A stretch of DNA of 64,000 nt from Flavobacterium panacagri (GTDB taxonomy: Bacteria > Bacteroidota > Bacteroidia > Flavobacteriales > Flavobacteriaceae): NCBI RefSeq assembly GCF_030378165.1, contig NZ_CP119766.1, forward strand, positions 5,456,001 through 5,520,000. The letters are read 5' to 3'. A program made the position numbers and the translations under genes. The notes under the pieces were generated by a model. The model did no database searches. It was not told the DNA's origin and worked only from the letters and a program-made list of their open reading frames with translations. Numbering within the stretch: the first letter of the stretch is position 1; each line of letters begins with the position of its first letter. Below, piece by piece: positions 1 to 64,000 of the stretch.

Positions 1-83
1 AGAAGAATGGAAAAGAATCTTGTTTTTCAAAAGAAGGAACGCCAATGATTTTTTATTATCAAAATGGAAAGAAGATTAAGTAA
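1..83 (+). CDS. C-terminal tail of an unidentified protein, 5' part outside the window
   Basis: The frame starting at base 3 stays open from the window edge and ends in FYYQNGKKIK followed by TAA at 81-83. The other two frames stop at 46-48 and 77-79 and read less like protein. About 26 residues are visible, too few to assign a family. A gap of about 40 bases separates it from the next gene on the same strand. Confidence 0.35.
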   Translation, partial: KNGKESCFSKEGTPMIFYYQNGKKIK

Positions 84-124
84 CCTTTAGAGAATATCTA
101 ATCATTTAAAATATTTCTTTTTTT

Positions 125-670
125 ATGCTTAAAAAATCATTAAAAATATTCTTTGGATTACTCATCATTTTAATGCTTATGATTGCTTTGTTGCTAAGTG
201 ACTTTAATCCCATTTATAAAAACGAAGAATTTGTACTTATTACCAAAGAAGTACAAAAAGCTCAAAAAGAAGATTTACATTCTTTTATTTCCATCTACAA
301 CAAAATATACAAAAAGATAGAAGAACCAAACTGTCCATGCCAAAATACAGCAAATAAAATCACGAATATCCACTATACATCATTAACAAAAAGAGCACTT
401 TATTGGCTAAAGATTGAGAAAGAATTTAGTCATGATGAATGTCTAAAATTTGTCTTAGTGCATTATGATTTTGGGTATCGAAAAATTGGAATAAAAACTG
501 CCTCAAAATTTTTCTTTAACAAAAGTATTGAAGAGCTTAATGAAAGAGAAAAAATAACACTAATTGCAATGCTTAAAAATTCTGGTTTATACAATCCCAT
601 TCGAAATAAAAAAGGTGTAAAAAATCGAGTTGATCTACTTGAAAGAATTTCGCACAATCAAAACAAGTAA
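125..670 (+). CDS. Small membrane-anchored protein with a degenerate glycosyltransferase-51-like C-terminus
   Basis: The 181-residue protein has one hydrophobic segment at about residues 5-25 and then a soluble domain, so it is probably anchored with the domain outside the cytoplasm. The stretch GIKTASKFFFNKSIEELN, followed by REK...ML and LYNP, matches the end of the peptidoglycan glycosyltransferase (GT51) domain, where a G-x-AA-x-YF-x-K segment precedes a YNP. The catalytic Glu motif and most of the domain are missing, and the usual domain is about 170 residues on its own. I therefore expect no polymerase activity, and perhaps a binding or regulatory role. Two cysteines lie close together (NCPC). 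The family link is an inference from this short motif. Confidence 0.5.
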   Translation: MLKKSLKIFFGLLIILMLMIALLLSDFNPIYKNEEFVLITKEVQKAQKEDLHSFISIYNKIYKKIEEPNCPCQNTANKITNIHYTSLTKRALYWLKIEKEFSHDECLKFVLVHYDFGYRKIGIKTASKFFFNKSIEELNEREKITLIAMLKNSGLYNPIRNKKGVKNRVDLLERISHNQNK

Positions 671-691
671 TATTACGTATTACTACTTAAA

Positions 692-730
692 AAAACTTTG
701 CACCTTTGTTCCTTTGTAACTTTGCATCTT
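692..730. repeat. Fragment of the CTTTGTAACTTTG intergenic repeat vocabulary
   Basis: The space between two convergent genes holds tandem variants of CTTTG (ACTTTGCACCTTTG, CCTTTGTAACTTTG). The same phrases fill 45115-45343. It looks like a remnant arm of that element; no function is evident. Confidence 0.4.
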
Positions 731-733
731 AAA

Positions 734-1438
734 TTAAAAATATTTATGCTCCATAATTTCAGCTCGCAAGGCTGAAACCTCCAAAATACCAATTCGTTTT
801 CCAACAGTCTGAATCAAAACTTCTTTTTTAAGGCTTGAAATTATGCGAATAGCTTGTTCTTCTGTAGTTCCCGCAAAATCAGCAATTTCTTTTCTCGAAA
901 GATCAATATCAATTAAACCATTTGTCTGTCCAAATTTGCGGTGAATATAAAGCAGTAAATCGATTACACGCTCGCGAACATTCATATGGGCAATTTTCCT
1001 AATATTATTTTCGCTTTTATTTAATTCTTCAGCATAAAACAACATCAAGGCGTATGTAAATTCTGGAATGTGTTGTAAAATATCCATCATAGTTTCGTTG
1101 CTAAAATTGCACAAAGTTGTATCTTCTAAGGCATAAGCACCAATTAAGTATTTTTTGCTTGTTCCAAATCCGCGGAAACCTACAATGTCGCCGTTTTTTG
1201 TCAGACGAACGATTTGTTCGCGACCGTTTATTCCTGTTTTTACGGTCTTCGCTTTTCCTTTGCAAATAAAATAAAGTCCTTGCAAAGATGCTCCTTCCAC
1301 AATAAATGGATCCGATTTTTTGCATATTACATGCTGTTTCTTAGCAACATAATCTGTCATCTGCTCTAAATGCAGGTGTTTCTTGATAAAACAATTTTCA
1401 TTGGCGCAAGAATAACAAAGGGTTTGTTCTTCTTTCAT
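734..1438 (-). CDS. Crp/Fnr-family transcriptional regulator with FNR-like cysteines
   Basis: The 234-residue protein has a cyclic-nucleotide-binding-type beta-roll (about 30-135), a dimerisation helix, and a Crp-type winged helix (about 165-225; EIADFAGTTEEQAIRIIS). Cysteines 8, 11 and 16 form a CxxCx4C motif, and Cys110 lies in ALEDTTLCNF. In E. coli FNR the 4Fe-4S ligands are Cys20, 23, 29 and 122; the 102-residue span from first to last is the same here, and the ALE...C context also matches. An oxygen- or NO-labile cluster is therefore plausible but inferred. In the recognition helix, the Glu and Arg that contact DNA in FNR are kept and the Ser is Ile. It is divergent from the nitrate reductase gene with a shared 176-base promoter region, which points to control of nitrate assimilation. 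Confidence 0.85.
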   Translation of the reverse strand: MKEEQTLCYSCANENCFIKKHLHLEQMTDYVAKKQHVICKKSDPFIVEGASLQGLYFICKGKAKTVKTGINGREQIVRLTKNGDIVGFRGFGTSKKYLIGAYALEDTTLCNFSNETMMDILQHIPEFTYALMLFYAEELNKSENNIRKIAHMNVRERVIDLLLYIHRKFGQTNGLIDIDLSRKEIADFAGTTEEQAIRIISSLKKEVLIQTVGKRIGILEVSALRAEIMEHKYF

Positions 1439-1494
1439 GAGTCCTAATTTTTATCGGATTAAAAACTAATTTGTTGTTGCTCATTTTATTGCAT

Positions 1495-1502
1495 CAAAAA
1501 TA
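1495..1502 (-). promoter_or_regulatory. -7 element of the Crp/Fnr gene promoter
   Basis: On the minus strand this reads TATTTTTG, matching the Bacteroidota -7 consensus TAnnTTTG. No clear TTG lies at the expected -33 distance; an AAATACGTATTT palindrome (1519-1530) occupies that place. Confidence 0.5.
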
Positions 1503-1518
1503 AAAAAATAAATTTAAA

Positions 1519-1553
1519 AAATACGTATTTATACGTAAAAATACGTATTTTTG
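1519..1553 (+). promoter_or_regulatory. Nitrate reductase promoter with phased TACGTA palindromes
   Basis: TACGTA occurs at 1522-1527, 1532-1537 and 1542-1547, exactly 10 bases apart. The outer two sit in identical perfect 12-base palindromes, AAATACGTATTT (1519-1530 and 1539-1550). The right palindrome overlaps TATTTTTG (1546-1553), a match to the TAnnTTTG -7 element, so transcription should start near 1558. The left palindrome is about 34 bases from both this start and the divergent one. The boxes look like operators for a dimeric regulator; which protein binds is not shown by the sequence. Confidence 0.6.
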
Positions 1554-1614
1554 TATACGTGATTTATTCCGTACAAAATAAATTCGATAATTAAGTATCT
1601 AAAAAAGTACGCTA

Positions 1615-4600
1615 ATGCAAAACCAAAAAATCAAAACTACCTGTTCGTATTGTGGCGTTGGCTGTGGTATCATTGTGACCAAGGATACCAAAAACGGCGT
1701 GATGGTAGAAGGTGACAAAGATCATCCGGTAAACAAAGGAATGTTATGTTCTAAAGGAATGAATTTGCATTACGTAGCCAACGATACTTCTGACCGAATT
1801 TTATATCCTGAAATGCGTGGCAGCAAAACGTATCCGCTGGAACGCGTAAGCTGGGACACTGCCTTAGATCGCGTTGCTGCTGTTTTTTCTTCTATTATAA
1901 AAAAACACGGACCGGACAGCGTTGGTTTTTATATTTCAGGACAATGTTTAACAGAGGAATATTATCTGGTTAACAAACTTGTAAAAGGCTTTCTAAAAAC
2001 CAATAATATTGATACCAATTCACGACTTTGCATGAGTTCTGCTGTTGTGGGTTATAAAAAGACTTTTGGCGAAGATTCTGTACCCATTGCTTATGATGAT
2101 ATTGAACTGGCAGATACTTTTTTAATTACAGGCGCAAATCCAGCTTGGTGTCATCCGATTTTATTTCGAAGACTTGAGAAACATAAAGAAAAAAATCCGA
2201 AAACAAAAATAATCTGTATTGATCCAAGAAGAACTGATACAGCCGCTTTCGCCGATTTGCATTTGCAGATTATTCCGGGTTCAGATATTATTTTATATCA
2301 TGCGATTGCCAGACGTATTATCGAGAAAGGTTACATAGATCACGATTTTGTAAAAAACCACGCAGAAAACTTCAAACAATACAAAGATTTAGTTTTAGGA
2401 ACTTCACTTGAAAAAGCTTCAAAACTCTGCGGAATTTCTGTAAACGATATTAAACTCGCTGCTGATATTATCGGAAAAGCAAAAGGATTTATGTCGCTTT
2501 GGGCAATGGGATTGAATCAAAGTGCTGTTGGTGTTGATAAAAATACAGCTTTACTGAATTTATCATTATTAACGGGACAAGTTGGAAAACCAGGTTCAGG
2601 CCCGTTTTCCTTAACGGGTCAGCCCAACGCGATGGGCGGACGCGAAGTAGGCGGCATGGCAACACTTTTGGCGGCACATAAAGATATTGCCAATCCTACA
2701 CATCGCAAAGAAGTAGCCGATTTTTGGGGCGTTGATGAAATTTCAGACAAACCAGGATTAACGGCAACCGAAATGTTCGAAGCATTAGAATCTGGAAAAA
2801 TGAAAGCCGTTTGGATTATCTGTACAAATCCGTTAGTGAGTTTACCCGATTCTAGAAGAGCCGAAAAAGCGCTTCAAAATGCTAAATTCGTTGTGGTTCA
2901 AGATATTTCCCATAATGCTGATACCGCCAAATTTGCCGATTTACTTCTTCCTGCTGCAGGTTGGTTGGAGAAAGAAGGAACGATGACCAATTCTGAACGT
3001 CGTATTTCATATTTACCAAAAGGAATTAATGCACCAGGCGAAGCGCTTCCAGATATTGAAATCTTAATTCGCTTTGCAAAAAAAATGAATTTCAACGGTT
3101 TCAATTTTAATGGTGCCGAAGAAATTTACAAAGAACACTGTGCACTAACTAAAGGCACTAACATTGATATTTCATTCTTAAATTATAATCGGTTAAAAAC
3201 CGAAGGAACTTTTCAATGGCCGGTACCAGATTACAATCATCCGGGAACTCCTCGCCTTTTTACTGATAAAAAATTCTATACGTCGTCAGGAAAAGCGATT
3301 TTTAATCTGCCTGTTTCGGTTGAAAATACTTCAGTTCAGCCAAATGACGAATTCCCTTTTATTTTGACGACAGGAAGGATTCGTGACCAATGGCATACGA
3401 TGACCAAAACCGGAAAAGTATCTCGATTATTAACGCATATTCCGAGTCCGGTTTTAGAAATAAATCCAATTGACGCTTTTAAAAATGACATTAAAAATGG
3501 TGATATTGTAACCGTTTCCAGTAAAAATGGCGAAGTCAGAGTAAAAGCGAAAGTAACAGATGCTATCAAAGAAAAAGTACTTTTCCTGCCGATGCATTGG
3601 GGAAAACAGCTTGAAAATGATTTAAACCGAACCAATAATCTAACAAACACCGTTGTCGATCCCGTTTCAAAAGAACCCGATTTTAAGTTTACCACTGTTT
3701 CGATCAAAAAATACGTAAAACCATTTCAGAAAATTGCGATTGTTGGTGCTGGAGCGGCTTCTTTCCGATTCATTCAAAACTACCGTGAATTCAATACAAC
3801 AGATGAAATTATAGTTTTCTCAAATGAAGTAAATCCGTTTTACAATCGTGTTTTGCTTCCTGAATATATGACGGGAGAATTTACTTGGGAACAGCTTTTA
3901 AAAGTAAAAGACGGTGAAACTTTTAGTAAGCTCAAAATAACTATGAAAGCAGGAGTCGCTATTGATAAAATAGATACTCAAAACAAAATTATAAAAGACA
4001 GTTTAGGCGAAACACATACTTTCGATTCTCTGATTTTAGCAACTGGAAGCCGTCCATTTGTACCTGAAAATGCGCAATTACATCTTCCTGGACGATTTAC
4101 CGTAAGACGAAAAGAAGATGCCGATCGTTTGAAAAAACATCTTGACAGCACTAATCTTCCTCCAGAAGAACAACATGTTGTCATTATTGGGGGCGGATTA
4201 TTAGGTTTAGAATTGGCCGCTGCTTTAAAACATAAAAAAGTAAAAACAACCATAATTCAAAGAGCTTCGCGTTTAATGGAACGCCAGCTCGACCGAATTT
4301 CAAGTAAATTATTGGCGGAAGAAGTACAACTTCGAGATATTCAGATATATTTTGATAACGAAGTCAGTACCGTTTTTGAAACCGATAATCCTAATGAAAT
4401 TGAAATTGCTTTAAAAAGTGGTAAAATCATTACAGCGAACGCTATTGTTTACACCATTGGAACAATCCCAAATATTGAAATTGCCCGAGAAAGTGGTTTA
4501 ATCTGCGGACGTGGTGTGAAAGTAAATCAGTATTTACAGACTTCAAATCCTGATATTTTTGCCATTGGCGAAATAGCCGAATTCAATAATAAACTATTCG

Positions 4601-5130
4601 GAATCACTTCTGCCGCTGAAGAACAGGCAGATATTCTGGCGAATTTTCTAGCTGGCGATATCAGCAGTTATTATAAAGGTTCAATTTTAATGAACATTCT
4701 AAAATTAGAAGACATCAACCTTTGCAGTATTGGCGATTTGACCATTCCAGAAAATGATGATTCGTACGAAGAAATTATTTTTACCGATTTGAAAAAACGC
4801 TATTACAAAAAATGCATCGTAAAAGACGATCTTTTAGTTGGTGCGATTTTAATGGGCGATAAAAATGAGTTTGCTGAATTCAAAACGATGATCGAGAGCA
4901 AAATCGAATTATCAGACAAACGAAATACGCTTTTAAGAGGAAGTTCAAATGCAAAACCGGTTTTAGGAAAATTGGTATGTTCCTGCAGTCAAGTTGGCGC
5001 CGGAAATATTGAAGAAACAATTAAAAGCGGTGTAACCGATTTCACCGAATTATGCAAAAATACAGGCGCTGGTTTAGGCTGCGGAAGCTGTAAAACAGAA
5101 GTCAAGGAGATATTGGCAAAATGTAAATAG
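1615..5130 (+). CDS. nasA: Assimilatory nitrate reductase fused to FAD/NAD oxidoreductase and BFD-like 2Fe-2S domains
   Basis: This is a cytoplasmic molybdoenzyme that should reduce nitrate to nitrite. The N-terminal 4Fe-4S motif is Cys10, 13, 17 and 45 (CSYCGVGC...LCSKG). The molybdopterin oxidoreductase domain spans about 58-690, with Cys139 in RLCMSS as the likely Mo ligand, as in NapA/NasA proteins. A NirB-like flavin domain follows: FAD motif IVGAGAASF near 706, NAD motif VVIIGGGLLGLELA near 865. A BFD-like domain closes the protein (CSC...GCGSC, about 1120-1171). There is no Tat signal, which fits an assimilatory enzyme. At 1171 residues it is longer than usual NasA (about 700-870) because the NAD(P)H-oxidising module is part of the chain. 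It is divergent from the Fnr-like regulator and next to the molybdenum cofactor operon. Confidence 0.88.
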   Translation: MQNQKIKTTCSYCGVGCGIIVTKDTKNGVMVEGDKDHPVNKGMLCSKGMNLHYVANDTSDRILYPEMRGSKTYPLERVSWDTALDRVAAVFSSIIKKHGPDSVGFYISGQCLTEEYYLVNKLVKGFLKTNNIDTNSRLCMSSAVVGYKKTFGEDSVPIAYDDIELADTFLITGANPAWCHPILFRRLEKHKEKNPKTKIICIDPRRTDTAAFADLHLQIIPGSDIILYHAIARRIIEKGYIDHDFVKNHAENFKQYKDLVLGTSLEKASKLCGISVNDIKLAADIIGKAKGFMSLWAMGLNQSAVGVDKNTALLNLSLLTGQVGKPGSGPFSLTGQPNAMGGREVGGMATLLAAHKDIANPTHRKEVADFWGVDEISDKPGLTATEMFEALESGKMKAVWIICTNPLVSLPDSRRAEKALQNAKFVVVQDISHNADTAKFADLLLPAAGWLEKEGTMTNSERRISYLPKGINAPGEALPDIEILIRFAKKMNFNGFNFNGAEEIYKEHCALTKGTNIDISFLNYNRLKTEGTFQWPVPDYNHPGTPRLFTDKKFYTSSGKAIFNLPVSVENTSVQPNDEFPFILTTGRIRDQWHTMTKTGKVSRLLTHIPSPVLEINPIDAFKNDIKNGDIVTVSSKNGEVRVKAKVTDAIKEKVLFLPMHWGKQLENDLNRTNNLTNTVVDPVSKEPDFKFTTVSIKKYVKPFQKIAIVGAGAASFRFIQNYREFNTTDEIIVFSNEVNPFYNRVLLPEYMTGEFTWEQLLKVKDGETFSKLKITMKAGVAIDKIDTQNKIIKDSLGETHTFDSLILATGSRPFVPENAQLHLPGRFTVRRKEDADRLKKHLDSTNLPPEEQHVVIIGGGLLGLELAAALKHKKVKTTIIQRASRLMERQLDRISSKLLAEEVQLRDIQIYFDNEVSTVFETDNPNEIEIALKSGKIITANAIVYTIGTIPNIEIARESGLICGRGVKVNQYLQTSNPDIFAIGEIAEFNNKLFGITSAAEEQADILANFLAGDISSYYKGSILMNILKLEDINLCSIGDLTIPENDDSYEEIIFTDLKKRYYKKCIVKDDLLVGAILMGDKNEFAEFKTMIESKIELSDKRNTLLRGSSNAKPVLGKLVCSCSQVGAGNIEETIKSGVTDFTELCKNTGAGLGCGSCKTEVKEILAKCK

Positions 5131-5171
5131 TTTTCAGTTTATGTTGTTTGTTGTTTTACTTTGAACATAAA

Positions 5172-5335
5172 TTTTAACGCAAAGAGCGCAAAGTTTTTTC
5201 GCAAAGTTTCGCAAAGTATATTTAATAAGTAGCCAAAGTTCGCAAAGCTTTGTGAGCTTAACAAAAATAATTTCACGCACAGAATGTAAACCTTAAAAAA
5301 CTTTGCGAAAAAACTTTGCGCTCTTTGCGTTAAAA
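5172..5335. repeat. MITE-like element, 'CGCAAAG' family, copy 1
   Basis: A perfect 37-base inverted repeat (5172-5208 with 5299-5335) encloses a 90-base asymmetric core. The arms are built from variants of CGCAAAG and CTTTGCG. The core contains CGCAAAGCTTTGTG, which is shared with the copy at 12958-13110 in opposite orientation. It lies between the nitrate reductase gene and the next gene, where it could also form a long RNA hairpin. Confidence 0.65.
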
Positions 5336-5377
5336 TCAACACAATCCAGAAACTTGAAACCTGAAACAAAAAGAAAA

Positions 5378-6808
5378 ATGGAACTAACAAGATTAATAGT
5401 AAAAGGAGGCGTTATTTCGCCAGGAGAACTTAAAGAAGTTGTAAACATCGCTTTGGAAGAAGGTTTGGATTCCATTTCCTTTGGTTCAAGACAGGATATT
5501 ATTTTTCCCAAAGGTTTTAAATCTTTAGATAAAACCACTTTAGGCAAACATCATTTTGTTTATCCTGATCAGAAAAGCGGGAATAATATTGTGTCGTCTT
5601 ATGTTTCAACTGATATTTTCAGAAATACAAATTGGCTTACAGGAAACCGTTTTTTATATATTTTGGAAGAATTTAAAGAACAGCCAAAGCTAAAAGTAAA
5701 CATAACTGACCCAAAACAGCAATTGGTTCCTTTGTTTACAGGACATTTAAATTTTATAGCTTCAGATAACGAAGATTATTGGTATTTATACATTCGCCTT
5801 CCAAAATGGGAAAAAATGGAAATTTATCCTGTTCTGCTTTATACTTGGGACTTGGCAAAAATTTATTACGAAATCGAAAAAATCTCTGAAGAAGAATCAG
5901 TTGATATCGAAATACTTTTTTCATTGTTGAGCGAAGCTTTAGACACCAATAACCGTACAATCGACAAACCTTTGAATGTTCCATTTTATCCGTTTCCGTA
6001 TTACGAAGGAATGAATAGAATGGGAATTGATCAATATTGGCTGGGATTGTATTGGCGAAATAACTTATACGATTTAGATTTTCTAAAAGAAATGTGCGAT
6101 TTGTGTTTTGAATGCAAGATTGGTAAAATCTCCATTACTCCTTGGAAATCATTTATAATCAAAGGAATTCCAAAAGATCGAAAATTGGAATGGGAAAAAT
6201 TTCTTGGAAAACGAGGCATCAATGTCCGTCATTCTTTATTAGAATTAAATTGGCATTTGCCCGTTGCAATGGAATGGGCTTTGAACCTGAAAACGTTTTT
6301 AGTTAGAACATTAGATCAATTTGACATCAGTACTTACGGACTGAATTTCGGAATTTCAGAATACAATCGCAATGGACATTATTTCACTTCGATTGTAATT
6401 GAAAAAAATGAACTTCCAACAGCTCTGGAATCCATTAAAATCAGAGATACTTTTAATGTTTTGTTTGCAAAGAATTTCGATCCAAATACACGCGAATATA
6501 TTGTGCATTCACAAGACATTGACAAATTAGAATTGCCTACGATTTTAATTGAATTGAGCCGTAAATATTTTGAAGAACTTGGAAATAACACAACGGAAAC
6601 AATTGAAAATCTACAAAAAAAAGAAAAAGCCCCACAGGAGATTTATCAATGTGAAGAGTGTTTAACCCTTTATAATTCGGAATACGGAGATGAAAGACAA
6701 GGAATTCCAAAAGGTATACTGTTTACTGATTTAGGTGATGATTATTGCTGTTCTTTGTGCGAAGCTCCAAAAAGCAATTTCCGAATTTTGGAAACAGTTG
6801 AACATTAG
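5378..6808 (+). CDS. Rubredoxin-tailed protein with a nitrite/sulfite-reductase-like half domain
   Basis: The 476-residue cytoplasmic protein starts as MELTRLIVKGGVISPGEL, which resembles the ferredoxin-like half domain of nitrite/sulfite reductases, and has a second similar stretch near KIGKISITPWKSF. The last 54 residues are a full rubredoxin: CEEC and CSLC ligand pairs, with GIPKGILFTDLGDDYCC between and EAPKSNF after. The four-cysteine siroheme/4Fe-4S signature of real nitrite reductases is absent (only CDLCFEC is seen), so it is more likely an electron carrier or docking partner for the nitrate reductase. An upstream in-frame codon at 5303 would only translate the repeat element, so I use the ATG at 5378. 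No nitrite reductase gene is in the window. Confidence 0.7.
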   Translation: MELTRLIVKGGVISPGELKEVVNIALEEGLDSISFGSRQDIIFPKGFKSLDKTTLGKHHFVYPDQKSGNNIVSSYVSTDIFRNTNWLTGNRFLYILEEFKEQPKLKVNITDPKQQLVPLFTGHLNFIASDNEDYWYLYIRLPKWEKMEIYPVLLYTWDLAKIYYEIEKISEEESVDIEILFSLLSEALDTNNRTIDKPLNVPFYPFPYYEGMNRMGIDQYWLGLYWRNNLYDLDFLKEMCDLCFECKIGKISITPWKSFIIKGIPKDRKLEWEKFLGKRGINVRHSLLELNWHLPVAMEWALNLKTFLVRTLDQFDISTYGLNFGISEYNRNGHYFTSIVIEKNELPTALESIKIRDTFNVLFAKNFDPNTREYIVHSQDIDKLELPTILIELSRKYFEELGNNTTETIENLQKKEKAPQEIYQCEECLTLYNSEYGDERQGIPKGILFTDLGDDYCCSLCEAPKSNFRILETVEH

Positions 6809-6950
6809 CAAGTTCTATAAAAAGCTTAACATTTTTATATTTAAAAATTGCGTATATTTAGCTTAACTAAGAATTAGAAATTATAAAAGCTCACTTCAAA
6901 AGCTATAAAAATTCTTGGTTGTATCTATTTACTCAATAAAAAATATTGTT

Positions 6951-7595
6951 ATGATAAAAAGAAACTCAAGAACTGCTGCAGAAAAGACAAGCGATATTCC
7001 AGCAGAAACTGCTGTAGAAAGCACTACGGAAACACAAACGCAGCCAGAAGCAAAAACAACTGTTAAAAGAACCACTAGAACGGCGGTTAAAACACCTGCT
7101 TCAAAATCAACAGCTGCAAGGACAACAGCTTCAAAAGCACCTGCAACAACTGTTAAACCTGTCACCAAAACGCCTGTAAGAGCAGCTTCAAAAGGAACTC
7201 CGAGAGCAACTGTTAAAAAAGAAGCCGTTACACCGAAGAAAACGGAACCAATCGTTTCTGAAATTATAGAAATACAAACTCAAGATCTTCCTGAACCAAA
7301 TGAGCCAATTTTAGAAATTGACGGAGCAATTCTTGAAATTGTAAAAGACAAAAAAAAGGATATAAAATCACAGCTGAAAGCGAAACTTAAAGCTAAAAAA
7401 GAAAAAGAGAAAAAAAGAGAAAAGGCTATAAAAGCCGTAATCAAAAAACTTGAAAAAGCCAAGAAAGCAAAATTAAAAGCTGCCGAAAAGAAAAAAGAAA
7501 AAGCGAAAAAAGCAAAGGAGAAAGCAAAAGCTAAAAAAATTGCTGAGAAGAAAGCTAAAGCTCAAAAAAAGGCAAAGGCTAAAAAGAAAAAATAA
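6951..7595 (+). CDS. Lys/Ala-rich histone H1-like protein
   Basis: The 214-residue protein is almost pure low complexity. An N-terminal half rich in Thr, Ala, Pro and Lys (TPASKS, TTASKAPATTVKP type repeats) is followed by a short acidic segment (about 105-135). The C-terminal third is made of AKAKKKAEK repeats and ends in KKKK. This composition is typical of bacterial H1-like, DNA- or RNA-binding tails. There is no signal peptide or enzyme motif. I start it at the ATG at 6951 because an upstream TTG adds unrelated residues. A terminator hairpin follows directly. The role is inferred from composition only. Confidence 0.6.
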   Translation: MIKRNSRTAAEKTSDIPAETAVESTTETQTQPEAKTTVKRTTRTAVKTPASKSTAARTTASKAPATTVKPVTKTPVRAASKGTPRATVKKEAVTPKKTEPIVSEIIEIQTQDLPEPNEPILEIDGAILEIVKDKKKDIKSQLKAKLKAKKEKEKKREKAIKAVIKKLEKAKKAKLKAAEKKKEKAKKAKEKAKAKKIAEKKAKAQKKAKAKKKK

Positions 7596-7604
7596 ATTTT
7601 TAAG

Positions 7605-7638
7605 AAAGGTTTGACTTTAAAAAAGTTGAACCTTTTTT
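7605..7638 (+). terminator. Intrinsic terminator after the H1-like gene
   Basis: AAAGGTTTGACTTT (7605-7618) pairs, with two mismatches, with AAAGTTGAACCTTT (7622-7635), and T residues follow. Confidence 0.65.
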
Positions 7639-7640
7639 AT

Positions 7641-7749
7641 TTTGTCATTTCGACCGAAGGAAGAAATCGTACAAGTAATTCCAAATGCAAAATCGCCAAT
7701 CTTTGTTAAGTTCCGAGTGTGATTTCTCCCTTCGGTCGAAATGACAAAA
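7641..7749. repeat. MITE-like element, 'TTTCGACCGAAGG' family, copy 1
   Basis: Ends TTTGTCATTTCGACCGAAGG (7641-7660) and CCTTCGGTCGAAATGACAAA (from 7729) are inverted repeats around an asymmetric core of about 55 bases. The reverse complement of this unit aligns along its whole length with 24879-24979. The core phrase CCAAATGCAAAATCGCC is recognisable in both. Confidence 0.65.
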
Positions 7750-7760
7750 CTATACGTGAT

Positions 7761-7789
7761 CTTTGTCAAAGTTTAAAACTTTGACAAAG
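7761..7789. repeat. Palindromic hairpin CTTTGTCAAAGTTT
   Basis: CTTTGTCAAAGTTT (7761-7774), one spacer base, then its exact complement AAACTTTGACAAAG (7776-7789). It follows the repeat at 7641-7749 and lies at the 3' end of the molybdenum cofactor operon. A near-identical palindrome (24991-25023) follows the second copy of the same repeat. No T run is present, so termination is doubtful. Confidence 0.6.
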
Positions 7790-7801
7790 ATTCTCTTAAA
7801 C

Positions 7802-8809
7802 TTATCCCCCAATCGCAATCATACTGCGATTATCAAAATGTTTTTTAGGATCATCCATTTCATCAATAGTAACCATTCCAGCGCGGACTTTCTTTTTATT
7901 TTGAATGGATTCAGAAATCAAATTCGTTATAGATTCCCCATTTCTAAAAGCCGTCAGTAAATCGGTTTCTGAATTGGAGAAAAGGCAGTTTTTAATTTTT
8001 CCGTCGGCCGTCAAGCGGATTCGGTTACAACTGTCGCAAAACGGATTTGTGATGGAACTTATAATTCCGAAATCACCTTGAAAATCATTTATTTTATAAT
8101 TTCTTGAAGTGAAGTTTTTTTCGTCTTCCAGTTTCTGAATTTCATCTTCAGCAAAAGCAGTTTCAACCAAAGATAAAATCTCTCGTTGCGAAACCATTTT
8201 GCTTCTATCCCACTCGTTTCCCGCAAAAGGCATAAACTCAATAAAACGAACTGAAATTGGCAGAAATTGAGTCAGTTTTACAAAATCTACAATTTCGTTA
8301 TCATTAAAACCTTTAATTAAAACAACATTCACTTTCACTTGAAAATCGTTATTCAAAAGCAAATGCAGATTGTCAATTACCTTTTCAAACTGATTTCTGA
8401 GCGTTATAGAAGCGAATTTAGACGAAACCAAAGTATCCAAACTCAAATTGATTTTTTTGACATTAAATTGCTTTAAAGTCTCGATATGACGGTCAATTAA
8501 AATTCCATTTGTGGTTAAAGAAAGTGAAATATCTAAAGCTGATAGTTTCGAAACAATTTCAGGAAAATCCTTTCTCAACAAAGGCTCTCCACCGGTTAAC
8601 CTGATTTTATCTACACCATTTTGTACGAAAGTCTGAGCGATACTAAAAATCTCTTCAGCCGTCATTAAACTGGCTTTTGGAGAAAGCGCAATTCCGTCAG
8701 CTGGCATGCAATATGTACAACGCAGATTGCATTTTTCCAGCAGGGAAATGCGCAGATAATTGTGTCTGCGCCCAAAACCGTCCGTCAAAATTGTGTTAGA
8801 GACTGTCAT
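7802..8809 (-). CDS. moaA: GTP 3',8-cyclase MoaA (radical SAM)
   Basis: This is the first enzyme of molybdenum cofactor synthesis and converts GTP to 3',8-cyclo-GTP. The N-terminal radical-SAM cluster motif is CNLRCTYCMP (CxxxCxxC). The C-terminal substrate-binding cluster is FCDSCNRIR...CLF, and the chain ends in GG, which the family uses for activity. The GTP-binding stretch RLTGGEPLLR is present. The length, 335 residues, is normal. It is the last gene of the operon and its start overlaps the end of the MoaC-MoaB gene by 14 bases, so translation is probably coupled. Confidence 0.95.
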   Translation of the reverse strand: MTVSNTILTDGFGRRHNYLRISLLEKCNLRCTYCMPADGIALSPKASLMTAEEIFSIAQTFVQNGVDKIRLTGGEPLLRKDFPEIVSKLSALDISLSLTTNGILIDRHIETLKQFNVKKINLSLDTLVSSKFASITLRNQFEKVIDNLHLLLNNDFQVKVNVVLIKGFNDNEIVDFVKLTQFLPISVRFIEFMPFAGNEWDRSKMVSQREILSLVETAFAEDEIQKLEDEKNFTSRNYKINDFQGDFGIISSITNPFCDSCNRIRLTADGKIKNCLFSNSETDLLTAFRNGESITNLISESIQNKKKVRAGMVTIDEMDDPKKHFDNRSMIAIGG

Positions 8810-9710
8810 GGTTTTTACCTTTTAAAATATGAAAGACATGCATTACATGCGGAAAAACAGCATCCATCGATTCTCTTACTCCGTTTGTTGATCCAGGCAA
8901 AGCCAAAACCAATGTTTTACCTAAAGTTCCTGCAACGCTTCTTGAAAGCATTGCATATGGCATTCTCTGTTGTCCGTAATTGCGGATTGCTTCTTCAATT
9001 CCTGGAATTCTGCTTTCTAAAATTGGCTCTAAAGCTTCTGGCGTAACATCTCTTGGGGATAAACCCGTTCCACCCGTAAAAATCACCAGCTGATGTTCTT
9101 TGGCGAAAGCCTTAGTTTTCTCTTGAATAATAGCTAATTCATCTGGAATAATTTCATAATGAGAAGTTTCAACTCCGTATGATTCCAATTTTTCTACAAT
9201 TGTTTTTCCTGAACGATCTTCTTTATCGCCCGCAAAAATCGAATCGGAGCAAACGAAAACCGCCGCTTTTATCGCATTCGGGAATTTATTTTTGAAAGAC
9301 GATTTTCCGCCTTCTTTATTGATTAATTTGATGGTTGAAATTTCAATTTCTTTATCAATTGGTTTCAGCATATCGTACATTGTCAACGCCACAATTGATG
9401 CGCCATGCATGGCTTCAACCTCAACTCCGGTTTTGTAAACCGTTTTTACATTGAAAATGATCTGAATTTCTAAACCTTCGATTTGATATTCAACCGAAGT
9501 AAATTCAATTGGAATTGGGTGGCAATCCGGAATCGATAAATGCGTATTTTTTACCGCAAATAATCCTGCCGTTTTTGCCATTTCAAGCACATTCCCTTTT
9601 GGCACAAGGTTATTTACCACAGCATCAATTGTTTCTTGTCTGCTGACTTTTACAATGGCGGTTGCGGTTGCTTTTCTTAATGTGCTTATTTTATGCGTAA
9701 TATCTACCAT
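8796..9710 (-). CDS. moaCB: Bifunctional MoaC-MoaB/MogA fusion
   Basis: Residues 1 to about 140 are MoaC, cyclic pyranopterin monophosphate synthase (MVDITHKISTLRKATA, LSIPDCHPIPI, VEVEAMHGASIVALTMYDMLK). Residues about 150-304 are a MoaB/MogA molybdopterin adenylyltransferase (IFTGGTGLSPRDVTPEAL, LALPGSTNGVRESM). Both halves keep their signature motifs, so both activities are likely: the step after MoaA, and adenylation of molybdopterin before metal insertion. It overlaps moaE by one base and moaA by 14. Such fusions are known in Bacteroidota. Confidence 0.92.
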   Translation of the reverse strand: MVDITHKISTLRKATATAIVKVSRQETIDAVVNNLVPKGNVLEMAKTAGLFAVKNTHLSIPDCHPIPIEFTSVEYQIEGLEIQIIFNVKTVYKTGVEVEAMHGASIVALTMYDMLKPIDKEIEISTIKLINKEGGKSSFKNKFPNAIKAAVFVCSDSIFAGDKEDRSGKTIVEKLESYGVETSHYEIIPDELAIIQEKTKAFAKEHQLVIFTGGTGLSPRDVTPEALEPILESRIPGIEEAIRNYGQQRMPYAMLSRSVAGTLGKTLVLALPGSTNGVRESMDAVFPHVMHVFHILKGKNHDSL

Positions 9711-10141
9711 TAACTATTTTGTTTCCAAGTGAATGTGTCATTTTCAAACATTTCTTTTCCAAAAATCGGAACATCGGTTTTAATCCAGTTTACGATAGCT
9801 TCTGTCGCTTCATAAACTTGTTTGCGTCGTGTTGCCGAAACGAAAACAAACAAACAGATTTCGCCTGCTTTTACAACGCCTAAACTGTGATAAATATGCA
9901 TGCAGGTTAAATCGAATTTAGCGAAAGCTTTTTCACGAATGGTATATAATGCTTCGTTCGCCATATCAGTGTAAGCTGAATAATCAATCGCTACGACTGT
10001 ATTGTCGTGAATGACATCAGCACGAACTTGTCCTAGAAATATGTTATGTGCACCAATTGTGTGTTTGGATTGGTGTTTGGCAATCGACTCGGCGATAAAT
10101 TCAGGAGCAATTGGCCCTTCTACAAATACATTTTTACTCAT
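9710..10141 (-). CDS. moaE: Molybdopterin synthase catalytic subunit MoaE
   Basis: The 143-residue protein is the large subunit of molybdopterin synthase and works with MoaD to put the dithiolene sulfurs on precursor Z. Visible family motifs are GAHNIFLGQVRAD, the His-rich YHSLGVVKAGE and VPIFGKEMF, whose Lys is at the active site in MoaE proteins. Its stop codon shares a base with the start of the MoaC-MoaB gene. The 70 bases upstream hold a 17-base inverted repeat whose right arm runs into the end of moeB. Confidence 0.93.
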   Translation of the reverse strand: MSKNVFVEGPIAPEFIAESIAKHQSKHTIGAHNIFLGQVRADVIHDNTVVAIDYSAYTDMANEALYTIREKAFAKFDLTCMHIYHSLGVVKAGEICLFVFVSATRRKQVYEATEAIVNWIKTDVPIFGKEMFENDTFTWKQNS

Positions 10142-10160
10142 TTTTTTTATTTTTTTTCCA

Positions 10161-10230
10161 CCACGAATTCACGAATTTTATTTTTTAAAATCTATGCGTA
10201 AAGTATTTATATTAATTCGTGAATTCGTGG
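10161..10230. repeat. Perfect 17-base inverted repeat, 'CCACGAATTCACGAATT' type
   Basis: CCACGAATTCACGAATT (10161-10177) is repeated exactly in inverse (10214-10230) around a 36-base loop. The right arm encodes the last residues of MoeB (SHEFTN and stop), so the element has been absorbed into the 3' end of the gene. Confidence 0.7.
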
Positions 10231-11315
10231 CTATTCTTTTTTTCTTGTAATAACTGTTTCATTGCCAAAGCGCCACCTGCAATGCTTTTTGCATTTTTAA
10301 ATTGATACTTTTGAAGCAATTCGACTGCGATTTTACTCCTAATTCCAGATTGACAGAAAATATAAATTGGTTGATTTTTATCCAGTTTTTCTATTTGCTT
10401 TTCTAAATGCATTAATGGAATCTGAATTTGATTCTGTAAACTGATTTTTGGCGATTCATCAATATTTCTAACATCAAGAAAAAGAACGGCATCTTTGTTT
10501 ATTTCATCTAAAACGGATTCAAAATTTACTTCTTCAATTTCTGTTTTATTATATTTTTCTTCGAATGTTTCTCTGCTTATAGACTGAAAATCGCTTTTAT
10601 CGAAATCATATTTTTGCTGTTCGTTATTCAGAATATTATAAACCAGTATTTTACCGCTAAGAACTTCTCCAATTCCAAGAATCATTTTCAAAACTTCATT
10701 TGCCTGAAGCATTCCAATAATTCCAACTGAAACTCCAATTACCCCGGCGTCTTCACAATTTAGAGCATCCAAATTTTCATCTGGATACAAACACCTATAT
10801 GTGGGGCCGTTTTGATAATTGAAAACCGAAACTTGCCCTTGAAACCTGAAAATTGACCCATAAACCATTGGTTTATTGGTTGTCAAACAAGCATCATTTA
10901 TTAGATATTTAATCGAAATATTATCTGTTGCATCAACTATAATATCATATTTTCGAAATAATGAAAGGGCATTTTTTCCTGATAATTTTTCAGAAATCGC
11001 TTTTACTTTAACCAAAGGATTCAATTCAGAAATCAAGGCTTTAGCTTCCTTAGCTTTTGATTTTCCAATGGCAGAAGTTTTATAAATTACCTGCCTGTGA
11101 AGATTTGAAATTTCAATAACATCATGGTCTGCAATTCCGATTTCGCCAACTCCGGCCGAAGCCAAATAAGGCAGAATTGCACTGCCCAAACCACCTGCTC
11201 CAATTACCAAAACTTTTGATTCTGCTAATTTTTGCTGACCGTTCTCTCCTATTTCAGGAAGTATAATCTGTCGGTTATATCGATTTGATGTTTCCATGTT
11301 TTTATCCTCCTGCAA
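10212..11315 (-). CDS. moeB: MoaD-activating adenylyltransferase MoeB with C-terminal rhodanese domain
   Basis: Residues about 7-245 are a ThiF/MoeB/HesA-type E1-like enzyme: nucleotide motif VLVIGAGGLGSAILPYLA, then YNRQIILPEIG, DATDN and CLYPDENLDALNCEDAG. It should adenylate the Gly-Gly end of MoaD. Residues about 265-355 are a rhodanese domain with active-site loop FCQSGIRS (Cys kept), which could deliver the sulfur, as in the eukaryotic MOCS3 type. The 367-residue reading starts 14 bases inside moaD; the alternative ATG at 11297 gives METSNRYNRQI and is equally likely. The C-terminal few residues come from an inverted repeat. Confidence 0.9.
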   Translation of the reverse strand: MQEDKNMETSNRYNRQIILPEIGENGQQKLAESKVLVIGAGGLGSAILPYLASAGVGEIGIADHDVIEISNLHRQVIYKTSAIGKSKAKEAKALISELNPLVKVKAISEKLSGKNALSLFRKYDIIVDATDNISIKYLINDACLTTNKPMVYGSIFRFQGQVSVFNYQNGPTYRCLYPDENLDALNCEDAGVIGVSVGIIGMLQANEVLKMILGIGEVLSGKILVYNILNNEQQKYDFDKSDFQSISRETFEEKYNKTEIEEVNFESVLDEINKDAVLFLDVRNIDESPKISLQNQIQIPLMHLEKQIEKLDKNQPIYIFCQSGIRSKIAVELLQKYQFKNAKSIAGGALAMKQLLQEKKNSHEFTN

Positions 11316-11541
11316 AAGGTGGCAATAAAGCTACGATATCACTTGTTTGCAAAGTGTAATCTGTCGTTTTTGAAACTATCTTTTGGTTTATTGCAACGCT
11401 GAAAGTCAGTGCTTCAAACTCATATTTATCATTCAAATTCTGCAAAAGCTTTTGCAATGACAATTCTTCAGAAAAAGATAATTTTTCGAATTCACATTTT
11501 GTCTTTTCGGCAACAGCTCCAAAATATTTAACCTCAATCAT
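11302..11541 (-). CDS. moaD: Molybdopterin synthase sulfur carrier MoaD
   Basis: The 79-residue ubiquitin-like protein begins MIEVKYFGAVAEKT and ends in PPFAGG, the Gly-Gly tail that is adenylated and thiocarboxylated. It forms molybdopterin synthase with MoaE. The end overlaps the longer moeB start by 14 bases, and cobA ends 2 bases upstream, so the genes form one tight unit. Confidence 0.93.
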   Translation of the reverse strand: MIEVKYFGAVAEKTKCEFEKLSFSEELSLQKLLQNLNDKYEFEALTFSVAINQKIVSKTTDYTLQTSDIVALLPPFAGG

Positions 11542-11543
11542 TT

Positions 11544-12332
11544 TTATAAGTTTAAATTCTGAAAAATGAATTCATCTTCAAAATGTTCTTGAAAATAAGA
11601 AATCCAGCTTGACGTATTTCTCACCACTTCGCCAATTACGATAATTGCCGGCGACGATATGTTTTTTTCAGCTACCAATTTAGTAATTGTGCTAATAGTT
11701 CCAATCACTTTTTGCTCTGAATTTTTTGTTCCGTTTTGAATAATAGCAACTGGAAGATCATCGTTTCTGTTTTCTTCATAAATAGAAATGATTTCATTCA
11801 ATTTATGCATACCCATCAAAATCACCACCGTTGCGGCCGATTTTGAAGCTAACTGAATATCTTTTGATAATTTATGATCTGACGTTGTTCCCGTAATGAC
11901 CCAAAAACTTTCAGCAACTTTACGCTGTGTCAAACTAATTCCAACCGAAGCAGGAACTCCTAATGCCGATGAAATCCCAGGAACGATCGCAGTTTCAATT
12001 CCGAACTCTTCTGCAAATTCGATTTCTTCGCTTCCTCTTCCAAAAACAAACGGATCACCGCCTTTTAAACGAACCACATGTCCGTGTGATTTTGCCATCG
12101 AAACAATCAAATCGTTAATTTGATCTTGTGTGTATGCGTGACAGCCTAATCGTTTTCCAACAAAAACTATTTCCGCATTCGATGCATATTCTAATAATTC
12201 TTCGTTTACTAAAGCATCATACAAAACTACATCGGCACTTTTTAAAGCTTTTATGGCTTTCATTGTAATCAACTCAACATCTCCGGGGCCTGCGCCGATA
12301 ATAGTTAATTTTGGTGTTTTTAAAGTTTTCAT
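11544..12332 (-). CDS. cobA: Uroporphyrinogen-III C-methyltransferase
   Basis: The 262-residue SUMT makes precorrin-2 from uroporphyrinogen III and SAM. The SAM-binding start IIGAGPGDVELITMKA and the signature VRLKGGDPFVFGRGSEE are intact. Precorrin-2 leads to siroheme, the cofactor of assimilatory nitrite reductase, so its place inside a molybdenum cofactor operon next to nitrate reductase makes sense. It lacks the CysG dehydrogenase/ferrochelatase domain, which must come from another gene not seen here. The spacing to moaD is 2 bases and to mobA 6. Confidence 0.93.
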   Translation of the reverse strand: MKTLKTPKLTIIGAGPGDVELITMKAIKALKSADVVLYDALVNEELLEYASNAEIVFVGKRLGCHAYTQDQINDLIVSMAKSHGHVVRLKGGDPFVFGRGSEEIEFAEEFGIETAIVPGISSALGVPASVGISLTQRKVAESFWVITGTTSDHKLSKDIQLASKSAATVVILMGMHKLNEIISIYEENRNDDLPVAIIQNGTKNSEQKVIGTISTITKLVAEKNISSPAIIVIGEVVRNTSSWISYFQEHFEDEFIFQNLNL

Positions 12333-12338
12333 ACTGCT

Positions 12339-12911
12339 TTAAATTGAATTGATATTTAAATCATCTAATTCGTCTGCCGAATTAATATTGGTCAAATGAA
12401 AGTTTTCGCTTTCTTCTATATTGATAATCTGATGCGGTACTTTTGCCAGCAGATCCATCATTCTCAATTCATTCGAATCGATTGCTTCTTTAATAATCGG
12501 AACAATTTCTTTTGAGTAAATTCCAATTAATGGATGTGTTTTACTCTCAGAAGCGAAAACTGTGATTCCAGCTTCGTTGGTATGTTTTGAAATTAATTCC
12601 TCCAGAAGTTCAGTTGAAATTAAAGGAATATCACAGCTTAAAATCAGATTAAACTCGGTTTCTGAATGTGATAATGCTGTATAAACTCCACCCATCGGGC
12701 CTTTTTCTACAATTAAATCTGGTATTTTTTCATACGGCAGATAATTGTATTCTTCTGAAGCCGTAATTAGTTTTATATGGTTTGTAATAGGCAAAATCGC
12801 CTGAATGATATGCTCAATGAATGGTTTTTCCTGAAACAAAACCAATCCTTTTTCTGACTGCATTCTCGAGCTTTTTCCTCCGCAAAGAATAAATACTGTT
12901 AGTGTTTTCAT
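12339..12911 (-). CDS. mobA: Molybdenum cofactor guanylyltransferase MobA
   Basis: The 190-residue nucleotidyltransferase should add GMP to Mo-molybdopterin to make the bis-MGD form used by nitrate reductases. The N-terminal nucleotide motif is FILCGGKSSRMQSEKGLV, followed by GPMGGVYTAL and CDIPLIS. I start it at the ATG at 12911 (MKTLTVFILCGG); the upstream extension MKQRKPETRK is read from the repeat-like phrase TTTCAGG and is unlikely to be real. The need for MGD fits the fused nitrate reductase. Confidence 0.88.
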   Translation of the reverse strand: MKTLTVFILCGGKSSRMQSEKGLVLFQEKPFIEHIIQAILPITNHIKLITASEEYNYLPYEKIPDLIVEKGPMGGVYTALSHSETEFNLILSCDIPLISTELLEELISKHTNEAGITVFASESKTHPLIGIYSKEIVPIIKEAIDSNELRMMDLLAKVPHQIINIEESENFHLTNINSADELDDLNINSI

Positions 12912-12957
12912 AGTTTTTCTTGTTTCAGGTTTTCTTTGTTTCAAGTTGGAATGAGTT

Positions 12958-13110
12958 TTTTTTACCGCAAAGTGCGCTAAGTTTTTTTGCTCATCACTAT
13001 CTTTAAAATTAAATTCGCTAAGCTGGATCTACACAAAGCTTTGCGTGCTTTGCTATTTTTAATAAAATTAACTTAACCTAAAAATCTTGCGTTCTTTGCA
13101 GTTAAATTTT
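12958..13110. repeat. MITE-like element, 'CGCAAAG' family, copy 2
   Basis: TTTACCGCAAAGTGCGCTAAG (from about 12959) and CTTGCGTTCTTTGCAGTTAA (from 13086) are imperfect inverted ends. The core has CACAAAGCTTTGCG, the complement of the core phrase in the copy at 5172-5335. The copies are in opposite orientation and this one is more degraded. It sits between mobA and the transporter gene inside the operon. Confidence 0.55.
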
Positions 13111-13119
13111 ATTTCATTT

Positions 13120-13866
13120 TCAAGGAAAAATCAATTTCACGCTTGCCATTAAAATTACGATTCCTAGAACCATTTTTAAAGTTCTGTTTGAAAATTTTCC
13201 GCTTCCGTAAAATCCGCCTAACATTCCTCCTACTATTGCAATTGGAACCAGATAAAAACTTTCCATAGGGATTGTTTTTCCTCCTAAAAAGAAACCTAAC
13301 ATTCCTGCAAAAGAATTCACAAAAATGAATAAACTCGAAACCGCAGCCGATTCTTTTACAGATGCCCATCCTAAGAACAATAAAATCGGACTTAAGATAA
13401 TTCCTCCTCCAATTCCAAGCATTCCAGATAATAATCCGATGGCAAAACCAATCGCTAATGCAAACGGAAGGTTTATTTTTACTTCTTCTTTTTCTTTAAA
13501 ATTAAAAACTCCAAATAATCTCAGGGCCGCAAAAACTAAAACAATTCCGAGAATTATTTTATAAACCGTATTATCCAAAGTGATAAATCCGCCAATAAAC
13601 GCTGCAGGAATTGAGGCTATTGCAAAGGGATAAAACAGTTTAGGCTTGAAATAATTATTTCGGTAATAAAACAAAAACGAAATACTGGAAACAAATAAAT
13701 TCAACAGCAACGCTGAAGGTTTCATAATCGAAATTGGAAAAGCAAAAATGCTCATCAAAGCCAAATAACCCGAAGCACCGCCGTGCCCGACACTGGAATA
13801 TAAAAATGCAATTACAATTAAGGCAAAACTGAATAATAGTATGTTTTCGGAATTTAGGAGACTCAT
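13120..13866 (-). CDS. TauE/SafE-family membrane transporter
   Basis: The 248-residue protein has about eight hydrophobic segments. It carries the two halves typical of the family, each opening with a Gly-rich loop (SSVGHGGASGYLAL near 25-40, GLLSGMLGIGGGIILSP near 145-160). Family members move sulfite, sulfoacetate or other small anions, often outwards. Its place between moeA and mobA suggests an anion tied to nitrate use, such as nitrite or molybdate, but the sequence does not show the substrate. Repeat-filled gaps lie on both sides, so it may have joined the operon later. Confidence 0.8.
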   Translation of the reverse strand: MSLLNSENILLFSFALIVIAFLYSSVGHGGASGYLALMSIFAFPISIMKPSALLLNLFVSSISFLFYYRNNYFKPKLFYPFAIASIPAAFIGGFITLDNTVYKIILGIVLVFAALRLFGVFNFKEKEEVKINLPFALAIGFAIGLLSGMLGIGGGIILSPILLFLGWASVKESAAVSSLFIFVNSFAGMLGFFLGGKTIPMESFYLVPIAIVGGMLGGFYGSGKFSNRTLKMVLGIVILMASVKLIFP

Positions 13867-14017
13867 TTTTTTGTTTTTCTTTTGTTTGCTATACCTATTC
13901 GGCTAAAGCCTTGTGTCAGGTTTCAAGTTTCAGGTTCTTACTTTGTGTCTAAACTTGAACTAAAAATCTATTTTTTTTATTCTATTTTCTATTCTCTTTT
14001 TTCTTTAGTCTAAAAAA

Positions 14018-15190
14018 CTAATCAATCGGAAGAATCGTTACTAAACTTCCTTTTTTCATCTTTTCGCAATCCTGTTCTACAATCACTAAACCATTGGCGA
14101 TAGCAAAAGAATTTAACATTGACGAAGCTTGACCGTCTAAAATCGTAACGCTTGTTTCATCATACAATGCTTTTAGAAATAATGTCTTGCCAGTTGTATT
14201 TTCGATATCATCATTCAGCTTTCTTGTGATTTTTGGAAGATGAGTGTTTGAAAAACCCATCAGATTTTTTACTGCTGGATAAACATAAATATAGAAGTTC
14301 GTTAATGATGAAGCCGGATTTCCTGGAAGCGCAAATACCAAAGTATTCTTTTTAGAACCAAAAAACATTGGCTTTCCCGGTTTTTGATTTATTTTATAAA
14401 AAAGTTCCTCTACTCCATTTTCTAACAAAGCTTCTTTTACAAAATCATAATCTCCAACTGAAATTCCGCCAGAAATTAATATTATATCATTCTTTTTTAA
14501 AAGATCTTTCAAAACATTTTTCGTTTCTTTCAGACTGTCTTTTACTCTAAAAACCTTTGCATTCTTTATTCCTATTGTCTGTAAAGCCGCCTGAAGCATA
14601 ATAGAATTACTCTCGTAAATTTTTCCCTTTTTTAGCTTTTTTCCTGGCTCTACCAATTCGTTTCCTGTAACCAAAATGGCAACTTTAGGCTTTTTATATA
14701 CTTGTATTTCTGTAATTCCTAAACAAGCTAAAAAACCAATTGCTGCCGGTGTAATTACTGTATTAGCATCAAAAACAACATCTTCTTCATTAATCTGTTC
14801 CCCTTTATTTCTAACATTTGCAAATGGCTCAGGCATTTTGGCAATCAAAATAGAATCGTCATTTGCCATAACATCTTCTTGCATTACCACAGTATCTGCA
14901 TTTTTAGGAACATGAGCACCTGTAAAGATGCGGACAGCTTCATTTTCTTTTAGTTTTACTTTTAAATGATCTCCAGCCTGAGAAATGCCAATGATATCAA
15001 ATTGATGTCTCCCCGAATGAATAAAAGCATATCCATCCATTGCAGATTGACGAAACGGAGGCATAGCAATGGGCGAATAAATTGTTTCTGCAAGAACATA
15101 ACCAAGTGCTTTATGCACTGCTATTTTCTGTTTGGGCATATTTGAGCTGTTCGCTGCAACAATTTCTAAGGCTTCTTTAACTTCAATCAT
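14018..15190 (-). CDS. moeA: Molybdopterin molybdenumtransferase MoeA
   Basis: This 390-residue cytoplasmic enzyme inserts molybdate into adenylated molybdopterin. The family motifs are in order: MPPFRQSAMDGYAF near 43, IFTGAHVPKNADTVVMQED, ILVTGNELVEPGKKL, ISGGISVGDYDFVKE and FALPGNPASSLTNFY. The C-terminal beta-barrel domain is present. It is the first gene of the cofactor operon. A TATATTTG -7 element lies 40 bases upstream inside an inverted repeat similar to the boxes at the nitrate reductase promoter. Confidence 0.94.
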   Translation of the reverse strand: MIEVKEALEIVAANSSNMPKQKIAVHKALGYVLAETIYSPIAMPPFRQSAMDGYAFIHSGRHQFDIIGISQAGDHLKVKLKENEAVRIFTGAHVPKNADTVVMQEDVMANDDSILIAKMPEPFANVRNKGEQINEEDVVFDANTVITPAAIGFLACLGITEIQVYKKPKVAILVTGNELVEPGKKLKKGKIYESNSIMLQAALQTIGIKNAKVFRVKDSLKETKNVLKDLLKKNDIILISGGISVGDYDFVKEALLENGVEELFYKINQKPGKPMFFGSKKNTLVFALPGNPASSLTNFYIYVYPAVKNLMGFSNTHLPKITRKLNDDIENTTGKTLFLKALYDETSVTILDGQASSMLNSFAIANGLVIVEQDCEKMKKGSLVTILPID

Positions 15191-15216
15191 TTTTATCTAG
15201 ATATAAAACTAAGTAA

Positions 15217-15244
15217 AAATACTTATTTACAAATATAAGTATTT
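15217..15244 (-). promoter_or_regulatory. moeA operon promoter within an inverted repeat
   Basis: AAATACTTAT (15217-15226) and ATAAGTATTT (15235-15244) are exact inverted repeats around 8 bases. On the minus strand TATATTTG (15237 down to 15230) fits the TAnnTTTG -7 element and lies within them. AAATACTTATTT (15217-15228) differs by one base from AAATACGTATTT at the nitrate reductase promoter. Confidence 0.6.
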
Positions 15245-15597
15245 CTGCTTACGATGAACATTTTTTTTGGTTTTATTTTAATTTCTATAAAATTACTCTA
15301 ATTTATTCGAAATCAACTTTAAAATTCACATCTGATTTTTATAAAATAAACCGTTAGACCACTTTCTTTGACGTTTTAGAGTTCTATTTTTATCTCTTGA
15401 AGTAACTTTACAGACTTTTACTTATTAAAAATTAAGTATAAAATACTACAATTTTATTGCTATTCAAAAAATTATTTTAACATTTGTTTCAGTTCAAAAT
15501 ATCATTTTATCCCTTTTATAATAAGGCTTCAGCAAACCAAACCTCATCTACAGCAAGCACATAGCTCTTTATTTTTCAAAAAAAAACAAACAAATTT

Positions 15598-15651
15598 TTG
15601 GTTTTTATTATATAAAATTTAACTTTGTCTATAGGATTAGTAGAGTTTAAA
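15598..15651 (+). promoter_or_regulatory. SusC locus 1 promoter with conserved start-region block
   Basis: TTG (about 15598-15600), 19 bases, then TAACTTTG (15620-15627) match the Bacteroidota TTG/TAnnTTTG promoter. The 33 bases 15619-15651 are identical to 28397-28429 at the second sulfatase locus, including TCTATAGGATTAGTAGAG just after the -7 element, which has TCTA...TAGA inverted arms. It is probably the binding site of a shared regulator at the transcription start. Confidence 0.75.
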
Positions 15652-15680
15652 ATAATATTTCAAACTAAATAATTATTATT

Positions 15681-15767
15681 GTGAAAACAACAGAAAGCAT
15701 ATTGCATTACATTCTTCCTAAAAAGTACACTTATAACACTTCTTGTTGTATGTGTTTCTGTTGTTAA
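15681..15767 (+). CDS. 28-residue Cys-ended leader peptide, copy 1
   Basis: A GTG-started frame begins with KTT at codons 2-4, has HYILPKK at 9-15 and TYN near 17-19. It ends in a run rich in Cys codons (22, 23, 25, 27, 28) directly before TAA. A frame of exactly the same length with KTT, HYILPKK, TYN and MCxCC-stop lies at 28447-28533 in front of the second SusC/SusD/sulfatase operon. Cys codons 25 and 27 are TGT here and TGC there, a sign of selection on the peptide. Terminal Cys codons in a leader of a sulfur-scavenging operon suggest that the ribosome senses charged Cys-tRNA. Confidence 0.7.
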   Translation: MKTTESILHYILPKKYTYNTSCCMCFCC

Positions 15768-15950
15768 TAATCTACTTTTATTTTGTTTGCTGATTTTTAC
15801 ATAAAAGCAAATTTCTTAAAAACACACCACCAAAAATATTTATTGCATTTACCCAAAAATCTCTCTGAGGCATTTTTATGCTTTGGACAGATTCTTGAAA
15901 CCGTACCTTTTATTCAGAAATTAAATAACTAACAACTAAAGAAAACTAAA

Positions 15951-15983
15951 ATGAAAACAATGCAAAGCTGTTGCTGTAAATAA
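15951..15983 (+). CDS. 10-residue leader frame MKTMQSCCCK
   Basis: An ATG-started frame with three consecutive Cys codons (TGT TGC TGT, 15969-15977) and a stop, ending 5 bases before a conserved hairpin. The matching place in locus 2 (28684-28716) has an ATG-started frame of the same length, MKIMHCPTLS, with a single Cys. A ribosome paused at the Cys codons would reach the 5' arm of the hairpin. Coding status is inferred. Confidence 0.45.
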   Translation: MKTMQSCCCK

Positions 15984-15988
15984 AAAAA

Positions 15989-16014
15989 GCCATTTCTGCG
16001 GCAACAGAAATGGC
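15989..16014 (+). promoter_or_regulatory. Conserved hairpin sequestering a start codon, copy 1
   Basis: GCCATTTCTG (15989-15998), loop CGGCAA, CAGAAATGGC (16005-16014) form a perfect 10-pair stem. The ATG at 16010-16012 lies in the 3' arm. Copy 2 (28723-28746) keeps loop and stem, with one A-to-G change that turns a T-A pair into a T-G wobble. Confidence 0.6.
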
Positions 16015-16057
16015 AAGGCTTAAAGAACATTTATCACTAAATCAAGAACACTTTTAG
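16010..16057 (+). CDS. Short leader frame MARLKEHLSLNQEHF
   Basis: Fifteen codons and TAG, starting inside the 3' arm of the hairpin. The first ten residues, MARLKEHLSL, are the same in locus 2 (28743-28793), and the differences in these codons (AGG/AGA, CTT/CTC) are synonymous, which favours translation. It ends 59 bases before the SusC start, and its role is unknown. Confidence 0.4.
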   Translation: MARLKEHLSLNQEHF

Positions 16058-16116
16058 AGTGCTGTATAAACAGTGCTCAGGGCATCTTGTTAATTACTTA
16101 AAACCATTACAAAGAA

Positions 16117-19100
16117 ATGAAAAAAAAATTAAACATATACATACCGCTGTTTCTACTCTTGATAACGACGGGAATATACGCCCAAAATACCACGCCGCTT
16201 ATTCAATCTAAACTCGACGGAACCGTAGTCGATGCTATTACAAATCAGCCCATTATAGGTGCATCAGTTACCATTAAAGGAACAACTCACGGGGTTGTAA
16301 CTGATGCTGAAGGAAAATTTTATTTTCAGACGGGACAGAAATTTCCTTACACTTTGATTGTAAGTTACATTGGATATAAAAAATTAGAAATAATTGTAGA
16401 GAAAAATCCAGTAATTATTAACCTTAAAGAAGAACGTCAGGAACTGGATGAATTAGTAGTTGTAGGTTACGGAACGCAGAAAAGAAAAGATATTACGGGT
16501 TCTGTTGCTTCGGTTCCAAAAGCCAATTTATCTCAGGTAACTTCTTCGGCAGATAATCTTTTAAGAGGAGCAATTTCCGGAGTTGTAGTTACACAAAGTT
16601 CAGGACGACCTGGAGCTTCTTCAAGCGTGCGCATTCGTGGAGGAAACTCTATTACAGCAGGTAACGAACCGCTTTATGTTGTGGACGGAATTCTGATTTA
16701 TAATGATAACAGCAACAGTTCGGCAGGAGTTTCTTTTGCTGGAGCAAGTGTCAATGTCTTATCAACAATAAATCCAGCAGATATTGAATCTATTGAAGTT
16801 TTAAAAGATGCTTCGGCAACAGCTATTTATGGTTCCCGAGGAGCTAATGGTGTTGTCATTATTACTACTAAAAAAGGAACTAAAGGACAAGATAATATTT
16901 CGTATCAAGGTTATTTCGGATTCCAGAACATCTCCAAAAAACTAAGAATAATGAATGCCAGCGAATGGGCAAGTTTAAGAAATGATGTTCAGGCAAGTAT
17001 TGGTCAGGCTCCATCTTTTACAGCTGCTCAGATTGAAGCATTTAAAACTTCTGGAAGTTATGATTGGCAAGATGCCGCATTTGTGACTGCTGCGCCAATA
17101 CAAAGTCATAACCTATCTTTCTCTGGCGGAGATGAAAGATCTAGATATTCAATCTCGGCTGGTTATTTTGATCAGGACGGAATTGTTTTAGGAAGCGATT
17201 TTAAACGTATTTCTCTTCGTGCTAACTATGAAAGAAATTATTCTCAAAATTTCAAATTTGGCGTAAATGCGAATTATACCAATTCTATTTCGAATGGAGT
17301 TGGATCTAGCAGCAGCGGTGGCAGAAATCCAAATCCATTGGTTGGCGTTTTATTAACTGCTCCAGTAGTTCCTATTAAAAATGCAGATGGAACTTATAAT
17401 GTAACCAACAATCCTTATACAACTTCTGTAAATGGTTACGTTTCCAATCCAATTAATGATTTGGAAAATACTACTAATGAAACCAAAATCAATAGAATCT
17501 TAACAAGTTTATTTGGTGAGTATAAAATCACTAAAAAACTAACTGCTAAAGTCGCTGTAAGCGGTGATGTTATTAATACAAAACAAAATTATTACGCCCC
17601 TGCAAATACGTCGAACGGTGCAGGAACAAAAGGTTTAGCTTCTGTTGGAGATAGAGTCGTAAGCTCTGTTTTAAATGAGAACACCTTAAACTACAACACT
17701 AATTTTGGAGAAAGTCATAAGTTTTCTGCTTTAGGTGGTTATACGCTTCAATACACCAAAGGCGAGGTTGTAAATGCGGGAGCACAGACCTTTGTAAATG
17801 ATGCAAATACATACAATGCTTTACAAGATGGTGTTGCCGTAAAACCGTACAGCGATGCTTACGAAAGTGTATTAAAATCTTGGCTCGCAAGAATAAATTA
17901 TTCTTATAAAGGAAAATATAATTTCACTTTATCTGGACGTGCAGATGGTTCTTCGAGATTTGGTGCTGAATCACTTTGGGGATACTTTCCTTCTGCTGGA
18001 TTTTCTTGGAATATTACTGACGAAGAGTTTGCCAACAACATCAAAGGCGTAACCGAAGCTAAACTTAGAATTACTGCAGGAACAACAGGAAACCAAGAAA
18101 TTGGAAATTATCTTTCTTTACCAGCAATGGGTTCTGTAAACTACTCTTTTGGAGGAACATTATACACTGGTTTAACTCCTACCCGATTGGCCAATCCAGA
18201 TTTGAAATGGGAGAAAACAACTCAATATAATGTTGGATTGGATTTGTCCTTATTAGACCGAAAAATCAATTTTGTTTTTGATGTGTATTACAAAAAAACA
18301 AACGATTTATTAATCAGTGTTCCTGTTCCGTTGAGTTCAGGTTATGCAACGGTTCTTCAGAATATTGGTGGTGTTGAAAACAAAGGTTTGGAAATTGGTT
18401 TAACTACTGAAAATATTAAAACCGAAAAATTCGCATGGAATTCCAACATTGTATTTTCTGCTAACAAAAATAAAGTTACTGAAATTGGAAATGGCGTAAA
18501 TGAGTTTTTTCCAGTTGTTCCAAATGGCTCTTTGTTACAGCAGCAACCCGTTATTGTAAAGGTTGGATTGCCTTTGGGAACTTTCTGGGGGTATAAAACC
18601 AACGGAATTTTCCAAACTCAGGAAGAAGTCAACACACAACCAAAAATCAACAGTTTGGCCAATACCAAAGTGGGAGACAGAAGATATGTTGATGCAAATG
18701 GCGACGGCGTAATTAATGCCTTAGACAAAGGAAATTTAGGAACTTCTCAACCAAAATTTGTCGGCAGTTTCAGCAATACCGTTTCATACAATGATTTTGA
18801 TTTGAATTTCTCTTTCCAAGGTTCTTACGGCGGAAAAATCTTTAATGCTTTAAATCAGCAGTTAGAAATTTCTACTCTTGGAACTAATGCTGCAACTACT
18901 TTAAATGATCGTTGGACACCAACAAATCCAAGCAATGAAATTCCGAGAGCAACAAGTTCTCCGTTAGGAATTGTTTCTGAAAGATATGTAGAAGATGCAT
19001 CTTTTTTAAGATTGAAATTAATCACACTGGGATACACTTTGCCTAAAAGCGTTTCTAAAAAACTGGGAACCAAAAGTGTGAAATTCTATGTATCAGCAGA

Positions 19101-19242
19101 AAATTTAATCACATGGACAAAATACACTGGTTATGATCCAGAGGTAAGTTCCTACGAACAAAACAACTTATATCCGGGAATTGATTTTGGTTCTTATCCA
19201 AACTCTAAAACATTCATCTCGGGCTTGAACGTAACTTTCTAA
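16117..19242 (+). CDS. SusC/RagA-type TonB-dependent outer-membrane transporter (sulfatase locus 1)
   Basis: The 1041-residue outer-membrane barrel has a signal peptide ending near IYAQ (residue 23). A carboxypeptidase-D-regulatory-like domain follows (DGTVVDAITNQPIIGASV to about 105), then a TonB box and plug domain (DELVVVGYGTQKRKDITGSV, VRIRGGNSI, YVVDG, SATAIYGSRGANGVVIITTKKG). The beta-barrel ends in aromatic F. It should import a ligand bound by the SusD lipoprotein encoded 16 bases downstream. Its N-terminal domain is a close paralogue of the SusC at 28839 (both have GKFYFQTGQKFPYTL). The sulfatases downstream suggest a sulfated organic ligand. Confidence 0.93.
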   Translation: MKKKLNIYIPLFLLLITTGIYAQNTTPLIQSKLDGTVVDAITNQPIIGASVTIKGTTHGVVTDAEGKFYFQTGQKFPYTLIVSYIGYKKLEIIVEKNPVIINLKEERQELDELVVVGYGTQKRKDITGSVASVPKANLSQVTSSADNLLRGAISGVVVTQSSGRPGASSSVRIRGGNSITAGNEPLYVVDGILIYNDNSNSSAGVSFAGASVNVLSTINPADIESIEVLKDASATAIYGSRGANGVVIITTKKGTKGQDNISYQGYFGFQNISKKLRIMNASEWASLRNDVQASIGQAPSFTAAQIEAFKTSGSYDWQDAAFVTAAPIQSHNLSFSGGDERSRYSISAGYFDQDGIVLGSDFKRISLRANYERNYSQNFKFGVNANYTNSISNGVGSSSSGGRNPNPLVGVLLTAPVVPIKNADGTYNVTNNPYTTSVNGYVSNPINDLENTTNETKINRILTSLFGEYKITKKLTAKVAVSGDVINTKQNYYAPANTSNGAGTKGLASVGDRVVSSVLNENTLNYNTNFGESHKFSALGGYTLQYTKGEVVNAGAQTFVNDANTYNALQDGVAVKPYSDAYESVLKSWLARINYSYKGKYNFTLSGRADGSSRFGAESLWGYFPSAGFSWNITDEEFANNIKGVTEAKLRITAGTTGNQEIGNYLSLPAMGSVNYSFGGTLYTGLTPTRLANPDLKWEKTTQYNVGLDLSLLDRKINFVFDVYYKKTNDLLISVPVPLSSGYATVLQNIGGVENKGLEIGLTTENIKTEKFAWNSNIVFSANKNKVTEIGNGVNEFFPVVPNGSLLQQQPVIVKVGLPLGTFWGYKTNGIFQTQEEVNTQPKINSLANTKVGDRRYVDANGDGVINALDKGNLGTSQPKFVGSFSNTVSYNDFDLNFSFQGSYGGKIFNALNQQLEISTLGTNAATTLNDRWTPTNPSNEIPRATSSPLGIVSERYVEDASFLRLKLITLGYTLPKSVSKKLGTKSVKFYVSAENLITWTKYTGYDPEVSSYEQNNLYPGIDFGSYPNSKTFISGLNVTF

Positions 19243-19258
19243 GTAAAAAATATATAAA

Positions 19259-20731
19259 ATGAAAAAGATCATTATAACATTCCTTTTAAGTGCCGGATTA
19301 TTGGTATCGTGCACAGAGCTGGAGGTAACACCAACCTCTTTTGTAACCGAAGACAATTACTTTATCACTCAGGATGATGCTGTTGCTAGTGTTACCGCAG
19401 TTTACGCTTCCTTAAGCCTTGATCCGGGAGAACAGAGTTTATTTGGAAGAAACCTTTATTTCTTAACCGATATGGGTTCAGATTATGCTGCCGCTGGAGT
19501 TTCTGCTACCAATCCGCAGGTAAGAGCCATGAGCGCTTTAACTCACGATGCGACAACCGACCGTGTTCAGGTAGCCTGGAGACAAATCTATGCTGGAATC
19601 AACAGAGCCAATGTTTCGATTGATAATATTCCGAAAGTAACGGGTAATGAAGTTATCAAAACACGATTAATTAATGAAGCCAAGTTTATTAGAGCATTGC
19701 TTTATTTTCAGGCAGTACGTCTTTGGGGTGGTGTGCCGATTGTTTTGCACGAAGCGACTTCTATACAATTGGGCAGTCTTAAAACAAACAGAGCAACTGT
19801 AGAAGAAGTTTATACGCAAATCATCACAGATTTAACTGATGCTGAAGCTTTACCAATAACCTATACAACAGCGGATGCCGGCCGCGCCACTTCTGGAGCA
19901 GCGAAAGCTATTTTAGCAAAAGTGTATCTAACGAGAAAAGACTGGCCAAATGCAATTGCAAAATCGAGAGAAGTAATTAACGGCGGTTATGGATATGCTT
20001 TGTTTGAAGATTTTCAAGATATTTTCACTAAAACTAAAAAGAACGGAAAAGAACATATTTTCTCTGTTCAGTTCGAGCCAAATCAAGCAGGAAACGGTTC
20101 TAGCGGAAGCACTTTTCAGGCCACTTCTTTTACTGGATTTACAGCAACAGAACCAGCAGATATTATTTCAGATGTTGCTTTATTTTATGACATCTATGCT
20201 CCTGGAGACAAAAGAAGAGACGTTAGCTACGCCAAGCAATTGCTTAATCCGACAACGGGAACGCTTTATACTTTTCCAAAACCAATTTTCAAAAAATATC
20301 TGGATTTAACCAATCTGGCAACACCTGCAAACGTATCAATCAACTTTCCTGTGATTCGTTATGCCGACATCCTTCTGTCTCTAGCGGAAGCGATAAACGA
20401 ACAAAGCGGCCCAACAGCAGAAACTTACGAATTGATCAATCAAATTCGCAGAAGAGCCTTCGGAAAAGCCATCACAACACCAGATGCAACGGTAGATTTA
20501 AGTGGATTAAATCAAACGACTTTTAGAGCAGCGATTCAGGAAGAACGTAAAAAAGAATTTGTTCAGGAAGGGCAAAGATGGTTCGATTTAGTGCGCTGGG
20601 GAACTTTGGTTACAGAAGTAAAAAAAGTAACTGCTAAAAACTCGGTTTCAGAACGAAATAACCTTTATCCAATTCCGCAGAGTGAAAGAAATATCAATCC
20701 GGATGGGTTACCACAAAATCCTGGATATTAA
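19259..20731 (+). CDS. SusD/RagB-family surface lipoprotein (sulfatase locus 1)
   Basis: The 490-residue lipoprotein has the signal MKKIIITFLLSAGLLVSC, with Cys18 as the lipid site, followed by EDNYF and the alpha-helical TPR-like SusD fold (LINEAKFIRALLYFQAVRLWGGVPIV, YTQIITDLTDAE). The C-terminal RagB region has EERKKEFVQEGQRWFDLVRWG. It should cap the SusC barrel and bind the substrate. It follows SusC by 16 bases. The gap after it is filled by a repeat element, but the sulfatase genes continue on the same strand. Confidence 0.93.
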   Translation: MKKIIITFLLSAGLLVSCTELEVTPTSFVTEDNYFITQDDAVASVTAVYASLSLDPGEQSLFGRNLYFLTDMGSDYAAAGVSATNPQVRAMSALTHDATTDRVQVAWRQIYAGINRANVSIDNIPKVTGNEVIKTRLINEAKFIRALLYFQAVRLWGGVPIVLHEATSIQLGSLKTNRATVEEVYTQIITDLTDAEALPITYTTADAGRATSGAAKAILAKVYLTRKDWPNAIAKSREVINGGYGYALFEDFQDIFTKTKKNGKEHIFSVQFEPNQAGNGSSGSTFQATSFTGFTATEPADIISDVALFYDIYAPGDKRRDVSYAKQLLNPTTGTLYTFPKPIFKKYLDLTNLATPANVSINFPVIRYADILLSLAEAINEQSGPTAETYELINQIRRRAFGKAITTPDATVDLSGLNQTTFRAAIQEERKKEFVQEGQRWFDLVRWGTLVTEVKKVTAKNSVSERNNLYPIPQSERNINPDGLPQNPGY

Positions 20732-20737
20732 AAGTTT

Positions 20738-20880
20738 TAAACACATAGAGACATAGATTTTTAATTATTAATGAAGAAAGTAAAAGAGAAACTCGTTTCT
20801 CCACACATAGTTGCTCTGTAAATTGAAATAAGTGAAACGCCTTATATCGATTCTAAAAACTATGATTCTATGCGTTTAAA
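20738..20880. repeat. MITE-like element, 'ACACATAGAAACATAG' family, copy 1
   Basis: Ends AAACACATAGAGACATAG and CTATGATTCTATGCGTTT are imperfect inverted repeats. Its reverse complement aligns with 33353-33534, sharing AAGGCGTTTCACTTATTTCA and ACTATGTGTGGAGAAA. The two copies lie after the two paralogous SusD genes, in opposite orientation. Confidence 0.65.
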
Positions 20881-20926
20881 AAAGATTGAAGATTAGAAAA
20901 CCTTATAACTAAAAAACTATAAAATC

Positions 20927-22843
20927 ATGAAAAATTTAAAAAATAACCTTTTAATCAAAAGTCCTAAAAAGGGACTTTTGATTACTGCAATACTGGTTGC
21001 ACAATTAGGATTTGCACAAGACACACAAGAGTTTAAAGGAACTATAGGAAAAACATTGGCAGACTCAAAAGAATATTGGCCTGAGCCTGTAACCGCTCCA
21101 AAGGGCGCTCCAAATGTGGTTTGGATTTTGTTGGATGATGTTGGATTTGGTGCGGCAAGTGCTTTTGGAGGTTTAATCAACACTCCTACTTTTGATAATC
21201 TGGCAAACAATGGTTTACGTTATACCAATTTCCATACAACAGCAATCTGTGCTCCTACCCGTGCGGCATTATTAACTGGAAGAAATTCAGGAAGAGTACA
21301 CGTAAGCGGTTTTTCACACACTATTTTATCAGCAGGTTTTCCAGGTTGGGACGGAAGAATTCCTTCTGATAAAGGAACTATTGCGGAGATTCTTCGTGCA
21401 AACGGATACAATACTTTTGCGGTTGGAAAATATGGTATTACACCAGACGAAGAAGCATCCGATGCTGGCCCGTTTGACAGATGGCCGACTGGAAAAGGTT
21501 TCGATCATTTCTACGGATTCTTAGGTTCGCAGACTGATCAATACAATCCTGATTTAGTAGAAGACCAAGTTCATATAAAACCTGATGGACGCCATTTAAA
21601 TGAATTAATTACCGACAAAGCCATCAGCTATATTCAGAAACAGCAGAAAGCCGCGCCTGGAAAACCATTTTTCTTATACTATGCGCCGGGAGCAGTTCAT
21701 GCACCTCATCAGGTTGCCGAAAAATGGGTGGAGCCTTACAAAGGAAAATTTGACGAAGGCTGGGATGTTTACCGCGAAAAAGTTTTGGCTAACCAAAAGA
21801 AATTAGGAACTGTTCCTGCAAATGCTGTTTTACCAGAACGTAACGCCCTTATTACTGAATGGAAAAAATTGACTCCAGACCAAAAGAAAGTATATGCAAG
21901 ATTCATGGAAGTTTATGCTGGATTCCTGACTTATACCGATTATGAAATCGGAAGAGTGGTGAATTACCTAAAAGAAAGCGGTCAATTGGACAATACTTTA
22001 ATTTTTGTTGCTATTGGAGATAACGGAGCCAGTAAAGAAGGAACTCTGCAGGGAACAATCAATCAGAGCCTATTTTCTCAAGGGAAAACAGATGAAGAAA
22101 ACTTCCAAAGCAATTTGAATAACATCGGTGAAATTGGAACGGCGAAAGGTTTAAACACGAACTATCCTTTGGGTTGGGCACAAGCTACAAATGTTCCTTT
22201 TAAAAACTGGAAACAAGATGCACATTCTGAAGGAGGAACGCGTAACCCTTTGATTGTCTTTTATCCAAACGGAATTAAAGATAAAGGTGGCATCAGAAAT
22301 CAATACAGCCACGTGACTGATTTGCTTCCAACAACTTTAGCCATTACTGGAATTAAAGCTCCAGAATATATCAAAGGAATTAAACAGGATATTATTCAAG
22401 GCTCTTCATTCCAAGCTTCTTTAGACAATCCAAAAGCAGAATCACTTCATAAAATTCAATATTACTACATCTTTGGAAACAGAGCAATTTACAAAGATGG
22501 ATGGAAAGCTTCTGCCGCACATTTACCAGATTCATTTGCTGTAAAAAAATCTTTAGGAAGCAATGAAAAACCTGCACCAAGCAATTTCGATACCGACGTT
22601 TGGGAATTATATAATCTAAATGAAGACTTCAACGAACGTAATAATCTAGCGAAAAAATATCCAGAAAAGCTAGCTGAACTTCAAAAATTATTTGACGAAC
22701 AAGCCAAAGAAAACAATGTTTACCCATTGATTGACTGGCAGGATGTGTACAACAGAAGAATTCACAACACTGGAGCAGATAAAGGAAAAACAGTTTCTGA
22801 TTTAATCAAACAGGCCACTAAACCTGGAGGAACCAATAACTAG
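20927..22843 (+). CDS. Secreted arylsulfatase (Cys-type)
   Basis: The 638-residue alkaline-phosphatase-superfamily sulfatase has a signal peptide cleaved near FAQ (residue 31), so it acts in the periplasm or outside. Metal ligands are expected at Asp70-Asp71 (VWILLDDVGFG). The signature CAPTRAALLTGR puts Cys108 in the CxPxR motif, which must be converted to formylglycine by a maturase not encoded in this window. The GDNGA motif near residue 365 is the second metal-binding loop. Released sulfate would feed cysteine synthesis. It is longer than the paralogue at 33578 (550). The substrate cannot be read from the sequence. Confidence 0.9.
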   Translation: MKNLKNNLLIKSPKKGLLITAILVAQLGFAQDTQEFKGTIGKTLADSKEYWPEPVTAPKGAPNVVWILLDDVGFGAASAFGGLINTPTFDNLANNGLRYTNFHTTAICAPTRAALLTGRNSGRVHVSGFSHTILSAGFPGWDGRIPSDKGTIAEILRANGYNTFAVGKYGITPDEEASDAGPFDRWPTGKGFDHFYGFLGSQTDQYNPDLVEDQVHIKPDGRHLNELITDKAISYIQKQQKAAPGKPFFLYYAPGAVHAPHQVAEKWVEPYKGKFDEGWDVYREKVLANQKKLGTVPANAVLPERNALITEWKKLTPDQKKVYARFMEVYAGFLTYTDYEIGRVVNYLKESGQLDNTLIFVAIGDNGASKEGTLQGTINQSLFSQGKTDEENFQSNLNNIGEIGTAKGLNTNYPLGWAQATNVPFKNWKQDAHSEGGTRNPLIVFYPNGIKDKGGIRNQYSHVTDLLPTTLAITGIKAPEYIKGIKQDIIQGSSFQASLDNPKAESLHKIQYYYIFGNRAIYKDGWKASAAHLPDSFAVKKSLGSNEKPAPSNFDTDVWELYNLNEDFNERNNLAKKYPEKLAELQKLFDEQAKENNVYPLIDWQDVYNRRIHNTGADKGKTVSDLIKQATKPGGTNN

Positions 22844-22854
22844 TAATTACACAA

Positions 22855-22937
22855 CCTGCAAGGTTTCTAAAACCTTGTAGGTTTAAATTATAAAAACTAA
22901 AAAAAACATACCTACAAGGTTTTGGAAACCTTGCAGG
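22855..22937. repeat. 27-base inverted repeat, 'CCTGCAAGGTTT' type
   Basis: The arms 22855-22881 and 22911-22937 are complementary at 26 of 27 positions, and each arm is itself a small hairpin (AAGGTTT...AAACCTT). It lies between the sulfatase gene and a 39-codon gene and could form a strong RNA hairpin, but has no T run. Confidence 0.65.
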
Positions 22938-22955
22938 AAATAAAATATAAAGATT

Positions 22956-23075
22956 ATGAAACGAGTAGATTATGAAATTATCGGAAAAAAGATTGTCGTG
23001 GGGATAATCTTGTTTTTAGTGCCGTTGGCCATTCTCGCTGGCGGATTAACCTTAATTAATCAATTTTTAAAATAA
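22956..23075 (+). CDS. 39-residue single-pass membrane protein
   Basis: ATG at 22956 opens a 39-codon frame ending TAA at 23073-23075, six bases before the hydroxylase gene. It reads as a charged N-terminus (MKRVDYEIIGKK), one transmembrane helix (about 13-35, IVVGIILFLVPLAILAGG) and a short tail. Tight spacing to the next gene and the clean membrane-protein layout argue that it is real. It may be a small partner of the di-iron membrane enzyme that follows; that is inference. Confidence 0.6.
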   Translation: MKRVDYEIIGKKIVVGIILFLVPLAILAGGLTLINQFLK

Positions 23076-23081
23076 GAAATC

Positions 23082-24137
23082 ATGGCAATAGTTCAAAAAG
23101 AAAAATTAGTAAGAGACTTAACGATAAGTTTTTTCATTTATTCATTGCCTGTTGTGGCAATTTACCTTTATTTTAAACTGACTGGCGGTGCTGTAAGCGA
23201 ATCGCACTTAACATTACCTCCATTCTTAGAATTTGCGCAGCCTGTTTTTGCTAATATCAGAACTTGGGGACTAACGGTATTTATGATTGTTTTAGGAATA
23301 ATCGAATTCGCAGCGGGTTTATACGATGACGAATGGACAGGCGAAGAACGTAAAATTGATATTGTTTGTTTCTTAGCACCAAAATTATTGTTACCACCCG
23401 TAATTGCTTTTTTCAGCTTAACTGCTTTGCCGTATTTATTACCAAACGCTGCAAATGCATTATCTTGGGTTCCGTTTTGGGGAGGTTTTTTCCTAATTGC
23501 AATTGCCGATGATTTAACGCAGTATTGGTATCACAGATTGCATCATCAGGTTCCGTTTTTATGGCGTTTCCACAGAACACATCATTCGGCTCCTTATATG
23601 GGAATGGCGATGGCTTCGAGACAAAACTTTATTTATACGGTTTTCTTTTCTCAAATTTATTTGACTGCAACTTTAACTTATTTAGGTTTAGGGCTTCCGG
23701 CTTTATTTGTTTTGGTAATCAAAAGTGTCATCACTTTAGGCGCACACTCAAGTATTCCTTGGGATAAACCTTTCTACAAATACAAAGTATTACATCCAAT
23801 TGCATGGGTTTTAGAAAGACTGATTTCTACACCTGCAACACATCACGCACACCACGCCGATACAAGCGGAGACGGTGTTGGACATTTTAAAGGAAACTTC
23901 GGAAACATGTTTTTTATTTGGGATGTCATTTTTGGAACAGGATTAATTACACGTCAATACCCAAAATCATTCGGAACAAAATCATACAAACAAGAAGAAT
24001 GGTACGCGCAGTTTCTTTGGCCGATTTTTAAATCTAAAAAAGAAGGAAGTTCCCTTGCTGAAGGTGTATTATCACTTCCATCAAAACCAAAAGCAGTTAT
24101 AGAAGAAACTCCTGCACCAGTTTTAGAACAAGTATAA
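23082..24137 (+). CDS. Fatty acid hydroxylase / sterol desaturase family membrane protein
   Basis: The 351-residue protein has four to six hydrophobic segments and the His-box pattern of integral-membrane di-iron hydroxylases: HRLHH, HRTHHS and HHAHHAD in order from about residue 150 to 260. These bind two irons that use oxygen to hydroxylate or desaturate a lipid-like substrate. It lies between sulfatase genes, in one orientation with short gaps, so it may act on the alcohol freed from a sulfate ester, or on a lipid needed for the process. Bacteroidota also make sulfonolipids, so a lipid role is an alternative. Confidence 0.85.
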   Translation: MAIVQKEKLVRDLTISFFIYSLPVVAIYLYFKLTGGAVSESHLTLPPFLEFAQPVFANIRTWGLTVFMIVLGIIEFAAGLYDDEWTGEERKIDIVCFLAPKLLLPPVIAFFSLTALPYLLPNAANALSWVPFWGGFFLIAIADDLTQYWYHRLHHQVPFLWRFHRTHHSAPYMGMAMASRQNFIYTVFFSQIYLTATLTYLGLGLPALFVLVIKSVITLGAHSSIPWDKPFYKYKVLHPIAWVLERLISTPATHHAHHADTSGDGVGHFKGNFGNMFFIWDVIFGTGLITRQYPKSFGTKSYKQEEWYAQFLWPIFKSKKEGSSLAEGVLSLPSKPKAVIEETPAPVLEQV

Positions 24138-24148
24138 TATTTCCGGAT

Positions 24149-24865
24149 ATGAAAAATCAAATCTTAAAAACCAGCTTAACAGCAATTGCCTTTTTATGGG
24201 CGATTGCTGTCTTTTCGCAAAATGAAAACCATAATTCATTATCTTTAGATTCCTTTTATTCTAAAATAAAAAGTCAAAAGAATCCACAGATTGTCGATGC
24301 GAGAACTTCGGAAGAATTTGCTCTAAATCATATTGAAGGCGCAGTAAATTTTAATCTTCAATCTGAAAATTACGAACAGCATATTGCTAAACTAGACAAA
24401 TCAAAACCTGTTTTTATTTATTCCATCGGAGCTGGCAGAAGCGTTGCTTTAGAAAAAGAATTATTAAAAACTGGATTTACTGAAGCCTACAGTCTAGAAG
24501 GCGGGATTGCCAATTGGATTGGAAATGGAAAACCTTTTTATTCTAATCTGAAAAGCAAATTGTCTTTAGCAGAATTCAATAAAATTATTGCTTCGAATAA
24601 AAACGTTTTGGTTGATATTGGTTCCAAATATTGCGGCCCATGTAAAAAAGTAAAACCTATTCTAGAAACTATTAGAACAGAATACGGTTCAAATTTAAAA
24701 ATTGTAGAAATTGAACTGGAAGACAGTCCACAGGTTATTGCTGATTTAAAAACAGTAAAAGTTTTTCCGACTTTAATTCTATATGAAAACGGAAAAATTA
24801 TTTTTAAGAAGGAAGGGATTAGTGATTTGAAAAACGAGGTTGATATTGCCTTGGCTTCGAAATAA
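24149..24865 (+). CDS. Secreted rhodanese-like/thioredoxin fusion
   Basis: The 238-residue protein has a signal peptide (residues 1-25, ending FSQ). A rhodanese-like domain (about 30-130; IVDARTSEEFALNHIEGAVN) is followed by a thioredoxin domain (about 140-236) with the redox pair YCGPCKKVKP. In the rhodanese active-site loop the Cys is replaced: IYSIGAGRS instead of YCxxGxRS, so sulfur transfer is unlikely and the domain may only bind. The thioredoxin part looks active. It sits 11 bases after the hydroxylase gene in the sulfatase operon. A periplasmic thiol-redox role is my inference. Confidence 0.8.
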   Translation: MKNQILKTSLTAIAFLWAIAVFSQNENHNSLSLDSFYSKIKSQKNPQIVDARTSEEFALNHIEGAVNFNLQSENYEQHIAKLDKSKPVFIYSIGAGRSVALEKELLKTGFTEAYSLEGGIANWIGNGKPFYSNLKSKLSLAEFNKIIASNKNVLVDIGSKYCGPCKKVKPILETIRTEYGSNLKIVEIELEDSPQVIADLKTVKVFPTLILYENGKIIFKKEGISDLKNEVDIALASK

Positions 24866-24878
24866 TAAGGATGTTATA

Positions 24879-24979
24879 TCATCCTGATGAACGAAGAATC
24901 ACACTAAAAACTATACAAAGATTGTCGATTTTGCATGTGGAATTACTGGTGTGATTTCTCCTTCGTCGAAATGACAAAA
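24879..24979. repeat. MITE-like element, 'TTTCGACCGAAGG' family, copy 2
   Basis: This aligns end to end with the reverse complement of 7641-7749; shared core phrases are CAAAGATTG, CGATTTTGCAT and GGAATTAC. The left end is degraded. As in copy 1, a CTTTGTCAAAG palindrome lies to its right, although the core is inverted. Confidence 0.6.
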
Positions 24980-24990
24980 AATGCGCGGAA

Positions 24991-25023
24991 AACTTTGTCA
25001 AAGTTTCAAACTTTGACAAAGTT
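24991..25023. repeat. Palindromic hairpin AACTTTGTCAAAGTTT, copy 2
   Basis: AACTTTGTCAAAGTTT (24991-25006), one base, then the exact complement (25008-25023). It is the same palindrome as at 7761-7789, again to the right of the 'TTTCGACCGAAGG' element. Confidence 0.6.
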
Positions 25024-25060
25024 CTTACACTCCTCTGAAAAACTAACCAAAAACCAAACT

Positions 25061-26683
25061 ATGGCAACCTATAAAAAAATAACCAAAATTGTTATCCCTA
25101 TTTTAATAGTTCTTTTCATTCTCGCAGCATTTCTTTTCTGGCCAATTAATACCGATGGTACTTTAGTCAAAGAAGATGAAAAACTGGCAGAAGGGAAAAA
25201 GGAATTTTTAGCATCCAAACCAAAATCTGATTCACTTTCTGTAAAAAAGACCAATATCATCATTCTGCTTGCAGATGATTTAGGTAAATATGATATTTCA
25301 CTTTATGGCGGAAAATCGACACCAACACCACAAATTGATTCTTTGTCCGCTTCCGGAGTTACTTTTACTGATGGTTACGCCTCTGCAGCAATTTGTTCTC
25401 CATCTCGTGCCGGATTAATCACAGGAAGATATCAAGAGCGTTTTGGACATGAATATCAACCTGGAGATCGTTATCCAAAAAACAATCTGGAGTATTATGC
25501 TTTCAAATATTTACTGAATACCAATGATTGGAGATTAAATGATAAAATCGAATATCCAAACGAGGCTTCTATCAAAACACAAGGATTACCGAAATCTGAA
25601 ATTACTTTTGCTGATTTAGCCAAAAGGCAAGGTTACGCTACAGGAATTATCGGAAAATGGCATTTGGGTCACAACAAAGGTTTCTTTCCTTTAGACCGCG
25701 GTTTCGATTATCATTACGGATTTTATCAGGCGTTCTCCTTGTATGTTCCAGAAGATGACAATCCGGATATTATCAATCATCATCATAAAGATTTTACCGA
25801 TAAAATGATTTGGAGAAAAGGCCGTGTTGGAATCGGTCAAATTCGCCGTGATACTACTATTATTGACGAAAAAGCGTATTTAACCGAAAAATTTGCCGAA
25901 GAAGCCGAAGCTTTCATCGATAAAAATAAAAACAAACCATTTTTGCTATACATTCCATTCAACGCACCGCATACGCCGTTTCAGGTTCGTAAAAAATATT
26001 ACGATCGTTTTCCAAATGTAAAAGACGAAAATAAACGTGTTTATTTTGCCATGATCAGCGCTTTGGATGATGCGATTGGAAGAATTAGAGAAAAAGTCAA
26101 AAAAGAAGGCCTTGAAGACAATACCTTAATCATTTTTGCCAGTGATAATGGAGGTGCCGATTATACTTTTGCTACAACAAATGCTCCGCTAAAAGGCGGT
26201 AAATTTTCGCATTTTGAAGGCGGAATAAATGTCCCTTTTGCACTTTCGTGGAAGGGAAAAATTAAACCTCATACAGTTTATAAACAGCCTGTAAGTACTT
26301 TAGATTTTTTTACAACCATTGCAGCAGCGATTGGTTCAGATTTACCAAAAGACAGAGTTTACGATGGAGTTGATTTAGTCAAAACTGTCAATGAAAATAA
26401 AGTCGCACACAAAGATTTATATTGGCGTTCGGGCGATGCAAAAGCTATTCGAAGCGGGGACTGGAAATTGGTTATTAGCGGCAAAACACATGAAAAATGG
26501 TTGTATAATCTAGCTTCGGATAAATTTGAAAAAACAGACCTCTCACAAAAAAATCCTGAAAAAGTAAAAGAATTACAAACTGCGCTTCAAACCTGGGAAA
26601 AAGGATTGATCAAACCGCTTTGGCCAAACTTGACCTATTATGAATTCAATTTTGGAAAACAGAAGTACTTTGTTGATTTGTAA
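25061..26683 (+). CDS. Membrane-anchored sulfatase (Cys-type)
   Basis: The 540-residue sulfatase is anchored by an N-terminal helix (about 9-28), with the catalytic domain outside the cytoplasm. Signature CSPSRAGLITGR puts Cys112 in CxPxR for formylglycine formation. LLADDLG (Asp72-73) and ASDNGGADY supply metal ligands, and HLGHNKG and APHTPF are further conserved sulfatase segments. I start it at ATG 25061; an upstream in-frame codon at 24935 would translate the repeat. It differs from the two arylsulfatases in length and active-site context, so it probably has another substrate. Confidence 0.9.
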   Translation: MATYKKITKIVIPILIVLFILAAFLFWPINTDGTLVKEDEKLAEGKKEFLASKPKSDSLSVKKTNIIILLADDLGKYDISLYGGKSTPTPQIDSLSASGVTFTDGYASAAICSPSRAGLITGRYQERFGHEYQPGDRYPKNNLEYYAFKYLLNTNDWRLNDKIEYPNEASIKTQGLPKSEITFADLAKRQGYATGIIGKWHLGHNKGFFPLDRGFDYHYGFYQAFSLYVPEDDNPDIINHHHKDFTDKMIWRKGRVGIGQIRRDTTIIDEKAYLTEKFAEEAEAFIDKNKNKPFLLYIPFNAPHTPFQVRKKYYDRFPNVKDENKRVYFAMISALDDAIGRIREKVKKEGLEDNTLIIFASDNGGADYTFATTNAPLKGGKFSHFEGGINVPFALSWKGKIKPHTVYKQPVSTLDFFTTIAAAIGSDLPKDRVYDGVDLVKTVNENKVAHKDLYWRSGDAKAIRSGDWKLVISGKTHEKWLYNLASDKFEKTDLSQKNPEKVKELQTALQTWEKGLIKPLWPNLTYYEFNFGKQKYFVDL

Positions 26684-26721
26684 TCTACAGAAGAAACCTG
26701 TCAGGTTTAATTTCAAAAACC

Positions 26722-26850
26722 AATTGCCTCCAGCTTTAGCCGGAGGTATAAAATTTCAACACACCGAAGGCTTTAGCCAAATTAATTATTCGGCTAAAGC
26801 CTTTTCTATACTCACAAAACTTTTACCTCCAGCTAAAGCTGGAGGCAATT
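26722..26850. repeat. Nested inverted repeats, 'CCTCCAGCTTTAGC' type
   Basis: Outer arms 26722-26748 and 26824-26850 (AATTGCCTCCAGC... against ...GCTGGAGGCAATT) enclose an inner pair, GGCTTTAGCC near 26769 and CGGCTAAAGCC near 26791. The CGGCTAAAGCC phrase recurs at about 13900. It fills the gap between the sulfatase and the transporter gene. Confidence 0.6.
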
Positions 26851-26875
26851 CAAAATAAAACTCTTTAAGTAAAAA

Positions 26876-28135
26876 ATGTCAACCTCAACAAAATTTACCA
26901 TTCACGAAGACTGGACTGTCGTTATTCTCGGTTTTCTTATTATCGGAATTTCTCTTTTTATTTTTCTCCCGGAAGTTCCTGTTTTCAAATGGGCAAGTGG
27001 AAACGATTTAATTTCCAATGTATTCGAAATCAAAAACCTTCAACATATTGGTTTTCAATTTATTTATTTTCTTCTGATTGGAAGTGTCGGAACTTTTTTA
27101 GTTGGAAAATCAGTTAAAAATTTCATTCTAGGATTTCCAATAATTTATTTCTTAACTATAATCGCTTTAATTCTTGCTGGAAATACAGAAGTTAAAGCAC
27201 TAAATCTAGAAGCTGTAATTTTTAGTTTAGTAATCGGATTATTAATTGGCAACTTTTTCAAACTTCCGGAGTGGTTTCGTTCTGCTCTATCAACTGAACT
27301 TTTTGTCAAAATCGGATTGGTTTTGCTGGGAACAAGCGTTATTTTTTCCGATATTTTAAAGGCAGGTTCATTGGGCTTAATTCAGGCATTGGTGGTTGTT
27401 TTATCCGTCTGGTATTTTGCCTTTTGGCTTTGCCGAAAATTAAAAGTAGACGACGAATTGACCATGATGATTTCGAGTGCGGTTTCCATCTGTGGAGTTT
27501 CGGCGGCAATTGCAACTTCTGGAGCGATAAAAGGAGATTCTAAAAAATTATCTTATGTGATTTCGATGGTTTTGGTTACCGCCATTCCCATGATGATTTT
27601 TATGCCAATTATTGCAAGTCATTTTAATTTTCCAGAAGAAGTAACAGGCGCCTGGCTCGGAGGTAGTATTGATACTTCAGGTGCTGTTGTGGCTTCTGGA
27701 ACTTTGGTTGGCGAAACGGCTTTAAAAATAAGCACGATTGTCAAATTTTCTCAAAATGTTTTATTGGGTTTAGCCGCTTTTGCAATTTCGATTTATTGGA
27801 CTTATACGCATAATAAATCGGCTGAAGTTCAGGAATCGAAACCGACACTGAGCGTAATTTGGGAACGTTTTCCAAAGTTTGTTATCGGGTTTATTGGAGC
27901 TTCTATTATTTTCTCCTTTTTCATTGCACCTGAAACTCGCGAAACCGTAAAAGAAAGTTTAAAAAATCTACAGGGACTTTGGTTCGCTTTGGCTTTTACC
28001 AGTATTGGTTTGGAAACTAATTTTAAAGATTTGCTTCAAAACAACAGTAGAAAACCTTTGATAGCATTTTTAACGGCACAATTGTTTAATATCATTATTA
28101 CATTGATTATCGCTTTTTTACTTTTTAAACCTTAA
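26876..28135 (+). CDS. YeiH/PSE-family membrane transporter (putative sulfate exporter family)
   Basis: The 419-residue protein has about ten to eleven hydrophobic helices and the family's conserved Gly/Ser stretches (ISSAVSICGVSAAIATSGAIKG in part, GAWLGGSIDTSGAVVASGTLVG in part, ASIIFSFF). The family is annotated as putative sulfate exporters, but the substrate is poorly proven. As last gene of a sulfatase operon it may handle sulfate, sulfite or a desulfated product. A strong terminator follows 80 bases downstream. Confidence 0.82.
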   Translation: MSTSTKFTIHEDWTVVILGFLIIGISLFIFLPEVPVFKWASGNDLISNVFEIKNLQHIGFQFIYFLLIGSVGTFLVGKSVKNFILGFPIIYFLTIIALILAGNTEVKALNLEAVIFSLVIGLLIGNFFKLPEWFRSALSTELFVKIGLVLLGTSVIFSDILKAGSLGLIQALVVVLSVWYFAFWLCRKLKVDDELTMMISSAVSICGVSAAIATSGAIKGDSKKLSYVISMVLVTAIPMMIFMPIIASHFNFPEEVTGAWLGGSIDTSGAVVASGTLVGETALKISTIVKFSQNVLLGLAAFAISIYWTYTHNKSAEVQESKPTLSVIWERFPKFVIGFIGASIIFSFFIAPETRETVKESLKNLQGLWFALAFTSIGLETNFKDLLQNNSRKPLIAFLTAQLFNIIITLIIAFLLFKP

Positions 28136-28216
28136 AAAACGATTTTCTCTTAACAACACCCAACAGATTTTAAAAACCTGTCGGGTTTGTCACTGTAATT
28201 CAAATACTAAACCTAA

Positions 28217-28270
28217 AAAAGCAAGTAAAAACTGTCTAAAACAAAACAGTTTTTACTTGCTTTTATTTTT
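28217..28270 (+). terminator. Strong intrinsic terminator ending sulfatase locus 1
   Basis: A 19-base stem (28217-28235 with 28246-28264, containing AAGCAAGTAAAAACTGT) with a 10-base loop, followed by a T-rich run. Confidence 0.85.
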
Positions 28271-28375
28271 CAACAAAAAACAAATAAACAACTAAATATC
28301 AAATACTTAAATACACTAAAAATATATTTTAAATTCTTCTCACTACACTTTTTTTCAAAAAAATTAAATAATCTT

Positions 28376-28429
28376 TTGGTTTTCTTTACAATAAAATTAA
28401 CTTTGTCTATAGGATTAGTAGAGTTTAAA
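28376..28429 (+). promoter_or_regulatory. SusC locus 2 promoter with conserved start-region block
   Basis: TTG (28376-28378), 19 bases, TAACTTTG (28398-28405). Bases 28397-28429 are identical to 15619-15651. Upstream of the -7 element the two promoters differ, so the identity marks a functional block around the transcription start and not recent duplication of the whole region. Confidence 0.75.
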
Positions 28430-28446
28430 CAATTAATAACTACATT

Positions 28447-28533
28447 TTGAAAACAACAGCTTATACATCGCATTACATTCTTCCTAAAAAAATCACTTAT
28501 AACAACTTCGGTTATATGTGCATGTGCTGTTAA
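28447..28533 (+). CDS. 28-residue Cys-ended leader peptide, copy 2
   Basis: A TTG-started frame of the same length as the one at 15681-15767. KTT at codons 2-4, HYILPKK at 9-15 and TYN at 17-19 are kept, and it ends YMCMCC-stop (Cys 25, 27, 28). Middle residues differ, so the conserved ends are under selection. It is about 40 bases downstream of the predicted start of transcription. The start codon is uncertain; no in-frame ATG precedes codon 24. Confidence 0.68.
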   Translation: MKTTAYTSHYILPKKITYNNFGYMCMCC

Positions 28534-28683
28534 AATCCAATTTCATTTTTGTTTTCAAATCGAAAATAAATCACAAACTAAATTTCATATTGACAAATCA
28601 GCCATTAATGCCTAACAACATTAAGAGCATAACCATGTCAAAATCATATTAACTAAAAAAATAATAACTAAAACAAGACTACA

Positions 28684-28716
28684 ATGAAAATAATGCACTG
28701 CCCTACTCTTTCATAG
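28684..28716 (+). CDS. 10-residue leader frame MKIMHCPTLS
   Basis: ATG-started, one Cys codon (28699-28701), stop TAG six bases before the hairpin. It holds the place of MKTMQSCCCK in locus 1 and has the same length, but has lost the Cys triplet or never had it. Coding status is weak. Confidence 0.3.
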   Translation: MKIMHCPTLS

Positions 28717-28722
28717 TAAAAC

Positions 28723-28746
28723 CCATTTCTGCGGCAACGGAAATGG
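28723..28746 (+). promoter_or_regulatory. Conserved hairpin sequestering a start codon, copy 2
   Basis: CCATTTCTG (28723-28731), loop CGGCAA, CGGAAATGG (28738-28746). The ATG at 28743-28745 is in the 3' arm, as in copy 1 (15989-16014). The single stem change keeps pairing as a wobble. Confidence 0.6.
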
Positions 28747-28793
28747 CAAGACTCAAAGAACATTTATCACTAAAGAAAGCCTTCGAAAATTGA
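28743..28793 (+). CDS. Short leader frame beginning MARLKEHLSL
   Basis: Sixteen codons and TGA. The first ten residues equal those at 16010-16057 with only synonymous changes; the tail (KKAFEN) differs. A second hairpin, CGAAAATTG...CAATTTTTCG (about 28783-28809), overlaps its end and could act as a terminator-like or translation-coupled structure before SusC. Confidence 0.4.
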   Translation: MARLKEHLSLKKAFEN

Positions 28794-28838
28794 CAAATCA
28801 ATTTTTCGCATCGCTATATTATTTAAACCCAAAAAGTA

Positions 28839-31800
28839 ATGAACAAGCAATTACACGCCCTTTTGTGGATTTTTGTGTTTTTAATTTCTATAGGAATTAA
28901 AGCGCAAAATACACAACCCTTAATTAATTCGATCTTAAATGGTACCGTAATCGATCAGGTAACCAATCAGCCAATTCCGGGAGTTACCGTTCAAATCAAA
29001 GGAACAACGCACGCAGCGGTAACCGATTTAGACGGAAAATTCTATTTTCAGACCGGACAAAAATTCCCTTACACTTTAGTAGTAAGTTATTTAGGTTATA
29101 TCACTACAGAACATATCGCAACCAAAGATTTCGTTCAGATTTCTTTAAAAGAAGATGTTAAAGAATTAAATGAAATCGTAATCATTGGATACGGAAGCAC
29201 TTCTAAAAAAGATTATACCGGAGCTGCCGAAACTGTGGCTCAAATGTCTTTAAAGGCTACACAGAAAACATTAGAAAGTTCGCTTCAGGGTTCTGTTGCA
29301 GGTGTAAACGTTACACAGACTTCGGGTGCACCGGGAGCAGGAATGAGTATCCGTATTCGCGGCGGAAGTTCTATTCAAGGAGGAAACGAACCGTTGTATG
29401 TAATCGACGGATTTCCTATATACAATTCAGAAGTAACTTCAGGCGTTTTGAGCGGTACGCCAACTAATCCGCTTTCAACAATAAATCCAGCAGATATTGA
29501 ATCGATTACAGTTCTGAAAGATGCTTCTTCTACGGCAATTTATGGTTCCAGAGGAGCCAACGGAGTTGTTATTATTACAACTAAAAAAGGTTCGAATACA
29601 GTAACAACTGTCAATTATGATTTTACAATCGGTCAGCAGGAAGTTCGTAAAAAAATAGATTTGTTAGATGCACAAGGTTTTTCCAGATTGCGAAATGCGG
29701 CTTTATACGACTCAAATCCGTCAGGCGGTACAAACCAATATTTGAGTGAGGCACAAATTGCTCAGCTCGGAAAAGGAACGGACTGGCAAGATGCGGCTTT
29801 CCAAAAAGGATTGACACAGAATCATCAATTGAGTATTTCTGGCGGAAACAATCAAACCAAATTTGCCATTTCTGGAAACTATTACAATCAAGAAGGAATT
29901 ATTAAAAACACCGGTTTTGAGCGTTTCAGTACTCGTGTCAACTTAACTTCAAAAATAAACAGTAAAGCAAGATTTGGTTTAAACCTAACTCTTGCTGAAA
30001 CCAAAGCCAAAGTGGCTCCAAGCGGTTTAGTTACGGCTTTAATAAGCATGCCTCCTACGGCAACTATTTATGAACCAGATGGAACTTATACTTTAAGAAA
30101 TCCGTTTGAAAATATTTTTGCCAATCCGATAGCGACTTTAAACGAACGCAAAAATCAATCAATTACCGATCGTATTTTAGGAACTGTATACGGCGAATAT
30201 GATCTTTTGAAGAATTTAGTTTTAAAAGTTTCTTTTGGAACTGATGTTATTTTCAACAAAGAAAAAAGTTATCTGCCTGCAAGCATTTACGAAGGTTCTA
30301 TCACAAATGGAGAAGGAAAAATTGGTAATGCCGATTCTAAAAGCTGGTTAAACGAAAACACTTTAACCTATACTACAGTTTTTGGCGAAAAACACCATTT
30401 GAATGCTTTAGCAGGTTATACACAGCAAAGATCTACCAGAGAATTTTCGACTGCAGGATCACAGCAATATGTAAACGACATTACCGGTTATTACAGTTTA
30501 CAAAGCGGTAATATTGCTTTAATGCCTTCTTCTGGTGAAAGTACTTGGGCATTGAATTCTTATTTATCAAGAATTAATTACAATTACGATTCGAAATATT
30601 TCCTAACAGGAAGTATACGTGCAGATGGTTCTTCTCGTTTTGGAAAAGATAATAAATGGGGTTATTTTCCATCTGTAGCTGCTGCTTGGCAGATTAGCAA
30701 CGAAAGTTTTTTTGATCCGCTGAAAAAAGTCGTTAACAGCCTAAAAATTAGAAGCAGTTGGGGAGCAACAGGAAATCAGGAAATTGGAGAATACCAGTCT
30801 CTATCTACTTTGACGAGTGTAAAATATCTTTTTGGAGATCAGATTTATACTGGTTTTACGCCTACAAGAATTGCCAACGACAATTTAGGTTGGGAATTAA
30901 CGAATCAGTTTGATGCCGGTATTGATGTTGGTTTCTTCGAGGATAAATTGAATTTAACAGTTGATGTCTATCGTAAAACCACTAAAAATTTATTGTTAGA
31001 TGTTCAGCTTCCTTATACAACCGGATTTACTTCTTCTCTACAAAATTTTGGTTCTGTACAGAATCAGGGAATCGAATTAGGTTTGAATGCTTCTCTTGGA
31101 AATACAGCTTTTTCTTGGACATCCAACTTTAATATTGCCTTTAATAGAAACAAAATTATTGCTTTAGGAAATGGTGCTGAATTTTACACTTTCGGAAATT
31201 ATATTTTAAAAGTGGGACAATCACTAGGAACATTTTACGGTGCTGTTACGGACGGAATTTTACAAACGGATGAAGTTGCTACTAAAGGAGTTTTCACAGG
31301 AAATGCAACGCCAAAAGCCGGTGATCGTTTATACAAAGACATCAACGGAGACGGCGCTTTTACAACAGCAGCAGACAGAACAAGCATTGGGGATGCACAA
31401 CCTGATTTTGTTTTCGGATTCTCAAATAATTTCACTTACAGAGGTTTTGAATTAGCTGTTTTGGTAAATGGTTCTGTTGGGAATAAAATTTTGAACGGAA
31501 ACTTACAAGCTTTAGAATTGTATAACGGACAGCAAAATGCCTCAACTTCTGCTTTAGACGCTTGGACACCAACAAATCCAAGTAATACGACTCCGAGAGC
31601 GAAACTAGATCCTGCACCGGTTTTCTCCAATCGATTTGTGGAAGATGGTTCTTTCGTTCGATTAAAAAACATCACTCTAAGCTACAATCTGCCTAAGAAA
31701 TTATCCGAAAAACTGAGTTTAACTTCAGTTAAATTCCGTGTCATTGGAGAGAACTTATTAACCTGGACAAAATATACTGGCTTTGATCCAGAAGTAACAA

Positions 31801-31886
31801 ACGGAACTACTATTTCTCCGGGAACAGATACTGGAATTTATCCAGCTTCTAAAACTATTTCAGGCGGACTAAGTGTAACATTCTAA
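28839..31886 (+). CDS. SusC/RagA-type TonB-dependent transporter (sulfatase locus 2)
   Basis: The 1015-residue protein has a signal peptide ending near IKAQ, a carboxypeptidase-like domain (LNGTVIDQVTNQPIPGVTV), a plug (NEIVIIGYGSTSKKDYTGA, IRIRGGSSI, YVIDGFPIY, SSTAIYGSRGANGVVIITTKKG) and a barrel ending SVTF. It is a diverged paralogue of the SusC at 16117; the leader, domain order and partner genes are the same, so the two loci probably arose by duplication and now serve different sulfated ligands. SusD follows after 10 bases. Confidence 0.93.
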   Translation: MNKQLHALLWIFVFLISIGIKAQNTQPLINSILNGTVIDQVTNQPIPGVTVQIKGTTHAAVTDLDGKFYFQTGQKFPYTLVVSYLGYITTEHIATKDFVQISLKEDVKELNEIVIIGYGSTSKKDYTGAAETVAQMSLKATQKTLESSLQGSVAGVNVTQTSGAPGAGMSIRIRGGSSIQGGNEPLYVIDGFPIYNSEVTSGVLSGTPTNPLSTINPADIESITVLKDASSTAIYGSRGANGVVIITTKKGSNTVTTVNYDFTIGQQEVRKKIDLLDAQGFSRLRNAALYDSNPSGGTNQYLSEAQIAQLGKGTDWQDAAFQKGLTQNHQLSISGGNNQTKFAISGNYYNQEGIIKNTGFERFSTRVNLTSKINSKARFGLNLTLAETKAKVAPSGLVTALISMPPTATIYEPDGTYTLRNPFENIFANPIATLNERKNQSITDRILGTVYGEYDLLKNLVLKVSFGTDVIFNKEKSYLPASIYEGSITNGEGKIGNADSKSWLNENTLTYTTVFGEKHHLNALAGYTQQRSTREFSTAGSQQYVNDITGYYSLQSGNIALMPSSGESTWALNSYLSRINYNYDSKYFLTGSIRADGSSRFGKDNKWGYFPSVAAAWQISNESFFDPLKKVVNSLKIRSSWGATGNQEIGEYQSLSTLTSVKYLFGDQIYTGFTPTRIANDNLGWELTNQFDAGIDVGFFEDKLNLTVDVYRKTTKNLLLDVQLPYTTGFTSSLQNFGSVQNQGIELGLNASLGNTAFSWTSNFNIAFNRNKIIALGNGAEFYTFGNYILKVGQSLGTFYGAVTDGILQTDEVATKGVFTGNATPKAGDRLYKDINGDGAFTTAADRTSIGDAQPDFVFGFSNNFTYRGFELAVLVNGSVGNKILNGNLQALELYNGQQNASTSALDAWTPTNPSNTTPRAKLDPAPVFSNRFVEDGSFVRLKNITLSYNLPKKLSEKLSLTSVKFRVIGENLLTWTKYTGFDPEVTNGTTISPGTDTGIYPASKTISGGLSVTF

Positions 31887-31896
31887 AAGATTTATC

Positions 31897-33345
31897 ATGA
31901 AAAAACTAATTATATTCAGTTTTGCGGCACTCTTTTTAATCAGTGCCTGCAATCCTTTGGACGAAGATCCAAAAGCTTTCATTTCGTCTACCAACTTTTA
32001 TAAAACAACCGAAGATGCCGATGCAGCTGTAATTGCGATTCATAATGCCATCAACAGTTCAACACATACTTTGTACAATCGTTTAATCCAGATTGCTACT
32101 GAAATGGCTACAGACGACTACGAAGCCGGGCCAAGAGCCAGAAATGCTCATGTTAGAGCTTTATCAAACCTGACTCACGACGCTTCAAACGATCGTATGA
32201 TCGAATTATGGAGACAGAGTTATGACGGAATAAACAGAGCGAATGTCGCGATTGATAATATTGCTAAAAACCCAAATCTTAATTCTCAGAAAGACAAAGA
32301 TTTGATTAATGAAGCGAAGTTTTTAAGAGCACTTTTGTATTTCAATTTAGTGAGATGGTTTGGCGATGTTCCACTAGTTTTACACGAAACAACTGTTTTG
32401 ACGTCAGAAGCTATTAACGTTTCGAACACACCCGAAGCCGATGTTTATACCCAAATTGAAAATGATTTGATTGATGCAGAGGCTCTTCCAGTAGTTCAGG
32501 CAAATAAAGGAAGAGTTACGGCAGGTGCTGCAAAAAGCATTTTGGCAAAAGTATATTTAACCGAAAAAAAATGGCAGAAAGCAGCTGAAAAAAGTAAAGA
32601 AATCATTGATAGCAAAGTATATGATTTATTCGAAAATTATGCTGACGTCTTTAACGTAGCAAGCAAAAACGGAAAAGAACATATTTTCTCAGCACAGTTT
32701 AAAGGTTTAACGAACTGGAATGGAAACATGCTGGCTTCTACAGCTGCGCCGACTTCTGTTCCTGGAATTGCAGGAGATCAAGCTGATGCTTTGCATAAAG
32801 AAGGCGGTCTTTTTGAGGCTTTCGCTGAAGATGACAAAAGAAAGTACATCACCTTTGCAGTAGAATTTGTGAGTCCAACTGATGGGAAAACCTATAAAGT
32901 CACGCCTCATTTCAATAAATATTATGATCCTTCGACACCAGCTTCTCCTGGACAGTCTTCTAAAAACACGCCAATTATAAGATTTGCTGAAGTTTTATTG
33001 ATTTATGCTGAAGCTGTAAACGAACAAAATGGCGGCCCAACTACCGAAGCTTACGCAGCAGTGGATCGAGTGAGAACAAGAGCGGGGATTCCATTATTAG
33101 CGACAACTTCTCCTGGATTGAGTCAAGACGCTTTTAGAGAAGCTGTTTTTGAAGAAAGAAGAAAAGAATTGGTTTACGAATATCAGCGCTGGTTTGATTT
33201 GGCAAGAAGAGGCCCTGATTATTTTGTGGCAAAATTAAAAGCAGCAGGAAAAACAAATGCACAGCCAAAACATGTTCACTTCCCTATTCCGCAAAGAGAA
33301 CTGGATTTGAACCCAAATTTAAAACAGGTTCCAGCTTGGAGGTAA
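31897..33345 (+). CDS. SusD/RagB-family surface lipoprotein (sulfatase locus 2)
   Basis: The 482-residue lipoprotein has signal MKKLIIFSFAALFLISAC with the lipid Cys18. SusD motifs include LINEAKFLRALLYFNLVRWFGDVPLVL and, near the end, EERRKELVYEYQRWFDLARRG. It pairs with the SusC 10 bases upstream. Compared with the SusD at 19259, helix motifs are conserved and the surface loops differ, consistent with a changed ligand. A repeat element fills the gap to the sulfatase gene. Confidence 0.93.
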   Translation: MKKLIIFSFAALFLISACNPLDEDPKAFISSTNFYKTTEDADAAVIAIHNAINSSTHTLYNRLIQIATEMATDDYEAGPRARNAHVRALSNLTHDASNDRMIELWRQSYDGINRANVAIDNIAKNPNLNSQKDKDLINEAKFLRALLYFNLVRWFGDVPLVLHETTVLTSEAINVSNTPEADVYTQIENDLIDAEALPVVQANKGRVTAGAAKSILAKVYLTEKKWQKAAEKSKEIIDSKVYDLFENYADVFNVASKNGKEHIFSAQFKGLTNWNGNMLASTAAPTSVPGIAGDQADALHKEGGLFEAFAEDDKRKYITFAVEFVSPTDGKTYKVTPHFNKYYDPSTPASPGQSSKNTPIIRFAEVLLIYAEAVNEQNGGPTTEAYAAVDRVRTRAGIPLLATTSPGLSQDAFREAVFEERRKELVYEYQRWFDLARRGPDYFVAKLKAAGKTNAQPKHVHFPIPQRELDLNPNLKQVPAWR

Positions 33346-33352
33346 TTTTTTT

Positions 33353-33534
33353 TGAAACACATAGAAACATAGTTTTTAATGCTGCATAAAGGCGTTTCAC
33401 TTATTTCAATAAACATAGCTGTTCGGCAAACTTTTAAACGCAAAACTATGTGTGGAGAAATGTATTTCTCTTTTGAACTCTTTTCAAAAGTAATACCGAT
33501 AGCTATCGCGACTATGTTTCTATGTGTTTCAAAA
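33353..33534. repeat. MITE-like element, 'ACACATAGAAACATAG' family, copy 2
   Basis: Ends GAAACACATAGAAACATAG and CTATGTTTCTATGTGTTTC are inverted repeats. It is the reverse orientation of 20738-20880 and carries about 26 extra bases (CTGTTCGGCAAAC...AACGC) in the middle. A 65-codon open frame inside it is not a gene. Confidence 0.65.
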
Positions 33535-33577
33535 AACTTACGAATTAAAAATATACTAACAGTAAATTATAAATAAG

Positions 33578-35230
33578 ATGAATAAAAGAATAAACATTTT
33601 ATTTTCTGTCTTATTGACGGGAATAATAGGTTCTTATGAATCTGAAGCGCAAAACGCATCATCAAAACCCAACGTAATTTTGATTATGGTTGATGATATG
33701 GGATATTCGGATTTAGGGAATTATGGATCTGAAATTAAAACGCCTAACTTAGATCGTCTGGCGAAAGAAGGAACACGTCTTCGTGAATTTTATAACAACT
33801 CGATCTGTGCGCCAACCAGAGCTTCCTTATTAACAGGCCAATATCAGCATAAAGCGGGAGTGGGTTATTTTGATGTTAATTTGGGTTTACCCGCTTATCA
33901 AGGATATTTAAACAAAGAATCTCTGACTTTGGGAGAAGTTTTCCGTTCGGGAGGTTACAGCACTTTAATGTCAGGAAAATGGCACGTTGGTTCTGAAGAT
34001 CAGGCACAATGGCCAAATCAGAGAGGTTTTGATAAATTTTACGGAATCTTAAAAGGTGCGGCTAATTATTTTGATACCAAACCGCTTCCTTTCGGGAAAA
34101 CAGCTTATCCGGTTAAAATGATTCGTAATAACGAAGAATTACATCCAAAAGATGATTCTTACTACTTTACAGATGAAATTGGAAACAATGCAGTTACTTT
34201 CTTAGACGAACAAAATAAAGAAAACAAACCTTTCTTTTTGTACTTAGCTTTTACTGCTCCGCACTGGCCATTACAGGCAAAAGCAGTTGACATTGCAAAA
34301 TACAGAGGTAAATTTGACGAAGGCTGGGATACTTTAAGAGAGAAAAGAATCAAAAAGTTAAGAGAAAACGGAATCTTACTGCCAAATCAGACAATTGCTC
34401 CAAGAGATCCTGAAGTTCCAGAATGGGATAAATTGACTTATGATGAAAAACAATTTTGGAAAGCCAAAATGGAAGTGTATGCCGCAATGGTTGACAACAT
34501 GGATCAGAACGTTGGAAAGGTTTTAGATAAACTGAAAGCTTTAAAGAAAGACAAAAACACTTTAATCATTTTCATTGCGGACAATGGCGCTCAAGGCGGA
34601 TTCAATACATACAATCCTTTAAAAAGAGGTTTAGTTCGTAATGACGGCCCAATTGGAAGTTCTGGCTCTTTTGATTATCAAGAACAAAACTGGGCTTATT
34701 TGTCTAATACGCCATTACAGGATTATAAAAACAATATGCACGAAGGCGGTTTCAGTTCTCCGTTTATTGCTTGGTATCCATCCAAAATAAAAGCGGGAAG
34801 AATCGATAAAGGAACTGGTCACATAATTGACCTTGCTCCTACTTTTTACGAATTGGCTGGAATTGAATATCCTAAAAATTTAAATGGTATAAATTCTAAT
34901 CCGCTTGCTGGAAAAAGTTTATTGCCTGTTTTATTTGACAATGCATCAGAAGTAAACCGCGGTGCACCACTATTCTGGGAAAGAGCTGGAAACAGAGCAG
35001 TAAGAGAAGGAAAATGGAAATTGGTTTCTATTTATCCATCGTATCAATGGGAGCTTTACGATCTTGAAGCAGACCGTGGAGAAACAACCAACGTTGCAGC
35101 TCAAAACCCAGGAATTGTAAATGATCTTTCAGCAAAATATTTTGACTGGGCAGATAAAACAGGAGTGGTTGAATACAGTAAATTCAAACAAAAAAATGAA
35201 CTGATTCCAGGTGCAGCTACTAAGAAATAA
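33578..35230 (+). CDS. Secreted arylsulfatase (Cys-type), locus 2
   Basis: The 550-residue sulfatase has a signal peptide (about 1-25, ending SEAQ), metal ligands Asp39-Asp40 in MVDDMGYSDLG, and CAPTRASLLTGQ with Cys77 as the formylglycine precursor. KWHVG, APHWPLQ and IADNGAQGG are the other conserved loops. It resembles the 20927 enzyme in its GKFDEGWD segment, which marks the same subfamily. It ends locus 2; a terminator follows within 40 bases. Confidence 0.92.
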   Translation: MNKRINILFSVLLTGIIGSYESEAQNASSKPNVILIMVDDMGYSDLGNYGSEIKTPNLDRLAKEGTRLREFYNNSICAPTRASLLTGQYQHKAGVGYFDVNLGLPAYQGYLNKESLTLGEVFRSGGYSTLMSGKWHVGSEDQAQWPNQRGFDKFYGILKGAANYFDTKPLPFGKTAYPVKMIRNNEELHPKDDSYYFTDEIGNNAVTFLDEQNKENKPFFLYLAFTAPHWPLQAKAVDIAKYRGKFDEGWDTLREKRIKKLRENGILLPNQTIAPRDPEVPEWDKLTYDEKQFWKAKMEVYAAMVDNMDQNVGKVLDKLKALKKDKNTLIIFIADNGAQGGFNTYNPLKRGLVRNDGPIGSSGSFDYQEQNWAYLSNTPLQDYKNNMHEGGFSSPFIAWYPSKIKAGRIDKGTGHIIDLAPTFYELAGIEYPKNLNGINSNPLAGKSLLPVLFDNASEVNRGAPLFWERAGNRAVREGKWKLVSIYPSYQWELYDLEADRGETTNVAAQNPGIVNDLSAKYFDWADKTGVVEYSKFKQKNELIPGAATKK

Positions 35231-35262
35231 TTACTTTTTTTGATATTTTTAGTAATTATGAC

Positions 35263-35298
35263 AAAAAGCGATTGTTGTTAGAACAGTCGCTTTTTAAA
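35263..35298 (+). terminator. Intrinsic terminator after sulfatase locus 2
   Basis: AAAAAGCGATTGTT (35263-35276) pairs, with one mismatch, with AACAGTCGCTTTTT (35282-35295). Confidence 0.8.
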
Positions 35299-35336
35299 AC
35301 AAAAAAATGGTCTACAAGCCAAATGTTCCTGGGAAC

Positions 35337-35372
35337 AAAAAGGGCTGTCCCAAAGTTTGGACAGCCCTTTTC
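35337..35372. terminator. Bidirectional terminator between sulfatase and rocD genes
   Basis: AAAAGGGCTGTCC and GGACAGCCCTTTT form a 13-pair stem around CAAAGTTT. A/T runs on both sides let it serve both the plus-strand locus and rocD on the minus strand. Confidence 0.85.
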
Positions 35373-35395
35373 TATTTTAAACCTCTAAAAAAAAA

Positions 35396-36646
35396 TCATC
35401 TAAAATCATTCAAAGATTTCTCAATAATTTCAAGACATTCTTTTATCTGTTCTTCAGTCATAACCAAAGGCGGTGCCAGTCTGATTTTGTTTCCGTGAGT
35501 TGGTTTTGCCAATAATCCGTTATCTCTGAATTTTAAACAAATTTCCCAAGCCAAATCAGAATCTTCACCTGTGTTGATTACGATGGCGTTTAGAAGTCCT
35601 TTTCCTCGAACCAGCGTAATTAGGTTGTTCTTTTCAGCGATTTTATTTAATCCGTCTCTTAAAATAACTCCTAAACGTTCTGTATTTTCAGCCAGTTTTT
35701 CATCTTTAATTACTTCAAGTGCTGCAATTGCAACCGCAGCCGCAACAGGATTTCCTCCAAAAGTAGATCCGTGCTGCCCTGGTTTAATTACATTCATAAT
35801 TTCATCATTACATAAAACTGCTGAAACTGGATAAACTCCGCCAGAAATTGCTTTTCCTAAAATCAAAACATCAGGCTGTACATTTTCGTGATGAACTGCC
35901 AATAATTTTCCTGTACGTGCAATTCCTGTCTGTACCTCATCCGCAATAAAAAGTACATTATGTTTTTCGCAAAGTGCTTTCGCTTTCGCTAAATAACCTT
36001 CAGACGGAACATAAACTCCTGCTTCTCCTTGAATTGGTTCAACCAAAAATCCAGCAATATTTTTAGATGAATTTAAAGCGTTTTCAAGCGCTTCCAGATT
36101 ATCGTATTCAATTTTTATAAAACCGTCTGTAAAAGGCCCGAAGTTTTTACGAGCTGTTTCATCGTTTGAAAATGAAATAATTGTAGTGGTTCTTCCATGA
36201 AAATTATTTTCACAAACAATAATCTGTGCTTGATTTTCTGGAATTCCTTTTACTTCATAAGCCCATTTTCTCGAAATCTTTAACGCTGTTTCAACTGCTT
36301 CAGCACCTGTATTCATTGGAAGAACTTTATCGAAACCAAAATAGTTTGTTACATATTCTTCGTAGTTTCCTAATTTGTCATTGTAAAAAGCACGGGAAGT
36401 CAAAGTCAGTTTTTGTGCTTGCTCAATCATTGCATTTACAATTTTTGGATGGCAATGACCTTGATTTACCGCAGAATAAGCCGATAAGAAGTCATAATAT
36501 TTTTTACCATCTACATCCCAAACGTATACACCTTCTCCGCGTTCTAAAACAACTGGAAGCGGATGGTAATTGTGAGCTCCGTATTTATTCTCTTTTTCAA
36601 TCAAAACTTCTGATTTTGACGAAAGTGCTTTTTCTGTACTAATCAT
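35396..36646 (-). CDS. rocD: Ornithine aminotransferase
   Basis: The 416-residue class-III PLP aminotransferase should convert ornithine and 2-oxoglutarate to glutamate semialdehyde. Diagnostic segments are [66 protein letters not shown] and the PLP lysine in [16 protein letters not shown]. The length is normal. It is divergent from an Lrp/AsnC regulator 223 bases away, which probably controls it. A TATTTTTG -7 element lies 20 bases upstream of the ATG. Confidence 0.93.
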
Positions 36647-36665
36647 AATCTGCTTTTTATTTTTA

Positions 36666-36673
36666 CAAAAATA
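36666..36673 (-). promoter_or_regulatory. -7 element of rocD
   Basis: Minus strand reads TATTTTTG, matching TAnnTTTG. The nearest upstream TTG is only 15 bases away, shorter than the usual 17-23, so the promoter may need an activator. Confidence 0.45.
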
Positions 36674-36869
36674 TTAAAAATTAAATTACAAAAGGCTTTT
36701 AAATAGAGTTTTGACTTAAAAATAACAAAATTAGAGTCAAAATTTACATTTTGAAGCAAATAAAAAGCAAATATTTATTTAGACAGAAACAGTAATTTGT
36801 GAATAATAATTAAAAAAAATAATTACTTTTATAAATCATCAACAACTGAAATTTAAAGATTTTTATTGA

Positions 36870-37322
36870 ATGGATTTATTAGACGAATTTGATATCAGTA
36901 TTATTAAAGAATTAGAAAAAGACGGCAGAATGGCATTTTCCGCCATCGCGGCTAATTTGAAAATATCAAATACAATGGTGCATCAGCGTATCAACCGAAT
37001 GATTGAACAAGGCGTAATTGGAGGCATAAAACCAATTATTCAGGAAAAAAAAATTGGGTACGATTGGGCTTCTTTTACGGGACTTACACTAAACAAAGAT
37101 TCTGATTCTGAACGAATTATTGAAGCACTTAAAGAAATTCCAGAAATTACAGAATGTTATTATGTAACGGGTTCGTTTACTTTATACATTAAAATTATAG
37201 CCAAAAATCACGAACATATGCGTCGTATTCTTTATGAAAAAATTGATGGAATTCCGGGTATTGATAAAACCGATTCGATTGTAGAATTAGGCTGTGCTTT
37301 TAAAAGAAATATATCTTTATAA
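36870..37322 (+). CDS. Lrp/AsnC-family transcriptional regulator
   Basis: The 150-residue protein has an N-terminal AsnC-type helix-turn-helix (DEFDISIIKELEKDGRMAFSAIAANLKISNTMVHQRINRM in part) and a C-terminal RAM effector domain (about 70-145; VTGSFTLYIKIIAKNHEHM). Such proteins sense amino acids and form octamers. Its divergence from rocD suggests control of ornithine/arginine breakdown by an amino acid. A clear terminator follows after about 30 bases. Confidence 0.9.
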   Translation: MDLLDEFDISIIKELEKDGRMAFSAIAANLKISNTMVHQRINRMIEQGVIGGIKPIIQEKKIGYDWASFTGLTLNKDSDSERIIEALKEIPEITECYYVTGSFTLYIKIIAKNHEHMRRILYEKIDGIPGIDKTDSIVELGCAFKRNISL

Positions 37323-37353
37323 ACTTCATTCTCCGAACGAGAATATTCGTTAT

Positions 37354-37387
37354 AAACCTCACAAGAATTTACTTGTGAGGTTTTTTT
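37354..37387 (+). terminator. Intrinsic terminator after the Lrp-type gene
   Basis: AAACCTCACAAG (37354-37365), loop AATTTA, CTTGTGAGGTTT (37372-37383), then T residues: a textbook 12-pair stem. Confidence 0.9.
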
Positions 37388-37428
37388 GTAACATATTATT
37401 TCTGATATTTGTTAAAAATTGTAGAAAA

Positions 37429-38202
37429 ATGAAAAACTCAGTACTAATTTTATTCAGTGCAATCTTATTTTCCAATCTTATGAATGCGCAATTAAAACCC
37501 GTAAAATATTCAGAAGGAAGCCAGCAATTAAATGGTTTATTTATAAAATCGGCTAAAAAAAGTGCCAATAATCCAGGAATCTTACTTTTACCAGCATGGC
37601 TTGGAATCGATAATGCTTCTAAAGGAATTGCAGAAGAATTATCAAAACTAGGTTACCATGTATTTATCGCAGATATTTATGGAGAAGGAAACTATCCTAA
37701 AAATACTGGCGAAGCTGGAAAACAAGCTGGTTTCTATAAAACAAACTACGAAGCTTATCAAAAAAGAATCAATACTGCATTGCAGGAATTAGTAAAATTG
37801 GGTGCGAATGCTGATAATATCGTAGCTATTGGTTACTGTTTTGGAGGAACTGGAGTTTTGGAAGCGGCTAGAGGACATTTAAATGTAAAAGGAGTGGCTT
37901 CGTTTCACGGCGGTTTAGGCAAAGATGCCAGCAGAAAAATAGAACCTATAAATACAAAAGTTTTAGTTTGCCATGGTGCTGACGATCCATTTGTTCCAAA
38001 AGACGAAATTGCTTCTTTCCAGCAGGAAATGCGTGATTCTAAAGCAGATTGGGAAATGATTTATTACGCCAATTCTGTTCACTCTTTTACCAATCCAGAA
38101 GCCGGAAGTGATAATTCGAAAGGCGCGGCTTATAATGCTATAGCAGCCAAACGTTCCTTTGATCATTTACAGCTTTTCCTAAATGAAGTTTTAAAGAAAT
38201 AA
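37429..38202 (+). CDS. Secreted dienelactone hydrolase family protein
   Basis: The 257-residue alpha/beta hydrolase begins with a signal peptide (MKNSVLILFSAILFSNLMNAQ). The nucleophile elbow is GYCFGGTG with Cys as nucleophile, as in dienelactone hydrolases. The acid is in HGADDPFVPKDE and the catalytic His in NSVHSFTNPEAGSDN. I start at ATG 37429 because the longer frame from 37294 would read through the terminator. Its substrate is unknown; family members cleave lactones and esters. It probably acts in the periplasm. Confidence 0.87.
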   Translation: MKNSVLILFSAILFSNLMNAQLKPVKYSEGSQQLNGLFIKSAKKSANNPGILLLPAWLGIDNASKGIAEELSKLGYHVFIADIYGEGNYPKNTGEAGKQAGFYKTNYEAYQKRINTALQELVKLGANADNIVAIGYCFGGTGVLEAARGHLNVKGVASFHGGLGKDASRKIEPINTKVLVCHGADDPFVPKDEIASFQQEMRDSKADWEMIYYANSVHSFTNPEAGSDNSKGAAYNAIAAKRSFDHLQLFLNEVLKK

Positions 38203-38245
38203 TACCACTTAAACTCTACCAAAAACAAATCAACTAAATAAACCA

Positions 38246-39247
38246 ATGTCACATAATAAAATCAGAGAAGATAAAACCTGTTTGAATTGCAGACACGTTG
38301 TAGAACAAAAATTCTGCCCTAATTGCGGACAAGAAAACAGCGACAGCCGAAAAACTTTTCACCATTTATTTATTCATTTCTTTGAAGATCTAACGCATTA
38401 TGAAAATGCTTTCTGGAAAACGATTCGAAATCTTCTTCTTAAACCTTCTACGCTTACAAAAGAGTATCTTTCAGGGAAAAGATTATCTTATCTCGCTCCA
38501 GTTCGTCTGTATATCTTTATAAGTTTTATTACTTTTCTTTTAATCGCAATGTTTCCTAGTAAAGTAACTGAAGACCTAACGAAAAATGAAAAAGAAATCA
38601 CTTCTAATTTTGAAAAAGAAGCTGCAAAAGAAAAGAAAGACTGGAATGAAAAATCATATTTAAAGTCTAAAACAATAGATAAATCTTACTTTCATTTGAA
38701 AAGTATGAAAGAGATTGACTCAATTCAGAAATATGGAAAGGAAAGCGAAAAGTTAAATACAACATCGTACTGGTTTTATGAAAAAGCCGTTCATGTTACT
38801 GAAAAATATACTAAAAAAGAGATAATTGTAAAATTCATCGACTCTTTTTTTCATAATCTTCCGAAGATCCTATTTATTATAATGCCGTTCTTTGCTTTTT
38901 TCTTGTGGCTTTTTCATAACAAAAAGAAATGGTATTATTTTGATCATGGTATTTTTACGCTCCATTATTTTTCATTTCTCCTACTTATTTTTCTTATTAT
39001 GTTTATAATTGACAGACTTATTGGTCTTTTTGGAGAAAATAGTCCGCTGTCTTATATATCTGCAATTACCAATTTTGCAGGAACTATCTGGATGTGTTAT
39101 TATTTTTATCCAGCACATCATCGTTTTTATGGCGAGTCAAGAATCGTATCTTTTGTAAAAAGTTTCTTATTATTTATAATAAATTCTCTTTTTATTCTAT
39201 TTTTACTCACTTTATACGTTCTTTACACATTTATTAATTTACACTAA
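38246..39247 (+). CDS. DUF3667-type membrane protein with N-terminal zinc ribbon
   Basis: The 333-residue protein begins with a CxxC...CxxC zinc ribbon (CLNCRHVVEQKFCPNCGQ, residues about 12-30). The family core follows (FHHLFIHFFEDLTHYENAFW, LLLKPSTLTKEYLSGKR), then about five membrane helices between 90-110 and 210-330. A charged, Lys-rich soluble insert lies at about 120-200. The function of the family is not known. It is 9 bases upstream of a peptidase gene and probably co-transcribed. Confidence 0.8.
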   Translation: MSHNKIREDKTCLNCRHVVEQKFCPNCGQENSDSRKTFHHLFIHFFEDLTHYENAFWKTIRNLLLKPSTLTKEYLSGKRLSYLAPVRLYIFISFITFLLIAMFPSKVTEDLTKNEKEITSNFEKEAAKEKKDWNEKSYLKSKTIDKSYFHLKSMKEIDSIQKYGKESEKLNTTSYWFYEKAVHVTEKYTKKEIIVKFIDSFFHNLPKILFIIMPFFAFFLWLFHNKKKWYYFDHGIFTLHYFSFLLLIFLIMFIIDRLIGLFGENSPLSYISAITNFAGTIWMCYYFYPAHHRFYGESRIVSFVKSFLLFIINSLFILFLLTLYVLYTFINLH

Positions 39248-39256
39248 CTATAAGAA

Positions 39257-40273
39257 ATGAAAAAAATACTCATTTTATTCTTAATTGTCTCTGCGTATTC
39301 ATGTAAAACCGCACAGTCAACCGCATCCAAAGACAATTCTGATCCAACCAAATATGTTAAAGCAATCAGCGAAAAAGATCTAAAGAAAATGCTGTATACG
39401 ATTGCTTCTGACGAAATGGAAGGTCGCGAAACAGGTTCTGCTGGACAGAAAAAAGCGGGTCTTTACATGATTGAGCAATACAAAGAAAATGGTATCTCTT
39501 TTCCAAAAGGAGCATCAGATTATTACCAGCATATTCCAGCAGCTTTCTTAAATGCAAGACGAAACGAAAATCTGCCTGATTCTGAAAATATTTGGGCATT
39601 TATTGAAGGCTCTGAAAAACCAGATGAAATTTTAGTTATTTCTGCACATTACGATCACGTTGGAATTAAAAACGGCGAAGTTTATAATGGAGCTGATGAT
39701 GATGGCTCTGGAACTGTAGCGCTTATAGAAATGGCTAAAGCATTTACTAAAGCTAAAAAACAAGGACACGGGCCAAAACGTTCGATTTTATTTCTTCATG
39801 TAACTGGAGAAGAACACGGGTTACATGGTTCTCGTTATTATTCTGAAAATCCTTTGTTTCCAATTGCGAATACTATTGCTGACATCAACATCGATATGAT
39901 CGGACGTCGTGATGTTGAACATGCTAACACCAACAATTATGTGTATGTAATTGGAGCAGACAGATTATCATCTGATTTACACAACGCAGTTGTGGCTCAA
40001 AACGACAAATACATTAAAATGGATTTGGATTTTAAATTTAATGATCCGAAAGACCCAAACCATTTTTATGAGCGTTCTGATCACTATAATTTCGCAAAGC
40101 ATGGCGTGCCTTCTGTTTTCTTCTTTAATGGAGTTCATGAAGATTACCACAAACAAGGAGACGAGCCAGAAAAAATAGAATATGATGCACTTACCAAGAG
40201 AACAAAATTAGCTTTTGTTGTGGCTTGGGAATTAGCAAATAGAGAAAACAGACCGGTAGTGGATAAGAAGTAA
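39257..40273 (+). CDS. M28-family metallopeptidase lipoprotein
   Basis: The 338-residue protein has a lipoprotein signal ending AYSC (Cys16). The two-zinc aminopeptidase motifs are present: SAHYDHVG (His ligand), NGADDDGSGTVALIEMAKAF (bridging Asp), EEHGLHGS (Glu general base and ligand), DMIGR and RSDHYNFAKHGVPSVFFF near the end (last His). It should cleave N-terminal residues from peptides outside the cytoplasmic membrane. Length and motif order are normal for the family. Confidence 0.92.
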   Translation: MKKILILFLIVSAYSCKTAQSTASKDNSDPTKYVKAISEKDLKKMLYTIASDEMEGRETGSAGQKKAGLYMIEQYKENGISFPKGASDYYQHIPAAFLNARRNENLPDSENIWAFIEGSEKPDEILVISAHYDHVGIKNGEVYNGADDDGSGTVALIEMAKAFTKAKKQGHGPKRSILFLHVTGEEHGLHGSRYYSENPLFPIANTIADINIDMIGRRDVEHANTNNYVYVIGADRLSSDLHNAVVAQNDKYIKMDLDFKFNDPKDPNHFYERSDHYNFAKHGVPSVFFFNGVHEDYHKQGDEPEKIEYDALTKRTKLAFVVAWELANRENRPVVDKK

Positions 40274-40327
40274 GATTCTAAGTTACTAAGATTCTGAGAT
40301 ACTAAGTTTTCTCTTAGGAACGGTTAT

Positions 40328-40362
40328 AAAAAAAGGATGAGTTAAACTCATCCTTTTTTTAT
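40328..40362. terminator. Bidirectional terminator between the M28 peptidase and rho
   Basis: AAAAAGGATGAGTT and AACTCATCCTTTTT form a perfect stem with a minimal loop; A and T runs on both sides suit both converging genes. It is framed by copies of the ACTTAGCATCTTAGAA phrase (40271-40308 and 40395-40430). Confidence 0.85.
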
Positions 40363-40433
40363 TTTATATCTTTTTACTTTTAATACTTAAATACTAAAAA
40401 ACTTAGCATCTTAGAACCTTAGCATCTTTAAAA

Positions 40434-42272
40434 CTAGTCATTCATCGAAATCAAAAACTCTTCGTTGTTTTTGGTTTTCTTGAAGCGGTCGTTTACGAAA
40501 TCCATAGATTCTACTGGATTCATGTCTGATAAATATTTACGCATAATCCACATTCTTTGAAGTGTTTTTTCGTCTAATAATAAATCATCGCGACGTGTAC
40601 TTGAAGAAGTAAGATCGATTGCAGGGAAAATACGTTTATTAGCTATCTTACGATCTAATTGAAGTTCCATGTTACCAGTTCCTTTAAATTCCTCGAAGAT
40701 CACTTCGTCCATTTTAGAACCTGTTTCTGTTAATGCAGTTGCGATAATACTTAAAGATCCACCGTTTTCTACATTTCTAGCTGCTCCGAAGAAACGTTTT
40801 GGTTTTTGTAACGCATTCGCATCAACACCACCACTTAACACTTTTCCTGATGCTGGCTGTACTGTGTTGTAAGCTCTTGCTAAACGTGTAATTGAATCTA
40901 AAAGAATTACAACATCGTGTCCACATTCTACTAAACGTTTTGCTTTCTCTAAAACAATGTTAGCAATTTTCACGTGCTCTTGAGGCTCTCTATCAAAAGT
41001 CGAAGCAATAACTTCTCCTCTTACACTTCTCTGCATATCTGTAACCTCCTCTGGACGTTCGTCAATAAGAAGGACAATTAAATAAACTTCTGGATGATTG
41101 GCTGCAATTGCGTTTGCTATATCTTTAAGAAGCATTGTTTTTCCTGTTTTAGGCTGTGCAACGATCATACCACGCTGTCCTTTACCTATTGGTGAAAACA
41201 AATCTATAATTCGGGTTGAAATAGAACTTCCTTTTTCGGCAATTTTGAATTTTTCTGAAGGGAATACCGGTGTTAAATGTTCAAAAGAAACTCTGTCTCG
41301 AACCACCTGCGGGTCGTGTCCGTTAATTTTTAATACACGAACCAAAGGGAAAAATTTCTCTCCTTCTTTTGGAGGGCGAACCACTCCTTTAACTGTATCT
41401 CCAGTTTTTAAACCAAATAATCTGATTTGTGATGTTGACAGATAAATATCGTCTGGAGAAGCTAAATAATTATAATCTGATGAACGTAAAAATCCGTAAC
41501 CGTCTGGCATCATTTCAAGAACGCCTTCACTTTCTATAATTCCGTCAAATTCAAAATCTGAATCCCTGAAATTATTATTGTTCTTTTTATTTTTGTGATT
41601 AGGATTTTGGTTGTTGTGATTTCCGTTTCCATTACCATTCCCGTTTTGATTTTGATTCTGATTCGGGTTTTGATTTTGGTTCTGGTTTTTATTTTGATTC
41701 GGATTAATCTTTTTTGCAGGAGCAAGAGGTGGAGTTTTCTCAGTTGTTTCGGCTGTTGGTTCAGAAACAGTTGGTTCTGCTGGAGTTGCTTCTACTACTT
41801 CTTCAACTGCAACATCTTGTACAGCTTCTTTTTCTTTTTTCAGCGCTACTTTCTTCTCGTAAGCCGACTTATTGAATTTCACAATTTTCGGTTCTTTTTT
41901 TGCTGCTGGTGTTTTATTTTCTGGAGCTTCTACAGTTACGTTTTCTGCAGTTGGCTGAACTGTTTCTACACTATCGTTTTTTTGAACAGTTTCCTCTACT
42001 TTATCAAATTCTAAAACGGGAGTGATTTTTGTATTTGCTGCTTTAGTTTTAGCTGGTGCAATTCTAGCGCGTTTCGGTTTGTCATCTTTAGCATCAGAAA
42101 CCGCTTCTGTTTGAGGAGCTTGAGCTGGTGCATTTGTGCTCTCTTGGTGTGCTAAAATCTGACTAATCAAAGTCTCTTTTTTGACACCAGTAATCTTTAT
42201 TGTTTTAGCTAACTTAGCTATTTCTTGAAGCTCAGCAAGCTTCATTTCTTTTAATGCAGAAATATCAAACAT
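40434..42272 (-). CDS. rho: Transcription termination factor Rho with Asn/Gln-rich insert
   Basis: The 612-residue RNA helicase has an N-terminal SAP-like Rho_N domain (1-45). A long disordered region follows (about 46-230), Pro/Glu/Lys-rich and then almost only Asn, Gln and Gly ([14 protein letters not shown]). The cold-shock-like RNA-binding domain starts near [21 protein letters not shown] in part, and the RecA-type ATPase has Walker [13 protein letters not shown], Walker [11 protein letters not shown] and the Q-loop [10 protein letters not shown] type segment. E. coli Rho is 419 residues, so the insert accounts for the excess. In Bacteroides thetaiotaomicron a disordered Rho insert is reported to drive condensate formation; a similar role here is inferred. 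DUF4293 is divergent, as in many relatives. Confidence 0.95.
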
Positions 42273-42455
42273 GAATATTCTATGAATTTAATTATTTTAA
42301 AGGAAATACTGTAAAAAGAATAGGTAGATAATAAATTTGAATTGACCGCAGTATGAAGTGCTTACGGTATTATGATGCAATAATACGAATAAAATTTTAT
42401 CATACAATAGTATTTTAAAAAAAGAAAATATATTTTTGTAAAACATTTTTAGACC

Positions 42456-42866
42456 ATGATACAAAGAATTCAAACTGTATATTTATTTCTCGCTTTTGTT
42501 GCAACAGGCATTTTGATGCTTTTCTTGCCACTTTGGACAACAAGCGCAGGAAAGCCGTTCTATTTTATGCAGGATCAACTTTATACTATTTTATTAGGTT
42601 TAACAACAATGCTTAGTATAATTAGTATAATTTCATTTAAAAAGAGACAAAATCAGTTTGTACTAAACAGACTGAATATCATATTAAATTTAATTTTATT
42701 AGGATTATTTGTTTATCGATCACTAAATTTATCTGGAGAAGCGGAAGTTTCTGAGAAAGGTATTGGGATGTTTCTTCCTATTGTTGCTATCGTGTTATTA
42801 GTATTAGCTAATAAGGCCATCAAAAAGGACGAAGATCTTGTAAAATCTGTAGATCGTTTGAGATAA
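42456..42866 (+). CDS. DUF4293-family four-helix membrane protein
   Basis: The 136-residue protein begins MIQRIQTVYLFLAFVATGILMLF in part and has four hydrophobic segments (about 7-27, 42-58, 70-86, 103-120) with a charged tail (IKKDEDLVKSVDRLR). It matches the DUF4293 family, which is regularly next to rho in Bacteroidota. No function is known. A strong terminator follows. Confidence 0.82.
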   Translation: MIQRIQTVYLFLAFVATGILMLFLPLWTTSAGKPFYFMQDQLYTILLGLTTMLSIISIISFKKRQNQFVLNRLNIILNLILLGLFVYRSLNLSGEAEVSEKGIGMFLPIVAIVLLVLANKAIKKDEDLVKSVDRLR

Positions 42867-42897
42867 ACCTATAAACTTAGTTTATTGCGCGAAGAAG

Positions 42898-42929
42898 AAC
42901 CCGAATTTTATATTCGGGTTTTTTTTTAA
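42898..42929 (+). terminator. Intrinsic terminator after DUF4293
   Basis: AACCCGAAT (42898-42906) pairs with ATTCGGGTT (42912-42920), followed by nine or more T. Confidence 0.9.
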
Positions 42930-42985
42930 CCCTATTATATTATAAATCAGACCTAAAGAGCACTATAAAAAGGTGATTTACATGA

Positions 42986-42993
42986 TAAATTTG
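42986..42993 (+). promoter_or_regulatory. -7 element of the NarL-type regulator gene
   Basis: TAAATTTG fits TAnnTTTG and places the transcription start near 43000, which supports the ATG at 43015 over the frame start at 42973. Confidence 0.45.
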
Positions 42994-43014
42994 CATTTTC
43001 AAATTCAAATAATC

Positions 43015-43674
43015 ATGACGCCAAAAATAAGAATCCATCTTGCAGACGATCATCAGGTTTTAATTGATGGCCTCTCCAATTTATTAAGAACAGTTTCTCA
43101 CTTTGAAGTAGTTGGAAGCTCGCTTGATGGTACAACGGTTTATGATGATGTACTTGCTGATGGAGCAAACATTTTGATTTTGGATATCAGCATGCCTAAA
43201 AAAGATGGCATTGAAACTTTAAAAGAATTTAACCAAAAACAATCGCCTTGCAATGTCATCATATTATCGAGTTACGATGATTTAAAAATCATAAAAGAAG
43301 TCATGAAACTTGGCGCAAAAGGATACCTCACTAAAAACTGTGCTGGTGAAAATATTATTGAAGCTGTTGAAGCTGTTTATCAGGGACAAGAGTATTTTAG
43401 TGACTCCATTAGAGAAAAAATTTTTAATACCTTTAAAGATAATCCGAAACTGAATCAAAATGCGGTTATTGAAAACCCGATTTTAAGTCCACGTGAAATT
43501 GAAATCATCATACTTATCGCTTTAGAATACAGCGGCAAAGAAATTAGCGAAAAGCTTTTTATTAGTTCGCATACTGTAGAAACACATCGTAAAAACATTA
43601 TGAAAAAACTAAACATTAAAAGCACGATTGGTTTGGTAAAATATGCGTTGAAAAACAATTTGATTAATCCATAG
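43015..43674 (+). CDS. NarL/FixJ-type response regulator
   Basis: The 219-residue protein has a receiver domain (1-120) with acidic pocket Asp11-Asp12 and phosphoacceptor Asp57 (ILDISMPKKDG), the conserved Lys in LTKN, and a C-terminal LuxR-type helix-turn-helix (LSPREIEIIILIAL, ISEKLFISSHTVETHRKNIM in part). It is encoded 9 bases before a histidine kinase of the matching HisKA_3 type, so the two form a pair. The target genes are not visible. Confidence 0.92.
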   Translation: MTPKIRIHLADDHQVLIDGLSNLLRTVSHFEVVGSSLDGTTVYDDVLADGANILILDISMPKKDGIETLKEFNQKQSPCNVIILSSYDDLKIIKEVMKLGAKGYLTKNCAGENIIEAVEAVYQGQEYFSDSIREKIFNTFKDNPKLNQNAVIENPILSPREIEIIILIALEYSGKEISEKLFISSHTVETHRKNIMKKLNIKSTIGLVKYALKNNLINP

Positions 43675-43683
43675 CACAAAATT

Positions 43684-44604
43684 ATGCTAAGTTTCAACTT
43701 TATATTATCACTATTATTATGCATTGCTGTTGAAGGAACTGCTTTATCACAACATTCTACAAACGTAGATAGCAGTGTAGTATCTTCTGAAACACCAATT
43801 ATTATTAAAACCACTCCAAATCAAATTAAAAAATCGGAGCAATTACGAAACAAAAAAATAGTCAGTCTATCATTACTGCTTGTCATTATTATTTTTCTAT
43901 TGTTTTATTTTCTTTACCAAAACAACAAACTGAAACAGAAAATAAAACGAAAAGATACCAAACAAAAAATTCTTCTCGACATCATCAATTCTGGTATTGA
44001 CACACAGGAAATAGAACGTAAAAAAATTGCTTCTTTTCTGCATGATAACATCAATTCACTTTTATCATCAGCTGGATTACATCTAAATACTTTTACGGCA
44101 CAACATGATATAAAATCTGATGAAATACAAAAAGCAAAAACCATTTTATCTGAAGCTCATGAACTTTTAAGAGATATGTCTCACGACCTTGTCCCCACTC
44201 TTTTGGTTCGTTTCGGGTTAATTTATGCCCTCGAAGATTTATGTGAAAAACACTCTAATTCTGCTATCGATTTTGAATTTTCGAGTTCAATTCCAACAAG
44301 CAAAAGGTATGTGGAGAAATTTGAAATGAAAATTTATTTCATCGTCAGTGAACTATTCAATAATATTATCAAACACAGTCAGGCAGTAAAAGCCAAAATT
44401 CACTTAGTAGAGAAAAACGATGAATTAATATTGACGATAAATGATGATGGAATTGGTTTTAAAACACAAACACTAAAAGATGCAGAAGGTTTTGGTTTAA
44501 ACCGAATCAGAGCACGCATCAAGAAATATAAAGGTCGTTTGACTATTACTTCTAAAGAAAATAAGGAGACTAAGATAAAGATTCAAATTCCGTTGCCGCA
44601 TTAA
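43684..44604 (+). CDS. Sensor histidine kinase of the NarL-partner (HisKA_3-like) type
   Basis: The 306-residue protein has a signal/anchor (1-22), a short extracytoplasmic stretch, one transmembrane helix (about 60-80), and a dimerisation domain with the phospho-His in SFLHDNINSLLSSAG. The ATPase domain follows (NNIIKHSQAVKAKI, INDDGIGFK, GFGLNRIRARI). The sensing part outside is only about 35 residues, so it may sense through a partner or the membrane. It is co-transcribed with the response regulator. Confidence 0.9.
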   Translation: MLSFNFILSLLLCIAVEGTALSQHSTNVDSSVVSSETPIIIKTTPNQIKKSEQLRNKKIVSLSLLLVIIIFLLFYFLYQNNKLKQKIKRKDTKQKILLDIINSGIDTQEIERKKIASFLHDNINSLLSSAGLHLNTFTAQHDIKSDEIQKAKTILSEAHELLRDMSHDLVPTLLVRFGLIYALEDLCEKHSNSAIDFEFSSSIPTSKRYVEKFEMKIYFIVSELFNNIIKHSQAVKAKIHLVEKNDELILTINDDGIGFKTQTLKDAEGFGLNRIRARIKKYKGRLTITSKENKETKIKIQIPLPH

Positions 44605-44606
44605 GA

Positions 44607-45101
44607 TTATTTTTCTCCAATTTCGATAATCTCCAAATCCTTGATTTTATCATCGTCAATTACAAATCGAAGCATTGTTCTCACTTTGTGAAAACCGCTT
44701 TTTCCCGCAGCGCCTGGATTCATGTGCAAAAGATTATTCTTTTTATCAAACATTACTTTTAAGATATGAGAATGTCCACAGATAAAAATCTTCGGCGGAT
44801 TTTGAGCCATTTCTTCTTTAATATTCGGATTGTATTTTCCCGGATAGCCTCCAATATGCGTAATCCAGACTGAGACATTCTCGCAAGAAAAACGATTATT
44901 TAATGGAAATTCTAATCGTGCTTTTGCATCGTCAATGTTGCCGTAAACCGCTCTTAATGGTTTTATTTTTTTAATCGTGTCCGTAACTACCAAATCTCCA
45001 ATATCACCTGCATGCCAAACTTCATCAGCCTGATTTACATATTTTAAAATGGTATCATCTATATGACTGTGTGTATCTGAGAGCAGGAGGATTTTTTTCA
45101 T
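44607..45101 (-). CDS. YfcE-type metallophosphoesterase
   Basis: The 164-residue cytoplasmic phosphodiesterase has the calcineurin-like metal ligands in order: LSDTHSH, HAGDIGD, YGNID, ITHIGG, CGHSH. Family members hydrolyse phosphodiester bonds of unclear natural substrates. I start it at the ATG at 45101 (MKKILLLSDTH); the frame continues upstream only to a TTG. It converges on the histidine kinase gene with a 2-base gap. Confidence 0.88.
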   Translation of the reverse strand: MKKILLLSDTHSHIDDTILKYVNQADEVWHAGDIGDLVVTDTIKKIKPLRAVYGNIDDAKARLEFPLNNRFSCENVSVWITHIGGYPGKYNPNIKEEMAQNPPKIFICGHSHILKVMFDKKNNLLHMNPGAAGKSGFHKVRTMLRFVIDDDKIKDLEIIEIGEK

Positions 45102-45114
45102 TTTTTTCAAAAAG

Positions 45115-45343
45115 GGACAAAGGTTCAGAGAGACAAAGTTACAAAGGTTTTTTTATTTAGGAGCAAAGGTTCAGAGAGACAAAGATTTCTTTGTAGAGAC
45201 GCATGATAGAAAAACCTTTGTAACTTTGTCTCTTTGCAACTTTGTAACTAAAAAGAAAAAACTTAGAACCTTAGCATCTCAGAATCTTAGCATCTTCAAA
45301 AAAACCTTTGTACCTTTGCAATTCTGAACCTTTGAACCTCTAA
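45115..45343. repeat. Composite intergenic repeat of CAAAGTTACAAAG and CTTAGCATCT phrases
   Basis: GAGACAAAGTTACAAAGGTT (45131-45150) is complementary to AACCTTTGTAACTTTGTCTC (45212-45231), and GGTTCAGAGAGACAAAG occurs twice (45122 and 45168). From 45255 a different phrase starts (ACTTAGAACCTTAGCATC, CAGAATCTTAGCATC), the same as at 40271-40430. The region directly precedes the truA start codon. Confidence 0.6.
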
Positions 45344-45344
45344 A

Positions 45345-46079
45345 GTGAGATATTTTATTCAATTTGCTTATAACGGAACACATTATCATGGCTGGCAGAT
45401 ACAGCCCAACGCCTCTTCTGTTCAGGAAACTTTAAATAAAGCTTTTTCGGTTTTACTGAATGAACCTATAAGTATTATGGGTGCCGGAAGAACAGATACT
45501 GGCGTACATGCAACTGAAATGTTTGGGCATTTTGATACTGAAAAAACTTTGGACGTTCGTGTTTTGGTTCATAAGCTGAATTCTTTTTTACCAAAAGATA
45601 TTGCCATTTTTGACATTATTCTGGTTCACGATGATGCGCATTGTCGATTTGATGCTACCAAACGAACGTATGAATATCATATCAATACGATTAAGAATCC
45701 GTTTTTGCAGGAATTGAGCTGGTATGTCAATCAGAAATTGGATGTGGATTTTATGAATGAAGCCGCACAGTTATTACTAAAGTATACGGATTTTCAGTGT
45801 TTTTCAAAAGTTCATACAGATGTAAATACATTTGACTGCACGATTTTTGAGGCATTTTGGAAACAGGAAGAAGGAAAACTAATTTTTACCATTTCGGCAA
45901 ATCGGTTTTTGAGGAATATGGTTCGGGCCATTGTGGGAACTTTAATTAATATCGGTTTACACAAAATTACACTGGAGGATTTAGAAAATATTATCGCCAG
46001 TAAAAGCAGAGAAAAAGCGGGATTTTCGGTTCCGGCACATGGTTTATATTTAACCAAAATTGATTACGATTACATTTAA
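45345..46079 (+). CDS. truA: tRNA pseudouridine(38-40) synthase TruA
   Basis: The 244-residue enzyme modifies U38-U40 of the tRNA anticodon arm. It begins at a GTG (MRYFIQFAYNGTHYHGWQIQ in part), carries the catalytic Asp in GAGRTDTGVHATE, and has the C-terminal FLRNMVRAIVGTLINIG segment. The length is normal. The GTG start lies at the very edge of the repeat element, so the native 5' region may have been replaced by it. Confidence 0.95.
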   Translation: MRYFIQFAYNGTHYHGWQIQPNASSVQETLNKAFSVLLNEPISIMGAGRTDTGVHATEMFGHFDTEKTLDVRVLVHKLNSFLPKDIAIFDIILVHDDAHCRFDATKRTYEYHINTIKNPFLQELSWYVNQKLDVDFMNEAAQLLLKYTDFQCFSKVHTDVNTFDCTIFEAFWKQEEGKLIFTISANRFLRNMVRAIVGTLINIGLHKITLEDLENIIASKSREKAGFSVPAHGLYLTKIDYDYI

Positions 46080-46225
46080 TAGCCCTGATTGAAGTGAAAA
46101 GCTTTTTTGAAAAAAATATTGTTTTTGTAATTTTTATGGAGCGACCAACGGAAGCTTTATAAAAATAATACAAAAACCTATTTTTGAGAAAAACTTGTAA
46201 CGGAAAGCAGGAAACAGCTCCTAAA
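46080..46225 (+). ncRNA. Candidate structured RNA element 'AGCCCTGAT...CAGGAAACAGCTCC'
   Basis: A long stem, GTTTTTGTAATTTTTAT (46121-46137) with ATAAAAATAATACAAAAAC (46159-46177), closes a loop holding GGAGCGACCAACGGAAGCTT. Outside it, GCCCTG (46082-46087) can pair in part with CAGG (46209-46212), and GGAGC (46138-46142) with GCTCC (46217-46221). From memory, elements with this beginning and end recur between flavobacterial genes; I cannot verify this here. It lies between truA and the ABC exporter and could be a leader or a separate transcript. Confidence 0.45.
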
Positions 46226-46230
46226 AATAA

Positions 46231-47985
46231 ATGAAAGCAAAAGCATTCGACACAGGATTATTTAAACGAATTTTAAAATATACAAGGCCTTATAAATGGC
46301 GTTACTACGGCGTAATTATTTTTGCCGTTTCGCTTTCTATTTTTGCCGCACTTCGTCCCTATTTACTGAAAGAAACCGTTGACGGCTATATCAAAACTCA
46401 TGATAAAATGGGATTACTGTTGTACATTATTTTGATGGGCGCGGTTTTGTTGATGGAGGTTTTCTCTCAGTTTTATTTTGTGTATTGGGCCAACTGGCTT
46501 GGACAGGATATTGTAAAAGATATTCGAACAAAACTTTTTAAGCACATTCTGAGTTTTAGAATGAAGTATTTTGATTTGGTTCCGGTTGGACAGTTGGTTA
46601 CGCGAGCTGTTTCGGATATTGAATCGATTGCACGTATTTTCAGTCAGGGATTGTTTATGATTATAAGCGATTTGATGAAAATGGTCGTAGTACTGATTTT
46701 TATGTTTTACATGAACTGGAAATTAACCTGGATTGTGGTTGTTGCTATGCCAATATTGGTTTATGTTACGAGAATTTTCCAGCGTAAAATGCAGGTGGCT
46801 TTTGAGGAAGTAAGAACGCAGATTGCCAATATGAACTCCTTTGTTCAGGAGCGTGTAACAGGAATGAAAATCGTACAGCTTTTTAACCGTGAAAAAATCG
46901 AAGCTGAAAACTTTAAAGACATCAACAACAAACACAGAGTGGCCTGGATTAAAACGATTTTGTACAACTCGATTTTCTTCCCAATTGCCGATATTATTTC
47001 GTCTATTACTTTAGGTTTGGTTGTGGTTTATGGCGGTTTCCGAATTTTGAACGGAGATCATTTTACGACTTTCGGAGATTTATTTTCTTATACGATGTTT
47101 ATCGGAATGTTATTTAATCCGCTGAGACAAATTGCAGATAAATTTAACGAGATGCAGTTGGGAATGATTGCTGCCAATCGTGTTTTTGATATTATCGACA
47201 CACAAGATCATATTCAGGATACGGGTAAAATTGAAGCGCCAGTTTTTAACGGAAGCATCGAATTTAAGCAAGTTCGTTTTAGTTATATTCCTGAAGAAGA
47301 AGTAATCAAAGGAATCGATTTATCGGTTTCGGCTGGGCAGACTGTTGCAATTGTAGGTTCTACAGGTGCCGGAAAATCTACGATTATTAATCTGCTGAAT
47401 CGTTTTTATGAAATCAACAGCGGAACGATTTGTATTGACGGCGAAAATATCGAAAACTATACTTTGGCTTCGCTTAGAAAACAAATCGCTGTGGTTTTAC
47501 AAGATGTATTTTTGTTTGCCGATACGATTTACAATAATATTACTTTGCACAATCCAGAAATTACCCGAGACATTGTTATTGATGCAGCAAAGAAAATTGG
47601 TGTTCATGATTTTATTATGAACCTGCCAAATAATTACGATTTTGATGTAAAAGAGCGTGGTGTTATGTTGTCGTCTGGACAACGTCAGCTGATTGCCTTT
47701 TTACGTTCGTATGTAAGTAATCCGAGTATTTTGATTTTGGATGAGGCTACTTCTTCTATTGATACCTATTCAGAAGAAATGATTCAGCGTGCAACGGAAA
47801 CGATTACAAAAGGAAGAACTTCTATTATTATTGCGCATAGATTAGCAACAATTGTAAATGCAGATAAAATTGTGGTGATGGATAAGGGATTGATTGTTGA
47901 ACAGGGAACACATCAGGAGTTATTAACTAAAACTGATGGTTACTATAAAAATTTATATGACTCGCAATTCGCCGTAGCGAACTAA
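46231..47985 (+). CDS. MsbA-type ABC exporter, fused membrane and ATPase domains
   Basis: The 584-residue half-transporter has six membrane helices in the first 320 residues and an ABC ATPase. The motifs are Walker A GSTGAGKST, Q-loop VVLQDVFLF, signature LSSGQRQL, Walker B ILILDEATSSID and the switch His in IIAHRLAT. It should form a homodimer that exports a lipid or drug-like molecule; the substrate is not evident. A sensor kinase gene follows after 16 bases, which could put the two in one transcript. Confidence 0.93.
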   Translation: MKAKAFDTGLFKRILKYTRPYKWRYYGVIIFAVSLSIFAALRPYLLKETVDGYIKTHDKMGLLLYIILMGAVLLMEVFSQFYFVYWANWLGQDIVKDIRTKLFKHILSFRMKYFDLVPVGQLVTRAVSDIESIARIFSQGLFMIISDLMKMVVVLIFMFYMNWKLTWIVVVAMPILVYVTRIFQRKMQVAFEEVRTQIANMNSFVQERVTGMKIVQLFNREKIEAENFKDINNKHRVAWIKTILYNSIFFPIADIISSITLGLVVVYGGFRILNGDHFTTFGDLFSYTMFIGMLFNPLRQIADKFNEMQLGMIAANRVFDIIDTQDHIQDTGKIEAPVFNGSIEFKQVRFSYIPEEEVIKGIDLSVSAGQTVAIVGSTGAGKSTIINLLNRFYEINSGTICIDGENIENYTLASLRKQIAVVLQDVFLFADTIYNNITLHNPEITRDIVIDAAKKIGVHDFIMNLPNNYDFDVKERGVMLSSGQRQLIAFLRSYVSNPSILILDEATSSIDTYSEEMIQRATETITKGRTSIIIAHRLATIVNADKIVVMDKGLIVEQGTHQELLTKTDGYYKNLYDSQFAVAN

Positions 47986-48001
47986 GTCATAATGGTATTC
48001 T

Positions 48002-49579
48002 TTGAAATTTAGATTAAAAAATATTACTTCAAGACGTGCTTTTTTAATATACGTTATTGTCTCGATTCTGGTTACGGTTACATCGGTTTACATTCTGAGT
48101 AATCTGATTACGGATTTGACGGAAAAATCGAACGATGATCTGGCGACGCGTAACTTCTTTAAAAAGCAGGAATTCATGTCGGAAGAACTAACAAAGTTTT
48201 GGGAGCAGGAAAAAAGAATCGAACATGTTTTAGAAATTAGTAGTTCGGCAAATCTTGACAATAATTTACAGCTTTTGTCTTCGCTTCAGGCAAATAATAA
48301 ATTGGTTGTAAACAATTGGTTTCAGATCAATGAAAACGCTATTCATTTTGGAAACAATACTATTTCGGACGAAATTAAAAATGATGTAAAATCATTTCTT
48401 CTTCAAAATAAAAATGCCGAACATCTCAGTGTCGTTATGCCGCAAGGAAACGAATGGGTTTGGCGTATTTACTTCAAATTAGTTTCAGAAAATAATACGA
48501 CTGTTAAATACGGTTATGATATCAATCTGAGATTACTTCATAGTTATATTTCTAAAATAGACAAAACCAAAACGGCTACCAATTACGCTTTTGTTTTTGA
48601 TAAAAACGGAACCTGCGTTTACCATCCGGAAATTGCTTTTCTTGGAAAGAATATTTTTAAAATCTCAGGTTTCAATCCTTCTGATACTATTTACAGTAAG
48701 AAAAAAGATTTCGCTAAAAGAACAACGTTATCTGAATTTTTAAAAGTGGATGTCATTCGTTTTACCAAAAAACTGGACATCAAACATTCTAACTGGTTTG
48801 TCTGCGTGAACGTTCCAAAAATGGTTGCGGATGAAAATGTTGCTTTGATTAAAAAGTATTCCACTTGGATTTATTCGATTACAACAGTAATGCTTCTTTT
48901 GATTTTTTATCTTTTCTCTTATGCTAACAGACGTGCGTACAGGGAAAAGGGAATTGTAATTAAAGAGAAAAACAAACTTCTTGTAGAGAATGAAAAAATA
49001 ATCAAAGAAAAAGCGTTAATTCAGTTACAGCAATTAAAGGAGCAGATTAATCCGCATTTCCTGTTCAATTCGCTCAATTCACTTTATATGTTAATTGGAA
49101 GTGATATTAAAACAGCACAAAAATTTACGCTGAATTTATCCCGTATTTATCGTTATTTAATTGATCCGCCAGAAAAGAACATTGTTCCTTTAAAGGATGA
49201 ATTATTATTTATAGAAAAATATATCTTTTTACAGCAGACTCGTTTTAAGGAAGAATTATTCTTTTCGATAGAAATCGAAGACGAATTGGCATTAAACAAA
49301 CAAATCCCCTATCTTGCTTTTCAGGTTGTGGTCGAAAATGCTATTAAGCACAACTCGGCTACTCCCGAAAATCCACTTACTACAAAAATCCTGATTAAAG
49401 CAGATCAGGTAATTATCAGCAACAATCTTCAAAAGAAATTGACTGCTGAACCGAGCACCAAATTTGGATTAAATTATCTCCAAAGCATTTACAATTATTA
49501 TTCAAAAAACGAATTTAAGACATCAGAAAAAGATGGCTATTTTGTTTGTATCCTTCCATTACTATCCATTCACTCCTGA
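48002..49579 (+). CDS. LytS-type sensor histidine kinase (His_kinase family)
   Basis: The 525-residue protein starts at a TTG (no ATG is in frame nearby). A transmembrane helix at about 12-37, an extracytoplasmic sensor of about 250 residues, and a second helix (about 290-308) precede a coiled linker. The LytS-type dimerisation motif follows: QLKEQINPHFLFNSLNSLYML in part, with its phospho-His. The ATPase part is VVENAIKHNSATPENPL and FGLNYLQSIYNYY. The matching LytTR regulator is 7.5 kb away (57064), beyond a protease and SusC/SusD genes. The last codons of the kinase gene contain the first half of a direct repeat that may be that regulator's target. Confidence 0.88.
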   Translation: MKFRLKNITSRRAFLIYVIVSILVTVTSVYILSNLITDLTEKSNDDLATRNFFKKQEFMSEELTKFWEQEKRIEHVLEISSSANLDNNLQLLSSLQANNKLVVNNWFQINENAIHFGNNTISDEIKNDVKSFLLQNKNAEHLSVVMPQGNEWVWRIYFKLVSENNTTVKYGYDINLRLLHSYISKIDKTKTATNYAFVFDKNGTCVYHPEIAFLGKNIFKISGFNPSDTIYSKKKDFAKRTTLSEFLKVDVIRFTKKLDIKHSNWFVCVNVPKMVADENVALIKKYSTWIYSITTVMLLLIFYLFSYANRRAYREKGIVIKEKNKLLVENEKIIKEKALIQLQQLKEQINPHFLFNSLNSLYMLIGSDIKTAQKFTLNLSRIYRYLIDPPEKNIVPLKDELLFIEKYIFLQQTRFKEELFFSIEIEDELALNKQIPYLAFQVVVENAIKHNSATPENPLTTKILIKADQVIISNNLQKKLTAEPSTKFGLNYLQSIYNYYSKNEFKTSEKDGYFVCILPLLSIHS

Positions 49580-49597
49580 AAAAAATCCATTCACTCC
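49564..49597 (+). promoter_or_regulatory. LytTR-type direct repeat upstream of the protease-SusCD operon
   Basis: ATCCATTCACTCC occurs at 49564-49576 and again at 49585-49597, a 21-base period. E. coli YpdB and BtsR, LytTR regulators, bind direct repeats with this geometry. A weak -7 element (TAGTTTCG, 49628-49635) lies about 30 bases downstream, consistent with activation from this site. Confidence 0.6.
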
Positions 49598-49664
49598 CTT
49601 TTTTTTTTTTGCTGCACGAAAATAAAATAGTTTCGGCCAAAAATTAACCTAAACTTAACATCTG

Positions 49665-52262
49665 ATGAAGGAAAAGGTATTCCTGCATAATTTGATAACA
49701 ATTTGCATACTCCTATTATTATTATCTCCGCTTAGTGTTCAATCTCAAAAAAAGAAGAAAGACAAAAAAGGAGAAACTACTGAAATTAAAAAAGATTCTA
49801 CCGATTCTAAAAAAGGTAAAAAATATAATGACCTTGTAAAAAAAGGCACCATTAAAAAAGGACTGTTCAATATTATTCAAGTTAAAACTGATGTTTATTT
49901 TGAAATTCAGGACAGTTTATTCAAAAGAGAATTTCTAGTTGTAAACAAATTATCTCAAGTCCCTTTACAGGCAAACGAATATGGTGTAAACAAAGGAATG
50001 AATTATGAAAACAAGGTAATTAGTTTTTATAAAGATACAATCGCAAAGAAAGTCTGGGTAAAATCATACGTTCCTAAAGTTTCTTCACCAAAAGAAGATG
50101 CAATTACCCAATCTGTTCAAAATAATTTCGCCGAATCTATTATTGAAGTTTTTGATATTGAAACGAAAAATAATGACTCGACCGCTGTTGTAATAAAAGT
50201 AAATAAGATTTTTGATGGAAAACAGAAAAGTTTCAACGATGTTTTGAGTAACATTGGTTTTGGCGGTTCTGTAAAATCTGAGCTTTCTTATATCGAAAGC
50301 GCAAAATCTTTTCCTAAAAATATTGTTGTAAAATCTCAATTGACAACTTCTGTAACCGAAGACGGCCCAGCATTGTCGGTAACTCTTGGCGTAACAAGTA
50401 ATATTGTTTTGTTGGATAAAACACCAATGAAACCCCGTTTTTCTGACAAAAGAATTGGTTTTTTCACAGAAAAACACTGGTATTTTACCGATGCACAACA
50501 AGCAATGCTTGAAAAAGAATTAATAACACGCTGGCGTCTTGAACCTAAAAAAGAAGACGAAGAGCGTTATTTAAAGGGTGAATTAGTAGAGCCGAAGAAG
50601 CCAATCGTTTATTACATCGATCCATCAACTCCAAGGCAGTGGAGAAAGTACATCATTGATGGAGTACACGATTGGCAGGCCGCTTTTGAAAAAGCTGGTT
50701 TTAAAAATGCTATTATAGCAAAAGAACCTACTGAGCAAGATTTAGATTTTGATATTGACGACGTTCGTTATTCTGTAATTACGTATGCAGCTTCTCCGAA
50801 ATCAAACGCAATGGGTCCCTCTGTAGTTGACCCAAGAAGTGGTGAAATCATTGAATCCGATATTATTTGGTGGCACAATGTAATGACTTCTCTTCAAAGC
50901 TGGATGCGCATTCAGACTGGAGCAATTGATCCAAAAGCACGCGGCAATATATTCAGCGATGAACATATGGGAGAAGCTATTCGTTTCGTTTCGTCTCATG
51001 AAGTAGGCCATACTTTTGGTCTAAAACATAATATGGGTTCTTCTTTTGCTTATGATGTAGAATCGCTACGTTCAAAAGAATTCACAGCAAAAATGGGAGG
51101 CACTGCTCCTTCTATTATGGATTATGCTCGTTACAACTATGTAGCACAACCAGAAGATAATGTAACTGTAATTACGCCAAAAATTGGAGAATACGATAAA
51201 TATGCTATCGAATGGGGATACAGATGGTACGGGCCAAATGATAATGAGACTTTAAAACTAAATACTTTAATCGCTAAACACCAAGATGATCCAATTTATT
51301 TTTACGGTGAACAGCAGGAAAATATAATTGATCCGCGCTCGCAGTCAGAAGATTTAGGAAATGATGCTGTTAAGGCAAGCGAATACGGCTTAAAAAATTT
51401 AAAACGTGTTGTCGATAATATCTTAAACTGGACATACGATAAAGATCAGTCGTATTATGAAACTGGAAAATTATACATCGGAACTATCGGACAATGGCAA
51501 ATGTACAATCGCCACGTGATGAACAATATTGGTGGCGTTTATTTAAATGTAACCGTTCATGGCGACAACAAACAAAGTTATATTCCTGTTCCAGCTGCAA
51601 TGCAAAAAAGAGCGGCAGATTATTTAGCTAAAAATGTAATTACAATTCCGCAATGGTTGTTTTTTAATGACATTTTAGACAAAACCAATCCGTTGAAAGA
51701 TTCTCCTCTTGGACCTTTCGAATATACGCCTTATACACTTTCAAGAGAATTGCAGTACGGTGTTATGTATGATTTATTCAGCGATGATCGTTTGCTTCGA
51801 ATGACCGAAAACGAATTATATCAGCGTAACAAAACCAAAGACCCTGTTTTTACCGTAAATGACTTGTTTAAAAAAATGCATCAAAGTGTTTTTGCTGGAA
51901 CGATTCAGAATAAATCTTTGAGCATTTTGGAAAGAATGACACAAAAGAATTACGTAGATGTTTTAATTGTTTCAACAAACAAATTATTCGAAAAAACAGA
52001 TCCTAAAAAATTACTGGATATTCAGCAGACTTTAAATATGCCTCATTTGTGCAGTTATTTAGATAATGCCCATATGGCGAGAAACATTAATCAATCTTCT
52101 TTAAAAAGAGTTACCGAAGTGACTTCTGATAAAAAAGGAGAATTAAATAAAATCCTTCAATTATTAAAAACTAAAAAAAGTACAGGAGACCAATCTACCC
52201 AAAACCATTACCGCGATTTGATACAACGAATCGAAAAAGCTCTAAATAATACAACCTTTTAA
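49665..52262 (+). CDS. Secreted zinc-dependent metalloprotease (DUF5117/DUF5118-type)
   Basis: The 865-residue protein has a signal peptide (about 1-28) and then a Lys-rich linker. The two N-terminal domains characteristic of Bacteroidota zinc proteases with DUF5118/DUF5117 follow (YNDLVKKGTIKKGLFNI, DVYFEIQDSLFKREFLVVN). The metzincin-like site is HEVGHTFGLKHN, with His445, Glu446, His449 and His455, and a Met-turn SIMDYAR follows about 40 residues later. It probably degrades proteins outside the inner membrane, and the SusC/SusD pair encoded just after would take up the peptides. The three genes have short gaps (16 and 12 bases). Confidence 0.88.
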   Translation: MKEKVFLHNLITICILLLLLSPLSVQSQKKKKDKKGETTEIKKDSTDSKKGKKYNDLVKKGTIKKGLFNIIQVKTDVYFEIQDSLFKREFLVVNKLSQVPLQANEYGVNKGMNYENKVISFYKDTIAKKVWVKSYVPKVSSPKEDAITQSVQNNFAESIIEVFDIETKNNDSTAVVIKVNKIFDGKQKSFNDVLSNIGFGGSVKSELSYIESAKSFPKNIVVKSQLTTSVTEDGPALSVTLGVTSNIVLLDKTPMKPRFSDKRIGFFTEKHWYFTDAQQAMLEKELITRWRLEPKKEDEERYLKGELVEPKKPIVYYIDPSTPRQWRKYIIDGVHDWQAAFEKAGFKNAIIAKEPTEQDLDFDIDDVRYSVITYAASPKSNAMGPSVVDPRSGEIIESDIIWWHNVMTSLQSWMRIQTGAIDPKARGNIFSDEHMGEAIRFVSSHEVGHTFGLKHNMGSSFAYDVESLRSKEFTAKMGGTAPSIMDYARYNYVAQPEDNVTVITPKIGEYDKYAIEWGYRWYGPNDNETLKLNTLIAKHQDDPIYFYGEQQENIIDPRSQSEDLGNDAVKASEYGLKNLKRVVDNILNWTYDKDQSYYETGKLYIGTIGQWQMYNRHVMNNIGGVYLNVTVHGDNKQSYIPVPAAMQKRAADYLAKNVITIPQWLFFNDILDKTNPLKDSPLGPFEYTPYTLSRELQYGVMYDLFSDDRLLRMTENELYQRNKTKDPVFTVNDLFKKMHQSVFAGTIQNKSLSILERMTQKNYVDVLIVSTNKLFEKTDPKKLLDIQQTLNMPHLCSYLDNAHMARNINQSSLKRVTEVTSDKKGELNKILQLLKTKKSTGDQSTQNHYRDLIQRIEKALNNTTF

Positions 52263-52278
52263 TACACAACCCAAAAAC

Positions 52279-55200
52279 ATGACAAAAATTTTACAAGCCT
52301 TACTGCTGTTCCTCGCCATTGCAGGATACTCGCAGGAAACCCGAACTATTACGGGAATCATTCAGGACGCGACAGATTCTTCACCAATTCCGGGTGCATC
52401 CATCTTCGTTGAGAATAATTCTATTTCAAACAAAACTGCTATGGCAGGTATTATTCATAGTGAAGCAATCGGAACTACTTCAGATTTTGATGGTAAATTC
52501 ACCTTGAAAGTGGCAAAAAATGTTACCGCTTTGAGAGTTACTTTCATGGGATACAAATCGTATACTTTGGAATTAGACGGTCAAAAAAATTATACCATTA
52601 ACTTAACATCTGAAACAGCAAAACTTCAGGAAGTTGTCGTTACCGGTTATCAAAAAATCGAGAAAAGAAAAGTTACTGGAGCAATTGCAAAAGTAGAAAT
52701 GGCTGCCATTCAGCAAGCCGGAGTTGCTAGTGTTGACCAAATGTTATTAGGTCAAGTAGCAGGGGTTGCCGTTACTACTCCATCCGGAGCACCTGGAGCA
52801 CCAGCTAAAATTAGAATTAGAGGTACTGCTTCTCTTAATGGTTCTCAGGATCCTCTTTGGGTTTTGGACGGATTACCATTAGAAAGTGAGGACGTACCTA
52901 AAAACTACGATAAGGACAATATTGATTTATTAGCTAATTACTCTATCGCAGGATTAAATCCTGATGACATTAAAGATATTACTATTTTAAAAGATGCTGC
53001 AGCAACTTCTATTTATGGTGCGCGTGCTGCAAATGGAGTTATTGTAATTACTACTAAAAAAGGAAAAAGTGGTAAAATGGTAATTAACGTTAACACTAAT
53101 ACTTTTATCAATCTTAAACCTGATTTTGATAAATTAAACTTAATGAATGCTAACCAAAAAGTTGATTTTGAACTTGGTTTGGCTAGTCGTTCAGATTTAA
53201 CATATAGAGATACCAATGGTGAAGTCGCTCGTATTTTAAACGGAGCGAATGAATTAAACACTTTCAGAAATGGTGGATTTTCTTCTTTGAGTCCAACTAC
53301 TCAAAACGCCATCAATGCTTTAAGAAATAATAATTTTAACTGGGGGAACTTAATTTACCAAAATGCAATCAATACACAGCATGGTTTAAGTATGTCTGGC
53401 GGAGGTGAAAAATCAGACTACTATTTTTCTGCAGGCTTTTATGATGAGCAAGGAACTACTATTGGAACTGGCTTTAAACGTTACAATTTAACTTTAAAAA
53501 ATAACTACGAAGTATCAGACAGATTTAAAGTTGGCGTTGGACTTTTTGGCTCAGAGTCTATAAAAAACTCTTACGTTACAGATGTAAGTACAAATACAAA
53601 TCCTGCTAATTATACAAGAAATGTAAATCCGTACCTGACACCTTATAATGCTGACGGAAGTTATAATTATGACCAAGATATCACAGGATATTCAGATCGT
53701 TACATTCCATTTAATATTTTAGAAGAAAGAGCAAATACTTCATACGACCTAAAAGCAAGAGCCATAAAAGCTATTTTAGATGCTGAATATAAAATTACAG
53801 ATCATTTAAAAGCGAATAGCCAGCTTGGTCTTCAATTAGACAATAATTCTTCTGAGAAATTCGCTGGTCAAAACAGTTATTATACAAGAAGATATAGAGA
53901 AAAATCACGCTATTTTTCTAATGGTAGTTTTAATTACTTCCTTCCAAATGGTGGTGTAATTGAAAATTCTAATAAAGACTTTTTTCAATATAATTTAAAG
54001 ACAACCCTTAATTACTCGAACACTTTTGCTGATAAACATGAGGTCGAAATTATGGCTGGTAATGAAATAAGAAGAAATTACCAAACTGCTATTTTTACAA
54101 AAGGATTCGGTTTTGATGAAAACAACTTAACAACACAGCAAATCGTTTTCCCTAATGCTGACATGGCAAACAACTCTGAATACAGAACGTATCGCAAAGA
54201 ACAAAATGAAAATGCATTTGCTTCTTTCTTTGCAACGGCTTCGTATACATACAACAGAAAATATACTGTTTTTGGAAGTGCCAGATATGATGGTTCAGAT
54301 TTATTTGGTGTAGATCCAAAATACAAATATTTACCGCTTTGGTCTGGTTCTGCAGCCTGGTTGGTTTCTCAGGAAAACTTCTTAAGAGACAGCAACGTTA
54401 TTTCTAACTTAAGACTACGTGGTTCTTATGGTTTACAAGGAAATATCGATAAAAATACATCTCCATTTGTTGTAGGAGAAAACAAAACTACAACTATTCT
54501 TCCGGGACAGACAGAACCTACAATTGTAGTAGTTAGCCCTCCAAACGAAAAATTACGTTGGGAAAAAACTACGAATACAAACTTTGGTGCAGACCTTGGA
54601 TTGTTTCACAATCGTATCAGTATTATTGCTGATGTTTATGGAAGAAAAAGTACCGATTTATTAGGCAACAGAGCATTACCATTAGAAAATGGTTTCGAAT
54701 TTACAAACATGAACTGGGCTCAGGTAACGAATAAAGGTTTCGAACTTTCTATTGCTACAAAAAATATTGATCGCCCAAATTTCAAATGGACGACCAACTT
54801 TAACCTTGCACAAAACAAGAGTAATGTTGACCGTATAGAAGTTCGTGATACTGATTATATGCCAAGCAGAGAGGGACGTCCTGTAAATGCAATTTTCGGA
54901 TTTAAAACAAATGGAATCGATGAAAATGGAAATCCATTATTCGTAAACAAAAAAGGAGAAACAGTAAACAGCCAAACTTTCTTCGGATTGTATGATGTTT
55001 TAGCAGACATATTCCCGGGAGAGTTTTCTCAATCTAACTTATCAGCGGCAGAATTTAGAGATTTATTTACTTATTTAGGAGATAGAGACCCTAAATTTAC
55101 AGGAGGTCTTACCAATACTTTCAAAGTAGGTAATTTTGATCTGGCAATTGTGGCTTCGTTTACTTTAGACCAAACTATGGTAGAAACTCCTCCTTATTAC

Positions 55201-55617
55201 GGAGCTGAGTTAGACAGAGGACTAAATTATTCGACTAGAATTTTAAATGCCTGGTCACCAACTAATACATCTTCAAACCTGCCAGGTATTACAAGTCAGA
55301 CTTCCGGAACTGGAGATTCATGGATGGCTTACCAATGGTATTCAGGAGGAAATCAAATTAAAACAATGAATTATCTAGATACCTGGGTTCATAAAATGAG
55401 TTATATGAGATTGAACAGTATGCGTTTAGGATATACTTTACCTAAAGCATTTACAGATCACATTAACATTCAAAGCATTAGACTGAATGTTGAAGCAAGA
55501 AACTTATTTGTAATTAGTTCTGATTTCAAAGGTTATTTTGATCCTGAAACTTACGGAAATATTTATGCTCAACCAGTTCCTAAGTCATTTACTTTAGGAT
55601 GTAATGTTACATTTTAA
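52279..55617 (+). CDS. SusC/RagA-type TonB-dependent transporter (protease locus)
   Basis: The 1112-residue outer-membrane protein has a signal ending near AGYSQ, a carboxypeptidase-like domain (GIIQDATDSSPIPGASIFVE) with an unusual extra loop (about 50-70), and a TonB/plug region (LQEVVVTGYQKIEKRKVTGA, KIRIRGTASLNG, WVLDGLPL, AATSIYGARAANGVIVITTKKG). The barrel ends NVTF. It is clearly of another subfamily than the two sulfatase-linked SusC proteins. It should work with the SusD that follows after 12 bases; with the protease upstream, peptide import is likely. Confidence 0.93.
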   Translation: MTKILQALLLFLAIAGYSQETRTITGIIQDATDSSPIPGASIFVENNSISNKTAMAGIIHSEAIGTTSDFDGKFTLKVAKNVTALRVTFMGYKSYTLELDGQKNYTINLTSETAKLQEVVVTGYQKIEKRKVTGAIAKVEMAAIQQAGVASVDQMLLGQVAGVAVTTPSGAPGAPAKIRIRGTASLNGSQDPLWVLDGLPLESEDVPKNYDKDNIDLLANYSIAGLNPDDIKDITILKDAAATSIYGARAANGVIVITTKKGKSGKMVINVNTNTFINLKPDFDKLNLMNANQKVDFELGLASRSDLTYRDTNGEVARILNGANELNTFRNGGFSSLSPTTQNAINALRNNNFNWGNLIYQNAINTQHGLSMSGGGEKSDYYFSAGFYDEQGTTIGTGFKRYNLTLKNNYEVSDRFKVGVGLFGSESIKNSYVTDVSTNTNPANYTRNVNPYLTPYNADGSYNYDQDITGYSDRYIPFNILEERANTSYDLKARAIKAILDAEYKITDHLKANSQLGLQLDNNSSEKFAGQNSYYTRRYREKSRYFSNGSFNYFLPNGGVIENSNKDFFQYNLKTTLNYSNTFADKHEVEIMAGNEIRRNYQTAIFTKGFGFDENNLTTQQIVFPNADMANNSEYRTYRKEQNENAFASFFATASYTYNRKYTVFGSARYDGSDLFGVDPKYKYLPLWSGSAAWLVSQENFLRDSNVISNLRLRGSYGLQGNIDKNTSPFVVGENKTTTILPGQTEPTIVVVSPPNEKLRWEKTTNTNFGADLGLFHNRISIIADVYGRKSTDLLGNRALPLENGFEFTNMNWAQVTNKGFELSIATKNIDRPNFKWTTNFNLAQNKSNVDRIEVRDTDYMPSREGRPVNAIFGFKTNGIDENGNPLFVNKKGETVNSQTFFGLYDVLADIFPGEFSQSNLSAAEFRDLFTYLGDRDPKFTGGLTNTFKVGNFDLAIVASFTLDQTMVETPPYYGAELDRGLNYSTRILNAWSPTNTSSNLPGITSQTSGTGDSWMAYQWYSGGNQIKTMNYLDTWVHKMSYMRLNSMRLGYTLPKAFTDHINIQSIRLNVEARNLFVISSDFKGYFDPETYGNIYAQPVPKSFTLGCNVTF

Positions 55618-55629
55618 TACTATCAAAAG

Positions 55630-56949
55630 ATGAAAAAATACTCAAAATATATATTGTTTTTTATCGCAGCGCTTACTGTAAGCAGCTGTGATGATTATCT
55701 GGATGTAACACCTATTGGTAAAGTAATTCCGGAAACATTACCACAATTTCGCGCCGTTTTAACCACAGGATATTCTGTTTATCCGCAACATAAATCATTG
55801 ACTGAAGTTCGTGCAGACGAGCTTACCATGAATGAGTTTAGTGATGATTTTATCTATTACAAAGATATCTACATTTGGAGAGACAGCAATCCTGACAAGA
55901 TTACAACCACTTTTCAATATCAGAATTTATATACTGTAATTTTTTACACCAACGTTTTAATCAACGAAGCTTCTAAAAAAATCGAAACTTCTGCAGAAAG
56001 AGATCAATTAATTGGAGAAGCTTATGCATTAAGAGCAATGGCTTACTTTGATTTGGTTAATCTTTTCGGAAAACCATATAATGCGACAACTGCAGCAAGT
56101 GACAAAGCAGTTCCGTTAGCATTAGAAATAGATTTAGAACAGGCTTTTATTCCTCAAACCGTTGAAGTAATTTACAATCAAATTATTTCTGACACGAATG
56201 AAGCAGAGAAATTACTTAACGTAGCATCTCAGCCAAAAGGATTAAACTACCGTTTTTCTAAAGCTTCATTATATAGTTTAGAAAGCCGTATTTACCTGTA
56301 TCAAAAACAATGGCAAAAATCTCTTGATGCAGCAAACAAAGCATTGGCGATTAATAATAATTTAATTGATTTAAATGCAACAAAAGTTTTAGCGAATAGA
56401 TATGATAGCGCTGAATCTATTTTAGCTCTTGAAAATACATTTATCAATAGTTTAAAATCGGTTTCATACGCTTCACCAGATTTAATTGCTACTTACAACA
56501 GAACAACAGATTTACGTTTCCCTCTTTTCTTTTTAGCAAGCGGAAGCCGTTTCAGAATTCAAAAAGGAGGAGAAGACGCTCAAAAATGTTCTTTTAGATC
56601 TTCTGAATTATACCTGACAAAAGCAGAAACTTTATTAGAGTTAAATAATTTGACAGATGCCAAAACAACTGTTTTAAGTTTTATTGCAAAACGTTACACT
56701 CCGACAGGTCTAAGTGAGCTTACAGCTTCTGTAAATGCAATGAACGCAACTGATTTAGCAACTTTTATTGGTAACGAAAGACGCCGTGAATTTGCTGCTG
56801 AAGGACACCGTTGGTTCGACTTGAGAAGAACTTCTCAAAAACAAATCGTTCACACTGTAGATGGTGACGATTATACATTGATACAAAACGATCCGCGTTA
56901 TACCATTGTTTATCCTGCAAACGCGAGATTAAACAATCCCAATCTATAA
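55630..56949 (+). CDS. SusD/RagB-family surface lipoprotein (protease locus)
   Basis: The 439-residue lipoprotein has signal MKKYSKYILFFIAALTVSSC with the lipid Cys20. SusD segments are LIGEAYALRAMAYFDLVNLFGKPYN in part, SKASLYSLESRIYLYQKQWQKS in part, and the closing GNERRREFAAEGHRWFDLRR. It is shorter than the sulfatase-linked SusD proteins (482-490), typical of the RagB-like group. It pairs with the SusC upstream. A terminator follows within 25 bases, ending the operon that begins at the protease. Confidence 0.92.
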   Translation: MKKYSKYILFFIAALTVSSCDDYLDVTPIGKVIPETLPQFRAVLTTGYSVYPQHKSLTEVRADELTMNEFSDDFIYYKDIYIWRDSNPDKITTTFQYQNLYTVIFYTNVLINEASKKIETSAERDQLIGEAYALRAMAYFDLVNLFGKPYNATTAASDKAVPLALEIDLEQAFIPQTVEVIYNQIISDTNEAEKLLNVASQPKGLNYRFSKASLYSLESRIYLYQKQWQKSLDAANKALAINNNLIDLNATKVLANRYDSAESILALENTFINSLKSVSYASPDLIATYNRTTDLRFPLFFLASGSRFRIQKGGEDAQKCSFRSSELYLTKAETLLELNNLTDAKTTVLSFIAKRYTPTGLSELTASVNAMNATDLATFIGNERRREFAAEGHRWFDLRRTSQKQIVHTVDGDDYTLIQNDPRYTIVYPANARLNNPNL

Positions 56950-56969
56950 TACCTATTTGTTTTTTTAAG

Positions 56970-57000
56970 AAGGTCCAGTTTTTAAGCTGGGCCTTTTTTT
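56970..57000 (+). terminator. Intrinsic terminator after the protease-SusCD operon
   Basis: AAGGTCCAG (56970-56978) pairs with CTGGGCCTT (56987-56995), with one wobble, and T residues follow. Confidence 0.85.
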
Positions 57001-57001
57001 A

Positions 57002-57031
57002 TTGCAAAAACTAATTACTGAATTATCTTTG
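57002..57031 (+). promoter_or_regulatory. Promoter of the LytTR regulator gene
   Basis: TTG (57002-57004), exactly 19 bases, TATCTTTG (57024-57031): a full match to the TTG/TAnnTTTG pattern, 33 bases before the start codon. Confidence 0.75.
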
Positions 57032-57063
57032 CAAATAATTAGAGAAAACCAAATGTCTAAAAA

Positions 57064-57828
57064 ATGAAAGTTGCAATCGTTGAAGACGAATATCTAGCTT
57101 CTAGTTATCTAAAATCTATTTTAGAGCAGCAGGATATTTTACCAATTACAGAAATCAGTGTTCTAAAATCGGTAAAAGAAGCTGTTATTTTCTTTAGTGA
57201 AAATAAAATTGATTTGGCTTTCATGGACATTCATTTGGGAGATGGAAAAAGTCTTGAAATTTTCGAAAAAACCATTATCGCCTGTCCCGTCGTTTTTATT
57301 ACGGCTTACGATTCTTATGCCATTTCTGTTTTCAAACATTTTACAATCGATTATCTTTTAAAACCTTTTGAAGAATCAGAACTGTTAGAAGCACTTCATA
57401 AATTCAAAAAAATAAAAGACAGTTTTAACAGTGATTCTACGCTTCAATCTCTTGTTGCCATAGAAAATCCCGAAAGCAATAAAATACAGCGCCATTTCTT
57501 AGTAAATCACGGTTATAAACTGATTTCTATAAACGAAAGCGAAATCACTTATTTTGCTGCAACTGGTAAACATTTATTTATCTACTTAAAATCAGGAAAC
57601 AGTTATTTATACAACAGTACAATAACAGATATCATAAACAGTTTAGATTCTTTCCATTTTTTTAAAATAAACAGAAAATATATCGTTCATCGAAACTGCA
57701 TCAAAGAAGTCGTGAAACATTCTCATCAAAAAGTCGAACTCATTTTGACTGTTCCTTCAGTAGAAAATGATCCTATTTTTATCAGTAAAAAGGAAATCCA
57801 CAACTTTAAAAACTGGCTGGACCAATAA
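57064..57828 (+). CDS. LytTR-type response regulator
   Basis: The 254-residue protein has a receiver domain (1-120; acidic pocket Glu7-Asp8, phosphoacceptor Asp55 in AFMDIHLGDG, Lys in LLKPF) and a C-terminal LytTR DNA-binding domain (about 150-252; INRKYIVHRNCIKEVV, VELILTVPS). It is the natural partner of the LytS-type kinase at 48002. The two genes flank the protease-SusCD operon, and a 21-base-period direct repeat at that operon's promoter fits a LytTR target. It has its own promoter and is separated from SusD by a terminator. Confidence 0.92.
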   Translation: MKVAIVEDEYLASSYLKSILEQQDILPITEISVLKSVKEAVIFFSENKIDLAFMDIHLGDGKSLEIFEKTIIACPVVFITAYDSYAISVFKHFTIDYLLKPFEESELLEALHKFKKIKDSFNSDSTLQSLVAIENPESNKIQRHFLVNHGYKLISINESEITYFAATGKHLFIYLKSGNSYLYNSTITDIINSLDSFHFFKINRKYIVHRNCIKEVVKHSHQKVELILTVPSVENDPIFISKKEIHNFKNWLDQ

Positions 57829-58016
57829 ATTAATCATTATTTAGCCATAAATTGACGTTAATTTCAAAATTAAAAAACTGCTAATTTGATAAATTGTGAT
57901 TTAAAATCCGACTAAAAACTGTCAAAAACACTTTAAAACGTTAAATTAGCGTTATAGAAATCATAAAATTGCCGTTTCACAATCAATGAGATAGCGAAAA
58001 TTTTTCGTTTATTCTT

Positions 58017-58024
58017 TATCTTTG
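58017..58024 (+). promoter_or_regulatory. -7 element of the NUMOD4/HNH-like gene
   Basis: TATCTTTG matches TAnnTTTG, 29 bases before the start codon. No clear TTG at -33 is seen. Confidence 0.5.
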
Positions 58025-58052
58025 AGAGTATAGAAATCAAATGTAAAAGAAT

Positions 58053-58637
58053 ATGCCACACAATCGATTTTATCCAGATGAACAATTTAAAGAAATAGAA
58101 ATAAACGCCTCATTACAACTTAAATATGCAATTTCAAACAGAGGAAGATTAATTAGCTTTACGGACGAAATTGAAAACGGCCGAATCTTAAAAGGCGGTT
58201 TAAGCGACGGATATCCAACTTTCCGTTTTAAGGTTAAAAAAGAGGATAAAATCGTCAACAAATATCTTTTCTTATATAAGTTAGTTGCCCAATATTTTAT
58301 TCCGAAGGAGTCCGAAGATCAAACTTACGTATTGCATTTAGATTACAATAGAAGCAATGATGATGTAAAAAACCTTCGCTGGGCAACCAAACAGGAAATG
58401 ATGGCACACAGCCGCAAAAGTCCGCGTGTAATTCAGGCCAAAAAAAACCTGATCGAACACAACCTAAAAGCCGACGGAAGAAAATTAACAACTACTAAAG
58501 TCATGTTAATCAAAAAAATATTAGCAAGACCAGAACAAAAAACACGTCTTAAAATGATCGCGAAACAATTCGGCGTAAGCGAAATGCAGATCAGAAGAAT
58601 TGCCAGCGGTGAAAACTGGGGACACGTTAAGGTTTAA
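58053..58637 (+). CDS. NUMOD4/HNH-like protein with C-terminal helix-turn-helix
   Basis: The 194-residue protein begins with a NUMOD4-like segment (LKYAISNRGRLISF, GRILKGGLSDGYPTFRF). An HNH_3-type core follows (VLHLDYNRSNDDVKNLRWAT, where homing endonucleases have N-H-x-D-G-x-x-x-N-N). The first position is Leu-His and the GN is YN, so catalytic residues are partly kept. The end (about 145-192; LKMIAKQFGVSEMQIRRIASGENWGHV in part) looks like a DNA-binding helix-turn-helix. It stands alone with its own promoter, with no intron or phage genes near it, so a regulatory role for a domesticated nuclease is possible. Confidence 0.65.
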   Translation: MPHNRFYPDEQFKEIEINASLQLKYAISNRGRLISFTDEIENGRILKGGLSDGYPTFRFKVKKEDKIVNKYLFLYKLVAQYFIPKESEDQTYVLHLDYNRSNDDVKNLRWATKQEMMAHSRKSPRVIQAKKNLIEHNLKADGRKLTTTKVMLIKKILARPEQKTRLKMIAKQFGVSEMQIRRIASGENWGHVKV

Positions 58638-59086
58638 AATGTTTACAGTTTATAGTTTTTGGTTTATAGTTAAATACGCTTAACCTTTAACTTATAACGC
58701 TTTAACTTATATTTAGCCACAGATTATTTGGATTAAAAGGATTTTTAAAAAATCTGTGTTAATCTTTATAATCTGTGGCTTATTTTTTTTTAATTAAAAG
58801 CACTTCTCTCTATTCACTAAGAACTAATTACTAAAGACTAAGGTCTAATTACTAAGAACTAATCACTAAATCACAAAAATCAATTCATAATTCACAATTT
58901 ACAATTCACAATTCCTTCAGTTTCTGTGAAAAGGTCAAAATCTCTGACTTTAAAAACAAATTTTCGGACGTTCATTTAAAATAAATCCTTAAATTCGCAA
59001 GCACAAATAACAAAAGAATAAATCGAAAGATGAGTTTCGGAATTGTAGAATTCATTTTTCGATAGTTAATACTAAAAGCAAAAAAA
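58638..59086. other. 449-base intergenic region made of repeat phrases
   Basis: It contains TTTATAG-type phrases (58650-58680), an inverted pair TAGCCACAGATTAT and ATAATCTGTGGCTTA (about 58715-58728 and 58767-58781), a tandem stretch of ACTAAGAACTAATTACTAA variants (58817-58870), and CAATTCACAATT-type direct repeats (58882-58915). No gene is seen. The lpdA promoter should be in the last 100 bases; TAAATTCG near 58990 is a one-mismatch -7 candidate. Confidence 0.6.
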
Positions 59087-60475
59087 ATGAAATACGACGT
59101 TATTGTTTTAGGAAGTGGTCCTGGCGGATATGTAACAGCAATTAGAGCTTCACAATTAGGCTTCAAAGTAGCTGTAGTTGAAAAAGAAAACCTTGGTGGT
59201 GTATGTTTAAACTGGGGATGTATCCCAACAAAAGCATTATTGAAATCAGCTCAGGTTTTTGATTATTTAAAACACGCTTCTGACTACGGATTAAAAGTTT
59301 CTGAATTCGATAAAGATTTCCCAGCTGTTATTCAACGTAGCCGTGGTGTTGCGGAAGGAATGAGCAAAGGAGTTCAATTCTTAATGAAAAAAAACAAAAT
59401 TGATGTTATCGAAGGTTTTGGTAAACTAAAACCAGGAAAAAAACTTGACGTTACAGATAAAGACAATAAAGTTACTGAATATAGCGCTGATCACATTATC
59501 ATCGCAACTGGTGCTCGTTCTCGTGAGTTGCCAAACTTACCTCAAGATGGTGTAAAAGTAATTGGATACCGTCAGGCAATGACTTTGCCAACACAACCAA
59601 AATCTATGATTATTGTTGGTTCTGGAGCAATTGGAGTGGAGTTCGCTCACTTCTACAACTCAATGGGAACTGACGTTACTATCGTAGAATTTATGCCAAA
59701 CGTAGTTCCTGTAGAAGACGAAGATATCTCAAAACAATTTGAGCGTTCTTTGAAAAAATCTGGAATTAAAGTAATGACTAACTCTTCTGTTGAGCGTATC
59801 GACACAACAGGTGCAGGAGTTAAAGCTTTCGTTAAAACGGCAAAAGGAGAAGAAGTTTTAGAAGCTGATATCGTTCTTTCTGCTGTTGGAATCAAAACAA
59901 ACATTGAAAACATCGGATTAGAAGAAGTGGGTATCGCTGTTGACAGAGATAAAATCTTAGTAAACGCTTACAACGCAACTAATATTCCAGGATACTATGC
60001 AATTGGAGACGTTACTCCAGGTCAGGCTTTAGCTCACGTAGCTTCTGCTGAAGGAATCAACTGTGTAGAAAAAATTAAAGGTTTACACGTAGACCCAATC
60101 GATTACGGAAACGTTCCGGGTTGTACTTATGCAACTCCAGAAATCGCTTCTGTAGGTTTAACAGAAAAACAAGCAAAAGAAAAAGGTTACGAATTGAAAA
60201 TTGGTAAATTCCCATTCTCAGCTTCTGGAAAAGCTAAAGCTGCCGGAAATGCTGACGGATTCGTAAAAGTAATTTTCGATGCTAAATACGGAGAATGGTT
60301 AGGATGCCACATGATTGGTGCTGGTGTTACAGATATGATTGCTGAAGCAGTTGTAGCTCGTAAACTAGAAACTACAGGTCACGAAATCCTTAAATCGATC
60401 CACCCTCACCCAACAATGAGCGAGGCTGTTATGGAAGCTGTTGCTGATGCTTACGGCGAAGTAATTCACTTGTAA
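59087..60475 (+). CDS. lpdA: Dihydrolipoyl dehydrogenase
   Basis: The 462-residue flavoprotein is the E3 subunit of 2-oxoacid dehydrogenase complexes and reoxidises dihydrolipoamide with NAD. The FAD motif is VIVLGSGPGGYVTAIRA, the redox disulfide Cys40-Cys45 is in GGVCLNWGCIPTKALL, the NAD motif is IIVGSGAIGVEFAHFY, and the C-terminal catalytic pair is in HPHPTMSEAVMEA. It is transcribed alone; a terminator follows. The conserved length and motifs make this assignment firm. Confidence 0.96.
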   Translation: MKYDVIVLGSGPGGYVTAIRASQLGFKVAVVEKENLGGVCLNWGCIPTKALLKSAQVFDYLKHASDYGLKVSEFDKDFPAVIQRSRGVAEGMSKGVQFLMKKNKIDVIEGFGKLKPGKKLDVTDKDNKVTEYSADHIIIATGARSRELPNLPQDGVKVIGYRQAMTLPTQPKSMIIVGSGAIGVEFAHFYNSMGTDVTIVEFMPNVVPVEDEDISKQFERSLKKSGIKVMTNSSVERIDTTGAGVKAFVKTAKGEEVLEADIVLSAVGIKTNIENIGLEEVGIAVDRDKILVNAYNATNIPGYYAIGDVTPGQALAHVASAEGINCVEKIKGLHVDPIDYGNVPGCTYATPEIASVGLTEKQAKEKGYELKIGKFPFSASGKAKAAGNADGFVKVIFDAKYGEWLGCHMIGAGVTDMIAEAVVARKLETTGHEILKSIHPHPTMSEAVMEAVADAYGEVIHL

Positions 60476-60517
60476 AAATATACCGTTTTACGGTTATATA
60501 TAATTTTTCAATTTATA

Positions 60518-60553
60518 AAATCCGATTTGTGAAAACAGATCGGATTTTTTTGT
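60518..60553 (+). terminator. Intrinsic terminator after lpdA
   Basis: AAATCCGATTTGT (60518-60530) pairs, with one wobble, with ACAGATCGGATTT (60535-60547), then T residues. A small ACCGT/ACGGT hairpin precedes it (60482-60493). Confidence 0.85.
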
Positions 60554-60711
60554 TTTCATAGTTTTTTGTCAACATCAAATCATTTTACAAATCACTTCTC
60601 ACAGTTTACACAAAAAACAAGACCAAACAAAAATTTGTTTAAAACTTTACGTAAGAAAATTTTGTCATCATTTCTAATTCCTTATTTTTATTCTCTATAA
60701 ATAAGAAAGTA

Positions 60712-61665
60712 ATGAAACTACCTTTTATAGAAATAATCGAAGCCACGACAAGCGACCCTAATTTATTAATGTGGAAGTATTTCGATGAAGACAAAGAAAT
60801 AAAAAACGGCGCAAAATTAACGGTACGCGAAAGCCAGCAGGCCATGCTCTTAAACGAAGGACAGCTTGCAGACGTATTTTCTCCCGGACTTCATACTTTA
60901 TCTACAGAAAACATTCCCATTTTAAGTAAACTAAAAGGCTGGAAATACGGTTTCGAAAGTCCGTTTAAGGCTGATGTTTATTTTTTCAATACACATCAAT
61001 TCATCAATAATAAATGGGGAACTCCTGCTCCTATCTTGATGAATGATCCTCAGTTTGGACAAATTCGAATCAGAGCTTTTGGAAGTTTTGATCTTAAAAT
61101 TTCTGATGTTGCTAAATTCTTCCGCCAATATGCAGGAACGTACAAACAGCTGACCATTTTTGAACTTCAAAGTCAATTAAGGGATTTTGTTGCTCCAAAA
61201 TTCGGAGAAGTTTTGGCTAACGAAAACATAACCGTTACTAATGTCGCTGGAAATATTACGCAATTAGGAAAAAAAATAGAACCTTATCTAAAACCTTATT
61301 TTGAACAATTAGGAATCGAACTGACTCAGTTTGTCATTACAAGCGTAAACTTACCAGAAGAAGTAACCGCACATTACGATAAAATCACCAACATGAATAT
61401 GGTAACCGATATGGACAAGTTTACCAAATTCAATACCGCAACTGCCATTGGCGATAAAGGAAACGGACTTCACGATGCGACTCAAAATGCAGTAAGCATG
61501 GGAATTCTTTTCAATCAGTTACAGCAGAATAAAGAAACCCCAAAACAAGAAACTGGAGACGACATTACGTCTAAACTTCAAAAACTAAAATCATTGTTTG
61601 ATGCAGGTTTAATAGATGAAGACGAATTTAAAACCAAAAAAGCCGAACTCTTAAGTCAATTGTAA
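60712..61665 (+). CDS. SPFH-domain protein with C-terminal SHOCT-like motif
   Basis: The 317-residue protein has no membrane segment. Its body matches the virion-core/YdjI-type SPFH domain (VRESQQAMLLNEGQLADVFSPG, HTLSTENIPIL, GWKYGFESPFKADVYFFNT in part, DFVAPKFGEVLANENI). The last 35 residues (ITSKLQKLKSLFDAGLIDEDEFKTKKAELL in part) are a SHOCT motif, used for oligomerisation or targeting. It is the first gene of an operon of four or more. B. subtilis YdjI, a relative, works with PspA in membrane stress; that role is only suggested here by family and neighbours. Confidence 0.82.
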   Translation: MKLPFIEIIEATTSDPNLLMWKYFDEDKEIKNGAKLTVRESQQAMLLNEGQLADVFSPGLHTLSTENIPILSKLKGWKYGFESPFKADVYFFNTHQFINNKWGTPAPILMNDPQFGQIRIRAFGSFDLKISDVAKFFRQYAGTYKQLTIFELQSQLRDFVAPKFGEVLANENITVTNVAGNITQLGKKIEPYLKPYFEQLGIELTQFVITSVNLPEEVTAHYDKITNMNMVTDMDKFTKFNTATAIGDKGNGLHDATQNAVSMGILFNQLQQNKETPKQETGDDITSKLQKLKSLFDAGLIDEDEFKTKKAELLSQL

Positions 61666-61907
61666 TGGAAGAAAAGAAAGTAAATTCATTTTTGAACAGA
61701 CTCAAAGAAAATGCTCAAAAACAGACTAATTACGGAGGTGAGTTTGAAACAACCGAAGCCAAAATGAGTGTCAAAGACTGTCCAAACTGCGGTGCAGGAA
61801 GAGCCAAAGAAGATGGTGTAACACATTGTGCCTACTGCGGATTTGAGTTTTTAAACGTAAAACTTACAGACGGATTATATATTAAAAAAGAAGACAATTC
61901 AATTTAA
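61665..61907 (+). CDS. 80-residue zinc-ribbon protein
   Basis: CPNCGAGRAKEDGVTHCAYCG (residues about 38-58) is a treble-clef/zinc-ribbon with two CxxC pairs. The N-terminal third is polar and coiled. The start codon shares one base with the stop of the SPFH gene (TAATG), so translation is coupled. It is probably a partner of the SPFH protein, as zinc-ribbon proteins are next to YdjI-type genes elsewhere. Confidence 0.75.
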   Translation: MEEKKVNSFLNRLKENAQKQTNYGGEFETTEAKMSVKDCPNCGAGRAKEDGVTHCAYCGFEFLNVKLTDGLYIKKEDNSI

Positions 61908-61918
61908 AACAAGATAAC

Positions 61919-62866
61919 GTGTTCGGATTATTTAATAAATCAAAAGACAAAAACGAAGGAAGCAAACAATCATATCCAGAATGGTATGCAGAACTTCAGG
62001 AATCGCAGCAAAGATGGTTTTCTTTTTTGGAAAAATTAGAAGCTAAAATGGAAGAATTGGCAACAGCTTCAATTCCGGAATTAAAACAGCTTTTACAAGA
62101 AGACGAAGATTTATACAAAAGAACTTTTCATAGAGTTTATTCAGGCGTAAATGGCCAGTTAAATAATATCCGTGAAAAAGCCAGAGATACTTACGAAGAA
62201 AAGGTAAATAATCTTTATTATAATATCAATTCACAGATTTCTGTTTTGGATAAACATCACGATTTACTTTCTGATTTTAGAAGTGCATGTTCCGATCGTT
62301 ACAACGAATTTGATGACAAATATGATTATTGGAGGAAACAAATCGATAAAACACAAGAACGTGATCTTGAAATCGAATATCAGAAAATCTTAAACGAATT
62401 TGAAACTATCAAAGATAAATTTACCTGTAAACAATGCGGTGGTAATATTACGATTGAAAAAATATTTTTAATCGAAACCTATATTTCCTGTCCTTATTGC
62501 CAGACACAAAACACTTTTGCGCCAAGCACATTGGGAAGAAACCTTCAGAATATTGCCCGAGAATTGGCAGAACAGAGAACAGCTCATCTACATGAAGCTT
62601 ACGAAAACGAAAAAGACAAAGAGCGCGACTTGTATCATCAACGTCATGAATTAAGTCTAAGTATTATTCATGAACGTGATAAAAAAGTGCTTACCGAAGT
62701 TCAATCCAAAATGAATGATTTGGAAGAACAAAGACAATTTGCGATCCAAAATGCTCCAAAATTACGTGAGGTCTATTTGAGGGCAATGTATGATGAATGG
62801 AATAAAATCACGCCAGATTTAAAAGAACACAACGAAAAAATATATCAGAATCAATTGAAATATTAA
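61919..62866 (+). CDS. Coiled-coil protein with a central zinc ribbon
   Basis: The 315-residue soluble protein starts at GTG (MFGLFNKSKDKNEGSKQSYPEW in part). Long charged helices (about 20-165) lead to a zinc ribbon, CKQCGG...CPYCQ (about 172-205), and then a second helical stretch (about 215-315; HEAYENEKDKERDLYHQRHE). I do not recognise a named family. The layout of coiled coils around a zinc ribbon and its place after the SPFH and zinc-ribbon genes suggest a scaffold or membrane-stress protein, without proof. Confidence 0.65.
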   Translation: MFGLFNKSKDKNEGSKQSYPEWYAELQESQQRWFSFLEKLEAKMEELATASIPELKQLLQEDEDLYKRTFHRVYSGVNGQLNNIREKARDTYEEKVNNLYYNINSQISVLDKHHDLLSDFRSACSDRYNEFDDKYDYWRKQIDKTQERDLEIEYQKILNEFETIKDKFTCKQCGGNITIEKIFLIETYISCPYCQTQNTFAPSTLGRNLQNIARELAEQRTAHLHEAYENEKDKERDLYHQRHELSLSIIHERDKKVLTEVQSKMNDLEEQRQFAIQNAPKLREVYLRAMYDEWNKITPDLKEHNEKIYQNQLKY

Positions 62867-62892
62867 ATTTTATTAACCCTAAAAATCGACAA

Positions 62893-63849
62893 ATGTTTAA
62901 AAAACTTTTTGGAGCTCTAACAGGAGACAAACAAGAAAACCAAAATTATGAAGCACAGACTTCGAATGACAATTACGAAAATGATTATGAGGATAATTAT
63001 AAAGAAGTAGAATACGATCCAGAAACTTTACATGGAACACATTATACAGTAGAAGATTTTGATAACGAAGTAGCAGAAAGAGCCGAAGCCTGGATCGCAG
63101 ACGAACGTGCAAGCGGTGAAAATTTAGACGAGAAAGACATTCAAAACATCTATTTCAACTACAGAAGAACAGTTTATACAGAATGGAATAACTGCGACTC
63201 TGATCAAATGATTCGATTCGAACACGCTAATTCTTTAAAATACAGCGGAATTCAAACTTCAGGATTTGTAAAAGTCGATGATAATAATCCGTTTTTGGAA
63301 CCAGTTCACGGTGTAGATTTAAGAACATATACTGCTATGTGTCTTAAAATAAGTGCTGGAATTGATTATCTAGAAGTTTGTAAAGCAATGGGATTTGAAC
63401 CAATTGTTTGGGAAGAACTAAATACAATCTGGCCACAGCGTATGGGTGAAGATACTTCGTTTACGGTTACGACACTTTTCGGGCAATATTATGCTGAAAA
63501 CGTAACGGTTCCGCAATTGGAAAATCTTAAAGCTACAATTTCAGAAGAAGGAGCTGCAAACTTAGAAAGAATGAAAACCGATCGTTATTTCTATGAAGAA
63601 TTAGCTGGAGCAAGACAAGCTGCTTACGAATACGGAATTGACGGTGCACAATGGATTCTAGAAAACTTCGGAATCAATCTGGCCGATTTCCAATCTGTAG
63701 CCATGCAATGGATGACAGAGCAAAACCAAAACTGGAATTCTGAAGACATTATCGAATTCTCCAATTATCAACAGGAGAAACAAAAAGAATACGCTGCAAA
63801 ATTCGCCGCTGAGCAAGGCGGAAATATCGCAGACGACGTAAATTTCTAA
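62893..63849 (+). CDS. Acidic hypothetical protein of the SPFH operon (DUF6620-like)
   Basis: The 318-residue soluble protein begins MFKKLFGALTGDKQENQNYEA in part, followed by an acidic, Asn/Tyr-rich linker (about 18-45; NDNYENDYEDNYKEVEYDP). A helical domain (about 50-300) follows, with tryptophan-rich segments (YTEWNNCDSDQ, WPQRMGEDTSF, IDGAQWILENFG). It resembles the uncharacterised DUF6620 group, a recollection I cannot check. The N-terminal MF-x-K-LF is similar to that of the preceding protein. A terminator follows it. Confidence 0.6.
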   Translation: MFKKLFGALTGDKQENQNYEAQTSNDNYENDYEDNYKEVEYDPETLHGTHYTVEDFDNEVAERAEAWIADERASGENLDEKDIQNIYFNYRRTVYTEWNNCDSDQMIRFEHANSLKYSGIQTSGFVKVDDNNPFLEPVHGVDLRTYTAMCLKISAGIDYLEVCKAMGFEPIVWEELNTIWPQRMGEDTSFTVTTLFGQYYAENVTVPQLENLKATISEEGAANLERMKTDRYFYEELAGARQAAYEYGIDGAQWILENFGINLADFQSVAMQWMTEQNQNWNSEDIIEFSNYQQEKQKEYAAKFAAEQGGNIADDVNF

Positions 63850-63867
63850 ATTTATTTTTTGATGATA

Positions 63868-63903
63868 AAAAAACCGATTTGCAAAAAAACAAATCGGTTT
63901 TTT
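63868..63903 (+). terminator. Intrinsic terminator after the SPFH operon
   Basis: AAAAAACCGATTTG (63868-63881) and CAAATCGGTTTTTT (63890-63903) form a perfect 14-pair stem with a T-rich end. Confidence 0.88.
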
Positions 63904-63952
63904 ATTCGTTCGAAGTAACTCATAATTCAAATTAAATTAAACATTATATACC

Positions 63953-64000
63953 ATGGAAGAAACAAAAATATTCTACGCCGATGGAGAAAATCCAAAAATG
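63953..64000 (+). CDS. Start of an unidentified protein, truncated by the window end
   Basis: ATG at 63953 opens a frame reading MEETKIFYADGENPKM to the last base. Only 16 codons are visible; the frame is open and no family can be assigned. It follows a terminator, so it probably has its own promoter, though it may belong functionally to the SPFH group upstream. Confidence 0.5.
   Translation, partial: MEETKIFYADGENPKM

Follow-up and report, generated by a model that had tools for sequence, protein, structure and literature searches.

A candidate cysteine-sensing leader peptide upstream of sulfur-scavenging and cysteine-making operons in Flavobacterium

Introduction

Could a run of cysteine codons upstream of a SusCD operon let cysteine supply control the uptake of sulfate esters? 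The question is raised by a 64,000-nt stretch of Flavobacterium panacagri DNA (NZ_CP119766.1, assembly GCF_030378165.1, positions 5,456,001 to 5,520,000, forward strand; here called the window), in which two operons are each preceded by a short open reading frame (ORF1) that ends in Cys codons. Here, ORF1, its relatives, and the elements that surround it were analyzed computationally.

Results

Reading of both sites confirmed the two 28-codon frames, right after matching promoters, that a sequence-only reading of the window had described (Table 1). The promoters follow TTTG...TAnnTTTG, which we take to be the Bacteroidota promoter form. As that reading had stated, the two peptides have KTT, HYILPKK, TYN, and a terminal MCxCC-stop in common, and Cys codons 25 and 27 differ only synonymously (both TGT in copy 1, both TGC in copy 2), with TGT at codon 28 in either copy. 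Neither copy starts with ATG (GTG and TTG). Among the 703 window frames of 20 to 40 codons (287 on the plus strand and 416 on the minus strand), two have at least three Cys in the last four codons, and these are the two ORF1 copies. The sulfatases ascribed to both operons were likewise found, and SusC and SusD are also encoded in each.

Table 1. Leader elements and genes at the two loci, in window positions.
Feature	Position	Strand	Details
Promoter, copy 1	15597..15627	+	TTTGG (15597-15601), 18 nt, TAACTTTG (15620-15627)
Promoter, copy 2	28375..28405	+	TTTGG (28375-28379), 18 nt, TAACTTTG (28398-28405); layout identical to copy 1
Operator-like/5'-end motif, copy 1	15629..15645	+	CTATAGGATTAGTAGAG; same letters in both copies
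Operator-like/5'-end motif, copy 2	28407..28423	+	CTATAGGATTAGTAGAG; same letters in both copies
ORF1, copy 1	15681..15767	+	Leader peptide VKTTESILHYILPKKYTYNTSCCMCFCC; GTG start, 28 codons plus TAA
ORF1, copy 2	28447..28533	+	Leader peptide LKTTAYTSHYILPKKITYNNFGYMCMCC; TTG start, 28 codons
Hairpin D, copy 1	15727..15755	+	Inside ORF1; stem formed by codons 16-20 and 22-25
Hairpin D, copy 2	28494..28520	+	Inside ORF1
G-poor tract, copy 1	15768..15782	+	Directly after ORF1 stop; 2 C, 0 G; candidate Rho-loading stretch
G-poor tract, copy 2	28534..28548	+	Directly after ORF1 stop; 3 C, 0 G
Hairpin C	15785..15812	+	Downstream of ORF1; single-sequence folds only
ORF2, copy 1	15951..15983	+	Mini-ORF MKTMQSCCCK
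ORF2, copy 2	28684..28716	+	Degenerate, MKIMHCPTLS; Cys run lost
Hairpin A, copy 1	15989..16014	+	GCCATTTCTG-CGGCAA-CAGAAATGGC
Hairpin A, copy 2	28723..28746	+	Retained despite loss of ORF2 Cys run
Hairpin B, copy 1	16057..16078	+	Covarying stem upstream of SusC
Hairpin B, copy 2	28785..28807	+	
SusC-type TonB-dependent receptor	16117..19242	+	First gene of operon 1
SusD	19259..20731	+	Operon 1
Sulfatase	20927..22843	+	Operon 1
Fatty-acid-hydroxylase-family protein	23082..24137	+	
Rhodanese-thioredoxin protein	24149..24865	+	
Sulfatase	24935..26683	+	
Cons_hypoth698 (PF03601) protein	26876..28135	+	
SusC-type receptor	28839..31886	+	First gene of operon 2
SusD	31897..33345	+	Operon 2
Sulfatase	33578..35230	+	Operon 2

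Next, the conservation of ORF1 in relatives was assessed. Stops and frameshifts, the signs against coding that the sequence-only reading had named, were looked for in copies found by nucleotide similarity; the frame was intact, two or more of its last six residues being Cys, in all 49, one of which is the window's own. Of 39 later loci (40 regions), retrieved once the model had been built, 36 retained an ORF1 with a Cys tail and 3 lacked one. The dN/dS test suggested at the outset, run on 39 of the 46 ORFs found by promoter pattern (sequences that are not independent), gave 0.42 in frame versus 1.31 and 0.65 in the other two frames, indicating purifying selection on ORF1. All 39 of these ORFs have M24, C27, and C28, and 37 have C25; TGT and TGC both serve as Cys codons, and Cys-Cys is the C-terminal end in every one; outside this set, loci such as L038 and L242 are without the Cys-Cys end. 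One Cys of the tail pattern is missing at L038, L043, L051, L215, L219, L222, L224, L225, and L242, and a distinct ORF1 subtype, RMCCCC, also keeps the Cys tail. The length is nearly fixed at 28 codons, the variants being whole codons (27 and 29). Counted from the first −7 box base, the start codon is 48 to 63 nt away in 45 of the 46 loci and 36 nt away in L070. In class d, most loci combine the promoter motif with ORF2 but lack a Cys-tailed ORF1 (L065, L067 to L069, L074 to L077, and L227 to L229), and in L064 the downstream conserved block (element 2, below) lies within an operon from which ORF1 is absent. Loci L072 and L073 were dropped as apparent chance matches. Since all of the sequence evidence comes from the genus Flavobacterium, the copies are related and the counts are not independent.

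ORF1 copies elsewhere precede SusCD-sulfatase operons, operons with a sulfatase as first gene, serine acetyltransferase (SAT)-cysteine synthase (CysK) genes, a family 2A (sulfur-type) encapsulin, an amidohydrolase-monooxygenase operon, and a metY operon; 7 of 23 SAT loci have no ORF1 within 2.5 kb. One copy (L181), in F. johnsoniae strain CI04, stands ahead of sulfatase and SAT genes. SAT, cysteine synthase, family 2A encapsulin, and metY as targets tie the leader to cysteine more closely than the sequence-only reading could know. A recognizable leader sequence was found only in Flavobacterium, as judged by sequence searches. Beyond the genus, the R1 search turned up four weak matches, which were deemed unrelated after inspection, the R2 search gave one match, an ordinary terminator by eye, and the promoter pattern gave none. 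No upstream ORF of 5 to 45 residues with at least three Cys in the last six was found within 600 nt of 28 SusC homologs from other genera (36 to 42% identical and probably not orthologs). The only Rfam match in the window at the gathering cutoff was Flavo-1, which lies away from the leaders, and two matches in 15 related loci were both far below the cutoff. In the open-licence literature, neither a description of this leader element (main texts) nor ribosome-mediated amino-acid gating of SusCD systems was found.

Within ORF1, hairpin D covaries across loci and reaches into the first Cys codon; it leaves out Cys codons 27 and 28, which vary synonymously among copies. Compared with synonymous recodings, it exceeds their average stability in two sets, 41 of 42 and 34 of 34 leaders, and it beats 95% of them in only 14 of 42. 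Part of the conservation at TYN/YMC can be put down to this hairpin. Immediately downstream of the ORF1 stop codon, the C/G ratio is 5.2 (38 loci) versus 1.06 after 44 window genes, a stretch that resembles, by composition only, the C-rich, G-poor stretch of Rho-dependent attenuators of the tnaC/CruR kind; in AT-rich DNA such an excess of C over G argues only weakly for Rho. A possible stem joining the start of ORF1 to its Cys codons, with 11 of 11 pairs formed in copy 1, was rejected, the complementarity being gone by eye in AACAACCG loci.

The leaders have one feature of trp/his-type attenuators, a leader ORF with codons for the pathway product between the promoter and the first gene, but an intrinsic terminator with a U-run and a competing antiterminator is generally missing. 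An intrinsic terminator was detected in 1 of 42 ORF1 leaders versus 14 of 14 parsed Met/Cys metY leaders of the same genus, and none was found on the plus strand of the copy 1 leader. Such scarcity counts against a classical, terminator-type attenuator and makes attenuation through Rho a candidate.

A second conserved block, absent from the sequence-only reading, precedes SusC. This element 2, collected by similarity-based extraction, consists of a Cys mini-ORF (ORF2) and the near-invariant hairpin A, with the ORF2 stop 5 nt upstream of hairpin A in copy 1. A Cys-run ORF2 is absent from the sulfatase-, SAT-, and encapsulin-led copies that were read, in which ORF1 is present, and a hairpin-A-like stem is kept without a Cys-run ORF2 in L044, L055, L056, L059, and L061. 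An alternative pairing, between the Cys codons of ORF2 and the hairpin A loop plus 3' arm, is predicted in class a to be almost as stable as hairpin A (−14.5 versus −15.5 kcal/mol in copy 1); several classes show it only weakly (L040, L041, L065, and L068). Strong in class a and weak or absent elsewhere, this alternative is kept only as a lead. Element 2 was also considered as a possible third coding frame (ATGGCRARGCTTAAAGAA..., beginning within hairpin A), but indels, seen by eye, put that frame in different registers from class to class, and the reading was rejected for that reason.

Discussion

The analysis established the conservation of ORF1, coding selection on it, hairpins D and B, the gene associations, and the lack of terminators. 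An open Cys-tailed frame, purifying selection, and sulfur and cysteine targets together make cysteine sensing by a translated leader well supported, and we think it very probable, judging from sequence, that sulfur-scavenging and cysteine-making operons are governed by Cys-sensing leader-peptide attenuation. Of the Cys-sensing leader switch for Bacteroidota put forward by the sequence-only reading, the sensing part is supported (open frame, selection, and sulfur targets), with the qualifications that recognizable sequence turned up in one genus only and that the switch is not of the classical terminator type.

We infer the Cys-tRNA signal, the direction of the response, the use of Rho, and the role of ORF2 as follows. 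The C-terminal Cys codons of ORF1 would measure charged Cys-tRNA. With ample cysteine, a ribosome would pass through the weak-start (TTG/GTG) ORF1, terminate, and depart, leaving free the C-rich, G-poor tract from the stop codon on, where most likely Rho would load and halt transcription upstream of the first gene. With scarce cysteine, the ribosome would stall on the last four codons, hold hairpin D open, and cover the tract, and transcription would go on into the operon. In SusC-led operons, ORF2 before hairpin A may act as a second checkpoint. The Rho step, taken alone, has about an even chance of being right.

The stalled ribosome might instead govern how translation starts at the first gene or how stable its mRNA is, through coupling or a hairpin A/B switch, and not on transcription termination. 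The scarcity of intrinsic terminators, the presence of hairpin A and the covarying hairpin B in the last 170 nt upstream of SusC, and the nearly equal stability of the class a pairing fit this proposal. We nevertheless hold it to be unlikely, if a serious contender: the sulfatase-, SAT-, and encapsulin-led copies that were read have ORF1 and no Cys-run ORF2, the ORF2-hairpin A alternative fades in several classes, and hairpin B ends 30 to 40 nt upstream of the SusC start, which it leaves uncovered. A reading of the block as structured RNA or protein-binding DNA only, with the frame as a by-product, can draw on the share of hairpin D in TYN/YMC conservation; the in-frame dN/dS, the whole-codon length variants, and the synonymous variation of Cys codons 27 and 28 outside the hairpin make it hardly credible.

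A DNA-binding repressor at CTATAGGATTAGTAGAG, which overlaps the presumed start site and presumably resembles Rrf2-family sites, could account for regulation without a leader, the peptide being incidental. The motif is the same in both copies, and a similar one (CTATCGAATTAGTCGA or CTATAGAAATAGTCGA) precedes the metY Met/Cys leader in 11 of 12 terminator-bearing parsed loci. Exact sites number four in the panacagri genome, among them L287, without a leader; with one mismatch, sites there are at noise level (26 + 13 versus 32 + 32 in controls). Against control by a repressor alone, all 6 sites that 299 genomes gave for the wider pattern (the operator-like motif plus a TTTGT box) are leader loci, and codon-level selection, synonymous Cys codons, and a near-fixed length of 28 codons are unexpected of an incidental peptide. 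We regard it as improbable, although a repressor layer and a leader layer may coexist. Sensing of a metal or thiol by a Cys-rich nascent peptide seems more improbable still. Residues of the last four codons remain in the ribosome at synthesis, so the ORF1 Cys residues are still within it when made, and the targets are sulfur genes, including those for cysteine and homocysteine synthesis. The idea has a Cys motif ahead of a TonB-dependent receptor in its favor and a Rho-dependent precedent with a C>G stretch in CruR, whose CXXC lies 45 residues before the arrest motif (PMC9426467).

Returning to cysteine-sensing leaders, we tentatively offer a wider picture, which we think somewhat less likely to hold than to fail: a Flavobacterium-wide sulfur regulon run by leader peptides, mostly under one related promoter motif, with ORF1 and ORF2 in series on sulfate-ester uptake, ORF1 alone on cysteine synthesis and encapsulin, and a Met/Cys leader with a true terminator on metY. 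Within it, the ORF1 and ORF2 checkpoints would be Rho or translation based. If so, two physically different attenuator types would serve the same signal in one genus, SusCD uptake across the outer membrane would be under the direct control of cysteine supply, and sulfatase loci, cysteine synthesis, and a sulfur-type encapsulin would be joined in one regulon. Bacteroidota SusCD systems would then be open to ribosome-read amino-acid control. The leader would also offer a short, readily mutated target in a genus that has laboratory strains, and a terminator-free and a terminator-type attenuator could be compared for one signal in one cell.

The metY Met/Cys leader of the same genus is likewise Cys rich, precedes a sulfur gene, and often has a similar promoter motif, but unlike ORF1 it starts with ATG, combines Met and Cys codons, and is followed by a strong intrinsic terminator. 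Mycobacterial Cys leader peptides have reportedly been studied experimentally by Canestrari et al. (2020). ORF1 resembles these in being a short ORF upstream of cysteine genes with a Cys run adjoining the stop; it differs, in another phylum, by ORF2, the internal hairpin D, and outer-membrane uptake targets. The mycobacterial ORFs are leaderless, with the start codon at the RNA 5' end; ORF1 starts some 40 to 55 nt after the −7 box and so may not be. The mycobacterial cys operons are described as having a short ORF with a Cys-codon run beside the stop and no conserved terminator, with Rho as a suggestion (PMC1262725). The uORFC-8-2 motif before cysS in Rhodobacterales also has tandem conserved Cys codons as a proposed gauge of charged Cys-tRNA, as does ORF1, but it has an intrinsic terminator at its end and lies ahead of a tRNA synthetase gene, unlike the almost entirely terminator-free ORF1 leaders (PMC8632094). 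CruR of Bordetella pertussis, a 145-residue DUF2946 protein, senses copper via CXXC and arrests at RAPP; its uORF, like ORF1, precedes a TonB-dependent receptor and has a C>G stretch, and it shows the Rho-dependent attenuation that is proposed for ORF1 (PMC9426467). The ORF1 products are 28-codon peptides with no RAPP and no distant CXXC, which by these features places them outside the CruR family.

Two leader copies and their operons in the window

The sequence-only reading had described two frames of exactly 28 codons that lie behind matching promoters and head sulfatase SusCD operons. Each of these points was confirmed for ORF1, the Cys-tailed leader frame. The two copies start with GTG and TTG and end in MCFCC-stop and MCMCC-stop, the promoter boxes are equally spaced at both copies and are followed by an identical 17-nt motif, and SusC, SusD, and sulfatases are encoded downstream of both. 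A count of all 703 window frames of 20 to 40 codons, taken from both strands, gave only these two with three or more Cys among the final four codons. Operon 1 also encodes a fatty-acid-hydroxylase-family protein, a rhodanese-thioredoxin protein, and a PF03601 protein. The genome (G000) is a single contig of 5.98 Mb, of which the window is part, and it contains a third copy (L099) before another SusC, of the SusC/SusD-like_2 kind. The ORF1 of this copy (MKTSKNISLSNKQKPFSCFNLMCSFC) and its ORF2, the second Cys mini-ORF (MKKRMCSR), are both divergent, and a hairpin is present. A Flavo-1 RNA also lies in the window.

Locations of leader copies and other features in the window and the F. panacagri genome
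Feature	Location	Strand	Content
ORF1 copy 1	window 15681-15767		heads operon 1
ORF1 copy 2	window 28447-28533		heads operon 2
Third leader copy (L099)	C1:3712305-3712649		ORF1, ORF2, hairpin
metY locus (L268)	C1:1720655		O-acetylhomoserine sulfhydrylase gene
Molybdenum-cofactor genes	window 7802-15190	minus	divergent from operon 1; radical-SAM/Mob_synth_C, MoaC, MoaE, MoeA, MobA-like; TauE-type exporter and tetrapyrrole methylase among them
Hairpin A, opposite strand	window 15989-16014	minus	resembles intrinsic terminator with U-run
Gene with Rho domains	window 40434-42272	minus	Rho RNA-binding domain and ATPase domain
Flavo-1 RNA	window 46077-46218		Rfam RF01705

Conservation of ORF1 and of a stem within it

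The 517-nt leader of copy 1 was used as the query in a nucleotide search of 150 genomes of the same genus. Matches were obtained in 53 of these, with the whole 517 nt covered in 27 (own genome included); the remaining matches were partial, and many were weak. Reading covered the 30 top loci, each from a different genome, together with 38 additional regions; other weak matches lie outside this set. The idea that the frames are coding stood up in relatives: neither stops nor frameshifts were found in 49 of 49 similar copies (L012 to L039 and L042 to L062, L012 being copy 1 itself), all of them open and carrying two or more Cys among the last six residues, a set from which eroded copies could be missing because retrieval was based on similarity. 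The dN/dS value was 0.42 for 39 aligned ORFs, versus 1.31 and 0.65 in the other frames of the same alignment, a descriptive ratio since the pairs are not independent. These 39 come from 46 ORFs caught by the promoter pattern, seven with another length or subtype having been excluded; about 10 loci that escaped the pattern are absent, one of them being L038, whose ORF1 ends in MCNCF. Met24, Cys27, and Cys28 were invariant and Cys25 was present in 37, with both TGT and TGC common at the Cys codons. L040, L041, L063, and L066 belong to a second subtype, which ends in ...RMCCCC and differs in its middle part.

R1, a sequence-only model of the promoter motif plus ORF1 built from 42 sequences, matched 67 of 299 same-genus genomes (E <= 1e-5). 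From these matches, 40 regions were chosen for divergent and second copies, representing 39 loci (two regions are the ends of one split locus). A Cys-tailed ORF1 was kept in 36 of the 39, a fraction biased by the inclusion of ORF1 in R1 itself; the 36 comprise L223 (just 17 codons) and L241 beside 34 others. The promoter motif was present without a Cys-tailed ORF1 in the other three (L227 to L229).

Hairpin D, a stem inside ORF1, pairs codons 16 to 20 with codons 22 to 25. Double changes occurred in 6 of its 10 pairs (41 sequences of both subtypes; 0 of 500 shuffles), and its cells were 90% paired versus 20 to 55% on sliding, one of the ten pairs being mostly unpaired (29 of 40). Compared with the average of synonymous recodings, the stem was more stable in 41 of 42 leaders (mean z, -1.5; below 5% in 14 of 42) and in all 34 leaders examined from the later set (mean z, -1.7). 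Because the 3' arm includes the first Cys codon, a ribosome paused there would have to hold hairpin D open.

Genes behind the leader

The first gene in the later set was SusC in 26, a sulfatase in 5, an encapsulin in 1, and metY in 1 of 33 classified regions, 7 of the 40 being unclassified. Targets beyond the SusCD-sulfatase operons include a sulfatase as first gene. Serine acetyltransferases (SAT) behind ORF1 reached the EpsC cut-off and fell below the cysE cut-off in 4 of 4 tested. Among 23 named Flavobacterium/Flavobacteriaceae SAT loci, ORF1 lay directly before SAT in 8 and before a sulfatase preceding SAT in 8; in the remaining 7, a search of 2.5 kb found no ORF1. In L160, SAT is followed by cysteine synthase and a family 2A encapsulin; the encapsulin is itself the first gene in L044 and L242. 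Sulfate starvation induces a cyanobacterial relative of this encapsulin, the cargo of which is a cysteine desulfurase (excerpt of PMC8049743). In L221 (genome G062), ORF1 precedes metY, which is accompanied by genes for a MetX-like protein (scoring under the MetX cut-off) and for homoserine dehydrogenase. In L253, the leader precedes a SusCD operon with an amidohydrolase, a luciferase-like monooxygenase, and an amino-acid permease, and L252 likewise has an amidohydrolase, together with the encapsulin; perhaps these two loci represent an organosulfur pathway without sulfatase. The common theme of the identified ORF1 targets is sulfur and cysteine.

A second element upstream of SusC

SusC-led copies contain a second mini-ORF and a hairpin in the last 170 nt upstream of SusC (element 2; ORF2 plus hairpin A). 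Of 55 loci with similarity to element 2, five of which are not SusC led (L044, L055, L056, L059, and L061), ORF2 had at least two Cys in 40 (e.g., MKTMQTCCCK and MKKRMCCR), one in 8, and none in 6, and one locus had no ORF. The ORF2 stop of copy 1 lies 5 nt upstream of the hairpin A base, and with the CATTTCTG core as the reference point (7 nt), the same spacing was found in 33 of 54. Hairpin A shows almost no sequence variation. Hairpin B, a further stem before SusC, covaries, with 8 of 9 pairs changed on both sides and whole-structure measures that none of 500 shuffles equalled (44 of 55 sequences used). In window copy 2 and its counterparts (L046, L049, L054, and L062), the Cys run of ORF2 is lost and hairpin A is retained, which suggests a separate role for hairpin A and makes an off-structure improbable. 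The class with the SusC/SusD-like_2 pair keeps ORF2 and mostly lacks the Cys-tailed ORF1, and L064 carries element 2 within an operon without ORF1. The terminator-like appearance of hairpin A on the minus strand is perhaps a chance effect of the preceding A-run.

Range and proposed type of attenuation

A set of 299 family genomes (236 genera) was searched with R1, with R2 (the model of element 2), and with the promoter pattern. No match outside Flavobacterium stood up on reading in this draw, and the sound matches came only from its two Flavobacterium genomes. R2 gave 14 matches in 296 genomes of the order, all in the same genus. Analogous leaders beyond the reach of sequence models may exist elsewhere. 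As the sequence-only reading had supposed, no description of these leaders turned up in searches of open-licence literature. Clues for leader-peptide attenuation upstream of amino-acid operons are reported for F. psychrophilum, in a section that does not mention cysteine (excerpt of PMC9723704), and small ORFs resembling leader peptides are mentioned for Bacteroides thetaiotaomicron (excerpt of PMC7366714).

The classical terminator type of attenuation exists in the genus. A Met/Cys leader of type MKTIAKRNMMCCKMMQMCIPICCCQK was present in 23 of 30 metY loci read (L256 to L285), the genome's own and 22 of 29 others, with a length of 25 to 28 codons and one longer reading. It is followed by an intrinsic terminator in 14 of 14 parsed loci, whereas a terminator-like hairpin with a U-run preceded the first gene in 1 of 42 ORF1 leaders (L059). 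In the own genome, a further leader, MNLTAKNMCCMMSEQSAE, lies upstream of the metY leader; the hairpin and T-run behind it are visible by eye and absent from the terminator scan output. Of the 12 parsed loci that bear a terminator, 11 have a motif like that of the sulfatase leaders (CTATCGAATTAGTCGA or CTATAGAAATAGTCGA) immediately upstream of the metY leader (L260, L264, and L276 are among the loci with it); the own genome has no such motif at this place. SAM and SAM-II riboswitch matches were found near metY in 5 of 8 scanned loci (L257, L270, L258, L259, and L268).

C makes up 26% and G 5% of the 15 nt that follow the ORF1 stop, giving a C/G ratio of 5.2 (38 loci) versus 1.06 after 44 window genes, and a similar patch of C over G lies 60 to 75 nt downstream of the stop. 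A ribosome stalled at the Cys codons would, judging from its size, occlude the greater part of the first patch. The main rival to transcription termination downstream of ORF1 is translational control. Rho is preferred as the termination step because of the likeness to known Rho-dependent uORFs: the C-rich, G-poor tract after the stop resembles that of CruR (excerpt of PMC9426467). We give a role for Rho in ORF1 attenuation about an even chance.

Judged by its sequence, ORF1 represents a real family of translated-looking Cys-codon leaders that precede sulfur operons in Flavobacterium, with a putative function and a putative termination step.
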